DNA of 64,000 nt, taken from positions 3,660,501 through 3,724,500 of the forward strand of contig NZ_JAFV01000001.1 of NCBI RefSeq assembly GCF_000526315.1, in the 5' to 3' direction. Below, one piece after another: positions 1 to 64,000 of the stretch (position 1 is the stretch's first letter; every line of letters starts with the position of its first letter). The position numbers and the translations under genes were made by a program. Source of the DNA: Methylopila sp. 73B (lineage in GTDB: Bacteria > Pseudomonadota > Alphaproteobacteria > Rhizobiales > Methylopilaceae). The notes under the pieces were generated by a model. The model ran no database searches. It was not told where the DNA came from and saw only the letters and a list, made by a program, of their open reading frames with translations.

Positions 1-1104
1 TCACGCTCACCATCATCCAGCAGGCCGCGCTCGCCATGTTGATGAAGAACATCGCGAAGCACAGGAACACGACCGCCATGGCGACGCTCGGCGTGAAGGC
101 CGCGGGCACGGTGAAGGCGGCGCCGCCGAGCAGGCCGACGCAGACCGGCCACTTGCGGCTCGCGATCAGGCCCGCGCCGGCGCGGTAGAGCCGGTCGGCG
201 ATCTGGCCGGCGCAGAGCATGCCGACCGTGCCGAACAGGTAGGGGATCGCCACCACCCAGCCGGTGCGCGCCACCGACAGGCCGCGCTCGTGCTCGAGGT
301 AGCTCGGCAGCCAGGTGAGGTAGAGCCAGACCATGTAGATCACGCCCATGAACCCGAAGATCATGCCCCAGGTGGCGGCGTGTCCGAACAGGCCGCGCCA
401 TTCCCGGAACGTGAGCGAGCGGTTGACGCCGCCCATGTCCACGCCCTCTTCGAGATGCGCGGTCTCTTCCCGGGTGAGCTCCACCTCGGCTCGGTTGCGG
501 TAGAGCAGATACCAGCCGACGGCGACGACGACGCCCACGAGGCCGGTGATGATGAACATCCAGCGCCAGCCGAAGGCGAGCATCATCGCGGTGAGCACCG
601 GCGGCGCGATGCAGGGCCCGATGGTGGAGGCGCCGACGAAGATTCCAGTCGGCGTGCCGCGGTCGCGCACGTTGAACCACTCGCTCACCACCTTCGCGCC
701 CGCCGGGAACTGCGGCGCCTCGCCGACGCCGAGGACGGCGCGGGCGACGAGGAACTGGTGGAAGCTGCCGACGAGGCCGCACACGATCTGCGCCAGCGAC
801 CAGAAGAACATGCCGGCCCCCAGCATGATGCCGATCCGAAGCGGTCGAGCAGCGCGCCGATCGGCAATTGCGCGAAGGCGTAGGACAGCGAAAAGGCCGA
901 CAGCAGCAGCCCCATCTCGGTCGGCGTCAGGCCCATCTCCTCGCGGATCGCGGTGTTCGCGATCGAGAGCGAGCTGCGGTCGAGGTAGTTGATGACGCCC
1001 GCGACCGTCAGGAACGCCACGGCGATCCACTGGATGCGAACGAGCCGGGCGGTTTTTCCGGCGGGCGACGCTTTGCCCCCGGACGAGATCGTGGCCTCGG
1101 TCAT
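1..1104 (-). pseudogene. MFS transporter (anion:cation symporter type), frameshifted and cut by window edge
   Basis: This reads as a major facilitator superfamily permease of the sugar-acid/anion symporter kind, an inner-membrane importer. The start at 1104 gives a charged N-terminus, a first helix, the typical NYLDRSSLSIA stretch and GALLDRFG. At about 831-834 one base is missing: the reading frame that begins at 1104 degenerates, and the downstream frame resumes with transporter-like hydrophobic sequence down to base 1. The rest of the protein, including the end of its second helical bundle, lies outside the window. It is last in a leftward group after the SDR gene (42-bp gap), so it may import the substrate of that pathway. 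The indel is either a true inactivating mutation or a sequencing error; I cannot tell which from one sequence. Confidence 0.75.
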
Positions 1105-1145
1105 GTCGGCGTTTCCTCAGGTTCTTGTTGATTGAAGACGGGACG

Positions 1146-1865
1146 TCAGTAGGTCGCTCGTCCGCCGGAGAGGTCGAACACCGCTCCGGTGTTGAAGCTG
1201 CAGCTGTCCGAGGCGAGCCAGAGCGCGAGCGCCGCGACCTCCTCCGGTTCCCCGAGCCGCTTCAGCGGGCTCTTGCCGATCATCGTCTCGACGTGCGCCG
1301 GGCTCATCTGGTCGAGCAGCGGCGTCCTTACCGCGGCGGGCGCGATCGCGTTGACGAGGACGCCCGAGCCCGCAAGCTCCTTGCCGAGCGACTTGACGAG
1401 CGCGAGCACGCCCGCCTTCGCCGCGCTGTAGGCCGAAGCGTTCGGCGTGCCCTCCTTGCCGGCGAGCGAGCCGATCGCGACGATGCGCCCATAGCCGGCC
1501 TCGACAATGCCAGGGACCACCGCGCGGCAGGCGTGGAACGCGCCGTGCAGGTTGACGTCCAGGATCCGCCGCCACTCCTCGAGGGGATAGTCGACCAGCG
1601 GAACCGTCACGCCGGCGTAGCCTGCGTTGTTCACGAGGACGTCGATCCGCCCGCACCGCGAGAGCGTCTCGTCCGCCGCCTGCGCGACGGCCGCGGCGTC
1701 GGTCACGTCGACGGCGACGCCGTCAGGCGTGGGCGTCCGGTCCCAGACGACCGTCGTCGCGCCGGCGGCCCGGAACGTCTCGGCGATCGCCGCCCCGATG
1801 CCCTGCGCGCCGCCGGTGACGACCGCGACGCGGCCGGCGAAGTCGTAGGCCGCGCGGGAGGTCAT
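1146..1865 (-). CDS. SDR family NAD(P)-dependent oxidoreductase
   Basis: A classical short-chain dehydrogenase/reductase of 240 residues, a cytoplasmic NAD(P)-dependent alcohol/keto dehydrogenase. It has the cofactor motif TGGAQGIG (17-24), NNAG (79-82), the structural Asn105, and the catalytic Ser133, Tyr146 and Lys150 (YSAAK), with family-typical length. I chose the ATG at 1865, one base after the stop of the upstream cupin gene, with a GGTGAG ribosome site just before it; a longer start at 1913 would run into the cupin gene. Position between the cupin and an MFS transporter suggests it oxidises or reduces an intermediate of the same pathway. The substrate cannot be read from sequence. Confidence 0.9.
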   Translation of the reverse strand: MTSRAAYDFAGRVAVVTGGAQGIGAAIAETFRAAGATTVVWDRTPTPDGVAVDVTDAAAVAQAADETLSRCGRIDVLVNNAGYAGVTVPLVDYPLEEWRRILDVNLHGAFHACRAVVPGIVEAGYGRIVAIGSLAGKEGTPNASAYSAAKAGVLALVKSLGKELAGSGVLVNAIAPAAVRTPLLDQMSPAHVETMIGKSPLKRLGEPEEVAALALWLASDSCSFNTGAVFDLSGGRATY

Positions 1866-1866
1866 C

Positions 1867-2439
1867 TCACCGGATGAACTGGTCGACATAGTCCGCGCCG
1901 AGCCCGACCTCACCGTAGTGCTTCCGGCACAGATCGATCTTGGTGAAGACGTCCTCGTAGCCGGTGGTCGCGCCCCAGGGATCGACGTAGTTCATCGAGC
2001 CGGTCACCTGGAACAGGGTGATCATCTCCTCGACGCCTTCGTCGACCACCAGAGTGTGGGTCTCTCCCGGCGGCTCGAACACGTAGCCGCCCTCGGTCGC
2101 CTCCCAGTCGTGCTCGAGGTAGCGCCAGCGGCCTTTCAGCACGAAGCCGTGGACGGGACCGGGATGGCGGTGGCGGCTGAGCACGCCCGACTTGCGGACG
2201 CGGAGGAGATTGACCCAGTAGCCCTGCGAGCGGTTGAGGCAGAGCGGGCGGAACCAGACGTTCACGCCCTGCGGCACCCAGATGCGCTCGTCGTCCGGAA
2301 TGGCGCTCGGCACCACGAGGTCCGGGATCATGCCGAGCGGCTGCGGCTTCTGGAACGGCATCCGCCGCAGCGTCTCCGGATCGATCGGCTGCGACGCGGC
2401 GGCGGCGTTGAGGTTGGTCATGCGCGGCTCATTGTTCAC
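1867..2439 (-). CDS. Cupin protein related to 2,4'-dihydroxyacetophenone dioxygenase
   Basis: A single-domain cupin of 190 residues (184 if the ATG at 2421 is used instead of the GTG at 2439). Metal-binding cupin motif 1 is visible as HRHPGPVHG (90-98, His90/92 and His97), and motif 2 as PPGETHTL (123-130, His128). The Trp-rich sequence and layout match the family of 2,4'-dihydroxyacetophenone dioxygenases, non-haem iron enzymes that cleave the bond next to an aromatic ketone, and related ChrR-like cupins. It is the first gene of a cupin-SDR-MFS unit and sits behind a strong operator-like dyad. The exact substrate is inference; many relatives are uncharacterised. Confidence 0.75.
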   Translation of the reverse strand: MNNEPRMTNLNAAAASQPIDPETLRRMPFQKPQPLGMIPDLVVPSAIPDDERIWVPQGVNVWFRPLCLNRSQGYWVNLLRVRKSGVLSRHRHPGPVHGFVLKGRWRYLEHDWEATEGGYVFEPPGETHTLVVDEGVEEMITLFQVTGSMNYVDPWGATTGYEDVFTKIDLCRKHYGEVGLGADYVDQFIR

Positions 2440-2467
2440 AATGTGGACAAATAGTCCATTATGTGAA
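2435..2467. promoter_or_regulatory. 33-bp operator-like dyad upstream of the cupin gene
   Basis: The sequence reads TTCACA-4 nt-GGAC-5 nt-GTCC-4 nt-TGTGAA, so both the outer six-base and inner four-base arms are perfect inverted repeats around an AAATA centre. It overlaps the start of the cupin gene in an otherwise GC-rich area. This geometry fits a dimeric repressor site, for example of the GntR or IclR type. The cognate regulator is not identifiable here. Confidence 0.55.
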
Positions 2468-2547
2468 TACTTTGCGCGCCCGCACCGGTTGTCAATTGCT
2501 TCGTTTCTGAGCGCCGTCGCCGGACCGCCGCTTGCGGCGTCCGGACC

Positions 2548-3492
2548 CTAGAGGTCGAGCGTGACCGAGACGCGCGCGCGCGACACGCAGGGCGCGATCC
2601 TGTCCTGGCGGTCCGCGACGGAGATCACCGCGTCGCGGTGGATCACCACCCCGTCCCGATAGCCGCAGACGCAGGACCCGCAGACGCCGAGCTCGCACGA
2701 GGACGGCATCGTCACGCCGTGGTCGCGCAGGACCTCGAGCAGGGAGCGGTCGGCCGGGACGTGCAGCGTCGCGCCCGTCGAGGCGAGTTTCGCCTCGAAC
2801 GGCTCCGGCTTGAAGTTCTCGTCGAGCGTCGCCTGGAAGGCCTCGGCGCGGATGGAGGTCTCGGGCCAGCCGAGCGCGTCCGCGGCGTCGCGCACGGCGT
2901 CGAGCAGCCGCTGCGGGCCGCAGACGTAGAGGCAGGCGCCCTCGGAATAGGGGCCGATCGCGCGCGGATCGAAACGCCGGCCCTCGGCCGAGAACCATGT
3001 CGACAGGCGGTCGCCGCAGGCCGCCGACAGCTCCGCAAGCAGCGGCGCGTCGGCCGCGCTTCGCGCGCAGAAATGCACGGCGACGTCCGCGCCTTCGGCC
3101 GCAAGGCTACGGGCCATGGGAAGCCCCGGCGTCACGCCGATGCCGCCGAGCACGAACACATGACGCGCGGCCTCGCGGATCGGGAAGTTGTTGCGAGGGG
3201 CGGAGACATGCGCGACCGCGCCCTCGACCAGCGCGTCATGGGCCCATCGGGAGGCTCCCCGACCGGCGTCCTCGCGCTTGATCGCGATCTGGTACGTCCG
3301 CCGATCCTGTGGGTCGCCGCAGAGCGAGTACTGCCGGATCCTGCCGTCGGGGAGCCGGAGGTCGACGTGCGCGCCCGGCTCCCAGGCCGGCAGCTCGGGG
3401 CGGCTCGCATGGACGAGCGTGAGATGCAGGACCCCCGGGGTCGCGAGCCGCGCGGCCTCGACCCGGAGCTTCATGACGACGCGGGCTGTCAT
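2548..3492 (-). CDS. PDR/VanB family oxidoreductase (flavin-[2Fe-2S] reductase)
   Basis: A 314-residue electron-transfer subunit like phthalate dioxygenase reductase and the vanillate O-demethylase reductase VanB. It passes electrons from NAD(P)H through flavin to an iron-sulfur centre for a partner oxygenase. Domains in order: flavin-binding barrel with RQYSL (53-57), nucleotide domain with GGIGVTPG (116-123) and CGPQ (191-194), and a C-terminal plant-type [2Fe-2S] domain with Cys266, Cys271, Cys274 and Cys302. Its start overlaps the MOSC gene stop by four bases (ATGA), so the two are translationally coupled. No Rieske oxygenase alpha subunit lies in the window, so the electron acceptor is unknown. 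Confidence 0.92.
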   Translation of the reverse strand: MTARVVMKLRVEAARLATPGVLHLTLVHASRPELPAWEPGAHVDLRLPDGRIRQYSLCGDPQDRRTYQIAIKREDAGRGASRWAHDALVEGAVAHVSAPRNNFPIREAARHVFVLGGIGVTPGLPMARSLAAEGADVAVHFCARSAADAPLLAELSAACGDRLSTWFSAEGRRFDPRAIGPYSEGACLYVCGPQRLLDAVRDAADALGWPETSIRAEAFQATLDENFKPEPFEAKLASTGATLHVPADRSLLEVLRDHGVTMPSSCELGVCGSCVCGYRDGVVIHRDAVISVADRQDRIAPCVSRARVSVTLDL

Positions 3493-4106
3493 GCGCCGTC
3501 GTCGTCCAGCAGCTCGATCGCGTCGCCGGGACGGATCACGCCGCCGCGCTCGATCCCGCAGTTCAGGCCGGAGCGGTTGTAGAGCGGGAGATAGACCGGC
3601 AGCCCCAGCAGCTCCTCGAGATACTTGCAGGGAAAGTTCAGCCGGCCCCCGCGCAGGATCACGTCGCCCACCCGGAACCGACGGCCGACGAGGTGATTGA
3701 GCGGCACGCCGCGGACCGTGAGGTTGCGGCGGTGGTCACCGGGCGCGAGAGCGATCGGCCCGGCCTGAAGCGGCGGGTCGTTGCGCGCCAGCGCGTCGAG
3801 CGCCTCCTGCTCGATCAGCGTCACCTCGCGGGTGTCGGGCTTGGGCGAATAGGTGCCGGAGCCCTCGTAGTAGCGGTCGCCGACGATCCCGCGGCCGGCC
3901 ACGCATTGGGCCTCCGCAAGCTCCTCCATCTCGAAGCTCGCGGCCGGCGCGACGTGGATGTGCAGCAGCACACCCTTGAAGCCGACCGCGCCTCCGGGCA
4001 CGTGGCGGGCGATCGATCCGGCCGCATGCGCGAAGGCCTCGACCATCGCCGGTCCGGGCTCCGCAAAGCCTGCGTCCGGCGGCGCGCTGTGGTGACTGTC
4101 GTTCAT
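3489..4106 (-). CDS. MOSC domain-containing protein
   Basis: A 205-residue MOSC (molybdenum cofactor sulfurase C-terminal) domain protein of the short YiiM-like type. MOSC proteins bind or carry sulfur or molybdenum cofactor; YiiM-type members reduce N-hydroxylated bases using a partner reductase. Supporting features are GRGIVGDRYY in the middle, LTVRGVPLNHL, and the conserved cysteine in LNFPCKYLEELLG near residue 165. It lies directly upstream of, and overlaps, a flavin-FeS reductase gene, which fits a MOSC enzyme needing an electron donor. The neighbourhood suggests a role in the same catabolic operon, but the substrate is not known. Confidence 0.85.
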   Translation of the reverse strand: MNDSHHSAPPDAGFAEPGPAMVEAFAHAAGSIARHVPGGAVGFKGVLLHIHVAPAASFEMEELAEAQCVAGRGIVGDRYYEGSGTYSPKPDTREVTLIEQEALDALARNDPPLQAGPIALAPGDHRRNLTVRGVPLNHLVGRRFRVGDVILRGGRLNFPCKYLEELLGLPVYLPLYNRSGLNCGIERGGVIRPGDAIELLDDDGA

Positions 4107-4236
4107 GATAGATTTCCTCCGGAGACCGTCGTGCGGTCCTTGGCCTCGGGCGCCCCGCTTCCGCGGACGTGCGGGAGCCGCTTAGCGTCGAAGCGCGGCC
4201 GCGCGCCATCGCGGCGGCCGCGCTTCGATCGTGGCG

Positions 4237-5565
4237 TCAGTCGATCTTCGCGCCCGCGGTTTCTGGCGCGCGCAGCGTGGCCGTCAACGTGATCAGCGCG
4301 AGCACGATCAGGTAGACGGAGATCGGCCAGGTCGCGCCGCTCCAGGCGAGGAGCGCGGCCGCGATCATCGGCGTGAAGCCGCCGCTCAACGCCGCGCCGA
4401 CCTGGAAGCCGAGCGATGCGCCGGTGTAGCGCAGCCGCGCGTCGAACAGCTCGGACATCCAGGCCGCCCCGATCGCGAACATCACGCCCTGGCCCAGGCT
4501 GAGCGCGATCGCCACCGTGATCGTGATGATGGTCGGGTCGCCGGTGTTCAGAAGGCTGAACATCGGGAAGGCGAAGACGATCGAGAACAGGCACGCCAAT
4601 ACGAACATCGGCTTCCGTCCGAAGCGGTCGGCCAGCATGCCGAACAGCGGCAGGGTGAAGAGCTCGATGATCGCCGCGATCAGGATGCCGTTCAGGATGA
4701 CGCTGCGCGGCAGTCCGAGCTTGCTGGTGACGTAGGAGATCGAGAACACCGTGACGATGCTGACATAGGCGATCTCGGAGACCTTCAGGCCCACCGCCAT
4801 GGCGAAGGTGCGGGTGTGCTGGGTGAGGATCTCCACGATCGGCATCTTCGCGACGACGTTCTGCTCCTTCACCCGCCGGAAGGCCGGGGACTCGTGCAGG
4901 CGAAGGCGGATGAACAGGCCGACGACCACCAGCAGTGCGCTGGCGAGGAACGGGATGCGCCAGCCCCAGGACAGGAAGTCCTCGTCCGACATGAGACCCG
5001 TCATCCGGAACGCGCCGATCGACGTGATCACGCCGAGCGGATAACCGAGCTGCACCAGCGCGCCGTAGAACCCGCGCTTCCGGTCGGGCACGCTCTCCAC
5101 GACCATCAGCACCGCGCCGCCCCACTCGCCGCCGATGCCGAGCCCCTGCACGAGCCGCAAAACCACCAGCAGGATGGGGGCCCAGATGCCGATCTGCTCG
5201 TAGGTCGGCAGGCAGCCGATCAGGAAGGTGCCGACGCCCATGATCAGCAGCGTGAGCGAGAGCATCGCCTTGCGACCGAGCTTGTCGCCGAAATGGCCGA
5301 AGATCACCCCGCCGAGCGGGCGGGCGGCGAAGCCGACGGCGTAGGAGCCGAAGGCCGCGATGGTCCCCACCACCGGATCGAAGCTCGGGAAGAACAGCTT
5401 GTTGAAGACGAGCGCCGCCGCCGTCCCGTAGATCAGGAAGTCGTACCACTCGACGGTGGTGCCGATGACGCTCGACCAGACGATCTTGCGACGCTCGGCG
5501 TCGGGAAGCTTTTCTCCGGCGGAAACCGCCGTCACCTGTGAGATGTCCGCCGCAACTGTCATCAT
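4237..5565 (-). CDS. MHS family MFS transporter (ProP/ShiA-like)
   Basis: A 442-residue, twelve-helix inner-membrane proton symporter of the metabolite:H+ symporter family, whose members import shikimate, alpha-ketoglutarate, proline/betaine or aromatic acids. Family marks are VVEWYDFLIYGTAA after a short cytoplasmic N-terminus, GHFGDKLGRK in the loop between helices 2 and 3, GGEWGGAVLMVVE, and the mirrored ADRFGRKP in the second half. Length is normal and both bundles are complete. It lies between the RidA-like gene and the MOSC gene in a leftward cluster and probably imports the acid consumed by this pathway. The specific substrate is inference only. Confidence 0.92.
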   Translation of the reverse strand: MMTVAADISQVTAVSAGEKLPDAERRKIVWSSVIGTTVEWYDFLIYGTAAALVFNKLFFPSFDPVVGTIAAFGSYAVGFAARPLGGVIFGHFGDKLGRKAMLSLTLLIMGVGTFLIGCLPTYEQIGIWAPILLVVLRLVQGLGIGGEWGGAVLMVVESVPDRKRGFYGALVQLGYPLGVITSIGAFRMTGLMSDEDFLSWGWRIPFLASALLVVVGLFIRLRLHESPAFRRVKEQNVVAKMPIVEILTQHTRTFAMAVGLKVSEIAYVSIVTVFSISYVTSKLGLPRSVILNGILIAAIIELFTLPLFGMLADRFGRKPMFVLACLFSIVFAFPMFSLLNTGDPTIITITVAIALSLGQGVMFAIGAAWMSELFDARLRYTGASLGFQVGAALSGGFTPMIAAALLAWSGATWPISVYLIVLALITLTATLRAPETAGAKID

Positions 5566-5739
5566 GACCCCCGTTGGGTTGTGGAGACGTCGTTCGATTG
5601 CAGGCTGTCGGATCGGCCGGTCCGCGCGTTCCTTGCGCTCCGCTCAGGGGGCGCGTCAGGCCGCAGGGGATCGGCGCCGCCCGGTCGATCGGCCGGGAGG
5701 CCAAAGCCGCGCGACGCGCGGGTGACGCTTCGAAAAAGA

Positions 5740-6093
5740 TCAGTCGGCGGGCACGGCCGCGATGCAGCCGACCTCGACCTTGATGGCCGGATCGGCGAGA
5801 CGGCTTTCGACGCAGGCCCGCGCAGGCCCGGCGCCGGGCGCGACCCAGGCGTCCCACACGGTGTTGAAGGCCCCGAAATCGCCGATCGCCGGAAGCCAGA
5901 CCATCGCGCTCAGGATGCGGCTCTTGTCGGTCCCGGCCTCGGCGAGGATGGCGTCGATCTTGGCGAGCACCTGCCGGGTCTGCTCGACGACGTCGACGCT
6001 CAGATCGTCCGGCACCTGACCCGAGACATAGACGAGACCGCCATGGACGGTTGCGGCGGAGAGACGGGGTCCGCTCCCGATGCGGCGGATCAC
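5740..6093 (-). CDS. RidA family protein
   Basis: A member of the YjgF/YER057c/UK114 superfamily. These are small trimeric cytoplasmic proteins that hydrolyse reactive enamine/imine intermediates or act in related ring-opening steps. The conserved core is visible from RRIGSGPRLSAATVHGG through YVSGQVPDD, the Val-Glu-Gln-Thr helix, and the C-terminal ARACVESRLADP ending in VEVGCIAAVPAD, with the typical conserved arginine and glutamate. The open frame extends further upstream (to 6273), but similarity begins only at the GTG at 6093, which gives the usual 117 residues. That start lacks a clear ribosome site, and an ATG with better context at 6115 is in another frame, so a small indel near the 5' end is possible. 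Confidence 0.8.
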   Translation of the reverse strand: MIRRIGSGPRLSAATVHGGLVYVSGQVPDDLSVDVVEQTRQVLAKIDAILAEAGTDKSRILSAMVWLPAIGDFGAFNTVWDAWVAPGAGPARACVESRLADPAIKVEVGCIAAVPAD

Positions 6094-6561
6094 GGACGGC
6101 GCTTTCGGCCGGCATGAAGTCTGCTTACACGAGACGACGTGATCGCCGCCCCGGAGGTCGCGCCGTGTCGGTCGCGACGAGAGATTGAGCGCGCCATGCT
6201 GCTCTCCCTTGAAGGTGCGGCCAGCCATCGCGGGTCGCCGAGAGATCGAACCATGTTTACTGTGGGAAATCAAAACGGCGTTTTCCCGGTATTTCGTCTG
6301 TTATGCGCAAGCCTTGGGCGCCGTCTCTGATAAGCGCGGTCATGGCGCCATCTGCGCCCGCATTTGCCGGGTGTTTTCCCCAGTTCGGCGCCTGAAAAAA
6401 TTGCATTAAAAAATCGCGCTTCGTATGTTTTCCAGAAGAACGCGTTGCCTGCCGCAGGGCTTCAGCCTGCAGGCGCGCTTCGGCGGATGAAGGCCGCTCC
6501 CGCTCAAATCCGCCGTCGTGCTACGGACGTCGTCTGAGGCGCGTGGACGACGATCGGAGGA
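6094..6561. promoter_or_regulatory. Divergent intergenic region with dyad at 6264-6287
   Basis: This 468-bp gap lies between the leftward catabolic cluster and the rightward XRE-cupin regulator. It is clearly more AT-rich than its surroundings between 6250 and 6430. A dyad GGGAAA (6264-6269) ... TTTCCC (6282-6287) encloses AAAA/TTTT inner arms and is a plausible operator for the regulator. I see no other gene here. Confidence 0.45.
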
Positions 6562-7131
6562 TTGGTGCTGCAAACGGCCGAAAGCGACCGCCTGGGTCCA
6601 AATCTGCGCGCGCTACGGCAGGAGAGAGGGCTCACCCTTGATCGGCTCGCCGGCATGAGCGAGCTGACGCGTGGGTATCTTTCGCTGGTGGAGCGAGGCC
6701 TGAAGACGCCCTCGATCACGGCGCTGCTGCGGGTCGCTCGGGCCCTCGAGGTCAACATCGCCCAGCTGTTCGACCTCAACGCGGCGCCGAACGTCCGCTA
6801 CACGCTCCAGCGCGCAGGCGACCACGACGCGGCGGACCGCAGCTTCGGGCTCACGCCGCTCGCGCCGGGCCGGGCGAGCAAGATGATGGAGCCCTTCCTC
6901 ATGCGCCCCGCTCATTCCCCCGGCGCGATCGGCGGGCCGCGCTGGGCGCATGGCGGCGAAGAGATGATCTTTGTGGTCTCGGGACGCGTCGCCGTGAAGC
7001 TTGGCGGCGAAGAGATCCTGATGGGCAGGGGCGACTGCCTCTACTTCTCCGGCGAGGAGCGGCACGAGGTGCGCAGCCTTGGCGAGGAGCAGGCCGAAGT
7101 CCTTGTGGTGATCGCCGCCGCGGCGGGCTGA
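6562..7131 (+). CDS. XRE-family regulator with C-terminal cupin domain
   Basis: A 189-residue transcription factor of the HTH-cupin (SutR/PuuR-like) type. Residues about 10-64 form a lambda-repressor-like helix-turn-helix (LRALRQERGLTLDRLAGMS through VARALEVNIAQLF), and residues about 110-185 form a small-molecule-binding cupin barrel (AHGGEEMIFVVSGRVAVK; GDCLYFSGEERHEV). A GGAGG ribosome site at 6556-6560 lies very close to the TTG at 6562 and four bases before the GTG at 6565, so the GTG is the likelier real start. It is divergent from the RidA/MHS/MOSC/reductase/cupin/SDR cluster and is the obvious candidate regulator of it, probably acting at the AT-rich intergenic dyad. Confidence 0.9.
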   Translation: MVLQTAESDRLGPNLRALRQERGLTLDRLAGMSELTRGYLSLVERGLKTPSITALLRVARALEVNIAQLFDLNAAPNVRYTLQRAGDHDAADRSFGLTPLAPGRASKMMEPFLMRPAHSPGAIGGPRWAHGGEEMIFVVSGRVAVKLGGEEILMGRGDCLYFSGEERHEVRSLGEEQAEVLVVIAAAAG

Positions 7132-7343
7132 CGCCTTGAAGTTGTCGGGCCTTTGATCGCCGCGAGGCGGCGGCTCCCACGCCGCGCCGTCGCGAGCCGC
7201 GGCTGGAGGGGAGACCGCACGGCGCCGACGTCGGCTTCGCGCTTAGGACCCGGGACGGTTTGACGGCGGGCGGTCTTCGAACCTAATCGAGGGGCGCGAC
7301 GACGAGCGCCGGCGCGCAGCGCGCGCTGAACCGAGAGGCTGCC

Positions 7344-8096
7344 ATGATCCCCTGGATCCATCTGGACACGGCGCAGGCGCCGGGCGGCGGCGGCGTGCTG
7401 AAGCTCGCGCGGCGGGGAGACGAGTTCTCGATCCGCATCGGTCAGGTCGAGCTGATGAACAGCCGCCTCAGCGGGTCGGAGAAGGCGCTGGCGACGCTGG
7501 CCTGCGAGCGGATCAGGGACCGGGCGCGACCGCGCGTGCTGATCGGCGGCCTCGGCATGGGATTCACGCTCGGCGCGGCGCTGGGCGCGCTGCCGGCCGG
7601 GGCGTCGGTCGTGGTGGCGGAGTTGGTTCCGGCGGTCATCGCCTGGGCGCGCGGGCCGATGTCGGAGATCTTCGGGACCAGCCTGAGCGATCCCAGGGTC
7701 ACGATCGTGCAGGACGACGTCGCGGCTTTGATGCGCGCGGAGCGGGGCGGCTACGACGCGATCCTGCTCGACGTCGACAACGGGCCGGAGGCCCTGACGC
7801 AGGCGTCGAACGACGGCCTCTATGGTCCCGAAGGGCTGGGCGAGGCCCGCGCGGCTTTGAAGGGGGGCGGCGTGCTGGCGGTGTGGTCGCAGGGGCCGGA
7901 CAAGTCGTTCGGCGCGCGGCTGTTCAAATCGGGCTTCAAGGTCGAGGAGCACCGCGTCCGCGCGCACCGCGCCGGCAAGGGCGGGCGTCATGTGATCTGG
8001 CTTGCGACGAAGGCTCAGGCCGGCCCCTCCGGCGCGGGGAAGCCGAAGCCCCGCGCGAGGTCGCCGCGCGCCGCGGGGCGGCCGTCTGCGTTCTAG
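7344..8096 (+). CDS. Spermidine synthase-like methyltransferase-fold protein
   Basis: A 250-residue protein with the Rossmann core of polyamine aminopropyltransferases. Motifs are VLIGGLGMGFTLG (the GGG-type nucleotide-binding loop), VVVAELVPAVIAWA (acidic residue at the end of strand 2), DDVAALM, and YDAILLDVDNGPEAL (strand 4). It lacks the N-terminal beta-domain hallmarks of true SpeE, so the polyamine product is doubtful; such orphan proteins are usually annotated only as spermidine synthase. The last 25 residues are a basic, low-complexity tail. It stands alone between an XRE regulator and a convergent LysR gene, with 212 bp upstream in which I see nothing specific. Confidence 0.75.
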   Translation: MIPWIHLDTAQAPGGGGVLKLARRGDEFSIRIGQVELMNSRLSGSEKALATLACERIRDRARPRVLIGGLGMGFTLGAALGALPAGASVVVAELVPAVIAWARGPMSEIFGTSLSDPRVTIVQDDVAALMRAERGGYDAILLDVDNGPEALTQASNDGLYGPEGLGEARAALKGGGVLAVWSQGPDKSFGARLFKSGFKVEEHRVRAHRAGKGGRHVIWLATKAQAGPSGAGKPKPRARSPRAAGRPSAF

Positions 8097-8127
8097 GCGG
8101 CCACGCCGCGCCTGCCGAGCCTCGGGC

Positions 8128-8178
8128 TCAGACTTGCGCCATGCCGCCGTCGACGAACAGTTCGGCGCCAAAGCGGGT
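8128..8178 (-). pseudogene. Remnant C-terminus of an SDR dehydrogenase
   Basis: Read on the minus strand, this short stretch encodes ETRFGAELFVDGGMAQV and a stop. That matches the very common C-terminal ending of short-chain dehydrogenases (...GAELFVDGGMAQV). No SDR body precedes it; the frame runs out of phase into the LysR gene. It looks like the scar of a deleted dehydrogenase gene. Confidence 0.55.
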
Positions 8179-8183
8179 CTCGC

Positions 8184-9128
8184 TCACTTCGCAGCCAACC
8201 GCTCGGCGCTCGTCAGGCGCGCCTTCCAGAGCCCGCTTTTCACCAGGTCGGCGATCACGTCCGCCATCAGACGCGCGGTGAGGTCCGCGCCGCGCATGTT
8301 CAGGGTGCGCTTCGACACGACGACGGACAGCCGCCAGGACGGCGTGGGCCGGACGATGCGGACCGTCCCCAGTTCGCCGCGGGCGAGTTCGTCGGCGAAG
8401 GCGAAGTTCGGCATCACGGCGAAGAAGCCCGCGCTCACCACCATCTTGGCGATCGCCGGAAGGCTGTCGCAGTCGATCGCGCGCGGCGTCACGTCGTGCC
8501 GCGCCGCGAGCTGCTCGATCACGGTGCGCAGCACGTTGGGTCGCCCCGGCAGCACCAGAGGCAGCTCGAACAGCTTCGCGAACGGGATCGACTCCTGCTG
8601 CAGGATCGGGTGTCCGGCCGGCGCGAACAGCATCAGGTCCTCGACCATCATCTCGGTCCAGGCGACGTTCTCGAACGCCTTGTGGTCGTAAAGGAGGGCG
8701 ACGTCGAGGCGTCCGGCCTGGATCAGCTCGTCGAGATAGCCGCTCATGGCCTCGACCACATGGAGGCTGATCTTCGGCAGACGCTCGGCCGCGGCCTGAT
8801 AGAGCGGAAGCGCCAGGCCGCGCGCCGCCGACGTGGGCAGGCCGACCGAAATCCGCCCGCTCGGACTCTCGGCCAGCGAGCGCAGGTCGTCCTTGGCGCG
8901 GTCCGCCTCTTCGAGGATGCGGCGCGCGCGGTCCCAGAACCGCTGGCCGAGTTCGGTGGGCGTGACGCCGCGGGCATGGCGCACGAGGAGGTCGACGCCG
9001 AGCTCCTCCTCGAGGTTGCGGATCTGCTGGCTGAGCGAGGGCTGGGCGACCCTCAGAACCTCCGCCGCGCGCGAGATGTTGCCGATCTCGGCGACCTGGA
9101 CAAAGTAGCGAAGCTGCCGGAGATCCAT
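8184..9128 (-). CDS. LysR family transcriptional regulator
   Basis: A 314-residue LysR-type regulator. It has the N-terminal winged helix (MDLRQLRYFVQVAEIGNISRAAEVL..., residues 1-60, including SQQIRNLEEELG) and a substrate-binding domain of periplasmic-binding fold (residues 90-300). The ATG at 9128 has an AGAGAGG ribosome site nine bases upstream and gives the canonical MDLRQLRYF start; upstream in-frame codons add no family sequence. It is divergent from the Liv-type ABC operon, so it probably controls that operon and its own gene in response to the imported ligand or a metabolite of it. Confidence 0.93.
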   Translation of the reverse strand: MDLRQLRYFVQVAEIGNISRAAEVLRVAQPSLSQQIRNLEEELGVDLLVRHARGVTPTELGQRFWDRARRILEEADRAKDDLRSLAESPSGRISVGLPTSAARGLALPLYQAAAERLPKISLHVVEAMSGYLDELIQAGRLDVALLYDHKAFENVAWTEMMVEDLMLFAPAGHPILQQESIPFAKLFELPLVLPGRPNVLRTVIEQLAARHDVTPRAIDCDSLPAIAKMVVSAGFFAVMPNFAFADELARGELGTVRIVRPTPSWRLSVVVSKRTLNMRGADLTARLMADVIADLVKSGLWKARLTSAERLAAK

Positions 9129-9425
9129 CGACGACCGCCTCTCTTTGTCTGGAGCTTGTCTGGAGCGCATAAACTTTCAGCGCGCCCACCGCAGGCCCAT
9201 GCGTATCACATATGCCTGAGGATCAGTAATATGTATTTATCAGACAAAGGCTTGAGCCTGAAACGCGGTCCGCTGAGATTGCTTACATTTTAACCCATAG
9301 TTTGATCCTATGGCGAGGATCGGAAATCGATCTTTGAATATCGCCGCCCGGTCCGGGAACGTCCGTCCCCGTACGCAAGGAAGGGCTTCCGGTCGGAGGC
9401 TCTCGCGAGGGCGGAGCACACGGAT
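9129..9425. promoter_or_regulatory. LysR/ABC-operon divergent promoter region
   Basis: This 297-bp region between the LysR gene and the ABC binding-protein gene is AT-enriched around 9205-9320. It contains CATAT ... ATATG arms flanking CCTGAGG near 9208-9232, an arrangement compatible with the interrupted dyads bound by LysR proteins. Promoter elements for both genes must lie here. No gene is visible. Confidence 0.5.
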
Positions 9426-10622
9426 ATGCGCAGGACCACTGTTTCACGCGCCTACGGCCTTGGCCTGGCGGCTGCTGTGGCGCTGACGCCCGCCGTGGCG
9501 CTCGCGCAGAAGGCGCCCTGCATCGGCAACTCGGTCGCCACCACGGGTCCCGCCGCCTTCGGAGGCGCGGCGATCAAGATGGGCGCCGAGACCGCGATCG
9601 AGGAGATCAACGCCAAGGGCGGCGTGCTGGGCCAGCCGCTCAAGCTGATTCAGTACGACGACGCCGGCGCGCCCCCGCGCGGCGTCGACAACACCCGCCG
9701 CATCGCCCTCGCCGACAAGTGCGTCGCAATTCTCGGCGGCTACCATTCCACGGTCTCGGTGGCGCAGGCCGAACCGGTGAACACGATCGGCATCCCCTTC
9801 GTCGGCGTGCTCGCCGCCAACACCAAGGCGATCGAGAACGGGCGATCGCCGAACTTCATGTTCCGCGTCTCCGCCAAGGACAAATGGGTGGCGCGCTTCC
9901 TCGTCGAGAAGGCGGTGGCGCAGTCCAAGACCGGCAAGGTCGCGTTCTTCTATGAGAACACCGGCTGGGGCAACGGCGCGCTGCCGGACGTGCAGGCGGC
10001 GATGAAGGCCGCCGGCAAGGAGCTGGTCGCCACCGAGACCTTCAACTGGAACGACCAGGACATGACGCCCCAGGCGATCCGCGCCCGCGACGCCGGCGCC
10101 GACGTCGTGCTGTTCTGGGCGCTCGACCGCGAAGGCAACCAGATCGTCCGCTCGATGGACAAGGTGGGGTACAAGCCCACGATCATCGGCGCCTGGGGCA
10201 TCGCCGGCAATCTGGGCGAGCTAGCCGGCCCGCTCGCGAACGGCGTCCAGGTCGTGCAGACCTACACCTTCATGGGCGACATGGACCCGAAGAAGAAGGC
10301 GCTTTGGGACAAGATCTCCGCCAAATACGGCCTGAAGGATCCTTCGGAGGTGAAGATGGCGTCCGGCGTGGGCAACGCCTACGACGCGATCTACATCATC
10401 GCGCAGGCGATCGAGAAGGCCGGCGCCTACGATTGGGCCAAGGTGCGTGACGCGCTCTACCAGGTGAAGCTCGACGGCCTCGTCGCGACCTATGACCCGG
10501 CCTTCGACGCCTCCGACCCGGAGCGTCAGGACGCTATCCTGCCCAAGTACTACAAGCTCACCGCCTGGCAGGACGGCAAGCTGCTGCCGATCGAGCAGAC
10601 CCCCTACGGCAAGACCAACTGA
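9426..10622 (+). CDS. Branched-chain-amino-acid-type ABC transporter substrate-binding protein
   Basis: A 398-residue periplasmic binding protein of the LivK/Peripla_BP_6 family. It has a Sec signal peptide (residues 1-27, basic start, hydrophobic core, cleavage after VALA) and then a two-lobed type I fold with GGAAIKMGAETAIEEINAKGG near the N-terminus, the hinge region, and C-terminal YDAIYIIAQAIEKAG. It delivers a ligand to the LivH/LivM-LivG/LivF permease encoded downstream. Members of this family take up amino acids, amides, urea or aromatic acids. Here the operon ends in a cyclase-family hydrolase and an amidase, so an amide or related compound is a reasonable guess but not shown by sequence. 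Confidence 0.93.
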   Translation: MRRTTVSRAYGLGLAAAVALTPAVALAQKAPCIGNSVATTGPAAFGGAAIKMGAETAIEEINAKGGVLGQPLKLIQYDDAGAPPRGVDNTRRIALADKCVAILGGYHSTVSVAQAEPVNTIGIPFVGVLAANTKAIENGRSPNFMFRVSAKDKWVARFLVEKAVAQSKTGKVAFFYENTGWGNGALPDVQAAMKAAGKELVATETFNWNDQDMTPQAIRARDAGADVVLFWALDREGNQIVRSMDKVGYKPTIIGAWGIAGNLGELAGPLANGVQVVQTYTFMGDMDPKKKALWDKISAKYGLKDPSEVKMASGVGNAYDAIYIIAQAIEKAGAYDWAKVRDALYQVKLDGLVATYDPAFDASDPERQDAILPKYYKLTAWQDGKLLPIEQTPYGKTN

Positions 10623-10627
10623 GACGC

Positions 10628-10658
10628 GAGAGCGGCCGCCGCTGTCGCGGCCGCTCTC
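10628..10658 (+). terminator. GC-rich hairpin after the binding-protein gene
   Basis: A perfect 12-bp stem (10628-10639 with 10647-10658) and a 7-nt loop lie six bases after the binding-protein stop. There is no long T run after it (only TTCCTC). Its place between the binding protein and the permease genes suggests an mRNA-stabilising or partially terminating hairpin that keeps the binding protein more abundant. Confidence 0.7.
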
Positions 10659-10771
10659 TTCCTCGACGTTTCGGCCTGGGCGTTCCCCCGCGTCCGGACC
10701 GGACGGACGCGAGCGGCCCCGCCCCCGGCGCCGCTCGCGTCTCCGCCGTGAGATCAGGCAACCGACGGCCC

Positions 10772-11647
10772 ATGACCACAATCCTCCAATACACGCTCTC
10801 GGGGCTCGCCATCGGCGGCGTCTACGCCCTCGTCGCGCTCGGCTTCCACATCATGTGGTCGACGGCGAAGGCGGTGAACTTCGCCCATGGCGACACGCTG
10901 ATGATCGGCGCGGTGCTCGCTGTCATGGGCGTCGACGCCGGGATGCCGGTGTGGCTCGCCTGCGCGCTCTCGATCCTCGCCGGCGGCGCCTTCGGCGTCG
11001 CCCTCGAGCGGATCGCGGTGCGGCCGTTCACGGCGGAGGCCAACTCCATCGGCTGGATGCTCTCCACCATCGCGATCGGCATCATGGCGGAGAGCCTCGC
11101 CACCATGCAGTTCGGCGGCTTCTCGCGCGCGCTTTACTCGCCCGGCGTGGACCGCCCGATCAACGTGTTCGGCGCCGGCGTCTACGCGCAGGAGCTGCTG
11201 ATCCCGGCGGTCGCGGTCGCGCTCACGCTCGGTCTCGGGCTTATGCAGAAGCGGACGCTGATCGGCCGCGCCATGCGGGCCGTCGCCCACGACAAGCGCG
11301 CCGCCGCGCTGATGGGCGTCAACGTCGGCCGCATCGTCGCGATCTCCTTCGGGCTCTCCGCGCTGCTGGGCGCCGGCGCCGGCGTGCTGGTCGCCCCCGT
11401 CATCCAGGCCTCCGCCACCATGGGCGTGCTGCTCGGCCTCAAGGGCTTCGCCGTCGCCATCATCGGCGGCATCACCAGCGCGCCCGGCGTGCTGATCGCC
11501 GGCCTCCTCTTTGGCGTGCTGGAGAAGTTCGTCGAGGGCTACATCTCGACCGCCGCCCGCGAGATCGTCGCCTTCAGCGTGATGATCGCGGTGCTGCTCG
11601 TCTTTCCGCAGGGCCTGTTCGGCAAGCGCGAGACGGTGAAGGTATGA
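10772..11647 (+). CDS. livH: ABC transporter permease, LivH type
   Basis: The 291-residue first permease subunit of a Liv-type importer. It is an inner-membrane protein with about eight helices and the family-typical start LSGLAIGGVYALVALGFHIMWSTAKAVNFAHGD. The conserved cytoplasmic coupling segment is RAMRAVAHDKRAAALMGVN, followed by the AIIGGITSAPGVLIAGLLFG helix. The ATG at 10772 begins the conserved sequence. Its stop overlaps the start of the next gene by four bases (ATGA). The real ligand of the system is unknown, so the symbol denotes family membership only. Confidence 0.93.
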   Translation: MTTILQYTLSGLAIGGVYALVALGFHIMWSTAKAVNFAHGDTLMIGAVLAVMGVDAGMPVWLACALSILAGGAFGVALERIAVRPFTAEANSIGWMLSTIAIGIMAESLATMQFGGFSRALYSPGVDRPINVFGAGVYAQELLIPAVAVALTLGLGLMQKRTLIGRAMRAVAHDKRAAALMGVNVGRIVAISFGLSALLGAGAGVLVAPVIQASATMGVLLGLKGFAVAIIGGITSAPGVLIAGLLFGVLEKFVEGYISTAAREIVAFSVMIAVLLVFPQGLFGKRETVKV

Positions 11648-13440
11648 GCCGGCTCCACGCCCTCGGGTTTCTCGCCCTCGCCGCCTTGCTCGTCGCCGTG
11701 CCGCTGACGGCGGACAACGAGTACGAACTGCGGCTGTTCATGCTGTTCCTGATCTACGGCCTGATCGCCGTGGGGCTGAACGTGCTGGTGGGCCTCACCG
11801 GCCTCGTGTCGCTCGGCCAGGCCGGCCTGTTCGCGCTCGGCTCCTACGCCGGCGCGATCCTCGCCGTGCGGCTCGGCGCGGACCTGATCACCGCGTCGCT
11901 GGGGGCCGCCGCGATCGCGGCCATCTTCGGCGTGGCGCTCGCCTATCCCACGGTCAGGGTGCGCGGCGTCTATCTGGCCGTCGTCACCATCGCCTTCGGC
12001 ATCATCGTCGAGAACGTCGCGATCGAGTGGAGTTCGCTCACCGGCGGCACCACGGGCCTCTCGGGCATCCCGACGCCCAACGTCTTCGGCTACGAGCTTT
12101 CGGGCTACGGCTTCTACGGCGTGCTGGCCGCAACGCTGCTGCTCGCGACGCTCGCCGCCCACAACCTCAAGGACTCGCGCTACGGGCGGGCCATGCTGGC
12201 GGTGTCGCAGAGCGAGATCGCGGCGCGCTCGCTCGGGATCGACGCCACCGCCATGCGCATCCTCGCCTTCGTCGCCGCCGCGGTGACCGCGGGCGTCGCG
12301 GGCTCGTTCTACAGCTTCCTCAACGCCTACATCTCGCCCGACATCTTCACTTTCTCCGACAGCGTGCGCTTCCTGCTGATGGTGATCCTCGGCGGCGCGG
12401 CGACGACCTTCGGTCCGGTGCTCGGCGCCTTCGTGCTCACCTACCTGCCGGAGTACCTGCAGGAGTTCCAGCTCTGGCAGAAGTTCGCCTATGGCGCGCT
12501 GCTGCTCGCCGTCATGTTCGTGCTGCCGCGCGGCGTCCTCGGCACGCTCGGCCTCGGCCTGAAGCGGCTGCGGCCCCCGGCGCGCGGCCTGTCCGCGGCG
12601 GACATGGCGGCGGCCAAGGTCGGGTTGCCGCCGGCCGCCCGCGGCGCGACCGCGGAACTGGTGACGCAGGGCCTGACCGTCCGCTTCGGCGGCCTGACGG
12701 CCCTCTCCGCCGCGAACGTCCGGGTGAAGGGCGGCGAGATCCACGCTCTGATCGGCCCGAACGGCGCGGGCAAGTCCACCTTCGTCAACGCGATCTCGGG
12801 CGTCTACCAGCCCAGCGAAGGCGCCTTCGGCATCGACGGCGAGGACCTGACCGGCAAGCGCCAGCACCAGATCGCCCGGCTCGGCCTCTCCCGCACATTC
12901 CAGAACACCGAGCTGTTCGGCGACCTCACCGTGCTGGAGAACGTGCTGGTCGGCGGCCAGTCGCGGCTGTCCTACGGTCTCGCCGCCGCGCTGCTGCGGA
13001 CGCCGCGGCGCCGACGCGAGGAGCGCGACCTGCGGGCGGCCGCGATCGGCCTGCTCGCCTTCGTCGACCTCGCCGACCACGCGAACGAGGCGGCGCGCCA
13101 TCTGCCCTTCGGCCTCCAGCGCCGTCTCGAGATCGCCCGCGCGCTCGCCGCCCGGCCGCGGCTGCTGCTGCTGGACGAGCCCGCCGCGGGCCTCACCACG
13201 CAGGAGATCGACGCGCTCGCCGACATGATCCGAAAGGTCGCCGCGGCGGGCGTCTCGGTGCTGCTGATCGAGCACCACGTCGACCTGATCATGGCGGTGG
13301 CCGACACCGTCACCGTCCTCGACTACGGCCAGGTGATCGCGAGCGACCGCCCCGGCGTCGTGCAGAACGACCCGCGGGTGATCGAGGCCTATTTCGGCTC
13401 TCCCGTCGCCCACGGCGATTTCGCGGAGGTCCCGGCATGA
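11644..13440 (+). CDS. Fused ABC permease-ATPase (LivM-LivG)
   Basis: A 598-residue natural fusion. Residues 1 to about 310 form a LivM-type permease (GLNVLVGLTGLVSLGQAGLFALGSY; coupling segment RYGRAMLAVSQSEIAARSLGI). Residues about 335-598 form the LivG-type ATPase with Walker A GPNGAGKST (about 370-378), LSRTFQNTELF, signature LPFGLQRRLEIARAL (about 488) and Walker B LLLLDEP (about 507), then the Liv-typical LLIEHHVDLIMAVADTVTVLDYGQVIA. The signature is LPFGLQ rather than LSGGQ, as usual for LivG. The ATG at 11644 overlaps livH, and the stop overlaps the livF start. No stop or frameshift separates the halves. Confidence 0.93.
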   Translation: MSRLHALGFLALAALLVAVPLTADNEYELRLFMLFLIYGLIAVGLNVLVGLTGLVSLGQAGLFALGSYAGAILAVRLGADLITASLGAAAIAAIFGVALAYPTVRVRGVYLAVVTIAFGIIVENVAIEWSSLTGGTTGLSGIPTPNVFGYELSGYGFYGVLAATLLLATLAAHNLKDSRYGRAMLAVSQSEIAARSLGIDATAMRILAFVAAAVTAGVAGSFYSFLNAYISPDIFTFSDSVRFLLMVILGGAATTFGPVLGAFVLTYLPEYLQEFQLWQKFAYGALLLAVMFVLPRGVLGTLGLGLKRLRPPARGLSAADMAAAKVGLPPAARGATAELVTQGLTVRFGGLTALSAANVRVKGGEIHALIGPNGAGKSTFVNAISGVYQPSEGAFGIDGEDLTGKRQHQIARLGLSRTFQNTELFGDLTVLENVLVGGQSRLSYGLAAALLRTPRRRREERDLRAAAIGLLAFVDLADHANEAARHLPFGLQRRLEIARALAARPRLLLLDEPAAGLTTQEIDALADMIRKVAAAGVSVLLIEHHVDLIMAVADTVTVLDYGQVIASDRPGVVQNDPRVIEAYFGSPVAHGDFAEVPA

Positions 13441-14171
13441 GCGCGACCGACGTCCTGCTCGAGATCCGCAACCTCGAAATCCGCTACGGCGCGGCGGTCG
13501 CGGTGCGCGACGTGTCGATGACGGTGAGGCGCGGCCAGCTGGTCGCCGTGATCGGCGCCAACGGCGCTGGCAAGTCCTCGCTGGTGCGCGGGGCCACGGG
13601 CCTCGTGCGCCCCAGCGGCGGCGAGGTGCTGTTCCGCGGCGAGGACACGACCCGGCTCACCGCCGACGCCAAGGTGCGGCGCGGCCTGGTGATGGCGCCC
13701 GAGGGGCGGCTGCTGTTCCCCGACCAAACGGTCGACGACAACCTGATCCTCGGCGCCTACGTCCATGGCGGCCTGAAGGGCGCCCGCGCGCGGGAGACGC
13801 GCGAGCGGGTGCTGGAGATGTTCCCGCGCCTGCGCGAGCGGCTGGGCCAGCTCGCCGGCAGCATGTCCGGCGGCGAGCAGCAGATGCTCGCCATCGCGCG
13901 CGGCCTGATGGCGGAGCCGGAACTGTTCATCATCGACGAGCTGTCGCTCGGCCTCGCGCCGAAGATCGTCGATCAGCTCATCGGCGTGCTGCGGGACCTC
14001 AACCGGCAGGGCCTCACGATCCTGCTCGTGGAGCAGCTCGCGGCGCATGCGCTCAGCATCGCCGACCACGCCTACGTCATCTCCAACGGCGTCGTCGCGA
14101 AGGACGGCCCGTCCGCGGCGCTCGCCCGCGACCCGGAGGTGATGGCCGCCTTCCTCGGCAAGGCGCACTAG
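13437..14171 (+). CDS. livF: ABC transporter ATP-binding protein, LivF type
   Basis: The 244-residue second ATPase of the Liv-type importer. It shows Walker A GANGAGKSS (about 39-47), LVMAPEGRLLFPDQTVDDNL (the LivF-specific Q-loop region), signature MSGGEQQMLAIARGL (about 141), and Walker B LFIIDELSLGLAPKIVDQL. The ATG at 13437 lies in a four-base overlap with the LivM-LivG gene. It pairs with the LivG half of the fused protein to power transport at the inner membrane. Confidence 0.95.
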   Translation: MSATDVLLEIRNLEIRYGAAVAVRDVSMTVRRGQLVAVIGANGAGKSSLVRGATGLVRPSGGEVLFRGEDTTRLTADAKVRRGLVMAPEGRLLFPDQTVDDNLILGAYVHGGLKGARARETRERVLEMFPRLRERLGQLAGSMSGGEQQMLAIARGLMAEPELFIIDELSLGLAPKIVDQLIGVLRDLNRQGLTILLVEQLAAHALSIADHAYVISNGVVAKDGPSAALARDPEVMAAFLGKAH

Positions 14172-14213
14172 CCCGCGCCGCCGCGATCGAACACCACCCC
14201 AAGGAGCGTACCC

Positions 14214-14909
14214 ATGTCCCGCGTCGTCGATCTCAGCCTGACCGTCGAAGACAACATGCCGGCCCACAAGCTGTTCCAGCGGCCGGTCATCACCACCCAT
14301 CTCAGCCACGAGAGCTCCAAGGCCTTCGACCTTGGCGTGCCCGGCGACGCGATGACGTTCCAGACCAACTTCATCGCCATGCTCGATCACGTCGGCACCC
14401 ACGTTGACGCCTACAAGCACGTGAATCCGAACGGCGCGCCGATCGACGAGATGCCGCTCGAAATGTTCATGGGCAAGGCGCTCTGCTTCGACCTGCGCCA
14501 CATTCCCGACCTCGGCGACATCACCGTCGCCGACATGGAGGCGGCCGAGGAGAAGTGCGGCGTCAAGGTCGACGGCCACATCGTGCTGCTCTGCACCGGC
14601 TTCCACGCCCGCAACTATCCGAGCCTGGACTCGGTCTGGAAGAACCCGCTGCTGACGGTGGAGGCCACGAAGTGGCTCTACGACCGCGGCTCCAAGATGC
14701 ACGGCGTCGAGGGGCCGTCGACCGACAAGCCGACCGACAACATCTTCGCCCAGCACCGCCTCTGCCGCGACCTCGGCGTCAGCCACTGGGAGTGGCTGGT
14801 GAACCTCGAAGAGCTGGTCGGCGCCGGCGAGTTCCAGTTCTTCGGCGCGCCGATCAAGTTCAAGGGCGGCTCGGGCTCGCCGGTCCGCGCCTTCGCCGTG
14901 GTGAACTGA
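14214..14909 (+). CDS. Cyclase-family metal hydrolase (kynurenine formamidase-like)
   Basis: A 231-residue member of the cyclase family (PF04199), metal-dependent amidohydrolases such as kynurenine formamidase and isatin hydrolase. The metal-binding motif appears as DHVGTHVDAYKHV (near residues 55-67, His-x-x-x-His-x-Asp), and a family-typical GxxxLLxTGFHARNY segment follows. It starts 42 bp after livF and is probably the terminal gene of the transporter operon, hydrolysing a cyclic amide or ester imported by it. A second, distinct cyclase-family gene occurs in the TRAP operon at 49.9 kb. Confidence 0.88.
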   Translation: MSRVVDLSLTVEDNMPAHKLFQRPVITTHLSHESSKAFDLGVPGDAMTFQTNFIAMLDHVGTHVDAYKHVNPNGAPIDEMPLEMFMGKALCFDLRHIPDLGDITVADMEAAEEKCGVKVDGHIVLLCTGFHARNYPSLDSVWKNPLLTVEATKWLYDRGSKMHGVEGPSTDKPTDNIFAQHRLCRDLGVSHWEWLVNLEELVGAGEFQFFGAPIKFKGGSGSPVRAFAVVN

Positions 14910-14950
14910 CGGCCTTCCCCCCTCCCCTCGCGGGAAGGATGCCGTTCCTT

Positions 14951-15090
14951 CCCTTCTCCCCTTGCGGGAGAAGGTGGCAGGCGAAGCCGGTCGGATGAGG
15001 GGTCGTCCTGGCCATCCGCGACGGCGAAGACGAGCCTCGCCCTGAAACGACCCCTCACCCTTACCCTCTCCCGCAAGGGGAGAGGGGGGC
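14951..15090. repeat. Palindromic intergenic repeat element
   Basis: Two hairpins with near-identical stems bracket this element: CCTTCTCCC/GGGAGAAGG at 14952-14974 with a CTTGC loop, and CCCTCTCCC/GGGAGAGGG at 15064-15086 with a GCAAG loop. The flanking sequences (GATGAGGGG ... CCCCTCACCC) are themselves inverted copies, so the whole element is one long imperfect palindrome. Repeats of this look are widespread between genes in Hyphomicrobiales. It fills most of the 314-bp gap between the cyclase and amidase genes and may act as a bidirectional terminator. Confidence 0.75.
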
Positions 15091-15223
15091 TTCGACGGCG
15101 TGTCAGATTCATACCGCCTGCCTGGCTCTAGCGTCGGCTCTCAAAACCAAATGCGGTCGTTTTCCTCGTGACGCGGAAGGGCGACGCAGCGCCAGACCGA
15201 AACTCTCCTCCGGAGAACCGCCG

Positions 15224-16645
15224 ATGTCCGCCGACTTCGACTTCATGAGCGCGACCGAACTCGCGCGGCTGGTCGCGACGAAGGCCGTCTCGCCGGTCGA
15301 GCTGACCCGGCGCGCGCTCGACCGGGCGGCGGCGACGCAAAGCTCGCTCAATGCCTTCTTCCTGCTGATGGAGGACGAGGCGATGAGCGCCGCGCGCGAG
15401 GCCGAGACGGCCGTCGTGCGCGGCGACGAGCTCGGGCCCCTGCACGGGCTGCCATTCTCCGCCAAGGACCTGATGGCGGTGAAGGGGGTCCGGTACGCCT
15501 CGGGCTCCCGCGCCATGGCCGACAACGTGGCGGAGGTCGACGCCCCCGCGGTCGAGCGCGCCAAGGCCGCCGGCGCGATCCTGATCGGCAAGACCACGAC
15601 GTCTGAGTTCGGCTGCAAGCCGGTCGGCGACAGCCCGCTCACCGGCGTGACCCGCCACCCCTGGGACCTGAGCAAGACCCCCGGCGGCTCCAGCGCCGGC
15701 GCCGCGGCTTCGGTGGCGGCGGGGATCACGCCGTTCGCGCTCGGCACCGACGGCGGCGGCTCGATCCGCATTCCCTGCAGCCTGACGGGGCTTTCCGGGC
15801 TCAAGGGCCAGTTCGGGCGGGTGGCCGTGTGGCCGACCTCCGCCACGCCGACGCTCGCCCATGTGGGTCCGATCGCGCGCTCGATCGAGGACGCCGCGCT
15901 GCTGTTCTCCGTGATCGCCGGCTACGATGCGCGCGACCCGTTCTCGGTGGCCGGCCCGGTTCCGGACGTGCTGGGCGCGGTCGGTCGGGGCGTCGAAGGC
16001 CTGCGCGTCGCCTGGAGCCCCACGCTCGGTTACGCCCGGCCGGACCCGGAGGTCGTGGCGATCGCGGAAGCGGCGGCGAAGCGGCTGGCGGAGGCCGGAG
16101 CGATCGTCGAGGAGGTCGAGCGGGTGTTCGACGCCGACCCGGAAGACCTGTGGATGGCCGAATTCTACGCCGGCGTCGGCACGCGTCTCCGGTCCGTGGT
16201 CGAGACCAAGCGCGACCTGCTCGACCCCGCCGTCGCCGTCGTGCTGGAGGCGGCGCTCGCGCAGGAGATGCGCGACTATTACGACAAGGTCTTCCGTCGC
16301 TATGCGCTGCGCGACCAGATGCGGCGCTTCTTCGAGCGGTACGACCTGCTGCTGTCGCCGACGCTCCCCAAGGCGAGCGTGCCGGCCGGCGTCGACGTGC
16401 CCGAGGGCCTGGAGGACCGCACGCTGGTGAGCTGGGTGTTCTACACCTACCCGTTCAACCTCACGGGCCAGCCGGCGGCGTCCGTGCGCGCGGGACTGGC
16501 TTCGGACGGCATGCCGGTCGGCCTGCAGATCGTGGGACGGTCGCTCGGCGAGGCCGACGTCGTCGCGGCGGCGGCTGCGGTCGAGCGCGGCCGTCCCGGC
16601 GCGGACGATCTCCACCGCCGGAGGCTCGCGCCGAGCCTCCGCTGA
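15224..16645 (+). CDS. Amidase (amidase-signature family)
   Basis: A 473-residue amidase-signature hydrolase that cleaves amide bonds in the cytoplasm. The catalytic triad can be placed at Lys81 (FSAKDL), cis-Ser156 (GGSSAG) and nucleophile Ser180 (DGGGSIRIP), with normal length and spacing. An AG-rich ribosome site (CTCCGGAGAA) precedes the ATG. The last 20 residues (RRLAPSLR end) are less conserved. It follows the Liv-type transporter and the cyclase hydrolase, separated by the palindromic repeat, and may hydrolyse an imported amide. It could also be GatA-like, but the lack of gatB/gatC neighbours argues for a catabolic enzyme. Confidence 0.92.
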   Translation: MSADFDFMSATELARLVATKAVSPVELTRRALDRAAATQSSLNAFFLLMEDEAMSAAREAETAVVRGDELGPLHGLPFSAKDLMAVKGVRYASGSRAMADNVAEVDAPAVERAKAAGAILIGKTTTSEFGCKPVGDSPLTGVTRHPWDLSKTPGGSSAGAAASVAAGITPFALGTDGGGSIRIPCSLTGLSGLKGQFGRVAVWPTSATPTLAHVGPIARSIEDAALLFSVIAGYDARDPFSVAGPVPDVLGAVGRGVEGLRVAWSPTLGYARPDPEVVAIAEAAAKRLAEAGAIVEEVERVFDADPEDLWMAEFYAGVGTRLRSVVETKRDLLDPAVAVVLEAALAQEMRDYYDKVFRRYALRDQMRRFFERYDLLLSPTLPKASVPAGVDVPEGLEDRTLVSWVFYTYPFNLTGQPAASVRAGLASDGMPVGLQIVGRSLGEADVVAAAAAVERGRPGADDLHRRRLAPSLR

Positions 16646-16711
16646 CGCTGGGGTCCGGCAAGCAATCCATTCCCTGCGGATCGGCGCGGCGGTCGCCTGG
16701 TCCGCCTGTCG

Positions 16712-17851
16712 TCAGACGTAGCAGGGACCCTCGATCAGCGGGTGCGCGGCGATGAAGGCTTCGTCGATCTCGAGGCCGAGGCCGGGCTTCTCCTGCGGGC
16801 GGACGCCGCCGTCCGCGCCGATGACGTAAGGCGTCCCGCCGATCTCGTCGCGGAAGGGGTTCGCCTTGGCGACGTCGCCCTCGAAGTAGCCGGGGTTGTC
16901 GACGGCGGCCAGCATGTGGATCGTCGCCGCCATGTTGATGCCGGTGGCGGAGGTGTGCGGATTGACCGTGATCCGCTGGGCCGACGCCATCGCCGCGATG
17001 CGGAGCGACTCGGTCAGGCCGCCGGTCTTGGACAGGTCCGGCTGCACGAAGGACACCGCGCCGTCCTCCAGCAGACGGCTGAACTCGAACCGGGTGAAGT
17101 GGTTCTCGCCGGCGGCGAGCGGCGTCCGACCGAGCTTCGCGGCCTGGATGTAGGCGCGGTAGTCATGGGGCGAGAACGGCTCCTCGAGCCAGCCGATCGC
17201 CAGCTCGTCATAGGCGGGCGTCACGCGTCGGACGTCGTCGAGGGTGTAGCCCGTGTTGGCGTCCACCAGGATGTCGACGTCGGGGCCGACCGCCGACCGG
17301 ACGGCGCGGGCGCGGGCGATGTCGCGGGAAGGGGTGTCGCCCACCCGGAGCTTCAGCGCCTTGTAGCCCTCCGCCACGTAGCCCTGCGCCTCTTCGGCGA
17401 GCGACGCCGGGTCCTGCCAGCCGAGCGAGATGCCGCCGGCGTAGGCCTTGATCGAGCGGGACGCGCCGCCGAGCAACCGGTAGAGCGGCCAGCCGCAGGC
17501 CTTTCCGCGGATGTCCCAGAGCGCGAGATCGAGGCCGGACAGCGCAAGCGCCGCGGCGGCGCCCATGCCGTGGCTCGCGAGCTGCATCTTGTAGACGCGC
17601 GCCCAGACCGCGACGACGTCGAGCGCGTCCATGCCCAGCACCAGTTCGGACAGCGTCGTGTCGATCAGCTTCGCGACCGCGCCGGGGCAGCGGCCGTGAT
17701 GGGCCTCGCCCCAGCCCACGAGCCCCTCGTCGGTCTCGACCTTCAGCAGCACCGCGTCGCGCTTCACCGCCCGCCCGATGCCGAGCGTGACGTTCTGGCC
17801 CTCCGGCACGCGGTAGGACACGGGCACGGCGCGGATCGATCGGATCTTCAT
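16712..17851 (-). CDS. Mandelate racemase/muconate lactonizing enzyme family protein (copy 1)
   Basis: A 379-residue enolase-superfamily enzyme, which abstracts a proton next to a carboxylate with the help of Mg2+. It has an N-terminal capping domain (1-130) and a barrel with KALKLRVG (Lys167 in the KxK/R position), metal ligands Asp197 (VDANTGY), Glu223 or Glu224 (LEEP) and Glu249 (AGEN), and a general-base histidine at 299 (NPHTS). These features suit acid-sugar dehydratases or racemases. It is the last gene of the leftward operon that also encodes a second, diverged family member, a FAH-family enzyme and a dehydrogenase. Confidence 0.92.
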   Translation of the reverse strand: MKIRSIRAVPVSYRVPEGQNVTLGIGRAVKRDAVLLKVETDEGLVGWGEAHHGRCPGAVAKLIDTTLSELVLGMDALDVVAVWARVYKMQLASHGMGAAAALALSGLDLALWDIRGKACGWPLYRLLGGASRSIKAYAGGISLGWQDPASLAEEAQGYVAEGYKALKLRVGDTPSRDIARARAVRSAVGPDVDILVDANTGYTLDDVRRVTPAYDELAIGWLEEPFSPHDYRAYIQAAKLGRTPLAAGENHFTRFEFSRLLEDGAVSFVQPDLSKTGGLTESLRIAAMASAQRITVNPHTSATGINMAATIHMLAAVDNPGYFEGDVAKANPFRDEIGGTPYVIGADGGVRPQEKPGLGLEIDEAFIAAHPLIEGPCYV

Positions 17852-17871
17852 GGGGCGGGCCTTTCGAAGGA

Positions 17872-18858
17872 TTACGCGGGGACCGCGCCGTAGCAGTCCG
17901 GATTGACGAGATTCTTGGGGCGCTCGCCTGCGAGGATGCGGAGCATCTCCTCGGCCGCGCCCATGCTCATGGCGCGCAGGCTGGTCGCGGTGACGCCCGC
18001 GACGTGGGGCGTCGCCAGCACGTTCGGAGCCCCGAGAATCGCGGCGTCGGGCGCGAGCGGCTGGACGTCGTGGACGTCCACGGCCGCGCCGCCGATCCGG
18101 CCCTCCTGGAGCGCCGCGACCAGCGCCGCGGTGTCGACCACCGCGGCGCGGGCGACGTTGACCAGAAGAGCGCCGGGCTTCATCAGGCCGATCAGACGGG
18201 CGTCGACCAGCCCGCGGGTGGTTTCATTAAGCGGGCAGGCGATGACGACGGCGTCGCTGTCCGCAAACAGGCGGTCGATGGCGACGGGCTCCACGCCTTC
18301 GGGAAGGTTCGCGAGCGTCCGCGACGCGCCGAGCACCCGCATCCCGAAGCCGTTTCGCGCGATCGCCGCCACGCGGCGGCCGATCTCGCCCACGCCGAGG
18401 ATCCCGAGCGTCGAACCCGCGATCTCGCCGGTCCCGTCGGCGAGCGGACGCGCCGCCGCCCAGCCGTCGCGACGCAGCGTGGCGTCGAGGCCCGCCAACG
18501 GCCGCCGCAGCGCGAGCAGAGCGCCGATGACGTATTCGGCGACCGCCTGCGTATTGCTGCCGGGGAGGTTCGCGACCGGGACGCCCGCCGCCGTCGCCGC
18601 CGCCACCGGGATGAAGTCGAGCCCCACGCCATGGCGCACGATGCCCTTCAGCCGGGGCGCGTGGGCGACGATGTCGTCGGGAAGCTTCGCCCGCACCACG
18701 ATGCCGTCGACGTCGCCGGCGAGCCGGCGCAGCGTGTCGGGCGCGACGTCCGGGGCGACGACGAGGTCGGCGGCCGCGGCGAGCAGGGCCTCCGCGTCGG
18801 GGTGGACGGCGTTGGTGAGAAGCAGCCTCGGCCTGCCGGCCAGATCGACGTCAGCCAT
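17872..18858 (-). CDS. D-2-hydroxyacid dehydrogenase (NAD-dependent)
   Basis: A 328-residue member of the D-isomer-specific 2-hydroxyacid dehydrogenase family, interconverting 2-hydroxy and 2-keto acids. Visible are GILGVGEIGRRVA (Rossmann loop), the substrate-binding segment VRHGVGLDFIPVAAAT, the catalytic arginine in VNVARAAVVD, and the C-terminal ATPHVAG with the catalytic His. The ATG at 18858 overlaps the stop of the FAH gene by eight bases and begins MADVDL; upstream in-frame sequence belongs to the previous gene. The operon context suggests it acts on a sugar-acid-derived keto acid. Confidence 0.92.
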   Translation of the reverse strand: MADVDLAGRPRLLLTNAVHPDAEALLAAAADLVVAPDVAPDTLRRLAGDVDGIVVRAKLPDDIVAHAPRLKGIVRHGVGLDFIPVAAATAAGVPVANLPGSNTQAVAEYVIGALLALRRPLAGLDATLRRDGWAAARPLADGTGEIAGSTLGILGVGEIGRRVAAIARNGFGMRVLGASRTLANLPEGVEPVAIDRLFADSDAVVIACPLNETTRGLVDARLIGLMKPGALLVNVARAAVVDTAALVAALQEGRIGGAAVDVHDVQPLAPDAAILGAPNVLATPHVAGVTATSLRAMSMGAAEEMLRILAGERPKNLVNPDCYGAVPA

Positions 18859-19741
18859 TCCAGGGGGCGCCTTCCACGACGGGGTTTTCGAGCGTGCCAA
18901 GTCCCGCGACGCTCGCGCGCATCACGGCGCCGGGCGTGAGCCAGGTCGGCGGAGTCTGCACTGGCGCGACCCCCGCCGGGGTGCCGGTCGCGATCACGTC
19001 GCCCGGCTCCAGCGGACCGTCCTGCGACAGGATCGCGATGAGCTGGTCGACGTCGAACAGCAGGTCGGCGGTGGTCCCGCTCTGGCGGGTGACGCCGTCG
19101 ACCGTCAGCGTCACGGCGAGCGCGTGCGGGTCGGGGATCTCGTCGACGGTCGCGAGGTAAGGCCCGAACGGGCCGAAGGTCTCGATGTTCTTGCCGCGGT
19201 CGAACGAGCCGTCCGCGCGGATCAGCTGGCTCGCGCTCACGTCGTTGAACGCCGCGTAGCCGGCGACATGGGCCCGCGCCTCCTCCGCGGACACGCGGGA
19301 GGCGCGACGACCGATGACGACGGCGAGCTCGGCCTCATAGGTGCATCCGCCGACGCCCGCCGGCAGCGCGACAGCGGCGCCGGGCCCGACGACCGTGTCC
19401 GGCGACTTCATGAACAGCGGCGGCCGCGCGGGATGCGGCATGCCCCGTTCCTTCAGCGCGCAGACGTAGTTGTGCGCGATCCCGAAGATGCGGCGGGGCG
19501 TGAAGGGCGCGAGCAGCGTCACCTCGGCCAAAGGCAGGAGCGCCTCGGGCGCGGGCGTCGCGGCTGAGATCCGCGCGGCGACCGCGGCGAGGCCCTCCGC
19601 CACGAAGCGGGCGACGTCCGGCGTGAGGCCGCCGAGCGCCTCCGCCATGGAAGCGTGGCGAAGGTCGAGCACGGCGTCGCGCTCATCGAGCAGAACGCCG
19701 GCGCGATCGCCCTGGGCGTCGCAGAAGGTGACGAAGCGCAT
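18851..19741 (-). CDS. Fumarylacetoacetate hydrolase family protein
   Basis: A 296-residue FAH-family enzyme. This family hydrolyses or dehydrates 2,4-diketo acids, including 2-keto-4-pentenoate hydratases and 2,4-diketo-3-deoxy-sugar-acid hydrolases. The metal ligands are visible in TYEAELAVVIG (two acidic residues) and GYAAFNDVSA, and the family end is GDVIATGTPAGV. It begins three bases after the second racemase-family gene and overlaps the dehydrogenase. A set of acid-sugar dehydratase, dehydrogenase and FAH hydrolase matches non-phosphorylated deoxy-sugar-acid pathways; that match is my inference. Confidence 0.92.
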   Translation of the reverse strand: MRFVTFCDAQGDRAGVLLDERDAVLDLRHASMAEALGGLTPDVARFVAEGLAAVAARISAATPAPEALLPLAEVTLLAPFTPRRIFGIAHNYVCALKERGMPHPARPPLFMKSPDTVVGPGAAVALPAGVGGCTYEAELAVVIGRRASRVSAEEARAHVAGYAAFNDVSASQLIRADGSFDRGKNIETFGPFGPYLATVDEIPDPHALAVTLTVDGVTRQSGTTADLLFDVDQLIAILSQDGPLEPGDVIATGTPAGVAPVQTPPTWLTPGAVMRASVAGLGTLENPVVEGAPWNG

Positions 19742-19744
19742 GGG

Positions 19745-20887
19745 TCAGGCCACGCGATACTTGTCGATGATCGACCGGTCGACGTCGACGCCGAGGCCGG
19801 GCGCCGTCGGGATCTGCACCACGCCGCGGACCTGCACGATCGGCTCCTTGGCGAGATGGTCCCGGAACGGGTTCTCGCACTGCTCGAACTCGAGCAGGGG
19901 AGGGGCCGGGAACAGGCTCGGCGGCTGGTCCGGAATCGCCGCCAGGAAGTGAAGCGTCGCGGCGAGGCCCACCGCCGACCCCCAGGCGTGCGGCACGCAT
20001 TCCACGCCATGCGCGGAGGCGAGCGTCGCGATCTTCTTGCATTCCGTGATGCCGCCGGCGGCGCAGACGTCCGGCTGCACGATGTCCATCGCCTTGCGGA
20101 CGATCGCGTCCTTGAAGCCCCAGCGGGTGAACTCGTTCTCGCCGCCCGCGACCGCCATGTCCAGCGCTCGGCTGACCTCGACATAGCCGTCGATGTCCTC
20201 GGGCGAAATCGGCTCCTCGAACCACTCGATGTCGAGCTCCTCGAGCTTGCGGCCGAGGCGGATCGCGGTCGGGACCGAGAAGCAGTGGTTGGCGTCGACC
20301 ATCAGGCGGATGTCCGGCCCGATCGCGTCGCGCACCGCCTTCACGCGCTCGAAGTCCTTGGCGACGGAGCCGAGGCCGATCTTCATCTTGATCGCGGTGA
20401 AGCCGTCCCGGACGTAGCCCTCCGCCTCCTCGACCGCTTCGCCGATCAGGTTGTCGAAGTCGATGAAGTAGAGGCCGGTGGCGTAGGACTGGACCTCGGT
20501 GCGGAACGCGCCGCCGATCAGCTTGTGAACAGGTTTGCCACAGCTTTTCCCGACAATGTCCCACAGCGCGATGTCGATGCCGCTGATGGCGGCGATCGAC
20601 ATGCCTTTGGGGCCGTAGTCCTTGATGCGGTTGTAGAGGTCCTCCCAGACGACCTCCACGTCGAAGGGATCGCGGCCGATGATCCGCGGCCCGAGTTGCG
20701 TGTCGATGAAGGCCTTGGCGACGGCGGACGGACCGTAGCACTCGCCCCAGCCGACGACGCCGTCGTCGGTCTCGATCTCGACGAGGCAGGTCCCGCGGGT
20801 CTTGTAGAGCCAGCCGCGCGAGGAGGTGAAGGGCTGCTCGACCGGGGCCGCGATGACGTGGGCGGTGACTTTTTTGACCTTGGACAC
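19745..20887 (-). CDS. Mandelate racemase/muconate lactonizing enzyme family protein (copy 2)
   Basis: A 380-residue enolase-superfamily enzyme, clearly diverged from the copy at 16.7 kb. It carries a classical KMK (IKMKIG, Lys167 and Lys169), metal ligands Asp198 (VDAN), Glu224 or Glu225 (FEEP) and Glu250 (GGEN), and His300 (CVPHAWGS). Having both KxK and the histidine suggests a racemase- or dehydratase-type two-base chemistry. It sits directly after the binding-protein gene in the operon. The presence of two different family members suggests two successive, or two stereo-specific, acid-sugar steps. Confidence 0.92.
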   Translation of the reverse strand: MSKVKKVTAHVIAAPVEQPFTSSRGWLYKTRGTCLVEIETDDGVVGWGECYGPSAVAKAFIDTQLGPRIIGRDPFDVEVVWEDLYNRIKDYGPKGMSIAAISGIDIALWDIVGKSCGKPVHKLIGGAFRTEVQSYATGLYFIDFDNLIGEAVEEAEGYVRDGFTAIKMKIGLGSVAKDFERVKAVRDAIGPDIRLMVDANHCFSVPTAIRLGRKLEELDIEWFEEPISPEDIDGYVEVSRALDMAVAGGENEFTRWGFKDAIVRKAMDIVQPDVCAAGGITECKKIATLASAHGVECVPHAWGSAVGLAATLHFLAAIPDQPPSLFPAPPLLEFEQCENPFRDHLAKEPIVQVRGVVQIPTAPGLGVDVDRSIIDKYRVA

Positions 20888-20973
20888 GAAGCTCGAAGCC
20901 TTTCAGGCGGGAACGCCGGAGCCGTGCGGATCGGCGGCCCTGGGCCGCTCCCGCGATTGAGGAGGGACGCGGA

Positions 20974-21963
20974 TTACTTCGCGGCGGCCTTGAAGACCTG
21001 GCTTGCGACCGCGTTGAGGGAGGTCTGGACCTGCATGACCTCCTTCGTCAGGGCGTCGCCGGTGAGATCGTCGACCAGGAAGCCGTTGTCCTTGCCGAAG
21101 GTCTTGAAGGCGTCGCTCTGGATCGCCTTCCGCAGCCGCGCGATCAGGTCCGAGCGCGTGGCCTCGGGGAGGCCGGCGGGGGCGACGAGGTAGGCCATCT
21201 GCACCAGCGGGCCATAGGGGAACACGTCGAAACCGCGCTCCTTGAAGGTCGGCAGGTCCGGGAAGACGGCGAGCCGTTCGTTCGCGAACACGCCGAGCGG
21301 CCGGACATAGCCGCTGCGGATCTGTCCGAGGCTTTCCGAGGGCTTGAGCACGGCCGCGTCGATCTGGCCGCCGGAGAGGTCGGCGATCACCTTGGCGCCG
21401 CCGGGGTAGGGCACGTTGGTGTAGGAGGCCTTCGCCGCCCGCGCGGTCATCTCGGCGAAGATGTGGTTGAGGTTGTTGTTGCCGGGCGTGCCGATCGTCG
21501 CCACCCGGTCCTTGCCCATGAAGGCGAGGAAGTCCTCGATCGTCTTGTGGGGCGACGAGGCCGCCACCAGCAGCATCAGCGGATCGGTGGAGACGCGGGC
21601 GAGATGGGTGAACTGCTCGTTCTTCAGCGGCGCGAGCCCCTGCGCGATGACGGCGAGCGTCGAGCTCGTGCCCATGCCGAGCGTGTAGCCGTCCGGATCC
21701 GCGCTCGCGACGCGCCTCATGCCGATCGCGCCCGTCGCGCCGGGCATGTTCTCGACGATGATCCGCATGCCGTCCTGCTGCAGCAACGGCTGGAGGATGC
21801 GGGCGGCGATGTCGTTGGAGCCGCCTGCGTTCCACGGCACGATCAGCGTCACCTCGCGCGCCGGAAAGGCCTGGGCATGGGCGGACCGTATCAAGGCGCC
21901 GGAGCCCGCAAGCGCTCCGGCGCCGGCCAGTCCCGCAAGGAGCGAGCGGCGTGAGAGGATCAT
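20974..21963 (-). CDS. Tripartite tricarboxylate transporter substrate-binding protein (Bug/TctC family)
   Basis: A 329-residue periplasmic solute receptor of the Bug family. The ATG at 21963 starts MILSRRSLLAGLAGAG, a Tat-like double-arginine signal with cleavage after AHA; then come REVTLIVPWNAGGSND (the family-typical ligand loop) and two alpha/beta lobes. These proteins bind carboxylated compounds for TctA/TctB permeases, but no tctA or tctB gene lies nearby, so it is an orphan receptor as is common in the family. As first gene of the leftward operon it faces the GntR regulator and probably binds the sugar acid or its precursor. Confidence 0.92.
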   Translation of the reverse strand: MILSRRSLLAGLAGAGALAGSGALIRSAHAQAFPAREVTLIVPWNAGGSNDIAARILQPLLQQDGMRIIVENMPGATGAIGMRRVASADPDGYTLGMGTSSTLAVIAQGLAPLKNEQFTHLARVSTDPLMLLVAASSPHKTIEDFLAFMGKDRVATIGTPGNNNLNHIFAEMTARAAKASYTNVPYPGGAKVIADLSGGQIDAAVLKPSESLGQIRSGYVRPLGVFANERLAVFPDLPTFKERGFDVFPYGPLVQMAYLVAPAGLPEATRSDLIARLRKAIQSDAFKTFGKDNGFLVDDLTGDALTKEVMQVQTSLNAVASQVFKAAAK

Positions 21964-21975
21964 GGCGTTTCCCTC

Positions 21976-22005
21976 AGTATTGTTGTGTGTTATAACAAAC
22001 ATCGA
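21976..22005. promoter_or_regulatory. Putative GntR operator with perfect palindrome at 21989-21998
   Basis: TGTTATAACA is a perfect ten-base palindrome inside an AT-rich patch between the divergent TctC-like and GntR genes. FadR/FCD-type GntR proteins bind short dyads of this kind. It lies 26-35 bases before the TctC-like start codon, where repression of the catabolic operon would be effective. Confidence 0.6.
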
Positions 22006-22105
22006 CAGAGTTGGACTGTCAAGCGGCGCGGTCGTCGCTTAACCCGGTTCGCGGAACCGAGAAGCGGGCTACCGTGGCGACGCGGGTAGTCGGAGGACGC
22101 AAGAC

Positions 22106-22795
22106 ATGGCGGGTGAGGTCGCGCTGCGGCGGATCGAGCGGGAGCCTTTGGGCGAGCTGGCGCACACGCAACTGCGCGACGCCCTGCTCGGCGGCCGCTT
22201 CGCGCCCGGCTCGACCCTGACGTTGCGGCACCTGGCCGAGACCTTCGGCGTCTCCGTCACGCCGGTCCGCGACGCCGTCTCCCGCCTGGTCGCGCTGGGC
22301 GTGCTGGAGCTCGGTCCGCGCGGGGCGGCCGTGGTGCCGGACGTGAGGATCGACGCCTTAGCCCACATCACCATGGTGCGCACCGAACTCGAGGGCAGGG
22401 CGGCGTTCGAGGCCGCGACCCGGGCCAACCGGCGCGACGCGGCCAACCTCGCAGCGCAGCTCGACGCCATGCGCGTCGTCATCCGCGCGCAGGATTTCAC
22501 GACCTATCTCGATCTTCACCGACGCTTCCACTTCAGCGTCTATGCGCTGGCCGAGGTCCCGATCCTCTCGGGGATCATCGAGAACCTGTGGCTGCGGGCA
22601 GGCCCGGTGCTGTCGCTCGTCGTCCCCGACTACGTGCTGACGCTGAAGGGCACCGATCGGCACGCCGCGATCGTCGACGCCATCGCGCGCGGCGACGGCG
22701 CTCTGGCGCGCAAGGAGACCGCGGCCGACATCGTCGAGGCCGACGCCTATCTTCGGAGCCTCGCCGGTCCCGACGGACGGATCCGACGGGCCTAA
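22106..22795 (+). CDS. GntR family regulator (FCD domain)
   Basis: A 229-residue regulator with an N-terminal winged helix-turn-helix (residues about 15-75; LRHLAETFGVSVTPVRDAVSRL is the recognition region). The helical FCD ligand domain holds Glu/Asp/His metal ligands in its core (FHRRFHFSVY-like segment, DRHAAIVDAIARGD). FCD regulators commonly sense carboxylates such as gluconate-type acids. It is divergent from the sugar-acid-type operon and is the likely repressor of it, probably acting at the nearby TGTTATAACA palindrome. Confidence 0.92.
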   Translation: MAGEVALRRIEREPLGELAHTQLRDALLGGRFAPGSTLTLRHLAETFGVSVTPVRDAVSRLVALGVLELGPRGAAVVPDVRIDALAHITMVRTELEGRAAFEAATRANRRDAANLAAQLDAMRVVIRAQDFTTYLDLHRRFHFSVYALAEVPILSGIIENLWLRAGPVLSLVVPDYVLTLKGTDRHAAIVDAIARGDGALARKETAADIVEADAYLRSLAGPDGRIRRA

Positions 22796-23051
22796 GGGTC
22801 GCGCCAGACGGCTGCCGCCCGTCGCTCTCTACCCGAAAATGACCTTCACACGCCTCAGGTTGAGGCTTGGGCGGCGTGGCCGACGGAGAGGATGGTCATC
22901 TCCCGCGGCCCCGGATCAGGCGGACGAAGGCGCCGTCCCCGATCTTGCGCCCGGCGAGGGACGAGGGAGCCCCCTCGACGTGAGACGTCAGCTTGACGAT
23001 GCGCGCGGGAACCCGACCGTGCGCGCGCCGTTGGGCTTGGGGAGAGCAGCC

Positions 23052-23255
23052 ATGTCCGAGGACTTCAAGGCGTCAGATAAAGATCAGAACCGCGTTCCCA
23101 ACGAGGGGCTGGCGCCCCGCCGCGGCAAGTCGCTCACGGTGTTCGTCATTCTCGCAGTCGCCATCGTCAGCGTCATGCTTTTCGTCTCGAACCGCTCAAG
23201 CGACGTGAAGAACGACCCGAAGGAGACCGCCCCCACGACCCAGCCGAGGCTCTAG
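23052..23255 (+). CDS. Small single-pass membrane protein, unknown function
   Basis: A 67-residue hypothetical protein. A polar N-terminus (MSEDFKASDKDQ) is followed by basic residues, one hydrophobic helix (about residues 28-45, VFVILAVAIVSVMLFV) and a charged tail. A GGAGAG ribosome site precedes the ATG, and the codon usage matches the genome. The 256 bases between the GntR gene and this one hold nothing I can identify. The function is not known; orientation of the helix by the positive-inside rule places the N-terminus in the cytoplasm. Confidence 0.6.
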   Translation: MSEDFKASDKDQNRVPNEGLAPRRGKSLTVFVILAVAIVSVMLFVSNRSSDVKNDPKETAPTTQPRL

Positions 23256-23457
23256 CCCCGGGCTGCGCCGCGGCCTGCGAAGACTGGAAGGGTCGAGGCG
23301 TCGGCGCGGACAGGCGCCGTCGCCGCGCGGCTCTCGACGTTCGGCGCCAACGCCGCCAAACTCTGCTTGTGAGGCGCGCGCTCATTGAGTTCAGCCGCAG
23401 CCGCCTCCGGCGACCCAGCTGCGTGTCGCGCGAGGTCACAGCGCCGCCCGAACAGTC

Positions 23458-23616
23458 ATGGATACGCGTTTCGCGTATATCGAGGCGGCTTCGACATGTC
23501 CAAATGACCACATCCTCCAACTTTTGGATGCCGTCGCTGGGCTACTCGGAATCGCGCTTCCCACGGACGAGATGCTTTCGCCCCAGTGGCGCATCACGAG
23601 ACCCGCGACGGTTTGA
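23458..23616 (+). CDS. Possible 52-residue hypothetical protein
   Basis: An ATG at 23458 opens a 52-codon frame, MDTRFAYIEAAS... ending RITRPATV. It has a balanced amino-acid composition and a helical, amphipathic middle (HILQLLDAVAGLLGIALP). There is no strong ribosome site, and the start overlaps a perfect 7-bp inverted repeat (23462-23468/23472-23478). It lies in the degraded strip before the island. I do not recognise it, and it may be a decayed piece of a larger gene. Confidence 0.3.
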   Translation: MDTRFAYIEAASTCPNDHILQLLDAVAGLLGIALPTDEMLSPQWRITRPATV

Positions 23617-23711
23617 AGAAGTATGGGCACAGGCGTAGGATCGCTTGTGCTTAGCGCCAGGAGCAGGCGGTTGATTTCGTTCGTCAGGAATTTGGCTGAA
23701 CATTGCCAAAT

Positions 23712-23840
23712 CCCATGAACCGGCCAGCGTTGAGCCTTGGAAAGCCGCGGGCCGCTGCAAGCGCTCGTATTCGAGTTCCGCCGTGGTCTGACGACCGGCT
23801 ATTGGCATCGCGAACAACAGGGCGACGGCGAGCGCCGCGC
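23712..23840 (-). pseudogene. Decayed copy of the small lipoprotein found at the other island end
   Basis: Minus-strand translation gives IAGRQTTAELEYERLQRPAAFQG, nearly the same as the lipoprotein encoded at 47047-47499 (LAGCQTTAELEYERSQRLAAFEG). The lipobox cysteine is changed to arginine and the remaining sequence diverges after about 40 codons. At nucleotide level the two regions align well over roughly 125 bases. It lies just outside the left attachment repeat, so it looks like a degenerated resident copy or the relic of an older insertion. Confidence 0.65.
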
Positions 23841-23914
23841 TTCACGAGGCCTGCCCCGCGCGTAGGACGACCGGCACCGGGATCGCGCGGTTAGATATCT
23901 CTCTGAAATCTTTG

Positions 23915-23967
23915 GGGATTTTTGGCGCACCCGAGAGGATTCGAACCTCTGACCTCTGCCTTCGGAG
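23915..23967. repeat. Left attachment site of the genomic island
   Basis: A 53-bp segment identical to 47511-47563. It holds the 3' half of tRNA-Arg, from the anticodon loop through the T arm and acceptor end, plus a few bases downstream. Here the 5' half of the tRNA is absent, so this is the displaced 3' end created when an element integrated into the tRNA gene. Confidence 0.9.
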
Positions 23968-24063
23968 AGCTTGTTCATCAGTATATCCTGACATCTATGA
24001 CGCCTGTAATGCGTTGAAAACGCAACACATGCTGTTATGATCGTCAACGCCGTCTCAGAAATC

Positions 24064-24085
24064 TGTGTGGGACGTTGTGTGGGAC
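24064..24085. repeat. Tandem TGTGTGGGAC repeats, left end (possible integrase arm sites)
   Basis: Two exact TGTGTGGGAC copies with a 12-base period lie about 100 bases inside the left attachment repeat and just before the integrase gene. The same motif occurs twice inside the right end (47441-47463, 13-base period). Short direct repeats at both ends of a tyrosine-integrase element are typical of arm-type binding sites; binding is inferred. Confidence 0.5.
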
Positions 24086-24094
24086 GGGCGGGCC

Positions 24095-25366
24095 GTGGCG
24101 ACGATTATCGATACTCCTTCGAAGCGGGCCAAGCTCGCGCCGCGGAGAAACCCGTACTGGCAAGGGATCTCCGGAGGACGAGGGGGCGTCTCCCTCGGCT
24201 ATCGTCGCGCGGTCAAAGGTTTCGGAACCTGGGTGGCGAAAGTCGTTTTGGACGGCCGGCGTCTGGAGGAGAGTCTCGCGGTCGCTGACGACGATGGCGC
24301 GCCCGCCGAGGCGCTGACCTACCGTGCCGCGGTCGCGGCGGCGCTGGAGTGGAGCCGTCGGCAAACCGAAGCGCTCGAACGCCGTGGCGACGACGGAGCG
24401 CCTGAGCCGACGGTCGCCTCGGCGATCGCCGAGTACCTCGGTGCGCGAGAGCGGCAAACCGTGTCTGGAAAGATCGCGCGCGGTCGCATGACAAATCATG
24501 TCCTCGCGGACGTCGCGTTTGCAGCCACGAAGCTGAGCCAACTTCGGTCGTCTACGATCGAGGCCTGGCGCGGACGTCTGGCCGTGCGTGATGAGGACGA
24601 TGAGCCCACGGTGGGACAGATGGCGCCGGCGACGCTTAACCGTCTGTTGACGGACCTGCGGGCCGCCTTGAACGCCGCCGCCGAACGCTATCGACGCGAA
24701 CTCCCCGCCCATTTGCCGCTCGAGATCAAGGTCGGGACCCGCGCCATCTCGGTCCAAACCGTCGCTCGGAAGCAATTGCTTACGGACGACGAGGTGCGGC
24801 GCCTCGTGGACGCCGCGTTCGGCGTCGATGACGATTTCGGGATGCTGGCGATCGTCGCTGCCGCCACTGGCGCGCGGTTCTCGCAGATCGCCGCGCTCCG
24901 CGTCCGCGACGTCCAGGCTGCTCGTGGGCGGGTGATGATGCCCGGCTCCCGCAAGGGGAGATCGCGATCGGCCAAGGCGGCCGTCGCCGTGCCGCTGTCC
25001 TCAGCCGTCCTGGCTCGCTTGGCGCCCGCGCTTGAGGGCCGCCGCGGCGATGAGCCTCTCCTGACGCGATGGGCCTACAAGCGCGCGGAACGGCTGAAGT
25101 GGGAGCGAGATAGGCGCGTGCCCTGGGGAGCGGCTTACGAGATCGAGCGGCCTTGGTCGGCAACGGTCGCCGCGGCAGAGCTGCCCGGAACGATCATGTA
25201 CGCGTTTCGCCACAGCTCCATTGTGCGCGGACTGGCTGCTGGCCTGCCGGTCCGCCTCGTCGCGGCGCTTCACGACACGAGCTCAGATATGATCGAGGCG
25301 CACTATGCGGCCCACATTGTCGACGCCACCGAAGAGATCGCGAGGCGCGTCGCGCTAGTTGCTTAG
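24095..25366 (+). CDS. int: Tyrosine-type integrase of the tRNA-Arg island
   Basis: A 423-residue site-specific recombinase. After an N-terminal arm-binding region comes a SAM-like core-binding domain (about 110-220) and the catalytic domain. The first arginine lies in ATGARFSQIAALRVRDV, the second basic box is YAFRHSSIVRG (Tyr replaces the usual first His), and the nucleophile tyrosine is in MIEAHYAAHI. The GTG at 24095 gives a natural MATIIDTPSKRAKL start; an earlier GTG at 24065 would translate the tandem repeats. It lies immediately inside the left attachment site and is the obvious enzyme for integration and excision of the 23.6-kb island. Confidence 0.92.
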   Translation: MATIIDTPSKRAKLAPRRNPYWQGISGGRGGVSLGYRRAVKGFGTWVAKVVLDGRRLEESLAVADDDGAPAEALTYRAAVAAALEWSRRQTEALERRGDDGAPEPTVASAIAEYLGARERQTVSGKIARGRMTNHVLADVAFAATKLSQLRSSTIEAWRGRLAVRDEDDEPTVGQMAPATLNRLLTDLRAALNAAAERYRRELPAHLPLEIKVGTRAISVQTVARKQLLTDDEVRRLVDAAFGVDDDFGMLAIVAAATGARFSQIAALRVRDVQAARGRVMMPGSRKGRSRSAKAAVAVPLSSAVLARLAPALEGRRGDEPLLTRWAYKRAERLKWERDRRVPWGAAYEIERPWSATVAAAELPGTIMYAFRHSSIVRGLAAGLPVRLVAALHDTSSDMIEAHYAAHIVDATEEIARRVALVA

Positions 25367-25586
25367 AGCGCGCGTCTCGTAGCGATGTATGTCGCATGTA
25401 TGTCGCTCGTGAGAAGACGAGTGTCTACAGATCCGTAATCGAGATTGACATAATCACCCCATTCGTAGCACATAGAGCACATCTAAGCCGCGCCCGTTAA
25501 TTTTGCTTGGTCTGTCATTCTGCTGGTCTGCTTGAGCGGCTCTCAGCAACCGAAGCGGCCCCGCCGCTCTCTCGGCAGCATGATGA

Positions 25587-25886
25587 ATGGCCCCCTCTAT
25601 CTCTTCGCCTGTTCTAGCGCCTTTGCGGCCCTCGGATATCCCGTGGCGCGATCGCCCGCTTATGTCCGTCCAGGCCGCTGCGGCGATCATCGGTCTGTCT
25701 ACAGCCAGCATCTACGGCTTTGCAGCTCAGGGCAGGCTAGAGCTGCGAAAGCTCGGTGGCCGAACGTTGGTCGCGACGCCGTCCCTGATCGCACTCGCGG
25801 AGGCCGCGGAGCCGTGGACCGCGTCCACGCGGCACGTCAACGCTGTGGCGGGCCGCGCTTCGCGATCGAAGGCGGCGCGGGCCTGA
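25587..25886 (+). CDS. Excisionase-like helix-turn-helix protein
   Basis: A 99-residue protein with a MerR/AlpA-type DNA-binding core, SVQAAAAIIGLSTASIYGFAAQGRLELRKLGGRTLV. This is the same layout as excisionase-family HTH_17 domains: helix-turn-helix, then a wing carrying the basic RKLGGRTLV. The N-terminal 25 residues are not conserved in type, and translation may instead start at the ATG at 25662. It lies second after the integrase and ends three bases before the next gene. A role as recombination directionality factor or island regulator is inferred. The 220 bases before it are AT-rich and hold nothing else I recognise. Confidence 0.65.
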   Translation: MAPSISSPVLAPLRPSDIPWRDRPLMSVQAAAAIIGLSTASIYGFAAQGRLELRKLGGRTLVATPSLIALAEAAEPWTASTRHVNAVAGRASRSKAARA

Positions 25887-25889
25887 CCG

Positions 25890-26741
25890 ATGTCCGGCGG
25901 CAGCGCGACGGCCAAGCTGGCGCGCGACCCGCGATCGCAGCTCGGCCGCGTCGTTCGCGTCATGGCCTACGTCGCCTCAATCGACGGCGGGTCTGGCCCC
26001 GAGAACGTGGGGCCGGCAGGACACGCCGAGGTCAAGGCGATCAAGACGCGGTGGCGCGAGCGCACGCGAGCTCGATACCTCGACCAAGGCGCTGACGAAG
26101 GGACGCTCGACGCTCTCCTGGACGGGCCGGCCGGCTGGCTGCTCATCGACACGATGCGGCGGGATCTCTGCATGGGGCGGACCGTCCCGACCGATATCGA
26201 AGTGGTCCACCACGCGCTCGTCGGCGCCTTCGTGTGGAAGCGCGGGAGCCTGGGCACGGGTGCGACGGCCCTCACGAGCTGGTCGCCAAGCCTCGGCTCG
26301 GAAGCCAACGCGCGGGGGCGCCCCGCGGTCCTGAAACAGGTCCGCCGCGAGGTGATCAGGTTTGTAGAGCGCGGGCTTCGTGCCGACGGCGTGGACGTGG
26401 TCGAACAGGCGAGCCAATGGGCGCTCGACATCGCGGTCGCGGCGGCAATGGCGGTCTCCACCGTCGACACGATCAGCCGGAAGATTTTGCTCGGCGAGTT
26501 GCTCGACACCTACGAGATCCACAAGCGCGCCGCGCTTTCCGACGCACAGCTGCAGCTCGATATCGGCGTCGGGGTGGTCCGTCTCCTGCAGATCCGGGCC
26601 AACCTGCTGGCCGGCCGCACGGCGTTCGCGCCAGCGCTATCGGCGGCCGCACGGCGACCTTCGCCGGCGCGCGCCGTGCGTGGCCGCCCGCCGAAAACCA
26701 AGCTCGCGCCCAGGATCGCACGCCAGCTGGAGATCGCATGA
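25890..26741 (+). CDS. Hypothetical island protein
   Basis: A 283-residue soluble protein that I do not recognise. It is alpha-helical by composition, without signal peptide or membrane segment. Features are a basic N-terminal third (VKAIKTRWRERTRARYL), a middle segment with a small-residue-rich helix (ALDIAVAAAMAVSTVDTISRKILLGELL), and a very basic C-terminal tail (RAVRGRPPKTKLAPRIARQ) that could contact nucleic acid. It is coupled to the excisionase-like gene and precedes the replication-type ATPase gene, so it likely belongs to the island maintenance module. Confidence 0.6.
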   Translation: MSGGSATAKLARDPRSQLGRVVRVMAYVASIDGGSGPENVGPAGHAEVKAIKTRWRERTRARYLDQGADEGTLDALLDGPAGWLLIDTMRRDLCMGRTVPTDIEVVHHALVGAFVWKRGSLGTGATALTSWSPSLGSEANARGRPAVLKQVRREVIRFVERGLRADGVDVVEQASQWALDIAVAAAMAVSTVDTISRKILLGELLDTYEIHKRAALSDAQLQLDIGVGVVRLLQIRANLLAGRTAFAPALSAAARRPSPARAVRGRPPKTKLAPRIARQLEIA

Positions 26742-26838
26742 CCGGACCGACTGTGCGCGCCCTGGCAAACGCCAACCCCTAAACGAAAAGCCGCCGCACC
26801 CGGACCAAGAGTGCGACGGCCAATTCAGAGCATCGACA

Positions 26839-29385
26839 ATGCAGAGTATAGATCCTGGCCCTGATTTGGGCAATACGTCCGCCCCGCCAACCGGCTTCAA
26901 CGGTCCGCCTCGGCTTGCGGGCGATACTCTTGTTGCGATCTCAATCGTCGAGGCCGACGATCACTGTGCGCCGCCCGCGAAGACTTTCGGCGTCGTCGCC
27001 GGCGAGCCGCGCGTCGTTCAGCACGGACAGCAGCCGTCGCGCGGGACGATCCGCCGACTTGAGCTCACCGGCTTGCCGACCCGGGCCCTGGAGGAGTTGG
27101 CGGACGTTCTCCGCAGCATGCCGAGCCGCCAGGCGATCGCCTGCGCGCCGCCGCCTGCGGGGCGCGACGTCTGGCGCTTCACCACGAAGCGGGATCTCGC
27201 CACGCTCGGCGCAGAGGCCCCGGCCGACGCTATCGCGCGGACGGCGGACTTCCTGAAGGTCCCAGGCGGGCTGGCGTTGATCGGGCTGGACGTGGACGCG
27301 AAGGGCTGGCCTAGCGAGCTCCGCGACAAGGTCCAGACCAACGGCGGTTTGTCGAAGGTGCTCGCGACCGTCGCGCCAGCTTTTCGTGGGGCCGCCTGCT
27401 TGCTGCGGGCTTCGTCATCGGCCGGCGTGCGCGTCGGGGATAGCGGACCGCCGACCAGCGCCGAGGCCGGACAGCACCGCTTCCTGATCGCCGCGGATGG
27501 CGCGGACGCCGGACGGTTCATCGACGCCCTCTGCGCCCGCCTCGTGCTCGCGGGCTATGGCTTCGCGTTCGTCTCTCAGGCCGGCCACGTCGAGGTCCGG
27601 ACGCTCGTCGATCGCGCGGCGACCGGCGAGCTCTCCCGGCTGTGGTTCGAAGGCGCCGCGATCCTTGGAGATCGCGAGCTCCAGTTCGCGCCGGGCGTTC
27701 GGGATCCGAAGGTCGTCAGCGGCGGCCTGCTCGACACGTACGCTGTGCTCGATCTCGACGGCACCGAGGCCGATCAGTTCGTCGCGATTGAAGCCGGGAT
27801 CCGGCGCGCCGCGGAGCCCCACGCCCGAGCCGTTCGTGAGCGCTGGCGCGAGAAGCGGATCGCCGAATTGGTCGCCGCCGGAAAATCCCGAGAGCGAGCC
27901 GCCAAGCTCGTCGGGGCGCTGTCCGAGACGCACGTCCTGCTCGCCGAGCATGAGCTGACGTTCGACGACGGATCGACGGCCACAGTCCGCGAGATCATGG
28001 ACCATCCGAAGGCGTTCCACCGCGCCACGATGCCGGACCCGCTGGAGCCCGAGTACGGCCGCGGCGAGAACCTGGCGATCATCTACACCGACTGCACGCC
28101 TCCAAGGATCCACAGCCAGGCGCACGGCGGCATTGTCTACACGTTCGATCTGGCGTCCGTGTTTTTCGAAACAGAGGAGGATCGCACGGAGGCGGCGCAG
28201 GCTGCACCGGCTGAGCGATTTGAACCGCTGTTTCCGGAAGGGCCGGCAGAGCCCGACGAGCGCTTTACCTTCACGATGTTCGAGGAAGCCGCGGCCACCG
28301 CGCTCGCGTCGTCGGCCCGTCCGCTGATCAAGGGCCTGCTCGATCAGGGCGCGATGTCCGTGCTGTACGGGGAGAGCAACAGCGGCAAGACCTTCGTGGC
28401 GATGGACATCAGCCACCACGTCGCGGCGGGCGTGACCTGGAATGGCCTGCGGACCACGCGCGCTTCAGTCGTCTACGTCGCCGCCGAGGGCGGCCAAGGC
28501 GCTCGCAAACGCGCCGCGGCGCTGAAGGCGAAGTCCAAAGGCGCCGACGTCGACGGTTTTCGTTTTCTGCTGCACTCGGTGAACCTGCTGCGCGCGGACG
28601 CCGATCTTGGGCCTTTGATCGCAGGCCTGCGGCGTATCGGGCCAGTGGGCTTGGTCGTGATCGACACATTCTCCCGCGCTATGGCCGGCGGCGACGAGAA
28701 CGCTTCGACGGACATGGGTGCGATGGTCCGCCATCTTGACGCGATCCGGGCGGCTACCGGCGCGCATCTGATGGTCGTGCACCACACGGGCAAGGACAAA
28801 GCCAAGGGCGCCCGAGGTCATACGCTGCTGCGCGCGGCGACCGACACCGAGATCGAGATCGACGACCTCCGGCTGACGGTCACCAAGCAGCGCGACCTGG
28901 ACAAGTCGTTCGCCGCGGCGTTCTCGCTCGAGGTCGTCACTCTCGGCGTGGACGGTGAAGGCGATCCCATCACGTCCTGCACCGTCAGGTGGACGGCTGC
29001 GGCCTCGCCTACTCCAAAGCGGAGCGCGGCGAACGATCAGAACCAGAAGATCGCGGCCGCCGTGCTGGACGTGCTTGGCCTGGACCGGACGGGTGTGCTC
29101 GGAGATCTGTGGAACGAGATCGGGAAGAAGCTCGCGGACGCCAGCATATGCAAGGCGACGAGCCGGAACCGGATCACTGATCTGGTTAAAATCACCCTCG
29201 CTGGCCATGGCGTTTGTGTCGAGCGGGGTGGGCAGACGGTCATTGTCCGCGTCCGTCAGGACGGGATCGGCCGCACGGCGCCTTGGATCGTTGAAGCCGA
29301 GGAACGGACATCCTGTCCGAATAATCCGGCAGCTTCGAGCAGCGAAGAACTTCACGAGCTTCACCGCGGGAGTGTTTTCGGATGA
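26839..29385 (+). CDS. RepA/primase-helicase-like AAA ATPase
   Basis: An 848-residue protein. The C-terminal half is a RecA-fold ATPase of the RepA hexameric-helicase type: Walker A GESNSGKTF (511-519), AEGGQGARKR, Walker B LVVIDTFSRAM (605-615), then VVHHTGKDKAKGARGHTLLRAATD (646-669). The N-terminal half has LIGLDVDAKG (147-156) and LDLDGTE-like acidic strands that may be a primase-type domain; this is tentative. The C-terminal 100 residues resemble a winged helix. Such proteins replicate phages, plasmids and integrative elements. The following 260 bases carry iteron-like repeats. I chose the ATG at 26839 because similarity does not extend upstream. Confidence 0.8.
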   Translation: MQSIDPGPDLGNTSAPPTGFNGPPRLAGDTLVAISIVEADDHCAPPAKTFGVVAGEPRVVQHGQQPSRGTIRRLELTGLPTRALEELADVLRSMPSRQAIACAPPPAGRDVWRFTTKRDLATLGAEAPADAIARTADFLKVPGGLALIGLDVDAKGWPSELRDKVQTNGGLSKVLATVAPAFRGAACLLRASSSAGVRVGDSGPPTSAEAGQHRFLIAADGADAGRFIDALCARLVLAGYGFAFVSQAGHVEVRTLVDRAATGELSRLWFEGAAILGDRELQFAPGVRDPKVVSGGLLDTYAVLDLDGTEADQFVAIEAGIRRAAEPHARAVRERWREKRIAELVAAGKSRERAAKLVGALSETHVLLAEHELTFDDGSTATVREIMDHPKAFHRATMPDPLEPEYGRGENLAIIYTDCTPPRIHSQAHGGIVYTFDLASVFFETEEDRTEAAQAAPAERFEPLFPEGPAEPDERFTFTMFEEAAATALASSARPLIKGLLDQGAMSVLYGESNSGKTFVAMDISHHVAAGVTWNGLRTTRASVVYVAAEGGQGARKRAAALKAKSKGADVDGFRFLLHSVNLLRADADLGPLIAGLRRIGPVGLVVIDTFSRAMAGGDENASTDMGAMVRHLDAIRAATGAHLMVVHHTGKDKAKGARGHTLLRAATDTEIEIDDLRLTVTKQRDLDKSFAAAFSLEVVTLGVDGEGDPITSCTVRWTAAASPTPKRSAANDQNQKIAAAVLDVLGLDRTGVLGDLWNEIGKKLADASICKATSRNRITDLVKITLAGHGVCVERGGQTVIVRVRQDGIGRTAPWIVEAEERTSCPNNPAASSSEELHELHRGSVFG

Positions 29386-29605
29386 GCGGTGGAGGAGCTT
29401 CACTGTCTTCACCGGCTTCACCGCAAAGGGTCCCGGTGAAGGCTTCCAAGCTTGATCCTCTTGGGGTTGAGGGCGGTTTGGCCGAGCTTCACCGGCTTCA
29501 CCGCGGACATTCGCCGGTGAAGCTCGAAAAACCCTTAGAAAATCAACCTTGGAAGGCTTCACCAGCTTCACCCCCTACGGGGGCCTGCGCCGCCGGTGAA
29601 GCGGC
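29348..29605. repeat. Cluster of GCTTCACC direct and inverted repeats (possible iterons)
   Basis: At least nine copies of GCTTCACC or close variants, and inverted GGTGAAGC copies, occur in about 260 bases. Paired units GCTTCACCGGCTTCACC appear near 29415 and 29487, with inverted copies near 29515 and 29595. The cluster starts in the last codons of the RepA-like gene and ends before the next ribosome site. This is the classic position of an origin of replication. Translated frames across it give repetitive HRLHR peptides and look non-coding. Confidence 0.65.
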
Positions 29606-29666
29606 GCTCCGGCCCACCGAGGGTAGGCCGCCAGTTTGCCAAGAGAGAAATGAAGGAGAACGGACG

Positions 29667-29798
29667 ATGACAGATTGTCCGGGCAAAGCCCGCGGGAAGA
29701 CGGGAGTAAGAGACCGCCTCGCGCGCCACGGCCGGCGCGATCGTTACACCTCACGACCGATTGCTTGCTCTCCGGCTGTCCGGGGCGCTCGATCGTGA
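29667..29798 (+). CDS. Small basic protein coupled to the downstream gene
   Basis: A 43-residue frame (MTDCPGKARGKTGVRDRLAR...) with an unusually good AAGGAGAA ribosome site about ten bases before its ATG. Its stop overlaps the GTG start of the next gene by four bases (GTGA), so its translation would feed the downstream start. It is rich in Arg and Lys, with no recognised domain. It may act mainly as a leader peptide. Confidence 0.45.
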   Translation: MTDCPGKARGKTGVRDRLARHGRRDRYTSRPIACSPAVRGARS

Positions 29799-30406
29799 AG
29801 CGCGGCGGCTCCACCCGCGGCGGGCCCGGCTGGCCTCAAAGCCTGCAGTTCCGTCAGATCGCTCGCGAGGCCGCCGCCCGGGGGCGGGCCACGCAGCGCG
29901 CCCGACCACGATGTGGTGCGCATGCGAGATCGAGCGGCGAGCCCTGCAACGCGTTTGCGCTGTCGAACGGGCGGTGCCGACACCACGGCGGCTTGACGCC
30001 GAGCGGGAAGCGTTACGGCCTCCCCACGGCGCCCGCGCCGAGAGCGAAAGACGCAGGCGAGCGGTTCGAGCGCAAGCTTGCTGACATCGCACGCCGGCGC
30101 GCCGGGCGCGCCCGCGAGTTGGCCGCCATGTCGCCCGAGGATCGCGCGGCCGCGGAGCGCCACCGCGCCGACCGCGCTCCTGGCGATCCAGCGAAGCGCG
30201 CGGCGGCTCGTCGGCGCCGGCAGAACAACGCCGACGCGCGCGCCTTGCTCACCGAACGGGCGGACCATGCTCAGAGCCAGGAGGCCGCGGAAATCGCGGC
30301 CGCGATCTCCGCGCTGCGCGCCGAGCGCGACCAACTGCTCGCGCAGTCCGCCGCCACCGCTGAAGACCACGACTTTAACAACTACACCGACGGGGTGTTC
30401 GGATGA
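29795..30406 (+). CDS. HGGxSTG-type phage/island protein
   Basis: A 203-residue hypothetical protein if it begins at the GTG at 29795. Near the N-terminus is a compact cysteine/histidine motif, CGAHARSSGEPCNAFALSNG followed by RCRHHGG, which is the mark of the HGGxSTG family found widely in prophages and islands and possibly metal-binding. The rest is a long charged helix rich in Arg, Ala and Glu, probably a coiled coil. It lies between two small overlapping genes, suggesting one translationally coupled unit. The molecular function of the family is not established. Confidence 0.65.
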   Translation: MKRGGSTRGGPGWPQSLQFRQIAREAAARGRATQRARPRCGAHARSSGEPCNAFALSNGRCRHHGGLTPSGKRYGLPTAPAPRAKDAGERFERKLADIARRRAGRARELAAMSPEDRAAAERHRADRAPGDPAKRAAARRRRQNNADARALLTERADHAQSQEAAEIAAAISALRAERDQLLAQSAATAEDHDFNNYTDGVFG

Positions 30407-30729
30407 CACGGAAGATGAGCATTGCTGACGCGCGGCGCGAGGCGCTCGAGCTGGTGCAGCTCCAAGGCCTTCGGATCGCGATCCAAGCCGCTATCGACAT
30501 TGCGGGAGACAAGGCAGCCCCGGCGCCTGCAAGGGCCACGGCGTCGGGGCAGCTGATGCGAGCCGCAGCGATCGGCGGCTTTAGCCGGCAGAATGACGGG
30601 GATCTCCTTGAGAAGGAGCCTCACGAAATGACCGGCGACGAGCTGGCGCGCGCCATCGCTGCGCTGAAGGCCCGACGCTCGGCGGCTTCCGACGAGGATG
30701 ACGACGACGAGCCTAGCGTTTTCGATTAG
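30403..30729 (+). CDS. Hypothetical small island protein
   Basis: A 108-residue protein coupled by an ATGA overlap to the HGG-motif gene. The first half is helical (ADARREALELVQLQGLRIAIQAAIDIAGD). A following segment with ARATASGQLMRAAAIGGF is faintly like small terminase-type HTH proteins. The end is strongly acidic (DEDDDDEPSVFD). No firm assignment is possible. Its stop overlaps the stop of the convergent gene by four bases. Confidence 0.5.
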   Translation: MTRKMSIADARREALELVQLQGLRIAIQAAIDIAGDKAAPAPARATASGQLMRAAAIGGFSRQNDGDLLEKEPHEMTGDELARAIAALKARRSAASDEDDDDEPSVFD

Positions 30730-31169
30730 GCCCCCGCGGTGGCGGCCTCGTACGTCTCCACCGCCTCGGCGTAGATCCGCCCAATGTCCTGCATCGCTTG
30801 GACGGGCAGGATCGCGTGCACTTCCATCGCCGGCCACTCGCCGTCGGACGTCTGCATGGTCATCCGGAACGAATAAGGGCAGGCGGCCTCCTCGGGGTCA
30901 GCGGGCGCGCTTACCGGTTCCGCGGCTTCAGGCGCCGGCAGCATATCCAGGGTTCGGCAGGCAATTATGCGGAGGCGGTGCGACGAGCAGGTGTCGCGGA
31001 GCATCTCCAGCTCCTCGCGTATGAGCGCCGGCACGTTCTGGACGTCGTAGGGGTCCTCGGGCTGTTGCATTGATCTGCCCTCACGGCAGGCCCCCATAAA
31101 ATCCTTCATCACATTCCAGTAGTAGCGGGCTTCTTGTTCTCTGGTCGGTGCAGGCAAGGCGTTGGTCAT
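30726..31169 (-). CDS. Hypothetical island protein
   Basis: A 147-residue soluble protein of unknown function. The start at 31169 is chosen because a GGAGAG site lies just before it; longer frames to 31223 are possible. The sequence contains YYWNVMKDFMGACREGRSMQ, a helical leucine-rich middle and PYSFRMTMQTSDGEWPAMEVHA, with no membrane or signal segment. It is transcribed toward the replication module from an AT-rich intergenic region full of inverted repeats. Confidence 0.55.
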   Translation of the reverse strand: MTNALPAPTREQEARYYWNVMKDFMGACREGRSMQQPEDPYDVQNVPALIREELEMLRDTCSSHRLRIIACRTLDMLPAPEAAEPVSAPADPEEAACPYSFRMTMQTSDGEWPAMEVHAILPVQAMQDIGRIYAEAVETYEAATAGA

Positions 31170-31388
31170 GACACTCTCCATCGGTCGGCGATGAAGGTTC
31201 TCCAGACGTTTGGTAGCTGTCAATACTTGATATGTCGGTTATGTCTGTCTACATCCGACAGACAGTGACCTACAATCTACTTTATGTTACTGATTTAAGC
31301 GGCAAATATTGTAGGTCGCGCGGTCGATCTAGATAGGATATTTATTTTCGCGGCGGCTTCGGCCTTTCAGGGGCGTTCCTGATCGCCG
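31170..31388. promoter_or_regulatory. AT-rich region with nested inverted repeats
   Basis: Three dyads sit here: TGTCGG/CCGACA (31233-31238/31255-31260), TGTCTGTC/GACAGACA (31242-31249/31257-31264) and GACCTACAAT/ATTGTAGGTC (31267-31276/31308-31317). All are perfect. The region lies behind the serine recombinase gene and in front of the hypothetical gene at 30.7 kb. It may be that gene's promoter with operators, a terminator, or accessory recombination sites. Confidence 0.5.
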
Positions 31389-32072
31389 TCAACTGACGCT
31401 GGCCGTCGCCGCCACGACGCGCTGAACCTGCACAGCGGACCATGAGCCGCAGCCGGTGGCGGTCGGGATCCCGCGCGCGGTCAGCTCCCTCGCGACGGCG
31501 CCCAAGCTCGTCGCTCCGTTTGCCCTCAGGTCCGCGATGATCGGCGCCAGGTCGGCCGCGCGGCGCTTGGCGGCCTCGGCCTTGGCTTTCGCGGCGGCCA
31601 AGCGGTGCTCGTCAGTGGGAGGCCGGCCGCGGTCGCCGCCGAGTATCTGCCCACGCGCCTTTGCGGCCGCCAACGCCTCTTTCGTGCGCCTTGAGATCGC
31701 CTCGCGTTCTTCCTGCGCGACAACGGCGAGGATGCCGACGGTCATGCTGTTCGCATCCGGCATGTCCGCGGCGACGAATTTCACGCCGCTGTCCCGGAGC
31801 GTGAGCAGGAACGCCGCGTTCCGGCTCAGGCGATCCAGCTTCGCGACGACCAGGGTCGCGCGGTGGAGGCGAGCGGCGGCCAGCGCCTGAGCCAACTGAG
31901 GCCGGTCCGCGCGCTTGCCGCTCTCGACCTCGGTAAACTCGCCGACGATCCGCCAGCCTCCGCCGTTCAGGTAGCGGTGGACGGCAGCTCGTTGAGCTTC
32001 GAGCCCGAGGCCAGACGCCCCCTGCTTGGCCGTCGAGACGCGGAAATAGGCGATGAAAGCGCCTTCGGCCAT
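31389..32072 (-). CDS. Serine recombinase (resolvase/invertase family)
   Basis: A 227-residue small serine recombinase. The nucleophile Ser13 lies in AYFRVSTAKQG. Further conserved parts are GLGLEAQRAAV, the EFTEVESGKRADRPQLAQAL region, KLDRLSRNAAFLLTL, FVAADMPDANSMTVGILAVVAQEEREAISRRTKEAL (the dimer-forming E helix), and a C-terminal helix-turn-helix region (SLGAVARELTARGIPTATGCG-like). Length is normal for resolvases/invertases. A 40-bp perfect dyad with a 2-bp centre begins three bases before its start codon. It may resolve dimers of the element or invert or excise a DNA segment. Confidence 0.92.
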   Translation of the reverse strand: MAEGAFIAYFRVSTAKQGASGLGLEAQRAAVHRYLNGGGWRIVGEFTEVESGKRADRPQLAQALAAARLHRATLVVAKLDRLSRNAAFLLTLRDSGVKFVAADMPDANSMTVGILAVVAQEEREAISRRTKEALAAAKARGQILGGDRGRPPTDEHRLAAAKAKAEAAKRRAADLAPIIADLRANGATSLGAVARELTARGIPTATGCGSWSAVQVQRVVAATASVS

Positions 32073-32074
32073 GA

Positions 32075-32114
32075 CGTTACAAACCTCTCAACGAGCGTTG
32101 ACTGATTTGTAACG
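32075..32114. repeat. 40-bp dyad with 2-bp centre: candidate serine-recombinase crossover site
   Basis: The order is CGTTACAAA, CCTC, TCAACG, AG, CGTTGA, CTGA, TTTGTAACG. Outer nine-base and inner six-base arms are perfect inverted repeats around a two-base centre. Serine recombinases cleave with a 2-bp stagger at the middle of such dyads. It starts three bases before the recombinase start codon, so binding would also repress the gene. The gene's GAGAGG ribosome site lies inside it. Confidence 0.6.
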
Positions 32115-32545
32115 GCTAGGTCGTCCGAGCGTCAAGCGCCCTATCCCGCGTGCCGCCGCGCAGCCCGGTGGGTCGAGGGCTGGCGGCCCGCACCCGCATC
32201 CAGGTCGACCCCCGGGGTATAGTCCGACCGCGTCCGCCGCAGCGGCGGCCGGCGCCGACACAAAAATTCGCCCGCACCGAACTTTTGGACATCCCGTCCG
32301 AACCGGGTCCGCAGCGCACGAGCCGGCCGCCTTAGAGCATCACCCGCAACTCCAAGAGCTTCTAGCGAAAAACCCGCAAAGACCGCTCAAAGAGCACCAC
32401 CCGCATCAGGCAGTCCGGCCGCGGCGGCGCGCCCTATAAGCGTTTGATGTTAAAAGACATTCGCCGGAATAAATCGCCGAAGTGGACGAAAATCGGCGTT
32501 TTACCCCGGTTGATCCGTCCACCACGGGGGCTCGATCCTCACCGG
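32115..32545. other. Intergenic region, no gene recognised
   Basis: This stretch of 431 bases lies between the recombinase and the phage-like operon. It contains two copies of AGAGCAYCACCCGCA (32335-32349 and about 32391-32405) and GC-rich, non-coding-looking sequence, then an AT-rich patch near 32440-32480 that probably holds the promoter for the following operon. Confidence 0.4.
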
Positions 32546-33070
32546 ATGAGCAGCGACCCCGCCCACGACGACGCACACGCACCGTACGATCCCGACGAGC
32601 ACCGCCGACGCCGGGACCGCGACGACCGGGTTTCCTTCGTGGCCGGCCGCCTCCGCCAGGCGGCGGGCGAACAGACCTTCCGGACCGCGGGTTGGCCGCT
32701 CGGCCTTGCGCTGTCGAGCCTGCACCAGCGGCCGGCCGACGAGGTGGTCAGCGAGACCGAACTCAACGACCTCCGCGCGGCCTGGTGGGAGCTCTACCCC
32801 CGCGCGGAGGTGTGGCCGGACGCGCCGGAGACGTGGGGCGCCGACATGCTCGCGCTGCTCGTCGTCATGTTCCGGTGGGCCGGCGCGGGCGAGGCCGCCA
32901 AGTCGGTCGAGATCGACCTCCAGGCCAAACGATTTTGGCACCACGCGGAAGCCGCAGCCGCGGACGACTGCCTCGGTGAGATAGCGGCCGCCCGGCGCAG
33001 CGCGGCGATCGCCGCCGGCGTCGTGGTGGACCTCGAAGCGCATCGGTTTGCCGGGAAGGGGTTCGATTGA
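32546..33070 (+). CDS. Hypothetical protein, first of a phage-like operon
   Basis: A 174-residue protein from the ATG at 32546 (MSSDPAHDD...). It starts with a hydrophilic Asp/His/Arg-rich segment and continues with an alpha-helical body (PRAEVWPDAPETWGADMLALLVVMFRWAGAGEAAKSVEIDL). I do not recognise a family. The frame is open back to 32444, but that part has poor coding character. It overlaps the next gene by four bases. The tight spacing with three further genes, two of them phage-virion-like, suggests a structural or assembly role. Confidence 0.55.
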   Translation: MSSDPAHDDAHAPYDPDEHRRRRDRDDRVSFVAGRLRQAAGEQTFRTAGWPLGLALSSLHQRPADEVVSETELNDLRAAWWELYPRAEVWPDAPETWGADMLALLVVMFRWAGAGEAAKSVEIDLQAKRFWHHAEAAAADDCLGEIAAARRSAAIAAGVVVDLEAHRFAGKGFD

Positions 33071-33585
33071 GCAACAAACACGACCACTCGCTCGCGGAGG
33101 CGGGCCTTCCCAGCGATGGCCCGGGCCACGAGCACCTTTCATGGGCGGGCGTCGAGGCATGGCTTCTCTTGGCGGGCGTGGGGGCCGAGCGCTGCCTCGC
33201 GGACGCCGCGCTCGGGATCCGCTGCGCGCTCCAGCTTCATGCGACCGGCGTTCACCCGACACCTGAAGAAGCCGACTTCGCCGCTGCCGCGTTCGCGAAA
33301 GCGCGGCCGATGCTGGTCGCCGTCGCGCCGGACGTCGCAGCCGCGCCGGCGGCGTTCGCGGTCAAGCTCGACCGCCTCCGCGGGACCCTGCGTATGTTCG
33401 GCCGCCCCGAGGCACTTCGCACTGCGGAGCAAATCGACCTGCTACCAGACGTGCTCGACGAGGCGGCGCAGGTCGCCGACGTTCTCGATGCCTTCCACCG
33501 CGCCGCACGGCTCGAGCGCCGAGGCGACCGGCTGCGAGCGCTCAGCAACGCCGCGGCGTTCGCCACCGCCGACGACGAGGGCTGA
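33067..33585 (+). CDS. Hypothetical protein of the phage-like operon
   Basis: A 172-residue, mostly helical protein starting with a TTG at 33067 that overlaps the previous stop (TTGA). The Ala/Leu/Arg-rich sequence has no signal or membrane segment. A middle segment RLRGTLRMFGRPEALRTAEQIDLLPDVLDEAAQVADVLDAF looks like a helical bundle. It ends three bases before the next gene. The function is unknown. Confidence 0.55.
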   Translation: MSNKHDHSLAEAGLPSDGPGHEHLSWAGVEAWLLLAGVGAERCLADAALGIRCALQLHATGVHPTPEEADFAAAAFAKARPMLVAVAPDVAAAPAAFAVKLDRLRGTLRMFGRPEALRTAEQIDLLPDVLDEAAQVADVLDAFHRAARLERRGDRLRALSNAAAFATADDEG

Positions 33586-33588
33586 GGC

Positions 33589-34893
33589 ATGGCAATCCGG
33601 CAGTACGACCCGACGATCGGCCAGCATATCCGCAGCGTGGCCGGCCTCTTCGCGCCTCCGAGCCCGACCGAACAGGCGGCCTACGCTATGGCGAAGGCGA
33701 AAAAGGAGGAAGCCGAGCGCCTAGCCGAGCTCCACGCCGCTGGTAGGACGCCGTCCGAGCGTGCCGCGCTGACGGGCGTTCAAGGCTACGGGCAGACGCC
33801 GCAGGGCTTCACCTACAACGTGGACACCGATGCCGCGACCGCGCGCCGCGGCCAAGATCTGACTGCGGGCAGTTCACGCTATGCGACGGACGTCGGCGCC
33901 CGCACGTCGATCACGAACAACCGACTGGACAATCAGCGTGCCACGGTAACGAACCTCTACGGTCCGCTCGACGCCGGCCAGGTGGCGCCGGCCGTACCCG
34001 ACCGCTTTCTGGAAGCGCTCGGCTTCGGTGGCGGCGGGATCGCGGAGCGCTTGGGCGCGCTGAAGCCCATGTCCGAAACGGAAGCCAAGGCGCAGATCCT
34101 GCGCGCGCTCTCGCTTCAGCAGCAGGCGGACGCGGTTCTCGGCGCGGAGACCCCTGTCCAGGCGATGGGCCCAGACGGGCGTGCGACTTTCATGTCGCCC
34201 GGCGCGGCGGTGCGCACCGGCGCCCAGCCGGCGGCGGACATGACGAAAATCGGCGAACAGGCCAAGGGGCTTCGCGGCGAGATCGCGCAGCTGCCTTCGT
34301 ACAAAAACTACGCGCAGGCGGCCCCGATCTACCGATCGATGGTGGACACAGCAGGGACGAACTCGAAGGCCTCGGACCTCAATCTGGTGTATGGCCTGGG
34401 CAAGATCATGGACCCGACGTCCGTCGTGCGCGAAGGCGAGATGGTGCTGGTCCAGAACACTGCGTCGCTGCCGGATTGGGTCGTCGGCGCCGCGAACCGC
34501 CTGAACGGCGGCGCGGCCCTTCAGCCTGAGACGCGAGCCGCCTTGCTCGCGGAGGCGCATTCACGCATGCGGTCGTACGAAGACGTCCTGGGAGCCGATC
34601 TCGACCGTTATGGCGGGATCGCCGACCGTGCCGGCGTCCGACGCGACGACGTGCTGCCGCCTTTCGAGCGGTCGAACGCCTACCGAGGCGGCGGCAGGCA
34701 AGCCGCGCCGACGTTTCCCGGCGCGCCCGCGCAGGGCGGCCAGGAACCGCGGCCGCCGGCCGCTCCGTCACCTCCGGCGCCGCCGGCCATTCCCTCTGAC
34801 GCCGTCCGCGTGAGGACGCCCGAAGAGGCGTTCGCGCTACCGCCCGGCACGAAGTTCGTCACGCCCGACGGGCGTCTGAAGGTCCGCCCGTGA
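33589..34893 (+). CDS. Phage virion/ejection-like protein
   Basis: A 434-residue protein. The segment ASDLNLVYGLGKIMDPTSVVREGEMV (261-286) with following TASLPDWVVGAANRLNGG is a conserved signature of large internal or ejection proteins of podoviruses. There it occurs in tail-tube or DNA-ejection components that also tend to end in proline-rich linkers. Here the C-terminus (350-410) is Pro/Ala/Gly-rich and ends with the TPEEAFALPPGTKFVTPDGR motif typical of phage proteins that close with a short beta motif. It overlaps the next gene. No capsid, portal or terminase gene lies beside it in this island, so its role is uncertain. Confidence 0.6.
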   Translation: MAIRQYDPTIGQHIRSVAGLFAPPSPTEQAAYAMAKAKKEEAERLAELHAAGRTPSERAALTGVQGYGQTPQGFTYNVDTDAATARRGQDLTAGSSRYATDVGARTSITNNRLDNQRATVTNLYGPLDAGQVAPAVPDRFLEALGFGGGGIAERLGALKPMSETEAKAQILRALSLQQQADAVLGAETPVQAMGPDGRATFMSPGAAVRTGAQPAADMTKIGEQAKGLRGEIAQLPSYKNYAQAAPIYRSMVDTAGTNSKASDLNLVYGLGKIMDPTSVVREGEMVLVQNTASLPDWVVGAANRLNGGAALQPETRAALLAEAHSRMRSYEDVLGADLDRYGGIADRAGVRRDDVLPPFERSNAYRGGGRQAAPTFPGAPAQGGQEPRPPAAPSPPAPPAIPSDAVRVRTPEEAFALPPGTKFVTPDGRLKVRP

Positions 34894-36890
34894 TGGCCGC
34901 CGACGCATGGGATCGCTTCCCCGACGCTTCCCCGTCTGCGGATCCGTTCGACGCGTTCCCCGACGCGGGCGCTTCTCCGCGGCCGTCCAGCCTGCCCGGC
35001 GACGTCGCGAAGTCCGCGGCGGCCGGCGTCGCGGACGGCGTCCTGTCGTTCGGCGGATCGATCGGCGACGTGAACACGCTTGCGGGCCGCGGCCTGGCAT
35101 GGGGCCTTGAGAAGCTCGCGGGCGCCGACCCGTCGCCGCAGCAGCGCGAAGCGATCGACGCCGTTCGCGGCGGGCCGTTGGCGCTCCTACACCCGAAGAC
35201 GACGGCAGACCTTAAGAGGCCCGTTGAGGCTGTCACCGGCCCCTTCCACAAACCCGAGACGACGGCCGGCGAGTACGCCCGGACGATCGGCGAATTTGCG
35301 CCCTCGGCAGCGCTTGGCTCAGGGCGGCTTGGCGCGCGCATCGTCGGTGACGTGCTGATCCCCGCCGTCGCTTCTGAGACCGCCGGCCAAGTTACGGAAG
35401 GCACCGCCGCCGAGCCGTTCGCCCGCGCCGCCGGCGCGCTCGGCGGGAACCTCGCCGTCGCCGGCGCCCGCGCGGTGGCCGGCGCGCCGACCTCCGTCGC
35501 GGCCCGCGCCGCCCGCGCCGTTGATCCAGGCCAGTTCGACGAGGCTCAGCGCCTCGCGGAGACCGCGCGCCGCGTCGGCGTGCCGCTCAGCGGGCCCGAG
35601 GCGATTGGCGAGGCGACCCGCGGCGGGTCGAAGCTCGCGGACGTGCAGCGAACGGTGGAGGGCTCGCTGGCGGGCGGCACGACGACGTCGCGCTTCTTCT
35701 CGCAGCGGCCGCAGCAGGTCGACGCGGCGACGCGCCAGGTGCTCGACGCCATCGCGCCGGCGCCGGCCGCGCCGTCCACCCTCGGGCCCCGCGCCGCGCA
35801 GGCGGCCGAGGTCGCGCTCGACGACGTCCGCCGCGGCATCAACACGGCGACGCGGCCGGCCTACGCCGCGGCCGAGGCGCACGCGCTCGACCCGGCGGAC
35901 TTCGAACCGATCGCCCGCGACCCGGCGTTCGCGGCGTCGCTCAGGCGGCTGCGCGCCGACGAGGTGCTCGGGCCGCAGTTCGAAGGCCAGCCCGACAACT
36001 CGATCGCCGTCATCGACGCGGTCACGAAGGACATGCGCGACCGCGGTGTCGCGCTGGCGAACTCCGCGAACCCTGGTTTCTCAGGCCTCAAGTCCGCCGC
36101 GTACAGCAGCGGCGCCACCGAGGCGCGGGACATCGCGCGCGCCCCGGCGCGCGGCGGCGTGCAGGCCTACGACGATGCCCTCACGATGCAGTCGCAGGCG
36201 CGCCGTCAAAACCTCGAGCCGCTAGAGCAGGGGCCGCTCGGCCGCATCGCGACCGCGGCCGACACGCCGGCGGCTTACGGCGAGATCCTGCCGACCAAGC
36301 CGCTGGCCGGCGGGGTGGACGAGATCACCGACGCCGTGCGCCGTCTTCGCGGCCAGGACGCCGAGCTCCCGCCATCGCTGGTTCGCCAGAGCCTCGCTGA
36401 CGGGTTCGATCAGGCCAGCCGCCGCATCGCGACCGGCGACAATCAGAGCGTGGGCGGGCGCTTCGCCAACGCCGTGGCCGGGACGCCCGAGCAGCGCGCG
36501 ACGTTGGACGCCGTGCTGGAGGCGCTCGGTTTGCCAGAGGCCCGGCAGCAGACGAACGATCTGCTGGACGTCCTCCGCGCCACCAGCCAGCGCCGCCCGA
36601 TGGGTAGCCCGACAGACGCGAACCGGCAGATCAACGAACGGCTCGATCAGGTCGCGATGCCCGTCGCGATCGCGGCGTCGCCTGCAAGTGCGGGATCGTC
36701 GGTGTTCTCGGAGATCCGGGACCGTGTGCGTCAGGCCGCGCAGGACCGGGCGCACAGCGAGCTCGCGGAGCTGTTTACGGCGCCGGATAGCGTCCAGCTC
36801 ATCCGCGAACTTGCGGCCCGGCGCGACGCCAGCCCGCTCGCGGCGATGTTCGCCCGGCAGGCGCTTCAAACGCAGGCTGGTCGAGAGTAG
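34893..36890 (+). CDS. Large phage internal-virion-like protein
   Basis: A 665-residue protein (the ATG at 34893; a GTG codon directly before it could also serve). It opens with a repeated DAWDRFPDASPSADPFDAFPDA segment, as in many phage ejection proteins that begin with DPF/DAF repeats. An amphipathic Ala/Gly-rich helical region (35-210, with VADGVLSFGGSIGDVNTLAGRGLAWGLEKL) could insert in membranes, and a long helical remainder follows. It follows and overlaps the gene carrying the SVVREGE motif. The pair resembles the ejectosome module of podoviruses, here separated from other virion genes. Confidence 0.6.
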   Translation: MAADAWDRFPDASPSADPFDAFPDAGASPRPSSLPGDVAKSAAAGVADGVLSFGGSIGDVNTLAGRGLAWGLEKLAGADPSPQQREAIDAVRGGPLALLHPKTTADLKRPVEAVTGPFHKPETTAGEYARTIGEFAPSAALGSGRLGARIVGDVLIPAVASETAGQVTEGTAAEPFARAAGALGGNLAVAGARAVAGAPTSVAARAARAVDPGQFDEAQRLAETARRVGVPLSGPEAIGEATRGGSKLADVQRTVEGSLAGGTTTSRFFSQRPQQVDAATRQVLDAIAPAPAAPSTLGPRAAQAAEVALDDVRRGINTATRPAYAAAEAHALDPADFEPIARDPAFAASLRRLRADEVLGPQFEGQPDNSIAVIDAVTKDMRDRGVALANSANPGFSGLKSAAYSSGATEARDIARAPARGGVQAYDDALTMQSQARRQNLEPLEQGPLGRIATAADTPAAYGEILPTKPLAGGVDEITDAVRRLRGQDAELPPSLVRQSLADGFDQASRRIATGDNQSVGGRFANAVAGTPEQRATLDAVLEALGLPEARQQTNDLLDVLRATSQRRPMGSPTDANRQINERLDQVAMPVAIAASPASAGSSVFSEIRDRVRQAAQDRAHSELAELFTAPDSVQLIRELAARRDASPLAAMFARQALQTQAGRE

Positions 36891-37201
36891 GCCTACTATT
36901 ACACAAGCCCAAGCAGCAACCGACCAGCGTCAATTACGGCGAGCCTAACCCGGCGCTGTGGCCGGAGGCGGGTCCCACGACTTCGCCCACCGCCTGACCT
37001 ATCGAATCTGCGTGACCTAGGCCACGGCCGGCATGGAGGGCATCAGCGCGCTTGTTCAAAGATCTTCAGCGCGACCGACTGCAGACCGAGGACGTCAGGC
37101 GCGCGCCGGCCGGTACGATCCCGCGCTTCTACGGGGCCGGCAAACGCAGCCGTTCTTTTTTGATCCGTTAAGTATCGTATTTTTCAGATTGACGCGTTTC
37201 G
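36891..37201. other. Intergenic region with possible coding remnant and promoter
   Basis: About 311 bases without a complete gene. One frame near 36910-36999 reads ...VNYGEPNPALWPEAGPTTSPTA and stops, which looks like the C-terminal end of a lost phage protein. The last 60 bases (37150-37200) are AT-rich and probably hold the promoter of the HTH-ietAS operon. Confidence 0.4.
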
Positions 37202-37567
37202 ATGGTGATGAAACAAAAGCCCATGCCTAAGGTCATTCCAGATTACGAACTCAAGACGCAGCTCGATCGCTTCATACGTGAGAACGGAGGGCTTTCCTGT
37301 GCCTCACGGCTGCTCGGGATCGGAAAATCGACGCTCGATCGCGCTTGTAAGAGGGGTTGTGTGACCGGAGAAACGGCGGTCCGCATTCGCGGCGCTCTGA
37401 AGGAGCATCCCTTGGAAAAGCGAAACAAAAAGGAACATTCTGGCGAAATAACGGAACGAGACCTTGTCTCGTTTGAGAAGGTGTTGCACGCTCTTATGGC
37501 AACAGCCTCGACACTTCGCGGCGGTCGGCTCGCAGAGCCACAGGCTGACAAGAGAAATCGGGCATGA
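37202..37567 (+). CDS. HTH regulator, first gene of the ietAS operon
   Basis: A 121-residue protein whose first 65 residues hold a helix-turn-helix of Cro/YdaS-like type: LKTQLDRFIRENGGLSCASRLLGIGKSTLDRACKRG, then ETAVRIRGALKEH. The remainder is charged and helical. Its stop overlaps the ATPase start by four bases (ATGA), so it is translationally coupled to the ietAS genes and probably autoregulates them through the AT-rich upstream region. A regulator placed this way is consistent with a tightly controlled, potentially toxic protease system. Confidence 0.7.
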   Translation: MVMKQKPMPKVIPDYELKTQLDRFIRENGGLSCASRLLGIGKSTLDRACKRGCVTGETAVRIRGALKEHPLEKRNKKEHSGEITERDLVSFEKVLHALMATASTLRGGRLAEPQADKRNRA

Positions 37568-38616
37568 GTCGAGGCGACCTCGTCCTGTCGTTGGCCGAAG
37601 CCGGCGCGTCCGGCGACCGCTCCATGGTCAAGCGGACCGTCAGGGCGCTGGCGGAAGAGGCCAAGGCGAAGCAGCAGCACACCTTCGCCAAACGGCTGGC
37701 CAACGTGATCGAAGCCGTCGGGGGCGCAGCCAGCTTGACCTTGTCGTCGCCGCGGCTGCCCGACAGCGTCGCCGGACTGCTGCATGAGATCGTCCCGCGA
37801 CGCCGCTTCGACGATCTGATCCTGTCGAAGGAGACCCGCGAAGACCTCGAGGAACTGCGTCAGGAGCACGAGAACGTCGAGCTGCTCTACGCGAACTCGC
37901 TTTCGCCCAGACATTCCGTGCTGCTGGTCGGCCCGCCCGGGAACGGCAAGACCTCGCTCGCCGAGGCGCTGGCGACCGAGCTCGGCCTGACCTTCTACGT
38001 CGTGCGCTACGAGGCGATCGTCGACAGCTTCCTAGGCGAGACGGCGTCCAAGCTGTCGGCGGTGATGGAGTACGTCGCCTCGACGCCGTGCGTGATCTTC
38101 TTCGACGAATTCGACGCCATCGGGAAGGAACGCGGCGACATCCACGAGACCGGCGAGATCAAGCGCGTCGTCAGCTCGCTGCTGATGCAGTTCGACAGCC
38201 TTCCGCCCCATGTGCTGCTGGTCTGCGCGACCAACCATCCCGAGCTGCTCGACCGCGCGGTGTGGCGACGTTTCGAGCTGCGCCTCGACATGCCCAATCC
38301 GACGCAGACGCAGCTTGCAACCTGGCTCAAAAGGGCGTTCCGCGACGCGCCCGCCGACTGCGCCAAGGAATTCCAAGGATTGGCCAAAAACTTCCGGGGA
38401 AAGAGTTTTTCCGAGATTGAACAGTTCGCGCTCGACGTGCAACGGAGGATTGTGCTGTCGGGCAAGAATGCGAGTTGGTCCGACGCGATTCGCCTCACTC
38501 TGAAGCGGTGGCAGAAGCGCTTCGAGCCATCGCAGGGTCATCGCAATGCCGACCGAAAGGCCAATCCTCAAGCTGCGTCGCTCGCAGGAAGCGAGGAGGA
38601 TTCCGGGAACGGCTGA
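37564..38616 (+). CDS. ietA: AAA+ ATPase, IetA-like
   Basis: A 350-residue AAA+ ATPase of the classic FtsH/katanin-like clade. Residues 1-75 form a helical N-terminal region; Walker A is GPPGNGKTS (123-131), Walker B VIFFDEFD (177-184), sensor 1 CATNHPE (221-227), arginine-finger region DRAVWRRFELRL (230-241), then a lid domain. It is followed by, and overlaps by 71 bases, a subtilisin-like protease gene. That pairing is the hallmark of IetAS, first described in Agrobacterium plasmid stability/incompatibility and later reported as an antiphage system. The assignment rests on gene pairing and domain order rather than on a sequence search. Confidence 0.85.
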   Translation: MSRGDLVLSLAEAGASGDRSMVKRTVRALAEEAKAKQQHTFAKRLANVIEAVGGAASLTLSSPRLPDSVAGLLHEIVPRRRFDDLILSKETREDLEELRQEHENVELLYANSLSPRHSVLLVGPPGNGKTSLAEALATELGLTFYVVRYEAIVDSFLGETASKLSAVMEYVASTPCVIFFDEFDAIGKERGDIHETGEIKRVVSSLLMQFDSLPPHVLLVCATNHPELLDRAVWRRFELRLDMPNPTQTQLATWLKRAFRDAPADCAKEFQGLAKNFRGKSFSEIEQFALDVQRRIVLSGKNASWSDAIRLTLKRWQKRFEPSQGHRNADRKANPQAASLAGSEEDSGNG

Positions 38617-41170
38617 TCGCCGCCCCCGGCCTCGCGCCACGCCCGCCGCGCAGGCCGCTAGGTTCGGAGACGCGTTCCAAGGCCTCAGGCGCACCCTCGA
38701 CGAGATCGAGGATGGCGTCGACATCGCCGCCGAACCGGACCGCGTCACTCCCGATCGGGTGCTGGTGCTGGAACTCGCCTACGGCGTCCAGAACTTCGCC
38801 AAGGAAGCCGCCCGCCTCGGGTTCACATGGCTTCTCGAGGAGGGCCTCGACGATGAGGAGCTGCCGGACGGCGAAGACTTTCCAGATGACGAAGACCTGC
38901 CGGATCCCGCCGCAGTCATTGACCGGCGCCTCTATGCACTGATGCCGTCGCGCCAGGCGCTGCGATCGCTGCTGGATCTGTGGGAGACCTTCACCGCAGG
39001 ACAGCCCGCGCCTTACGGCTTCGGCAAGTGGTGGCAGATCTTCGCCACTCTCGACACGGTGAGGCCCTGGGGGGCGCAGGACCGGATCGACCAGTGGACC
39101 CGGACGGTCCTGAGCGCCCAGATCGAGCAGCGCCCCGACAGCGCAGTCCGCATCGAGTTCGATCTGTGGTTTCGCGACGACGGCATCGTGCGGCGCGCCC
39201 GTCTCAACGCCTTCGAGGAGAAGGTCGAAGCCGTCGGCGGCCGGGTGCTCGATCGCGTCCTGATTTCGCCGATCCAGTATCACGCGGCCCTTGTCGAGCT
39301 GCCTGTCAGGCGCGCCCTCGAGCTGATCGCGCTCGCCGGGCCTCTGGCGAGCGCCGACGAGGTCATGGCGGTCAGGCCGCAGAGTTTCTCGCCGCATCCG
39401 CCAAACGAGCGCGATCCACTCGAGGCGGTGGATCGACGCCCGCCGGCGGAGGCCGACGCGCGGCCCGCGATCGCGGCGCTGCTCGACGGTTTCCCGGTCG
39501 AAAACCATGACCTCCTGCGCAACCGGATCGACGTCTATCCAGTCGACGTGACGCCGTCCGAGGCCCCGCCGGCCCGTCGCATGCACGGCACGCAGATGGC
39601 ATCGCTGATCCTTCACGGCGATCTCGACGGCGGCGCGCCGCCGCTTGACCGGACCCTTCTGGTCGTGCCGGTCCTGGCCTCTCCCGCGAACGGCTCCCCC
39701 GAGCACACCCCGACCGACAAGCTGGCGGTCGGGATGGTCGAGCGGGCCGTGCGCGCGTTGAAGGAGGGGCTCGGCGACGACGATCCTGTCGGACCGGACG
39801 TGGTCATCATCAACCATTCGATCGGCGACATGCACTCGCCGTTCGAGAAGCGTGCGAGCCACTGGAGCAGGCTGCTCGACCACCTGTCGCACACATATCG
39901 CGTGCTCTTCGTGATCAGCGCGGGAAACGTCCAGGACGGCGTCGCCATCGACGGCTTTTCCTCGCTCGACGAGTTCCGGCGCGCCAGTCCCGGAGCCCGC
40001 ACCGAAGCGATCCTGACGGCTCTGGAGCGCGCCCGCGCCACCCGTCCGATGCTTAGCCCGGCGCAGTCCTGCAACGGCCTGACCATCGGCGCCGTCCATA
40101 GCGACTTCGCCGGTCCCGCCGCGTTTACGGGCGCTGCGATCGATCCGTTCGGATCGTTGCGCATGACCAATCTGGGATCCCGGCTCGGCGCCGGCGTCAG
40201 CGGGTCCATTAAGCCGGACCTCGTGATGCCGGGGGGCCGGCAGGCGGCTCGCGCGCGGGTCACGCCGACCGCCTTCGAGATCTATTCCCAGGAGATCGAG
40301 GGCGCAGGCCAGCGAACGGCCATCCCCGACTTCCGTGGCGGCCGGCGCGACCGGACGCAGCGATCGAGCGGCACCAGCAATGCCGCCGCGCTTGCGACGC
40401 GCGACGCCATTCGCCTGGCCGACGCGCTCGACGAGATCGCGGCCATTCCAGGCGAATCCGGATGGCGCACCCGGCCGACGCGGGCGGTGATCCTGAAGTG
40501 CCTTCTTGCGCACGGCTGCTCGTGGGGCGACATCGGCCATCACCTCGACGGCCTTTATCCGCCGGCCGCGGCGACGTCGAAATACCGTCGCCGCGCGGCG
40601 ATCGCCCAGTTCCTCGGCTATGGCGAACCCGACGTCGACCGCGTCATCAACGGCGCGAGCCACCGCGTCACGATGCTCGCCGACGACGTGCTGCGGAACG
40701 GGCGCCGACACGAGTATCAGGTCCCGCTCCCGGACGCGCTGTCGTCACTCGCGCAGCTCAGGCGGATCACGGTGACGCTCGCCTGGAGCTCGCCCGTGCG
40801 GGTCAGCGCGGCCTCGCCCCGATCCATCCGGCTCGCGGTCACCGACCATCAGGGGCGGTCCCATTTCTGGGAGGGCGTCGACCGGACGAACGTCGTTCAG
40901 CCCGATCACCGCCATTGCGGCAAGGGCACGCTGTTCCATTCGGTGCTGGACGGAAGCCGGGCCATTCCGTTTGGACGGCGGTCGAGCTTCGTCATCGGCG
41001 TCCAGGCCCGCGCGGAGACAAGCGCCTTCAACCGCGTCGACGCGCCATACGCGCTTGCGGTCAGCTTCGAGACCGCCGACACGATCAGGGCCGACATCTA
41101 TCAGCAGATCCGACAGGAACTCGAACTGCGCACGCGAGCCATCGTTCGAGCCAGGACCAGGCGACCATGA
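38546..41170 (+). CDS. ietS: Subtilisin-like (S8) protease, IetS-like
   Basis: An 874-residue cytoplasmic subtilase with no signal peptide. Residues 1-300 form an accessory domain with an acidic patch (LLEEGLDDEELPDGEDF, 96-112). The catalytic triad is Asp314 (ALLDGFPVEN), His347 (RMHGTQMA) and Ser611 (SSGTSNAAA), with oxyanion Asn461 (VISAGN). The final 200 residues form a beta-rich domain (VTLAWSSPVRVSAASPRSIRLAV). The large size and coupling to an AAA+ ATPase match IetS. The likely mode is ATPase-controlled proteolysis of a host or phage target, inferred from the family. Its stop overlaps the next gene (ATGA), making a third effector-side gene. Confidence 0.87.
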   Translation: MPTERPILKLRRSQEARRIPGTADRRPRPRATPAAQAARFGDAFQGLRRTLDEIEDGVDIAAEPDRVTPDRVLVLELAYGVQNFAKEAARLGFTWLLEEGLDDEELPDGEDFPDDEDLPDPAAVIDRRLYALMPSRQALRSLLDLWETFTAGQPAPYGFGKWWQIFATLDTVRPWGAQDRIDQWTRTVLSAQIEQRPDSAVRIEFDLWFRDDGIVRRARLNAFEEKVEAVGGRVLDRVLISPIQYHAALVELPVRRALELIALAGPLASADEVMAVRPQSFSPHPPNERDPLEAVDRRPPAEADARPAIAALLDGFPVENHDLLRNRIDVYPVDVTPSEAPPARRMHGTQMASLILHGDLDGGAPPLDRTLLVVPVLASPANGSPEHTPTDKLAVGMVERAVRALKEGLGDDDPVGPDVVIINHSIGDMHSPFEKRASHWSRLLDHLSHTYRVLFVISAGNVQDGVAIDGFSSLDEFRRASPGARTEAILTALERARATRPMLSPAQSCNGLTIGAVHSDFAGPAAFTGAAIDPFGSLRMTNLGSRLGAGVSGSIKPDLVMPGGRQAARARVTPTAFEIYSQEIEGAGQRTAIPDFRGGRRDRTQRSSGTSNAAALATRDAIRLADALDEIAAIPGESGWRTRPTRAVILKCLLAHGCSWGDIGHHLDGLYPPAAATSKYRRRAAIAQFLGYGEPDVDRVINGASHRVTMLADDVLRNGRRHEYQVPLPDALSSLAQLRRITVTLAWSSPVRVSAASPRSIRLAVTDHQGRSHFWEGVDRTNVVQPDHRHCGKGTLFHSVLDGSRAIPFGRRSSFVIGVQARAETSAFNRVDAPYALAVSFETADTIRADIYQQIRQELELRTRAIVRARTRRP

Positions 41171-42054
41171 GTTTCAACGAGGACGACAGCCTCGGAGCCC
41201 AGTCTCCGCAGGCGATCATCGAGTATCTGCGCCTGATCGGCGACGATCGCCGGGCGGACGCGCTGACGCCCCAGGGCGGCGCTCCCCAGGCGTTCGGGTT
41301 CGGCGCCGACAAGCCTTACATGGGCACCAGCGCGATCCTGGGCTTCGTCGAGCACGCCCAAGGCGATCTTCTGCCGATCGTGCCGCTCGCCTCGATCACC
41401 GCAGACGAAACCTTGAGGGGCGCCACCATCAAGGTCACTCTCGACCGCTTCTTCGTCGAGGAGTTTCCAGGTCACGGCGAGCACAGGATCCTGTGCGAGT
41501 TCTCGGGCAAGAACCAGGTCCCCGGCGAAGTGGAGGCGCTGACTTTCACCGCCACCTGCAGGGCCAGGGACGGGCAGAGCGCGGGCGTCAACGGCCTGCC
41601 GATCTTCCTCGGTCTGAACGTCGGGGACAATGGCGTGAGCTTCGAGGGGCGAACGGTGAACGTGTCGAGCTCACGCGACAACCACATCCTCGAGGTTCTT
41701 GACACCGACACGTTCAAGCAGGGCCTGTCGCTGCTCACTCACGCGCAGCCCGCCATCAAGCCGTTTACGAAGCTCGCCGAAGGCATCGTCCGCATGGCCG
41801 CCAAGCGCAGTTGGAACCGGCAGGTCCACACGTTCTCGCTGGGCCTGGATTTTGACGGAAGCCCGACCTCGGCCAGGCTGAGGTGCGGATCGTTCGTGGT
41901 CGCCCAGGCGGCCAGGACCGGCGGCTGGGACTGGGCCAACTATGCCTGGGACACCCATGCTGGCGAGATCGTTCCGGTCCGCGACGCCCCGCCGATCGGC
42001 ATGAACTACATGGTCTTCGGCGTCTCGCGATACACGATCGGCGATCCGCGCTGA
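41167..42054 (+). CDS. Unknown protein translationally coupled to ietS
   Basis: A 295-residue protein starting in an ATGA overlap with the protease gene. It has no signal peptide or membrane helix. An N-terminal helical part (SPQAIIEYLRLIGDDRRADALTPQ) is followed by a beta-rich body (TIKVTLDRFFVEEFPGHGEHRILCEFSGKNQ; VNGLPIFLGLNVGDNGVSFEGRTVNVSSS). The C-terminus has many aromatic residues (GGWDWANYAWDTHAGEIVPV ... YMVFGVSRYTI). I do not recognise the family. The canonical ietAS pair has two genes, so this is either an accessory or regulatory subunit or a substrate. The unbroken chain of overlaps from the HTH gene onwards argues it works with them. Confidence 0.65.
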   Translation: MSFNEDDSLGAQSPQAIIEYLRLIGDDRRADALTPQGGAPQAFGFGADKPYMGTSAILGFVEHAQGDLLPIVPLASITADETLRGATIKVTLDRFFVEEFPGHGEHRILCEFSGKNQVPGEVEALTFTATCRARDGQSAGVNGLPIFLGLNVGDNGVSFEGRTVNVSSSRDNHILEVLDTDTFKQGLSLLTHAQPAIKPFTKLAEGIVRMAAKRSWNRQVHTFSLGLDFDGSPTSARLRCGSFVVAQAARTGGWDWANYAWDTHAGEIVPVRDAPPIGMNYMVFGVSRYTIGDPR

Positions 42055-42096
42055 CCGAACACCGCCTCACCGCACTGGCGCCGCTGGCTTGGGCCA

Positions 42097-42393
42097 GTGA
42101 ACCGCTGCGTCGCGCCGTTCTCGAGCTTCAGCGAGTACGACACGCTGCCGGGTGGGAAGAAGGAGGTCGTTTGGTTCGGGTGAGACGAGAGCCGGCCGCT
42201 CGCCGTGTTCACGGGCATCTGGACGACCTGGACCAGCGTGCGGAAGAAGGCCGAAGGCGAGGTGACCGTCGACGCCTACGGCTTCCTCACGACCGAGCCG
42301 AACGCCGTCGTCGCGCCGATCCATCCGAAGGCTATGCCGGTGATCCTCACGACGGCGGAGGAAATTGACGTCTGGCTGCGCGCGGCTCACGCC
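42097..42393 (+). pseudogene. Degraded SRAP (YedK/HMCES-like) gene
   Basis: The frame from 42097 reads VNRCVAPFSSFSEYDTLPGG, stops at a TGA (42181-42183), then continues in the same frame with RPLAVFTGIWTTWTS and GFLTTEPNAVVAPIHPKAMP plus VILTTAEEIDVWLRA. These are characteristic blocks of SOS-response-associated peptidase family proteins, which crosslink to abasic sites. The N-terminal part with the catalytic cysteine is missing and the C-terminus is out of frame, so the gene is dead. The rest of 42394-42792 holds short meaningless frames and an AT-rich promoter-like area before the peroxidase gene. Confidence 0.8.
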
Positions 42394-42792
42394 AGGACGG
42401 TGCGCTGGACGAGGTCTCGCCGGCGACGGAGACTTACCAGATGGAGCTGCTGCGGAACGACGACGCCTAGTGCTCTGGGACCCAGGTCAGCGCAAGGTGA
42501 AGAGGGCCGCCGGTCGGCGGACCGGCCGCAAGTACATATACACCAAGTAGCTGCACAATTTCGAGAGCTTCAGGGGACGATCTAGATTACGCCCTCCAAT
42601 TCGACCAACGATCCCTTGGCACTTGAAAGATTTTTAGCCCCGCGCGTGAGCGTGCATTCTCCGCAGAAAATCGCCGTCAGCCCAGAAAAAACTCATTCAT
42701 CAAGAAATGGCTGGCGCGCTGTTTAATTGCGCGTCATTTTCGGGGCGCAGCTGACATATCGCCCAATGAGGGCGACGTTCGGGGGAACGCAG

Positions 42793-44283
42793 ATGACTGC
42801 CTTAGAGATTTTGCTCAATCAACCTATTGAATGGCGTAGTTGGGGTCAGGATGGCGCACTCGCGGCTGTTCTATTGGATCTTCAGGGAAACATCCTGAAG
42901 GGGCACGGACGCGATCACACTGCTAATATCTTTCTGCGTTTTGACGCCACCGACCCTCAAAAGGCGCGTAAATTCCTGCAAACACTGTCATTCTCTGTAA
43001 CGTCGGCGCTCGATCAGTTGCGCGCGGCTGAGGCGTTTGGGGAGACTGGGTTGAGCGGCGGCCGAGTGGTCTGCGTCATGCTCGCGCGCGGGGCCTATGA
43101 CAAGCTCGGCATTCCGGTCGAAGACATTCCAGACGACGTTGCGTTCCGCGCTGGTATGCGTCAGCGCGGCCAGTTGCCAAAGCTGACATTCAAGAACATC
43201 CCAGTCGAGTTCGATGGCATCAACGATCCACCGACGGCGGATTGGGAGACGGGCGGGGTCTGGGACCGCGAGGAACCGGACGCACTCGTCATCGTCGGCG
43301 ACGACGATGCGGCCAGCGTCCTCGCGAGCGTTGCCGCCTTGGAGGCGCTGGCGGGCCCGGCCGGCGTTGAGATCCTCGGCGTCGACATCGGTAAGGCGCA
43401 GCGCCGGATGCAGCCAGGAGGCGGTCGGAAGGGCGAGGGGCTTGAACATTTCGGCTATGTGGACGGCCGCAGTCAGCCCCTCTTCCTTAAGGAGGACATT
43501 GACGGGGAGGAAAAGGCGAACTGGAGCCCGGTCTTTAAGCCATCTCAGTTCATAGTGAAGGACCCAGCTCAGCCGAATGAGTTCTCATGCGGTAGTTACT
43601 TTGTCTATCGGAAGCTTGAGCAGAACGTCCTGAAGTTCAAACTCCAAGAAGAAGAGCTAGCCGCCGCGCTAGGGCTGACCGGCGACAACGAGGAGCGGGC
43701 AGGTGCGCTGGTCGTCGGCCGGTTCGAGAACGGCACGCCCGTCATCGTGAGCGGCAGTGAAATCGCCGCGGCGCCTCCGAACGACTTCAACTATTCCGGC
43801 GTCGACGAGGACAATCCAGACAAGACCCACTGTCCGTTTAAGTCCCATATTCGTAAGACCAATCCTCGGGGTCAGGATGAGGGCGAGCGCTCACGCATAA
43901 TGGCCCGCCGCGGGATCACTTATGGCGAGCGCGCCTACCGACCGGAGGGGGCTGACTTCCGGGAGACTGACCGGCCCACGGGTGGAGTTGGACTGCTCTT
44001 CATGGCCTACATGTCCGACATCAGTGAGCAATTCGAGTTTACGCAGGCAGCGTGGGCGGGGAACGTCAATTTCGAGAACGACGAGACTGGCATCGACGGT
44101 GTCATCGGACAGCGCGACAACCGACCCGGAACTCGCGATGTAAAATGGAAGGATGCCTATGCTGGTCTTGAGGCGGATTTCGACTTCAAGACAAGCGTCA
44201 GGCTAATGGGCGGTGAGTATTTCTTTGCGCCGTCGATCAGTTTTCTGCAAAACCTCGCCGCCGCGGCCCACGCCATGGCGTAG
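42793..44283 (+). CDS. Dye-decolorizing (Dyp-type) haem peroxidase
   Basis: A 496-residue Dyp-type peroxidase. The diagnostic GxxDG motif is GYVDG (221-225, with the distal Asp). The proximal haem ligand is His352 in KSHIRKTNPRG, followed by the conserved RIMARRGITYGER. The start at 42793 has a GGGGGAA ribosome site; a longer frame from 42727 is less likely. The protein is longer than bacterial A/B-type enzymes and fits the larger C/D-like class. There is no Tat or Sec signal and no encapsulin gene nearby. It is cargo of the island, lying between ietAS and the HEPN-like gene, and its physiological substrate is unknown. Confidence 0.88.
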   Translation: MTALEILLNQPIEWRSWGQDGALAAVLLDLQGNILKGHGRDHTANIFLRFDATDPQKARKFLQTLSFSVTSALDQLRAAEAFGETGLSGGRVVCVMLARGAYDKLGIPVEDIPDDVAFRAGMRQRGQLPKLTFKNIPVEFDGINDPPTADWETGGVWDREEPDALVIVGDDDAASVLASVAALEALAGPAGVEILGVDIGKAQRRMQPGGGRKGEGLEHFGYVDGRSQPLFLKEDIDGEEKANWSPVFKPSQFIVKDPAQPNEFSCGSYFVYRKLEQNVLKFKLQEEELAAALGLTGDNEERAGALVVGRFENGTPVIVSGSEIAAAPPNDFNYSGVDEDNPDKTHCPFKSHIRKTNPRGQDEGERSRIMARRGITYGERAYRPEGADFRETDRPTGGVGLLFMAYMSDISEQFEFTQAAWAGNVNFENDETGIDGVIGQRDNRPGTRDVKWKDAYAGLEADFDFKTSVRLMGGEYFFAPSISFLQNLAAAAHAMA

Positions 44284-44425
44284 GCTGGTCGAACGATTTC
44301 ACCGACGTGGAGTTCAGCACAGCACCGCCTCGACCGAGGGTCGCGTGACCCTCGGTCACCAACATTGCGCCCTTGTAACTAGGCGCCCGCCAACTTTTTC
44401 TGACGCGAGCAAAATTGGATTGGCG
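44284..44425. other. Convergent intergenic gap
   Basis: About 140 bases between the stops of the peroxidase and the HEPN-like gene. It contains a GACCGAGGGTCGCGTGACCCTCGGTC inverted repeat around 44331-44356: perfect ten-base arms, six-base loop. This is a good bidirectional terminator hairpin. Confidence 0.6.
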
Positions 44426-45628
44426 TCAGTAATCCATGTTGACGTGGCGCTCCCACTCGTGGCTCCGAGCGCGGATAAATCGCTCCAGCTCATCATCGTC
44501 GCCGGCGATGGCCTTCGCGTACTCCGCGAGCGAGTTCGCGTCGAAGGAAGGGTCAATGCCAGCGTCCAGCAGCCGGTGCGGCCCTGTCAGATCTCCGACG
44601 CATAGCAGCTGGTCGAGCTCGTCGAACGTTGCGCAGCACTCCGTGTGATCGTCGGCTTCGATTGGTATGAACGAAAAACGGACGCTATCGCCGAACCGGG
44701 TGAAGTTGGCGGGGATCGCGCCAACGTTCGGCAGATGAAAGAAAATCGAACCCTTGTCGTTCTCGACACCACCATGTGCGAACGGATTTCGGATCCGTTC
44801 CTTGATGCGGCGCATCTTGCCGAGCAACAACTCGGCCTGTCGATCGCCGACCACGTTCAATACGGTCTTGAGCTTGGCATCCCAGCTTGCAGCGAGCAAT
44901 TGCGTCAGACTACCCGGCGGCAGGGGCGTTCCGTTGAATGCCCTTAATAATACCAGTCGGTGCTCCAGCGCGCTAAAATAAGCGTCCACCATCGCAGTCG
45001 AGTAGAAAAAGCCTTCGCTGTTGGCGCGGAACGTATGATTCAGTACGTCGGCGATCCCAAGGTTCAGTTCGCCATCCTCAGCTTTCTTGAGCTTCTTGCG
45101 CCGCGGCGGCTTGACCGCTTTGGCGTAAGACTTCTGCGCCTTCTCACGGAAAAACCGGTAGCGGCCGTCGAATTCTCCAAATCGGTTGACGATCGAAACG
45201 TTGCCGATCTCGACCTGGGCCTCGGCGTAGGGTTCAAGAAGCGCCTCAACCTCCTTTAAAGCGGCCTTCAGCTGCCCGACGATCCTCTGGGTTGGGACCT
45301 TTGCTTGCCCCGCCTGCAAGATCGTGAAGCCGAATTTCCGCAACTCGAAGACGACCGGCTCGCCGTTCACGCTGCCGTAGACGCTCCACCGGACCTTTTC
45401 GCCATGTCCGCGCCACTTCCAGCCCATGACGGTGCGCAAAAGGAAGAGGACCAGTTCGGGGACCGGGAATTCAGCGGACTTTAGGCGCCCTCCCAGCATC
45501 GACAATGGGTCTAACTCTTCGGGAAAATCCGCGGAAAATCCTACGAGGTTCTTGGCTACGCGACGCCGCACCGCATTGAGCGGATCGGACGAATTGGCGC
45601 CCCCTTTCGTACTCTGATTTCCGGACAT
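44426..45628 (-). CDS. Unknown protein with HEPN-like motif
   Basis: A 400-residue soluble protein that I cannot assign to a named family. In the C-terminal half, KMRRIKERIRNPFAHGGVE contains RNPFAH (280-285), which fits the HEPN ribonuclease consensus R-polar-x3-H, within a predicted helical region (about 205-290) as in HEPN domains. The N-terminal half mixes strands and helices and has a basic linker (KPPRRKKLKKAED, 173-185). Base composition is lower in GC than the backbone. It is convergent with the peroxidase. An RNase role in defence or stress is an inference from one motif and the island context. Confidence 0.6.
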   Translation of the reverse strand: MSGNQSTKGGANSSDPLNAVRRRVAKNLVGFSADFPEELDPLSMLGGRLKSAEFPVPELVLFLLRTVMGWKWRGHGEKVRWSVYGSVNGEPVVFELRKFGFTILQAGQAKVPTQRIVGQLKAALKEVEALLEPYAEAQVEIGNVSIVNRFGEFDGRYRFFREKAQKSYAKAVKPPRRKKLKKAEDGELNLGIADVLNHTFRANSEGFFYSTAMVDAYFSALEHRLVLLRAFNGTPLPPGSLTQLLAASWDAKLKTVLNVVGDRQAELLLGKMRRIKERIRNPFAHGGVENDKGSIFFHLPNVGAIPANFTRFGDSVRFSFIPIEADDHTECCATFDELDQLLCVGDLTGPHRLLDAGIDPSFDANSLAEYAKAIAGDDDELERFIRARSHEWERHVNMDY

Positions 45629-45727
45629 TTTTCCTCTCGCGTCTCGCTCATGTAATCAATGTCGGCTCGGGGCCGAGCGCGCGGCGGCTTTAGATGGCAT
45701 CTAAACGATGCCGGTCCGCTGGAATCA

Positions 45728-46099
45728 TTAGTTGGCTTTTTGAAACCATTCGCAGCCGCGTTGATTGTTCCGCTCGCGCCACCCCGGCCGATCAGCCCGC
45801 CGCAGCGTTGGCAAAGGCTTCGCGTGGCCCTCACGCACCAGGATCGCCCCGACGTCATTCCCGTCCACACGCACGACGGCGACGGTGCGGCCGTAGCGAT
45901 CGGCGCCGGTGCGGTCGATCGTGGGTTCGCGGCCCTTCAGCAGCGCCTTCAGCCGGTCGCGCGCCGCCTCCGCACGGAACAGCTCGAGCGGGCACTTCGC
46001 GGACCGCGAACTCGGGTGCGTCTCGATTGGGCTCCAAACAGGCGGGTGCGCTCGACGCCACGCACATCGCGCCTCAATTGCTGACAAGCGCACCCTCAT
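45728..46099 (-). pseudogene. N-terminally truncated thermonuclease (SNase-like)
   Basis: The C-terminal two thirds of a staphylococcal-nuclease-fold protein are visible: AKCPLELFRAEAARDRLKALL, then DRTGADRYGRTVAVVRVDGNDVGAILVREGHAKP, the usual DRYGR and VREGxA blocks. The signal peptide and first strands with the metal-binding Asp are missing, and the sequence between RVRLSAIEA and AKC is not family-like, which suggests an indel. It is probably inactive. It lies between the HEPN-like gene and an AT-rich gene near the island's right end. Confidence 0.7.
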
Positions 46100-46268
46100 A
46101 CTTTGGAGGATATGTGCTTTACTCCAAAAGATATGTTGCTGTGAATGGCTGCGTATCCCACTATCGAATACTGAGATTTTAATTGGCGATAGCCGACCCG
46201 CGGTAGTTTACGAAGAAACTCCCATAGATTTCTCGCTACAGCCCGCGTTCAAGAGAGGGATGCAAGAG

Positions 46269-46877
46269 ATGTCGATAGGCGCGGCACGTCTTGCTGGCGT
46301 CATATGGATATTGGGATTAACCAGCTCCCTTGGTGCCGACTTGGCCATGGAACCCTGGGAGCCGGCCCCGTTTGCGAGCACTCCTTACCTTGCAGCAAAT
46401 CTGCCACTAGCCAGATCTTCCACAACTAGCGGCGTCTTGCTGAAATTTGACGGCGGCGAACGACCAGCTACAGGCGCCCGAGTTTTTGATCCCCGTCTAC
46501 AAGGCACAGCTTATTTTGGCGCCTTAGCACAAGAGGTAAATAATTTTTCATTTACAGCAGTTAGGACAAATTCGTCATCAGGTCAAAGCATTAGCACAGT
46601 TGACATCAGTGCCGTGTCCTTTAACAATAGATTTAACCCACGTCACCCTCGCAGTGGTGGAATCTTCAGTCGAAATGGTTTTCAAATAGATTTGAAACGC
46701 GGAACGCAAATACTTTATTCAGTGTATGTAAAAAATTACACTGGAAACTTGAATATTTGTGGCCAGGGTCCTGATCGATTGATTATTCCAAGATTTACGA
46801 TTCCAAATTACGTCTTTGAGGCTATTGATAATGTCGACTTCGCTGGGAAATCAGAACTTTATTTAGGATGTCCCTAG
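46269..46877 (+). CDS. AT-rich exported hypothetical protein
   Basis: A 202-residue protein from the ATG at 46269, nine bases after a GAGAGGG ribosome site. It has a Sec signal peptide (MSIGAARLAGVIWILGLTSSLGA), after which the mature part is Ser/Asn/Thr-rich and beta-like, with one or two possible cysteines near the end (ICGQGP, LYLGCP). Codon use is AT-rich and unlike the neighbouring backbone, a sign of recent acquisition. I do not recognise it. The gap 46878-47046 that follows has nothing identifiable. Confidence 0.6.
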   Translation: MSIGAARLAGVIWILGLTSSLGADLAMEPWEPAPFASTPYLAANLPLARSSTTSGVLLKFDGGERPATGARVFDPRLQGTAYFGALAQEVNNFSFTAVRTNSSSGQSISTVDISAVSFNNRFNPRHPRSGGIFSRNGFQIDLKRGTQILYSVYVKNYTGNLNICGQGPDRLIIPRFTIPNYVFEAIDNVDFAGKSELYLGCP

Positions 46878-47046
46878 TATGTGGGGTCCTAGGGTGCCGC
46901 GGCGCCAACTAGAAAATCGAGCGCCGCGAGTTCGGCCTGTTTGCCGGCGTCGGGGCGGATCGTGCCCACCCCCTGACATCTCGCGGAAGACCGTGTCCGA
47001 AGCGGGTCTATCTCCTGCCCTTTTACTGTTTGCGTCCCGACGCCCA

Positions 47047-47499
47047 TCAGATCGGCACCGTCTGGCACGGGCCCGTCCGCGACGTGCCGGTTATGATCCA
47101 GCTATCGGCTGTGCCGGGGGCGACGCCTGGGGCGACCCTCGCCGAGATCAGCAGCCGGCAGGCCGCCGCGCGCGAGACGGCGGGTGTCCACTGCGTCGCC
47201 GGAAGCGTGGAGACGACGGTCGGCCCGTCGAACACGAACACCTTCCCGCCCGTGATCGGGTAAGCGTCGGAAGGTGTGAGCCCCGTCGCCCCCATGAACC
47301 GCGCCAGCGTCAAGCCCTCGAAGGCCGCGAGCCGCTGCGAGCGCTCATACTCGAGCTCCGCGGTCGTCTGGCAACCGGCCAGCGGCGCGGCGATCAACAG
47401 CGCGACGGCGAGCCACGCTCTTCGTCGTGCTCGCTGCCGTTGTGTGGGACGACTGTGTGGGACGACCGGCGACGCGGCCGGGTCGCTCACATAAGCCAT
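47047..47499 (-). CDS. Small lipoprotein at the right island end
   Basis: A 150-residue predicted lipoprotein: basic region RRRAW, hydrophobic core, lipobox LAGC, then QTTAELEYERSQRLAAFEGLTLARFMG and a C-terminal domain with the ITGGKVFVFDGPTVVSTLPATQ segment. The ATG at 47499 is the only plausible start, although the tandem TGTGTGGGAC repeats then fall in its N-terminal codons; a later non-ATG start is possible. It is intact, whereas a related copy outside the left end is broken. It lies directly downstream of tRNA-Arg inside the island boundary. Confidence 0.65.
   Translation of the reverse strand: MAYVSDPAASPVVPHSRPTQRQRARRRAWLAVALLIAAPLAGCQTTAELEYERSQRLAAFEGLTLARFMGATGLTPSDAYPITGGKVFVFDGPTVVSTLPATQWTPAVSRAAACRLLISARVAPGVAPGTADSWIITGTSRTGPCQTVPI
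47441..47463. repeat. Tandem TGTGTGGGAC repeats, right end (possible integrase arm sites)
   Basis: Two TGTGTGGGAC copies at 47441-47450 and 47454-47463, about 50 bases inside the right attachment repeat, in the same orientation as the left-end pair. Presence at both ends supports a role in recombination rather than chance. Confidence 0.5.
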
Positions 47500-47510
47500 T
47501 GATATTCTTA

Positions 47511-47595
<85 letters not shown>

Positions 47596-47865
47596 CTGAG
47601 CCGGCGCGAAACCTAGCCGATCGCGACGCGTGGGGCAATCCGGGGTTTGCGGGGCGAACGGTTCTCAAGGGAACAGAGGAGGGAGGTTCGAGTGTCCGCA
47701 GAGCGGATCTCGGCGCACCCCCGGTTTCCGTTACGCGCTGTTTTCGCCGCGCTCGTCGGCGGATTGGGAACGTCTTGCCGCGTTTCCTGACGTGGGCGGC
47801 ATCTGAACGCAGAGCCAATCCGCGGCCCGGAGACGCGCAAGGCGCGGGATCGGCTAGAAGGACAT

Positions 47866-48252
47866 TCATCCCGAGGCCCAGTATCCGAGACCTAGGCTCG
47901 AAGCGCGCATGCGGATCGCGGCGTCCGCCGGGCAGGACGCGCTCGCACAGCAAATCGTCAGCGCCCCCTTCAACCGTGCGCGATCGGCGAGGTCGCCCAT
48001 CAGGGCGATCCTTCTGCCGACGGCCTGGCCAATCAGCGTCGGGGTGATAACCACGCCGTCGGTGATGGCGCGCTTGGGTTCGGAGAACACGTCGCCGATC
48101 TCGGTTGATGAGAGAGCGAGAGCGCCGTCCAGTTGGTCCAGAACCGCCGACGGTTTGTGCGCCGCGCCGACCAAGTTGGGCGTGGATCGCGCTCCGTGGA
48201 GCGGAAGGCGCACGGCCGGTTCGTCGGCATGAGCCACCCGTGCGCGCTTCAT
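47866..48252 (-). CDS. KaiB-like thioredoxin-fold protein (tentative)
   Basis: A 128-residue protein. The region RLPLHGARSTPNLVGAAHKPSAVLDQL followed by ALSSTEIGDVFSEPKRAITDGVVITPTLI and RRIALMGDLADRARLKGAL follows the KaiB pattern: N-terminal small-residue turn, an acidic residue-valine/isoleucine-aspartate strand, the cis-proline ATPTL-like box and the GDL motif. The alphaproteobacterial KaiB-like proteins usually pair with KaiC; no kaiC gene is visible here. A stress or phosphorelay role is possible. The 270 bases between tRNA-Arg and this gene hold nothing I recognise. Confidence 0.5.
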   Translation of the reverse strand: MKRARVAHADEPAVRLPLHGARSTPNLVGAAHKPSAVLDQLDGALALSSTEIGDVFSEPKRAITDGVVITPTLIGQAVGRRIALMGDLADRARLKGALTICCASASCPADAAIRMRASSLGLGYWASG

Positions 48253-48876
48253 CGGCCTTCTCTTTGAGAACGAAGGGGACAGCGCCGGCCTCGCGCTGGA
48301 CGCCGATGATCCCTGACGCGTCGGCGGCAGTCGGGCTCCAGGAACTCTCGTCCCGCTTTACGCAACGCGGACCGACTGAACGCACGCGCCGCCGCGGCGC
48401 GTCCACGCAGGGAAGTGGCCGCTCCCCGATCGAGGACCCGGGGCGCGCGATCCGCCATCCGTTGAGGTCGAGAGATCCCGATCCCGAGTCCGTTCGCGGT
48501 CCTTTCGACGCCCTGCGGTGGACCTCAGACGCCGCGTTGTCGCGCTCCCGCCTAAGGCTTCGTCGGTTGGTTGTGTTGCGCGGCCGGCCGTTGAGACCGG
48601 CCCGACTGCTCCCGTACCGGCGTCAACGGCCACGCAACATCGCTGTTGCATTACGCCGCATGCTGCATGCAGTATATGGCGGCTGACGGCGACACAAAGA
48701 TCGCTCGTGGCTGGGAAACGCAACTTCAGGACGGGCGACCCGCTGGGACAGGCGGACGCCTCCTCATCGCAAAGATCGCCGCCGACGCCGCATGGCGCGG
48801 AACGCAGCCGCTCGCCCTCACGGGCGCTGGCGCGTCCGCGCCTCCCAGCGCCGGGCGGCCACCAGGAGGACTGCTC
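48253..48876. promoter_or_regulatory. Leader region of the TRAP operon
   Basis: This region of 624 bases has no convincing gene. At 48663-48672 lies the perfect palindrome CTGCATGCAG, preceded by a related GCATGC and followed by TATATGG, which together resemble a promoter with an operator. The stretch from 48300 to 48640 is GC-rich and appears non-coding. Confidence 0.4.
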
Positions 48877-49878
48877 ATGACCGCTCTCTCCCGCCGCGCC
48901 GTCATCGCCGGCGCCGCCGCCGCGACCGCGTTCGTCGCGACCGGCTCCCGCGCCCGCGCGCAGACGCCGCTCAAGCTTCGCTTCGGCCATCCGCATCCGG
49001 AGGTCGACGCCTTCCACAAGGGCGGGCTGCGCTTCGCGGAGCTGGTGAAGGAGAAGACCGGCGGCCGGATCGCGGTCGAGGTCTACGCCAACGGCGCGCT
49101 CGGCAACGATCCGACCATGATCGCAAGCGTGCGCGGCGGCACGCTCGACATCTGCCTCACCGGCAACCCGTTCTTCACCGGCCTTGCGCCCAAGCTGAAC
49201 GTGCTCGACCTGCCTTACCTCTTCAACGACCGCGCCCATGTGGCGGCGGTGCTCGACGGGCCGATCGGCGACGACCTGCGCGAGGGCCTGTCGGGGTCGA
49301 ACCTGAAGGCGCTCTCCACCTGGGAGGTCGGCTGGCGCAACCTCACCAACAACCGCCGCGCGGTGAAGACGCCCGCGGACGTGAAGGGCCTGAAGATCCG
49401 CACCACGCCGAACCCCGCGCACATCCAGGCCTTTAGGCTGTTGGGCGCCGTGCCGACGCCGATGGCCTTCACCGAGCTCTTCACCGCCCTCGAGATGGGC
49501 TCGATCGACGGCCAGGAAAACCCGGTCACCCTGATCCTGAACGCCAAGTTCTTCGAGGTGCAGAAGCACCTGTCGCTCACGCGCCACGCCTTCACCACCG
49601 CCCCGCTGGTGATGAACAAGATCAAGTTCGACGGCCTCTCCGAGGACCTGCGCGCGGCGCTCGTCTCCGCCGCCAAGGAGGCCGCGGTGTTCCAGCGCGA
49701 GATGAACGTCGAGGGCGAGAAGGTCGCCGTCGCCGAGCTGAAGAACGACGGCATGAAGGTGGTCGAGGACATCGATGTGGGCGCGTTCCGCGCGCTGGTC
49801 GCGGACACGGTGAAGGCGGAGTACGTCGCGAAGTTCGGTCACGAGCTCGTCGACAAGATCACCTCGGCCGCGAGCTGA
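48877..49878 (+). CDS. TRAP transporter substrate-binding protein (DctP family)
   Basis: A 333-residue periplasmic receptor of the DctP family. The ATG at 48877 follows a strong AGGAGGA site and begins a Tat-type signal (SRRAVIAGAAAATAFVATG, cleavage after ARA). Then come LKLRFGHPHPEVDAFHKGG, the conserved ligand arginine region LKIRTTPNPAHIQAF, and TALEMGSIDGQENPVTLIL. It binds a carboxylate for the small and large permease subunits encoded three and four genes downstream. A cyclase-family hydrolase gene is inserted between the binding protein and the permeases. Confidence 0.93.
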   Translation: MTALSRRAVIAGAAAATAFVATGSRARAQTPLKLRFGHPHPEVDAFHKGGLRFAELVKEKTGGRIAVEVYANGALGNDPTMIASVRGGTLDICLTGNPFFTGLAPKLNVLDLPYLFNDRAHVAAVLDGPIGDDLREGLSGSNLKALSTWEVGWRNLTNNRRAVKTPADVKGLKIRTTPNPAHIQAFRLLGAVPTPMAFTELFTALEMGSIDGQENPVTLILNAKFFEVQKHLSLTRHAFTTAPLVMNKIKFDGLSEDLRAALVSAAKEAAVFQREMNVEGEKVAVAELKNDGMKVVEDIDVGAFRALVADTVKAEYVAKFGHELVDKITSAAS

Positions 49879-49883
49879 GCCCT

Positions 49884-50555
49884 ATGCGCGTCATCGATCT
49901 CAGCATGCCCATGGAGAGCCATTTCCGGTGGTCTCCCGAGGTCACCGTCAAAGGCGACCTCGCGGCGGGCGACCAGTTCCGCGTCAGCCGCATCGCCACC
50001 ACGTGCCACGGCTTCACCCATGTGGACGCGCAGGCGCATTTCGTGGCGGGCGGCCCCACCATCGAGGCCACGCCGCTCGAGCGCGTCGTCGGTCCCTGCC
50101 GGGTGTTCGACCTGTCGTCAGCGCCGGCGAACGAGCCGATCGGGCCGGAGGCGCTCGCCGCCGCCGACCCCGGCGGGCCGGAGGGCGAGATCCTGCTGCT
50201 CGCGACCCAGTGGGCGGCGCGGCGGGATTACACGATCCCAGAGTTCTGGACCGAGGCGCCCTGGCTCACCCGCGAGGCGGCGGACTGGCTGTGGGAGCGG
50301 CGGCCGACGGCGGTCGCCTTCGACTTCCCGCAGGACTACCCGATCCGCCTGCTGCTCAAGGGCGAAGCCGTGCCGAACGACCAGCACGTCACCCACGACG
50401 TGCTGCTTCGGAACGGCGCCACGCTGATCGAATACCTCATCAACACCGCCGAGATCCGCGCGCCGCGCGTGCTGCTCAGCGCCGCCCCGCTGCTGATCCC
50501 CAACGCGGACGGCGCGCCGGCCCGCGCCTACGCCATCGAGGGCCTCGATGTCTGA
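49884..50555 (+). CDS. Cyclase-family metal hydrolase within the TRAP operon
   Basis: A 223-residue PF04199-type hydrolase with the metal-site motif HGFTHVDAQAHF (near 44-55), and RDYTIPEFWTEAPWLTREAADWLWERRPTAVAFDFPQDYP in the middle. It starts five bases after the DctP stop and overlaps the DctQ start by eight bases, so it is integral to the TRAP operon. It probably hydrolyses the imported compound or forms the transported acid. It is only distantly similar to the cyclase gene at 14.2 kb. Confidence 0.88.
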   Translation: MRVIDLSMPMESHFRWSPEVTVKGDLAAGDQFRVSRIATTCHGFTHVDAQAHFVAGGPTIEATPLERVVGPCRVFDLSSAPANEPIGPEALAAADPGGPEGEILLLATQWAARRDYTIPEFWTEAPWLTREAADWLWERRPTAVAFDFPQDYPIRLLLKGEAVPNDQHVTHDVLLRNGATLIEYLINTAEIRAPRVLLSAAPLLIPNADGAPARAYAIEGLDV

Positions 50556-51090
50556 GCCCTCCTCCCCGCCGCGGCGCGGGCTCGGGCGCGCGGTCGATCT
50601 CGGCTTCCGCGGACTCGAGGCGCTGCTGGTCGCGATCCTCGGCGTGATGATCGTGCTGGTCTTCGGCAACGTCGTGCTGCGCTACGGCTTCGACAGCGGC
50701 ATCACGGTCGCCGAGGAGGTGTCGCGCGTCCTGTTCGTGTGGCTGATCTTCCTCGGCTCCGTCGTGGTGATGCGCCAGAAGGGCCATCTCGGCGTCGACA
50801 TGTTTCTCGCGCCGCTGCCGAAGGTCGGCCGCTGGCTCTGCCGCATCGTCACCGATGCGCTTTCGCTCGGCTGCTGCGTGGTGCTCGCGGTCGGCGCCTG
50901 GGACCAGGCGGTGCTGAACGCCGAGAACCTGCTTCCCGTCTCGGAGCTCCCCACCGGCTGGGTCTACGCCAGCGCGCTGGTCGCGGGCGTCGGCCTGTCG
51001 CTGCTCATCCTCGCCGATCTCGTCGACCTGATCCGCTCCGGGCCGCATGGCGAAGTCATCGAGCCCAACGTCGCCGAGGGCGTCTCGTGA
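50548..51090 (+). CDS. TRAP transporter small permease (DctQ type)
   Basis: A 180-residue, four-helix inner-membrane protein: helices at about 25-47, 60-75, 100-120 and 145-165. The DctQ-typical segments are VVLRYGFDSGITVAEEVSRVLFVWLIFLG (aromatic and charged) and RQKGHLGVDMF. It associates with the large subunit to complete the secondary transporter. It overlaps the cyclase gene by eight bases and the DctM gene by four. Confidence 0.93.
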   Translation: MSEPSSPPRRGLGRAVDLGFRGLEALLVAILGVMIVLVFGNVVLRYGFDSGITVAEEVSRVLFVWLIFLGSVVVMRQKGHLGVDMFLAPLPKVGRWLCRIVTDALSLGCCVVLAVGAWDQAVLNAENLLPVSELPTGWVYASALVAGVGLSLLILADLVDLIRSGPHGEVIEPNVAEGVS

Positions 51091-52364
51091 CCGTCGCCAT
51101 CTTCTCGCTCGTGCTGCTCGGCGCGATCTTCATGGGCATGCCGATCGCCTTCGCGTTGATCGTCACCGCCGGCGCCCTGATGTGGCACCTCGGCGCGCTC
51201 GACTGGCAGCTGATCGCGCTGCAGATGGTCAACGGCGCGGACAGCTTCCCGCTGCTCGCCGTGCCGTTCTTCCTCCTCGCGGGCGAGGCCATGAACGCGG
51301 GCGGCCTGTCGAAGCGGCTGGTGACGCTCGGGCTGACGCTCGTCGGCCACCTGCGCGGCGGGCTCGGCTATGTCGCGATCTTCACCGCGATCCTGCTCGC
51401 CAGCATGTCGGGCTCGGCGGTGGCGGACACCGCGGCGCTCGCCTCCATGCTGCTGCCGGTGATGCGGCAGGCCGGCTACGACGTCGGCCGCTCCTCGGGG
51501 CTGATCGCCTCGGGCGGCATCATCGCGCCGGTGCTGTCGCCGTCGATCGGCTACATCGTGTTCGGCGTCATCGGCGGCGTGTCCATTACCCGCCTGTTCC
51601 TCACCGGCATCGTGCCGGGCCTGCTGCTGGGCTTGTCGCTCGCGGTCGCCTGGTGGGTCGTGTCGCAGCGCGACAAGGTGCAGCCGATGGAGCGCAAGAG
51701 CTGGGGCGAGGCCGGGCGCGCCCTTCTCGACGCGGCGCTGGCGCTCGGCCTGCCGATCATCATCATCGGCGGCCTCAAGGGCGGCGTGTTCACGCCGACG
51801 GAAGCCGCGGTCGTCGCGGCGGTCTACGCCGTGCTGGTCGGCGCCTTCGTCTACCGCGAGCTGACGCTGCCGAAGCTCTACGAGGCCATGCTGATGGCGG
51901 TCCGCACCTCGGCCGCGGTCATGTTCCTCGTCGCCGCGGCCTCGGTCTCGGCCTACCTCATCGCGATCGCCAACATCCCGGCCGAAGTCTCGGCGATGCT
52001 CGACCCTTTCAAGCACGACAAGGTCATCCTGATGGCCGTGATCATGCTGCTGGTGGTGATCGTCGGCACCGCCCTCGACTTCATCCCGACGATCCTGATC
52101 CTGACGCCGGTGCTGATGCCGATCGTCAAGCAGGCGGGCATCGACCCGGTCTACTTCGGCGTGCTGTTCGTTATGAACAACGCGATCGGGCTGATCACCC
52201 CGCCGGTCGGCACGGTGCTCAACGTGGTCTCCGCGGTCGGCAAGGTGCCCCTCGCGCTCGCGATCAAGGGCGTCTGGCCGTTCCTGATCGCGCAGCTGAT
52301 CGTGCTGATCATCCTGACGCTGTTCCCGGCGCTCGTGCTCGTGCCCGCGCGGATGCTGTACTGA
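51087..52364 (+). CDS. TRAP transporter large permease (DctM type)
   Basis: A 425-residue, twelve-helix membrane subunit that carries out ion-coupled solute uptake. It starts at a GTG (51087) in an overlap with the small permease. Family marks are FPLLAVPFFLLAGEAMNAGG, MSGSAVADTAALASMLLPVM, SGGIIAPVLSPSIGYIVFGV and the C-terminal GLITPPVGTVLNVVSAVGKV. It is complete. With DctP, DctQ and the cyclase it forms one operon. Confidence 0.95.
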   Translation: MTVAIFSLVLLGAIFMGMPIAFALIVTAGALMWHLGALDWQLIALQMVNGADSFPLLAVPFFLLAGEAMNAGGLSKRLVTLGLTLVGHLRGGLGYVAIFTAILLASMSGSAVADTAALASMLLPVMRQAGYDVGRSSGLIASGGIIAPVLSPSIGYIVFGVIGGVSITRLFLTGIVPGLLLGLSLAVAWWVVSQRDKVQPMERKSWGEAGRALLDAALALGLPIIIIGGLKGGVFTPTEAAVVAAVYAVLVGAFVYRELTLPKLYEAMLMAVRTSAAVMFLVAAASVSAYLIAIANIPAEVSAMLDPFKHDKVILMAVIMLLVVIVGTALDFIPTILILTPVLMPIVKQAGIDPVYFGVLFVMNNAIGLITPPVGTVLNVVSAVGKVPLALAIKGVWPFLIAQLIVLIILTLFPALVLVPARMLY

Positions 52365-52368
52365 CGTC

Positions 52369-52394
52369 GCGCGGAGGGCCTTGGCCTTCCGCGC
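52369..52394. terminator. Hairpin between dctM-like and MOSC genes
   Basis: Stem 52369-52380 pairs with 52383-52394 (12 bp with one G-T pair) and a very short loop. It lies between the convergent stops of the TRAP operon and the MOSC gene and would terminate transcription from either side. Confidence 0.6.
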
Positions 52395-52401
52395 TGCGTC
52401 G

Positions 52402-53247
52402 TCAGGCGTCTGAGAGTTCGGCCGCGTCGTTCACCGCGGCGACGCCGGCGGACTTCAGGGTCGCGAAGGCGCCGAGGCAGGGGTAGAGGCCCGGCCCGAA
52501 CTCCGGCAGCTCGATCCGGTTGAGCTCCACCACCTTCGTCAGCGCGCCGGGGGCGCGCGGCAGGTCGCCGTGGGCGAGCATGGGGACCGCGCAGCGCGGC
52601 GTCGCGCCGATCAGCGTGAGCGTCACGTCCGGTCCGATCCTCAGCTCGCGGCCGGTCCAGCCGTTCTCCGCGAAGGGCTCGGCGTCAGGCATGTCGAGCA
52701 CGATGTTCGCCCTGTAGCGCTGCGCCAGAATGGAGTCGTCGCCGAGCGCGCGGCTCACCGCGTCGAGGCTCGCGCGCGTCACCACGTGGAAGGGCGCGTA
52801 GTCGAAGAACCCGCCTTCGGGCGAGGCCTGGGCCAGCACGAGATGGGTCGACTGCACCTCGGCGCCTTCGCCTTCGTCCAACACCTCCTCCGGCACCGCG
52901 CGGTCGAGCGCGTCGGTCGCCGCGGCCTGGGTCTTGAGCCGCACCTTGCGGCCGAGGAAGGCGCTGAGGCGGGCGTCGAGCGCGGGGTCGTCGAGCGCGA
53001 TCACGTCGCCGTCGGGAAAGCGCACGCCGTAGCCGCCGTCCGCATCGGCGACGGCGGCGAGCTCAAGCATCTTGCGCCAGAGCTGGGGCCGCTTGGCGCT
53101 CGCGATCTTGCCGGTCTCGACGTCGATCACGGCGTAGGCCCGATCGTTGAGCAGGCCCGCCGCCGTGAGCGGCGCCTCGGCGACGCTCATCCCGAGGATG
53201 GATTTGACGGGATAGCGCCAAAGCGCCGAAACCTGACCTGCGAGCAT
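52402..53247 (-). CDS. MOSC N-terminal beta-barrel/MOSC domain protein
   Basis: A 281-residue protein with the two-part layout of mARC/YcbX-like MOSC proteins. The N-terminal beta barrel starts VSALWRYPVKSILGMSVAEA. The C-terminal MOSC domain has RYRANIVLDMPDAEPFAENGWTGRELRIGPDVTLTLIGATPRCAVP, with the conserved cysteine in PRCAVP. These proteins bind molybdenum cofactor, and some act in reduction of N-hydroxylated compounds. It is unlike the short MOSC protein at 3.5 kb. It is transcribed convergently with the TRAP operon and is not clearly part of a pathway. Confidence 0.9.
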   Translation of the reverse strand: MLAGQVSALWRYPVKSILGMSVAEAPLTAAGLLNDRAYAVIDVETGKIASAKRPQLWRKMLELAAVADADGGYGVRFPDGDVIALDDPALDARLSAFLGRKVRLKTQAAATDALDRAVPEEVLDEGEGAEVQSTHLVLAQASPEGGFFDYAPFHVVTRASLDAVSRALGDDSILAQRYRANIVLDMPDAEPFAENGWTGRELRIGPDVTLTLIGATPRCAVPMLAHGDLPRAPGALTKVVELNRIELPEFGPGLYPCLGAFATLKSAGVAAVNDAAELSDA

Positions 53248-53313
53248 CAGCCAATCTCCTGTAAGGCCTTGGCCGCACGCAAGATCCGTGCCCCGCTGGT
53301 CGCCAACTCGCCG

Positions 53314-54327
53314 TCAGCGAGGCGGGGCCGCCACGGCCTCCGCGACCACGTGGGGATCGTCCGCGAAGCGCGACGACACGCGCGGCGCCCGGGCGGACAC
53401 CTGCTCGCGGTGGGCGACGTAGACGCCGCTCGCCGCGATCACCGCGCCGCCCGCGATCGTCCAGAGGTCCGGCATGCGCCCGAACACGGCGAAGCTCATC
53501 GCGACCGCGAACAGGATCTGCACATAGGAGAACGGCGCGAGCGCCGAGGCCGCGGCGCGGCGCAACGCGACCACCAGCAGACCGTGGCCCGCGGTGGAGC
53601 AGACGCCCATGGCGACGGCGATGCCCGCCTCGTGCGCCGTGGGCATACGCCAGGCGAAAGGGACCAGGAGGCTGAGGATCGCGAGGCCGACGATCGCCGA
53701 CCAGGCGAGCGTGGTCTCCGGCCGGTCGGCCGCCATCTTGCGCGTGACCACGGCGCCCAGAGCCCAGGCCATCGCGCCCGCAGCCGGCAGCAGCGCCGCG
53801 AGCGTGAACGCCGCGCCGAACGGGCGCATCACGATCAGCACGCCCGCGAAGCCGAGGGCCGCTGCGGCCCAGCGATGCGCTCCGACGCGTTCGCCCAGAA
53901 GCGGGATCGACAGCGCGGTGATGAAGATCGGCGACATGTAGTGGATCGCCGTCGCTTGAGCGACGTCGAGGCTCTTCAGCCCGAGGATGAAGAACAGCGC
54001 CGAGCTCGATGTGGCGACGCCGCGCAGGAGCTGGAGCTTCACGCTCTTCGGCCGAAGCGTGCGGGGGCCGCCGATCATCAGCGCGGCGACGACCACCATG
54101 GTCGCGAACACGGTGTAGCGCATCCAGGTGACCTGGACCGCCGGAAGCGTGGCGGCGAGCATCTTGGCCGCCACGTCGCCCGCCGAGAAGCACGCCGTCG
54201 CCGCCACGACTAGGCCGATCGCGAGAGACGCGTTGTCGGTGGAGGGAAGCGGCAGCGGGATGCGGGGCGCGGCGACGGACGCCGGCTCGGCGGCGTCGGC
54301 CGAGGCGATGGAGGGCGGCGGGCTCAT
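53314..54327 (-). CDS. DMT family (EamA) transporter
   Basis: A 337-residue membrane protein with ten helices in two EamA repeats, typical of drug/metabolite exporters. The first repeat begins ASLAIGLVVAATACFSAGDVAAKML and has the ATAIHYMSPIFITALSIPLLGE segment; the second begins AWSAIVGLAILSLLVPFAW and ends with AVIAASGVYVAHREQ. The ATG at 54327 is preferred over a longer start at 54381, because the N-terminal tail is already long and Pro/Ala-rich. The substrate is unknown. Confidence 0.9.
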   Translation of the reverse strand: MSPPPSIASADAAEPASVAAPRIPLPLPSTDNASLAIGLVVAATACFSAGDVAAKMLAATLPAVQVTWMRYTVFATMVVVAALMIGGPRTLRPKSVKLQLLRGVATSSSALFFILGLKSLDVAQATAIHYMSPIFITALSIPLLGERVGAHRWAAAALGFAGVLIVMRPFGAAFTLAALLPAAGAMAWALGAVVTRKMAADRPETTLAWSAIVGLAILSLLVPFAWRMPTAHEAGIAVAMGVCSTAGHGLLVVALRRAAASALAPFSYVQILFAVAMSFAVFGRMPDLWTIAGGAVIAASGVYVAHREQVSARAPRVSSRFADDPHVVAEAVAAPPR

Positions 54328-54465
54328 GGGACTCGGATGCGTGGAGTGGGACGGACTTGCGCAAAGGGCGGCGGTCGCCAAGATCTACCAGAGGATCCGC
54401 CGGCAAGGTGGAAAGATGATCGAGCGCCCACGCGCGTCAGACGTGCGCCGGACGCGGGACGGCCT

Positions 54466-54674
54466 TCAGGGTTTCTTCACCCTCCCAGGGAGCGGACGGG
54501 GTCGCGTTCGGCCTTGGACCGTCGATCGTCCACGAGGTCGTCAGCGGCCACGGAGGAACGATGACGCCGCTGGAGGGGGAGCGGGGATTGTTCGTCCGGA
54601 TCGATCTGCCCTCGTCCGCCGCGAGCGGGCGCCTGCCGAGCCGCGGGGGTAAAGCCGCCTCGCGCCCAGCCTGA
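54466..54674 (+). pseudogene. Remnant of a sensor histidine kinase
   Basis: The frame ending at 54674 reads VAFGLGPSIVHEVVSGHGG and then TMTPLEGERGLFVRIDLPS, which is the G2 box and C-terminal end of a HATPase_c domain (compare GLGLSIVHEVVSGHGG). Just upstream, in another frame, FFTLPGSGRG resembles the FFTTKPxGxGTG part of the G1 region, so the piece is also frameshifted. The rest of the kinase is absent. The remaining 54328-54465 and 54675-54828 hold no gene I recognise. Confidence 0.7.
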
Positions 54675-54828
54675 TCCACGCCGACGGCCGGCCTCGAGCT
54701 GACTTGGCGCGACGTCGTCGTGAAGGGCGCCGCCGCGGCGCCGCCCTTCGCGCGATCGGATGCGCGACGCATCTTGTGCCGACGTAACGCGCCGTGTATG
54801 GACCGCGGATCGACGCTCGCCGATACGC

Positions 54829-55174
<346 letters not shown>

Positions 55175-55768
55175 CTAGGGCTGATGGACACGCTCTGTGA
55201 GAAAATACATGCCGTGCAGTGTCGTTGTAACCATAGATAAAAACATCATAAGTATCGAAAAACCAAAGCATTGGATTGCTATATAGGACAATATGCTTAC
55301 AGGACTCGAGAAATCAAGCGTTCCCACACAGGAAATATGATCCTCGAAAGACATTATTAACGCGAATATTACACACAAAACAAAAGAAATCAAAACTAGA
55401 TAAGAAAACACATAAGATAAGAACTGCCTTCTACTTAATTCAACGTCGATCCAAACACCATTTGATTTAATCCAAGCCCGCGGTGCGGGATGGGGCATTA
55501 CTTTATCCATCGACACATTGCCCAACGTAGCGACTGCCGCCAACCCAGCAAAATAGAACCCAGGGAGCGTCACGATTATATCAAAAGCGCTCTTTACGAT
55601 TCCTTCCTCTCCGAGGAATTCCGGCCTTATGGGAAGCAACAAGTAAACTACGTAAATTAATATCGCACCTATTACTGGGATCGTAGTCGTGTATGCCCGC
55701 ATGTAGTCATGGCGTATAGCTCTGTACGTCAACCCTCTCATTAATTCATATTTGATGATCGATATCAT
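55175..55768 (-). CDS. Multi-pass membrane protein of an AT-rich two-gene module
   Basis: A 197-residue protein with about four membrane helices (near 28-46, 62-84, 117-145 and 155-180). A hydrophilic loop after the second helix holds SMDKVMPHPAPRAWIKSNGVWIDVELSRRQFLSY. The gene starts one base after the stop of the soluble partner gene. Codon use is strongly AT-rich compared with the chromosome. I do not recognise the family. A soluble sensor plus membrane effector layout occurs in several abortive-infection systems, so a defence role is possible but unproven. Confidence 0.6.
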   Translation of the reverse strand: MISIIKYELMRGLTYRAIRHDYMRAYTTTIPVIGAILIYVVYLLLPIRPEFLGEEGIVKSAFDIIVTLPGFYFAGLAAVATLGNVSMDKVMPHPAPRAWIKSNGVWIDVELSRRQFLSYVFSYLVLISFVLCVIFALIMSFEDHISCVGTLDFSSPVSILSYIAIQCFGFSILMMFLSMVTTTLHGMYFLTERVHQP

Positions 55769-55769
55769 G

Positions 55770-56744
55770 TCATATATCTCGGTAATGGATCAGGTGCGGC
55801 TTAGCTTTGGCTTCCAAATGCCTCACAATCGCTTCCGAAGATTGTGACAATAATGGGTTTATACGAGTAATGTCAATAGATTGGACGTATAAGTCCTCAA
55901 TAGGCGCTCCTGTTTTGCTATCAAGCTCAACCGTTACGGTTCTCTTACTGTCTGGAAGTCTATATGAAACACACGTTCTTTGATACGCGGCCGAATTACT
56001 CGATGCAAAGGACCTAATATGATCGTATAATTGTTGGGGAACGCTTCCTTGGTCGACTGAAAGTATCAGATCTGATTGTTCTTTTACTAAGAAACCTCCA
56101 CTACCCATCGGGGTTCGCGGCTCGGAGCGTATTAAACGAACGCCAGACAAGCGGCCTCTATTGATATCGCTGATAAATGCTTCTGAGGGGCGCCCACCCA
56201 ATTCAATGTGCGGGCAACACCGTTCGAGTCGAGGCTCGCCCTCGCGCGTAAGCCCTCCTGCAGGGTGAGGATATACATAAAACTGATTATTATTTGAATA
56301 CTCAATATTAAGAAGCTTTGACAGTAGTCGCTGGACTATGCTCCCAGGCAAATTTGTCATCTTCTCCACGAGCGAAGTGTACGTGTTTGGCTTATTCTTT
56401 TCCGATACGGTAGAAATTATCACGTGACATCCGAAGTCCGCCCCGGTCGTCCCGCTTTTCTGATGCTCTGTAAATAAATTTGATACATGATCCGAATAAA
56501 CACTATTTGGGTAGGCGGTGTCGGAGATACGTACTAGGAGTGTTGCAGTTTTATTAAATCTGTCGAAATCAATATCGCCGATCTTGAGGAATGCTGAACT
56601 GCTCTTTATGGGATGAACTACGTTATTTTCTTTTGATTTTTTCCAAACTTCGTACACCTCCTCAAAAGAAGGAATCTTTGCCTCAGCTTTGCGTGCACAT
56701 ATCTCTAGATCGTAAACAAAAAACTGTCGGGAATCATTCCGCAT
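55770..56744 (-). CDS. Soluble unknown protein of an AT-rich two-gene module
   Basis: A 324-residue protein with no signal or membrane segment. The N-terminal half reads RQFFVYDLEICARKAEAKIPSFEEVYEVWKK..., with strands such as NKTATLLVRISDTAYPNSVYSD and DFGCHVIISTVSE, and YTSLVEKMTNLPGSIVQRLLSKLL. The C-terminal half is beta-rich (SGVRLIRSEPRTPMGSGGFLVKEQSDLILSVD). It ends one base before the membrane-protein gene, and both are low in GC. I cannot assign a family. As first gene of the pair it probably senses or binds a ligand and acts with the membrane partner. Confidence 0.6.
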   Translation of the reverse strand: MRNDSRQFFVYDLEICARKAEAKIPSFEEVYEVWKKSKENNVVHPIKSSSAFLKIGDIDFDRFNKTATLLVRISDTAYPNSVYSDHVSNLFTEHQKSGTTGADFGCHVIISTVSEKNKPNTYTSLVEKMTNLPGSIVQRLLSKLLNIEYSNNNQFYVYPHPAGGLTREGEPRLERCCPHIELGGRPSEAFISDINRGRLSGVRLIRSEPRTPMGSGGFLVKEQSDLILSVDQGSVPQQLYDHIRSFASSNSAAYQRTCVSYRLPDSKRTVTVELDSKTGAPIEDLYVQSIDITRINPLLSQSSEAIVRHLEAKAKPHLIHYRDI

Positions 56745-57113
56745 TGGCGTCCCTGCTGCTCTGCAACTGCGCGGATAAATCGGACCGCAAGAGTTGCATC
56801 TTGATCCATTTCGTTCCGGCTAAGGAAGTGACAACACCTCCTACCTAGGAAAATTTGGGGCTCGTCAGCGCGGCGCTACCACAACGATGATCGCGACGAT
56901 GGAAGCCAGCAGGCAGGATTTACAGCCACGGCTCGTTCAAAATTGAGGGTCCATTCCCATTTCGAATGGCTCTTTAACACAAACCTGGCTTCGAACAAAA
57001 ACAGAACACACGTTTGAATGGCAAGGTCCGCCCGACGCCTCGTCGTGCAGGAAGGGCCTTCAACTCCAAGCCTATGGGCTTCGGGAATGCTCGCTACCAC
57101 CGCCGAAACGGCG
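56745..57113. other. Intergenic region between the AT-rich module and the HicB-like gene
   Basis: About 370 bases without a gene I can support. The part near 57000-57113, read in the frame shifted relative to the HicB-like gene, gives EASAVSAVVASIPEAHRLG, so it may be a frameshifted continuation of that gene. The part before 56876 is AT-rich and probably holds the promoter of the two-gene module. Confidence 0.35.
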
Positions 57114-57398
57114 CTAGCCTCGGCATCGGTCTGGGATACCGAATTTCACGAGCGCCAGATCGCCACCGTCGAGGCTCTCGACGAACTCCGCATCCGCCCG
57201 AAGCTCGTCCAAAGATCGGAGCGTCGGAAGGCGCTCGCCGCCCTCGACCATGCCGGCGACATGGAAGTTAAGTGCCTTGGCACCGCGCCGTATGGCCTCG
57301 TCGAGGGTGTGCCCGCCGGAGATGCAGCCAGGGAAGTCCGGAAAGGAAATCCCGAACGAGCCTCGCTCTTCGTGGACGAGGGCGTAAACGTGGGGCAT
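57114..57398 (-). CDS. HicB-like antitoxin, shortened
   Basis: A 94-residue protein from the ATG at 57398, preceded by AAGGA. It contains the HicB degenerate RNase H-like fold: MPHVYALVHEERGSFGISFPDFPGCISGGHTLDEAIRRGAKAL, then RLPTLRSLDELRADAEF. HicB antitoxins normally add a C-terminal ribbon-helix-helix or HTH DNA-binding part; here the protein stops after ALVKFGIPDRCRG. No hicA toxin gene lies beside it. It may be a solitary antitoxin or the remnant of a decayed module. Confidence 0.8.
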   Translation of the reverse strand: MPHVYALVHEERGSFGISFPDFPGCISGGHTLDEAIRRGAKALNFHVAGMVEGGERLPTLRSLDELRADAEFVESLDGGDLALVKFGIPDRCRG

Positions 57399-57462
57399 CG
57401 CGATCATCCTTAGCGGAAGGGCCGTCTTTGCGGCGAGCGGCGCGCCGCTCAAGCCGCGACGT

Positions 57463-58011
57463 TCATTCCGAAGGCAGGACCCGCAGCTGCAGCCCGAGGA
57501 CTTTGAGAGCGCCCGCCACCGCCGTCAAATTGATCCCACCCTCCGAACTGAGCATGTTGGACAGTAGCCCACGAAGCGGGCCTGCGAGGTCCGTTGCTTG
57601 AGCTACGTCGCCGAGCGCGGCGGCAAGGAGCACTGTGTCGCCCTCTTCGAACACTGCCTCAAGGTAGGCGGCGCGCTGCGCCGGTGAGTGGAGATGCTCG
57701 GCGACATTCCACGGGCGCGTCTTCGCTAGCAACCGAGGCGAGACGTTCTGCGTCGAGGCCGGCTCAGAAGGCCGCCGGGACACCGCCGCAGCCGCTTGGT
57801 GCGGCTTGGCCGGCTCCGGCTCGCCGCGCGTCCGGCCGCGACGGCCGGCATCGACGAACGCCTCGATGTCAGCGGGGTCGTACAGGACGATCCCGCCCAT
57901 CTTGATGTAGCGCGGGCCGGTGCCCTTCGTCCGCCAGCGCTCAAGGGCCTTAGTAGACCGGCGGAGCATGGCCGACGCCTCCCGCGTGGTCAGGTATGAA
58001 ACGCGGCTCAT
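57463..58011 (-). CDS. Fusion of excisionase-type HTH and addiction-module antidote domain
   Basis: A 182-residue protein of two recognised parts. Residues 1-58 (YLTTREASAMLRRSTKALERWRTKGTGPRYIKMGG...IVLYDPADIEAFVD) are a MerR/HTH_17-type DNA-binding domain like those of excisionases. Residues about 97-182 (KTRPWNVAEHLHSPAQRAAYLEAVFEEGD, AAALGDVAQA, LTAVAGALKVLGLQLRVLP) match the addiction-module antidote family (COG3636-type, normally paired with a RelE-like toxin). A charged linker joins them. No toxin gene is adjacent. The antidote half looks degenerate in its HTH region. It overlaps the upstream gene by four bases. Confidence 0.75.
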   Translation of the reverse strand: MSRVSYLTTREASAMLRRSTKALERWRTKGTGPRYIKMGGIVLYDPADIEAFVDAGRRGRTRGEPEPAKPHQAAAAVSRRPSEPASTQNVSPRLLAKTRPWNVAEHLHSPAQRAAYLEAVFEEGDTVLLAAALGDVAQATDLAGPLRGLLSNMLSSEGGINLTAVAGALKVLGLQLRVLPSE

Positions 58012-58328
58012 GCCTGCCTCGCGAACTCTGCGACCAGCACGTCGACGCCCGAGAACAGAGCCGTCATCGTTGCGGCTCCCGGGTCATCTTCGTCGATGGC
58101 GTAATGCGTCATCCAGTTGCGTTTGAGTTCGACGAGGGCGGCCATCGCCCCCTCCACCGAGCATGGAGGCGGGCACGCGGCCAGCCGGCCGTCAAGATCG
58201 ACGAACCGCGACGTTGCTGCCTCGTAAGCGGCGTCTGAAAGGTGCTCTCGCTCAAGCTCGGCTCTGAGCAGCGCCATCTCGCTCAGACATTCGTTCATGG
58301 GGTCGCGGACGTCCTGCAACATGCACAT
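58008..58328 (-). CDS. Hypothetical prophage-region protein
   Basis: A 106-residue helical protein (MCMLQDVRDPMNECLSEMALLRAELEREHLSDAAYEAA...), Glu/Ala-rich, with no signal or membrane segment and unknown function. It is coupled to the HTH-antidote fusion by a four-base overlap and is transcribed divergently from the XRE regulator, from an AT-rich region with inverted repeats. Confidence 0.55.
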   Translation of the reverse strand: MCMLQDVRDPMNECLSEMALLRAELEREHLSDAAYEAATSRFVDLDGRLAACPPPCSVEGAMAALVELKRNWMTHYAIDEDDPGAATMTALFSGVDVLVAEFARQA

Positions 58329-58334
58329 GCCTCG

Positions 58335-58398
58335 TCATATAAAAACACTGACATACACACATCACGCTAACCATGATGACGTCAACTGAATTATATGA
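58335..58398. promoter_or_regulatory. Divergent promoter with TCATATAA inverted repeat
   Basis: A perfect eight-base inverted repeat (TCATATAA at 58335-58342, TTATATGA at 58391-58398) flanks an AT-rich stretch between the divergent hypothetical and XRE regulator genes. Each half could be the operator of one promoter; binding by the XRE protein is inferred. Confidence 0.5.
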
Positions 58399-58435
58399 TG
58401 TTGTCGAAATGCAAACGGGTCATTACAATGCGCCA

Positions 58436-58666
58436 ATGACGATCACGCCGGCACAGTCTCGCGCAGCGCGCGCCCTTTTGAACTGGTCACAGCCAGAACT
58501 CGCGGAGGCGAGCAAAGCCAGCGTCTCAACGGTGCGGGACTTTGAAACCGGGAAGCGGACGCCAATCGCCAACAACCTCGGCGCCATCAGGGACGCTCTA
58601 GAGGCCGCGGGCGTCGAACTTATCGAGGGCGGGGTCAAGCTTCGGAAGCTAGCGGCTAGCGAGTAG
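58436..58666 (+). CDS. XRE family helix-turn-helix regulator
   Basis: A 76-residue Cro/C1-type DNA-binding protein from the ATG at 58436: QSRAARALLNWSQPELAEASKASVSTVRDFETGKRTPIANNLGAIRDALEAAGVELIEGGVKL. The common prophage or restriction-regulator family has just this single domain. A longer start at 58373 is possible. It is divergent from the antitoxin-fusion operon and probably controls both. Confidence 0.88.
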   Translation: MTITPAQSRAARALLNWSQPELAEASKASVSTVRDFETGKRTPIANNLGAIRDALEAAGVELIEGGVKLRKLAASE

Positions 58667-58722
58667 CATCCCGGCGGGCCGATATCCCGCTCTGGGCACC
58701 ACGCCCGCCCTCGGTTCTGCGT

Positions 58723-59121
58723 TCATTGGAGCGTGCGCACCGGTTTGGTCGGTGCAAACCCCGCATCGGCAACAAGTTCGCGGACGGTCGTGATTTCGGG
58801 CAACGCCTCTGCCGTCTCGAACGTGCCAAAGCCGATGATTTCGCGCCCGTGACGGCGTTCTTCGGCACCTGTCGCAAGCATCAGTAGGAGGGGGAATCGC
58901 GCGAGGCGGTCTCGGACCTCGTCAGCACTTCCCGCGACGGTGATGCATCCGGTCGAGCGCGGACCGCCTTGAACCAACGCACCTCGAATGCGCCATACGG
59001 AACCGATGATTTGCTCGCCCTGCGCCAACTCGACGATGGGCTCAATCATCTCGATATCCTCGATGAGGACAAAAGGGGCTCCGCCTTCGAGGAACGCCTC
59101 GATTTGATCCGCAAGGTCCAT
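58723..59121 (-). CDS. Hypothetical protein after the tape-measure gene
   Basis: A 132-residue soluble protein (MDLADQIEAFLEGGAPFVLIEDIEMIEPIVELAQGEQII...ETAEALPEITTVRELVADAGF), two bases downstream of the tape-measure stop and in the same direction. Acidic and beta/alpha in composition, it is not recognised. Its place after the tape-measure gene is where phages usually encode small tail-assembly or baseplate proteins. Confidence 0.55.
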   Translation of the reverse strand: MDLADQIEAFLEGGAPFVLIEDIEMIEPIVELAQGEQIIGSVWRIRGALVQGGPRSTGCITVAGSADEVRDRLARFPLLLMLATGAEERRHGREIIGFGTFETAEALPEITTVRELVADAGFAPTKPVRTLQ

Positions 59122-59122
59122 T

Positions 59123-61015
59123 TCAGTCTCCCAGCGAGGAGGCGGCCGCCGCGCGCTGCTGCGCCAGCACCGCCGCGAGGGCTTTGGAAATCTCGCGAGC
59201 TACCACGGCGGCAAGCTGGCTGTCGGGCACTGTGACGGTAACCGGCGCGTGCATCGTCACGGGCGCGTTGACGGTGTTCGTCTCCTGATTGATGACCGGC
59301 ACGGCCGCGGCGGGCATCGGCGCGCCCGCGCCCGCCGCAGGCTTCCACGGTGACGAAGACGTGGACCGCGCCGACGGCGCGTAGGGCGCGCTCGGAAGCT
59401 GCGGCCCATAGAGCGCCGCCGAGGGCGAATAGCGCGGCACCTCGGCGCCCGGCCCCCACGGCCGCACCGCCATCTCGGCGCGCCTCTTTTCCTCCTCGGC
59501 CGGGGTCCCGGGCTTATGCGGCGCGCCCTCGCCGGCCCACGAGAAAAGCGAGGTGATGCCCGTCGCGACGGCCCCTATTCCGCCGGCAAGCTTGTCCGTG
59601 AGCCCGTCGATGAGGCCCGCGACCTTGTCGATGCCGAGCGCGAGCTTGTCCGTGAGCCAGTCGATAAAGTCGGCGATCTTGCCGAGCGGCGCGAGCGCGC
59701 CCTGCACCTTCGGCGGGAGCATCTCCCAGATTTTGGCGAAAGCCTCGGACTTGCGCGCCATGAGCCCCATGACGCCGCCGGCGATAATGATCGTCGCCAA
59801 GCCCGCAGGGGTGAACAGGACAGCGCCGGCGACGCTCCCGATCGCCCCCGCAAGCGACACGAGCGAGGCGATGAGCGGCGCGAACGTGATGGCGCCGAGC
59901 GTCGTGAGCCCAGCGACGACCGAACCCGTCGGGCCGAGGAGTTCGGCAAGCCAGGCCGCGAAGCTGATGAACTGGCCGAGCACATGCAGCCCGCTCTTGA
60001 GACCTTCCCACGCCGTGGACCAATCGACCGCGCGCACCCATTCCTCAACACCCCGCATCCCGGCGACAAGGCCGTCGGAAATCCGCGCGCCTACGGCGGC
60101 AAGTTGTCCGGACGCCGCGAGGCCGTTGACGTAGTCGAGCAAAGCGCCGAGGCGGTTCTTGACGTGGTCGAACGCGCCCGCGTTGCCAATTACGAGCATG
60201 AAGCGCGCCCACTGATCGCGCAGGTTTCCCCACATGCCTCCTAGCGTCCTCGAAAGCTTATCCATCGAACCGGCGTACCGGCGGTTCCAAATGCCGGAGA
60301 TCACGGCTTCAATCTGCGCCCGCGAATTTTTCTTCGCGTAGGCAGTCATTTGCTTGCCGTTCTCATTCCAGTTGTACGTGATCTTGTTTCCGACGGTCGA
60401 CGCCGTGATGCCGAACCCCTTCAGACGTTCATTCTCGCCCGTAACGGCGTCCGCCAGCGCCTCGACGGCCTGCTCAAGGGGTCTTCCCATCGCCGCCGCG
60501 GCCTCGCCGGCGGCGTGGAGCGCGCCGCTCATGGGCTGGAAACCGTAGGACGTGAGCTTGACGAACCCGTCCGTCACCTCGCCGATTTCGTACGGGGTCT
60601 TGGCCGCGAAGTCGGAGACCCAAGCCATCGCGTCCTTCGCCTTCGTGGACGACTTGAGGACGGTCTCGAGGATCGCGCCGTACTTCTCGAACTCCATGTT
60701 TGTGGTGAGGAGCGACCGCGCGCCGAACCCCGCCGCGAGGCCCCCGACCGCGGCGAGCGGCGCGATAATGCCGCGCGCCACCGAACCGACGTCGCCGAGC
60801 CTTCGGCCGAGGTTGACGACAGAGCCCGTCAGACGATCCACGCCAGCGGCGCGGCCGAGGTCGCTAATGGCCTGGCCGATGCGACGCACGGGCGCCGTGA
60901 GGCGGTCGATGCGCCGTTGAATAGCGGCGATCGGGGCCGTGATGCGGTCGACGACCGAAAGAACGACGCTGGCCGAAGTCGTGCTCACTTGGACCCCTTC
61001 ATCGCTCGACGCCAA
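59123..61015 (-). CDS. Phage tail tape-measure-like protein
   Basis: A 630-residue protein with the architecture of tail length-determining proteins. The N-terminal segment VLSVVDRITAPIAAIQRRIDRLTAPVRRIGQAISDLG is a long amphipathic helix. Membrane-active helices lie in the middle (LAAVGGLAAGFGARSLL; SVVAGLTTLGAITFAPLIASLVSLAG; TIIIAGGVMGLMARKSEAFAKIWEMLP). There is a repeated LTDKLALGIDKVAGLIDGLTDKLAGGI segment, a Pro/Ala linker and a helical end. It occurs in Mu-like and siphovirus-type prophages. Its start overlaps the preceding protease gene by 31 bases, with no capsid or tail-tube genes between, so a deletion probably fused the regions. Confidence 0.85.
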   Translation of the reverse strand: MASSDEGVQVSTTSASVVLSVVDRITAPIAAIQRRIDRLTAPVRRIGQAISDLGRAAGVDRLTGSVVNLGRRLGDVGSVARGIIAPLAAVGGLAAGFGARSLLTTNMEFEKYGAILETVLKSSTKAKDAMAWVSDFAAKTPYEIGEVTDGFVKLTSYGFQPMSGALHAAGEAAAAMGRPLEQAVEALADAVTGENERLKGFGITASTVGNKITYNWNENGKQMTAYAKKNSRAQIEAVISGIWNRRYAGSMDKLSRTLGGMWGNLRDQWARFMLVIGNAGAFDHVKNRLGALLDYVNGLAASGQLAAVGARISDGLVAGMRGVEEWVRAVDWSTAWEGLKSGLHVLGQFISFAAWLAELLGPTGSVVAGLTTLGAITFAPLIASLVSLAGAIGSVAGAVLFTPAGLATIIIAGGVMGLMARKSEAFAKIWEMLPPKVQGALAPLGKIADFIDWLTDKLALGIDKVAGLIDGLTDKLAGGIGAVATGITSLFSWAGEGAPHKPGTPAEEEKRRAEMAVRPWGPGAEVPRYSPSAALYGPQLPSAPYAPSARSTSSSPWKPAAGAGAPMPAAAVPVINQETNTVNAPVTMHAPVTVTVPDSQLAAVVAREISKALAAVLAQQRAAAASSLGD

Positions 61016-62319
61016 AGGTCTCGCGGCGACGCCGGACGACCCGAGCCAACAGGAAAGGTCGAAATCTCGCCGGTCGCTTCATCTCGCGCCGCCCGCATGT
61101 TCAGGACCTCGCGGCCGGCCTGGCGAGCGGTAATGTTCCGGGCATGGAGATTCTGCGGATCAAGAGGCGCACCGGCGCGCGCGGCCAGCTTAGCGATGCC
61201 CGCGACCTGTACAGCGCGCTCGATCTCGACGACCGCGGTCTCGGAGGAGACGTTGCGCGCGATAAGGTCGCCGGCATCCACATCGACGCCGAAGTTCTGC
61301 GCCTTCGTTGCAGCCTGGGTTATCGCCGCACAACGTTGCGTCTCAGCGCTGACCACCGTGCTCGCCGTGGTCCGGAGCATCACTGACGAAGCCCCTCGGC
61401 TGGAAGGCTCCACACCGCTTTTTTGTAGGGAAAGAGCAAACGCCGTCATCGCCTCGTCGAACGTCCCGACCCTGTCGGATAGCTTCGCTGCAACGGACTT
61501 TGCTCCCCGGAACATGTCCGCCTGCGTAGCGCGAACCGCCCGTGGGCTCATGGCACGATTGGCTGCGACCAAGTCGACGAACATCGAGTAGAGATTGGCG
61601 ACGTCCGCCTCGATCGTTGCTCGCGCGCTGTCCGAAAGTGGCTCGTGAACGTTGCCGTCCACCTTGTGGTCGCCGCCGATGACGTAAGTCCACCGCAGGC
61701 CGGCCATCGCATCGGCTTTGGACATGTCTATGTGAGCTGCGAGAACTCCGACCGACCCGACTTCGGCCGTGGTCGCCACCCACAGGCCGCCGGGCGCCGC
61801 CGTCGATGCGAGCGCATAACCCGCCGAGGCCGCGAGTTCGTTCGCATGCGCCCAGATCGGCTTGCCGACCGCCGCGCTTGCTTGCGTCATGTGGCGGCAC
61901 AGGTCGAAACACCCCCCCGCCTCGCCGCCTGGCGTATCAAGCTCAAGCATCACTCCGCGGACGCTCGTGTCCGACATCATCTCGTCGAACGACCGGCGGA
62001 TGAGGCCGTAGCTCATCAACCCGCACTCGGCGTCGAGCCAGGAGCCCCGGCGGAGCATCGTTCCGACGATCGGAAGGACGGCGATGCCGTCTTCGGCCAG
62101 GTATCCGCCGCCCGTGTAGCGGCGGCGGCCACTCCCGGAGAGCGCGAGGCGCTCCGGCCGCTCGGTTCGAAGCGGATGGCCGTCCGGTCCCGGCCGGATG
62201 TCGGCTCCGTCGAGAATCCTCGGCCCGAGCGCGGTCAAGATCGTGTCGAGCCGACCGCGTTGCATCAAAAGAGGCGTGTTGAAGGTCGCGCCGACGATAT
62301 GGGCGAGGCTAAGCCGCAT
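60985..62319 (-). CDS. Phage S49-family (SppA/protease C-like) head protease
   Basis: A 444-residue serine protease of the S49 family, as used for prohead maturation and scaffold cleavage. The ATG at 62319 gives MRLSLAHIVGATFNTPLLM. The core has VLPIVGTMLRRGSWLDAECGLMSYGLIRRSF, LDTPGGEAGGCFDLCRHM, and the catalytic Ser region ANELAASAGYALASTA; the general-base Lys probably lies in the SVGVLAAHIDMSKADAMAGL stretch. The C-terminal half is helical scaffold-like. It overlaps the portal stop by 11 bases, as is usual in lambda-like portal-protease pairs. The C-terminus runs into the tape-measure gene. Confidence 0.9.
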   Translation of the reverse strand: MRLSLAHIVGATFNTPLLMQRGRLDTILTALGPRILDGADIRPGPDGHPLRTERPERLALSGSGRRRYTGGGYLAEDGIAVLPIVGTMLRRGSWLDAECGLMSYGLIRRSFDEMMSDTSVRGVMLELDTPGGEAGGCFDLCRHMTQASAAVGKPIWAHANELAASAGYALASTAAPGGLWVATTAEVGSVGVLAAHIDMSKADAMAGLRWTYVIGGDHKVDGNVHEPLSDSARATIEADVANLYSMFVDLVAANRAMSPRAVRATQADMFRGAKSVAAKLSDRVGTFDEAMTAFALSLQKSGVEPSSRGASSVMLRTTASTVVSAETQRCAAITQAATKAQNFGVDVDAGDLIARNVSSETAVVEIERAVQVAGIAKLAARAGAPLDPQNLHARNITARQAGREVLNMRAARDEATGEISTFPVGSGRPASPRDLWRRAMKGSK

Positions 62320-63886
62320 CGGCGTCTTCCCTATCGGCCGGCTCCGGCTTCGACGCCTCGGCCATCGCGCCCGCGTCGCTACCGAACACGAGGCCCGTAT
62401 CCTTCGCACGCCTCCGCTCGGCTGCGATCTCCGCGTCAACGTCTTCGACGTCATAGCCGCGCTCGGCCACGACCTGCGTCCGGCTCTTGAACCCGTTGTT
62501 CACGGCCTCCGCCTCGGCCTTCACGTCCTTCGCCGGGTCAATCCACTCCTGTCGCGGCGGGAGCCATTCTGCGCCCCAAAGCTCAAGCGGGTCCGCAGCG
62601 TGCGATGCCGCATCAACGAACCCGCTAAGAGCGGCGAGGTCGACGAACCGCCGCCAGATGGGTCGGCAAAGCTGAAAAATGAGCGTGTTGTTCTGCCACT
62701 GGCTTACGCGGCGGCGAAACCGGATGATGTCGGTCCGGACGTTGGAGAAATTGCCCTTCGTCACGTCGCCGGTCATGTAGGCGTACGGCACGCCGAGGCC
62801 CGCCGCGATCTTCGTGAGCGTCCGATACTGGAAAATGTCGTAATTTCCGCCGACGTCGGCTGGCGTGGCGAACTTGATGTCCCTGTCGTCGCCGAGGTCG
62901 ATAATCGCGCCCGGCTGCATGCCGGAAATGGTCGGCTCCGGCTGAAAGCCAGCGAGGTTGCTGTCCTCATCCTCGTTGATCTCGCCGAGAACGTTTTCGC
63001 CGCGCCCGATCAAGAACCCGCCGAACATCGAAGCGGTCTTTTTGCGCTCAAGCTCGGCGTCATCGTAGATTTCGAGCGTGAAAAGCTTCACGAGGACACG
63101 CGCAATCCGCGGAACGCCGCGGATTTGGCCGCCCTGGCGGCCGTCGAACACGTGGATGACGTCATCTGCGATCACCCGCACGCGTTGGCGTGAGCCGCCT
63201 AGCCGGTTGCGCTCAGTGTCATAGGGGTGCTCGCGCCAAAAGTGGTACGCGACGCGACGATTCAGGGCGTCGAACTCGATGCCGGCGCGAATGTAGCCGT
63301 TGCCGGCAAGCTCGGCGTTGAAGCTCGAGTCGAGCATCTCGCCCGGGAGTATCTGAAGCTGAAACGGCACGGTGCGCATGTCGTCCGCGCGGCGGTCACG
63401 CATCCGGACAAAGCATTCGCCAGCAAGGTAGACCTCGCGCGCGACCTTCTCTTGCAGGCCGTAAAAGTCCGTGATGCCGTCCGCGTCCGCCTCGTCGGTC
63501 CAATTCCAGAACAGGTCGACGAGCGCGGCGCGCTTGCCGGCGGCCTTGGTCCGCGGTCGCGGCTTGATGCCGTCGCCGACCGAGGCCGACACCCATTCGT
63601 CGACCGCGCTGCCGGCGTAGCCGTCGTTCTCGTAAAGCCAACGCGCCCGAGCGACGAGAGTGGGGCCGGCCGCCTGGATCGCGACGTTGACGTGGTTCTT
63701 TGAGGGGTTGAACCCGCGCAGGCGCCGCCCCTGCCCCGCGGCTTCGAACGTCTCACTCGCCGAGCCTGGCGCGCGAAATGCGCTCATGGCCGACATCGCG
63801 CGCGCCGACGCGCCGGTGGCATCGCCGGAGGACACGCGCACGCGAGGTTTAGTCCCGGAGCCTGAGGTCAGCGACCTTGTGACCAT
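62309..63886 (-). CDS. Phage portal protein (lambda gpB family)
   Basis: A 525-residue portal protein, the dodecameric channel through which DNA enters the capsid. Family blocks are LRGFNPSKNHVNVAIQAAGPTLVARARWLYENDGYAGSAVDEW, DLFWNWTDEADADGITDFYGLQEKVAREVYLAGECFVR, the VFDGRQGGQIRGVPRIARVL segment and GLGVPYAYMTGDVTKGNFSNVRTDIIRFRR, which are typical of HK97/lambda-type portals. Several start codons are possible (63886, 63796, 63787); 63886 is listed as the longest with a weak GAGAA site. The upstream phage genes (terminase, head-tail joining protein) would lie beyond the window; 63887-64000 shows no complete gene. Confidence 0.92.
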   Translation of the reverse strand: MVTRSLTSGSGTKPRVRVSSGDATGASARAMSAMSAFRAPGSASETFEAAGQGRRLRGFNPSKNHVNVAIQAAGPTLVARARWLYENDGYAGSAVDEWVSASVGDGIKPRPRTKAAGKRAALVDLFWNWTDEADADGITDFYGLQEKVAREVYLAGECFVRMRDRRADDMRTVPFQLQILPGEMLDSSFNAELAGNGYIRAGIEFDALNRRVAYHFWREHPYDTERNRLGGSRQRVRVIADDVIHVFDGRQGGQIRGVPRIARVLVKLFTLEIYDDAELERKKTASMFGGFLIGRGENVLGEINEDEDSNLAGFQPEPTISGMQPGAIIDLGDDRDIKFATPADVGGNYDIFQYRTLTKIAAGLGVPYAYMTGDVTKGNFSNVRTDIIRFRRRVSQWQNNTLIFQLCRPIWRRFVDLAALSGFVDAASHAADPLELWGAEWLPPRQEWIDPAKDVKAEAEAVNNGFKSRTQVVAERGYDVEDVDAEIAAERRRAKDTGLVFGSDAGAMAEASKPEPADREDADAA

Positions 63887-64000
63887 CGTTCTCGTCTACT
63901 TCCGTTTGGCGCGCATTAAGCGCGAAGTTGAGGCACGACTCAGGGATTATCTCGATGACGGAATTTACCGCCTTTGATCCCATGAGTATCAAGGGTCAGG

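Follow-up and report, generated by a model that had tools for sequence, protein, structure and literature searches.

Gene organization

The window, meaning the whole 64,000-nucleotide stretch of DNA from Methylopila sp. 73B that was analysed, contains four genes on the same strand at 37202-42054. A four-gene operon had been proposed in a sequence-only reading of this DNA, and that layout is what is found.

37202..37567, + strand: HTH-like gene, 121 aa
37564..38616, + strand: IetA, AAA+ ATPase, 350 aa (PADLOC PDLC04232, 2.1e-132; Pfam AAA, 9.4e-31; Walker motifs)
38546..41170, + strand: IetS, S8 subtilase, 874 aa (PADLOC PDLC04233, 1.6e-261; Pfam Peptidase_S8, 1.5e-17)
41167..42054, + strand: third gene, 295-aa orphan-family protein

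Neighbouring genes overlap by 4 bp between the HTH-like gene and ietA, by 71 bp between ietA and ietS (counted from the ietS ATG at 38546), and by 4 bp between ietS and the third gene. The ATGA overlaps described earlier are therefore present at the outer two junctions and not at the middle one. In relatives, ietA and ietS overlap by 35-128 bp in the seven of nine loci with a placeable start (L004 and L006 are without one). The spacing from ietS to the third gene ranges from -4 to +20 bp in the eight of nine loci where it can be placed (L007 being the ninth); a 4-bp overlap is present in the window, L002, L003 and L033. Genes locked together by ATGA are thus not a general rule.

Comparison of the window with the Methylopila copy L002 gives dN 0.158 and dS 0.79 for the HTH-like gene, 0.061 and 0.68 for ietA, 0.138 and 1.09 for ietS, and 0.094 and 1.03 for the third gene. 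All four genes are under purifying selection. Scans of the DNA for sigma-70 promoters found 0 against 0.3 expected, and scans for terminators found 2 against 3.2 expected.

The HTH-like protein has a weak match to the repressor-type Pfam family Phage_CI_repr (E 0.16, below the cut-off) and is probably an autoregulator of the operon. Homologues are found in three Methylopila-type loci (L002, L003 and L037). The gene was not found in L004-L007, whose upstream flanks were checked; G272, G315 and G064 lay outside this check. The earlier idea of a coupled four-gene unit can be kept in part: the third gene is constant within one group of ietAS loci, but since the HTH-like gene is found in Methylopila-type copies only, the general unit has three genes.

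The IetA and IetS pair

The pair had been taken for the two-gene ietAS system, and the PADLOC scores given above agree. The match to PDLC04233 spans residues 1-865 of the 874 residues of IetS, and ietA is directly followed by ietS, which is the ietAS gene order. Both Walker motifs named in the earlier reading are in place in IetA, GPPGNGKTS at residue 123 and VIFFDEFD at 177. An alignment of 30 IetS sequences likewise bears out the proposed Asp314/His347/Ser611 triad of IetS, with Asn461 as the oxyanion Asn. His347, Asn461 and Ser611 are kept in all 30; Asp314 is kept in 29, the remaining sequence having a gap there. Against the NCBIfam equivalogs IteA and IteS the window proteins score 224.1 and 47.8 bits, where the cut-offs of 510 and 900 are set for a narrower group. 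Judged by these profiles, the pair is ietAS in PADLOC's wide sense and lies below the narrow NCBIfam equivalog level.

An orphan family behind ietS

The third protein was said to resemble nothing known. Searches of Pfam, PADLOC, NCBIfam, PHROGs and PDB sequences lead to the same result, with nothing better than E 0.2; they used the window protein together with an eight-member alignment, A1, except for NCBIfam, where the window protein was the only query. By sequence, it belongs to an undescribed orphan family. The possibility that it is a copy of the C-terminal domain of IetS was rejected (hhalign probability 0.1 of 100).

Its predicted structure is poor. The first AlphaFold model has a mean pLDDT of 48.5 and a pTM of 0.50, and a second, with another family member first, is worse (33.8 and 0.21). 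The first, though weak, is rich in strands, and helices come after its middle part. With this pLDDT-48.5 model, a Foldseek search of the PDB found nothing that reached E 0.001. Many of the best 50 of 750 matches to this weak model are C2-domain or C2-containing proteins, among them Aida (the best of these, E 0.013), phospholipase C, otoferlin and Itch. The C2 likeness, coming from such a model, is to be treated as a lead and not as a result.

A Foldseek match of the same weak model to an uncharacterised Hokovirus protein (BFVD A0A1V0SF49; E 5.6e-5, TM 0.45) was also observed.

Near-homologues of the third protein can be found at four loci in a genome contig collection, scanned with exact peptides of the window protein and hence for near kin only. 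They are also found on two plasmids, in 7 of 397 genomes of the order (the own genome included) and in 3 of 398 genomes of the phylum, all three already among the known loci. The genome sets of order, phylum and class are samples. Together these make up 11 distinct loci: the window, L002-L007, G272, G315, G064 and a truncated copy in G363. For this count G034 was assumed to be L002 and G076 to be L003, given identical profile scores and frame lengths; L004 and L006 are 97% alike. In all 11 the third gene lies directly behind ietS. The survey of co-occurrence suggested earlier has thus turned up no full-length homologue away from ietAS.

Two wider origins were considered and rejected. A phage origin was dropped for lack of a match in 50,697 phage records and of a confirmed one in viral contigs, where two pattern scans matched 31 and 50 stretches. 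A wider family within the class was dropped after a search of 385 genomes gave ten matches at E 0.5 or better, of which the own genome alone was convincing and the other nine had E 0.072 or worse.

The third gene among ietAS loci

Most of the IetS-bearing records found do without the third gene. It is carried by 2 of 82 plasmid records that match IetS (59 of these matches cover at least 80% of the query), and two more divergent third-protein queries added no plasmid record with the gene beside ietS. In the ten of the other 80 records whose annotation was read, an unrelated gene, a gene on the opposite strand or nothing annotated stands behind ietS; in L023 nothing is annotated up to the end of the record. 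In the order, 50 of 397 genomes match the IetS model, mostly weakly, and not all of them need be ietAS. Ten genomes score above 700 bits; six of these have the third gene (G000, G034, G076, G315, G272 and G064) and four are without it by a profile check of the flanks (G260, which is the top scorer, G156, G097 and G073).

A tree was built from 30 selected IetS rows: the window, 13 strong-match loci, 10 other plasmid loci and 6 distant ones, without the decayed copy in G363 and the remaining weak matches. All ten IetS with a third gene fall on one side of a single branch (support 97/96); calling them a clade rests on the midpoint root. A single change accounts for the presence of the third gene in 98% of the 200 bootstrap trees, and none of 500 shuffles gives a number as low. 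The tree suggests that the gene was gained once. The group extends beyond Alphaproteobacteria to Undibacterium, a betaproteobacterium. Identities of IetS and of the third protein are correlated over 36 pairs of nine loci (r 0.96), although the pairs are not independent and near-copies inflate the value. Among the compared IetS that lack a third gene, the 14 nearest share 30-37% identity with the window IetS.

A third gene shared by other ietAS clades was considered and rejected, because the genes that follow IetS in L015, L017 and L034 are not convincingly similar to each other or to the third gene. In L034, an unrelated open frame of 369 aa (334-1440, - strand) lies directly behind an IetS without a third gene, and is perhaps another clade-specific companion. 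In L019, a plasmid of Paracoccus sp. SCSIO 75233, the stretch 3016-9403 has ietAS next to a ubiquitin-like gene set, with annotations for a ThiF adenylyltransferase, a multiubiquitin-domain protein and a DUF6527 protein.

Broken copies

Two damaged loci bear on which genes depend on each other, each as a single case. L007, an Undibacterium plasmid, has a broken third gene next to IetA and IetS frames that run through without interruption. The record annotates a shorter IetS, and the break could be a sequencing error. In the decayed copy of G363, the front part of which is L037, the frames of the HTH-like protein and IetA are uninterrupted and both IetS and the third gene are broken; the assembly is given as 88% complete. 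Since these two are the broken ones there, the third gene appears to have decayed with the protease. Because the L007 pair is uninterrupted beside a broken third gene, the third protein is probably not the antidote, and IetS can apparently be restrained without it. Nor does it seem to be required for the core function, since most of the IetS-bearing records found lack a third gene.

A cassette within a probable integrated element

The borders of the unit can be seen by alignment with other Methylopila copies, and the surroundings contain further features of a mobile element.

23915..23967, strand not assigned: left 53-bp direct repeat, probable attachment site, exact copy of 47511-47563
24065..25366, + strand: probable tyrosine integrase (Pfam Phage_integrase, E 1.2e-4, with 22.3 bits against a curated cut-off of 27.1)
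26380-29385, strand not given: primase-helicase-like gene
31389-32072, - strand: resolvase-like gene
37150..42066, + strand: cassette, alignable by blastn with the Methylopila copies L002, L003 and L037 (about 78-79% nucleotide identity)
47511..47563, strand not assigned: right copy of the 53-bp repeat, in which the 3' end of tRNA-Arg(ccg) lies
47519-47595, - strand: tRNA-Arg(ccg)

By blastn, L002 matches the window in a single block at 37152-42066 and L003 in a single block at 37150-42054, both at 78-79%. The alignment of L037 also begins at 37152, and none of the three has another blastn match anywhere in the window. The shared stretch begins about 50 bp ahead of the HTH-like gene and stops where the third gene ends, and its surroundings are unrelated; the leader before the HTH-like gene is conserved in all four copies. 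Outside the unit, L002 and L003 share one separate patch of 0.66 kb at 71%. In a tblastx comparison of the flanks, isolated matches of 7-72 residues turned up, and for some of them the summed E-values were very low; these matches were taken as noise of coding composition because blastn gave one block. Since the Methylopila alignments stop at the operon borders, the operon seems to move as a cassette.

The integrase gene lies just inside the left repeat. From this arrangement, the 23.6 kb between the repeats are read as a putative integrated element with the cassette as cargo.

Other genes of the neighbourhood were observed. One matches the phage family phrog_13634 (33589-34893; 1.3e-14), to which no function is assigned. 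It is followed by a gene directly before the cassette for a 666-aa protein (34890-36890) with no Pfam or PHROG match. Just behind the cassette, past its border but still within the element, lies a gene like those of DyP-type peroxidases (42727-44283; TIGR01413, 5.3e-23, with 81.8 bits against a cut-off of 100.5). A 400-aa protein at 44426-45628 (- strand) has no family at threshold and a weak Csm6-HEPN similarity (E 0.3).

A cyanobacterial relative beside a caspase

A distant relative of the third protein can be found outside ietAS. Two divergent family members, used as tblastn queries, matched three cyanobacterial plasmids that are almost identical to each other (E 5e-7 and 0.03), and a reverse search from the 178-aa cyanobacterial protein returned the third proteins of Undibacterium (6e-11) and Rhizobium (4e-9). 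The A1 profile, built without the cyanobacterial protein, matches it in two colinear blocks: the C-terminal block scores 64.6 bits (model 205-289) and the N-terminal block a weak 6.1 bits. When residues 40-80 of the window protein serve as a sub-profile for the N-terminal part, the score is 12.1 bits, and the highest among 1000 shuffles is 4.3. No match is obtained with the middle of the third protein (74-200; -4.3 bits). The shared blocks therefore cover a short N-terminal stretch of about residues 49-66 and residues of about 205-289, and the relative is without some 125 middle residues. It has no Pfam match.

Downstream of the relative, the next gene encodes a protein with a caspase domain (Peptidase_C14, 3.1e-17), whose C-terminus matches EAD10 at 20.0 bits where the Pfam cut-off is 24.1. 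The gene after that encodes an EAD10-FGS protein (EAD10, 4.3e-29). The plasmid has no IetS match. The linkage to a caspase is that of one lineage, the three near-identical plasmids. A search for the C-terminal domain in 398 Pseudomonadota genomes found the three known ones alone, and no EACC1 match was seen in the third protein or its relative in the Pfam copy used, which may or may not include an EACC1 model.

The same family beside a caspase suggests that unrelated bacterial death proteases may share a partner. The third protein and its short relative might then form a portable family of death-protease partners common to ietAS and EAD systems, in which a common core engages the protease or is cut by it and an exchangeable middle senses the invader or kills. 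This extension is doubtful as it stands.

Possible functions of the third protein

The operon in the window is best read as a mobile unit of ietAS type and a distinct three-gene subtype, with the third protein as a sensor or adaptor on the protease side; a probability of roughly 0.4 is given to this reading. By analogy with SgiAT and IetAS, the free IetS protease would be toxic and would be restrained by the AAA+ protein IetA. The window copy is likewise presumed to act in defence. The toxin would be IetS here and the antitoxin IetA because, in E. coli, the homologous protease of Salmonella genomic island 1 (SGI1) is toxic by itself, taking effect within 30 min, and is neutralised by the ATPase (PMC5006074). 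The HTH-like protein probably controls the operon in Methylopila-type copies. The third protein may join an invader signal or a substrate to IetS; recognition would then fall to its middle part, and its shared N- and C-terminal core would touch the protease machinery. With AlphaFold models this poor, neither a sensor nor an adaptor has the backing of a fold.

Bacterial gasdermins are cut by a neighbouring protease. The third protein could similarly be an effector, which IetS (or the cyanobacterial caspase) cleaves and which then harms the cell. This would fit with family members adjoining two unrelated kinds of protease and with the joint decay of the third gene and IetS in G363, and the strand-rich pattern with helices after the middle in the weak model would allow it. 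No gasdermin is seen among the three PDB sequence matches at E 10 or better (a search that would miss distant folds) or in the best 50 of 750 Foldseek matches to the weak model, and the SGI1 protease, toxic alone (PMC5006074), needs no downstream effector for its toxicity; an effector role is judged rather unlikely. An antidote or inhibitor that restrains IetS with or in place of IetA might be expected directly behind the protease, where the gene stands in 11 of 11 loci, with a 4-bp overlap in four of them. Such a role is the least probable of those considered, given the uninterrupted IetA and IetS frames next to the broken third gene of L007, the many IetS-bearing records without the gene, the intact IetA beside the broken IetS and third gene of G363, and the neutralisation of the SGI1 protease by an IetA-type ATPase alone (PMC5006074, accessible part). 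A sensor, adaptor or substrate is the better reading of the two.

The third gene may also be a passenger of one successful lineage with no role in the ietAS mechanism, for example with a separate accessory function. Its rarity (2 of 82 IetS-bearing plasmid records), the unrelated genes behind IetS in other ietAS, and the Undibacterium copy with a broken third gene and an unbroken pair are all consistent with this. Against it, the gene is under purifying selection, lies inside the cassette border, occurs behind ietS in Alphaproteobacteria as well as in Undibacterium, and was not found in full length apart from ietS in the searches made. A passenger is accordingly considered unlikely, and the sensor or adaptor reading is preferred. 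A subtype with a dedicated partner protein would offer a handle on what starts the IetS protease.

Relation to known systems

The locus has in common with ietAS (PADLOC PDLC04232/PDLC04233; pTiC58) an AAA+ ATPase gene followed by an S8 protease gene in one operon. What sets it apart is the additional gene conserved behind ietS, together with the HTH-like gene that precedes ietA in Methylopila-type copies. Genes of ietAS are found on plasmids too, while the window copy is in a tRNA-integrated element. The mechanism of IetAS is given as unknown in the accessible part of a 2025 paper (PMC11878078).

SgiAT of SGI1 shares the order of ATPase antitoxin and subtilisin-like toxin and the location in an integrated mobile element. 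In contrast to the window, it has two genes, 20 bp apart, and no third gene is mentioned in the accessible part of its description (PMC5006074). The same part states that the whole SGI1 operon with its own promoter gave no post-segregational killing.

The earlier expectation of novelty holds within the literature covered: neither a three-gene ietAS nor a variant with this component was found, including in the accessible parts of PMC11878078, PMC5006074, PMC9927553, PMC7159879 and PMC8195603, with subscription titles mostly outside this scope. What is new is the conserved extra gene behind ietS and the family link to a neighbour of a caspase; two-gene ietAS is already known.

Pairs of bacterial gasdermin and protease are alike in having a protease gene beside a partner that is possibly cut, and differ in that no gasdermin is among the PDB sequence matches of the third protein.

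A further likeness is to EAD/caspase conflict systems (PMC7159879 and PMC8195603), in that the short relative precedes a caspase gene and an EAD10-FGS gene. The relative differs from the third protein by the missing middle of about 125 residues; it has no Pfam match and no IetS match on its plasmid. In the cyanobacterial plasmid record L066, the stretch 7770-16291 takes in the relative, the caspase, the EAD10-FGS gene and, beyond these, annotations for a GUN4-domain protein and a MoxR family ATPase.
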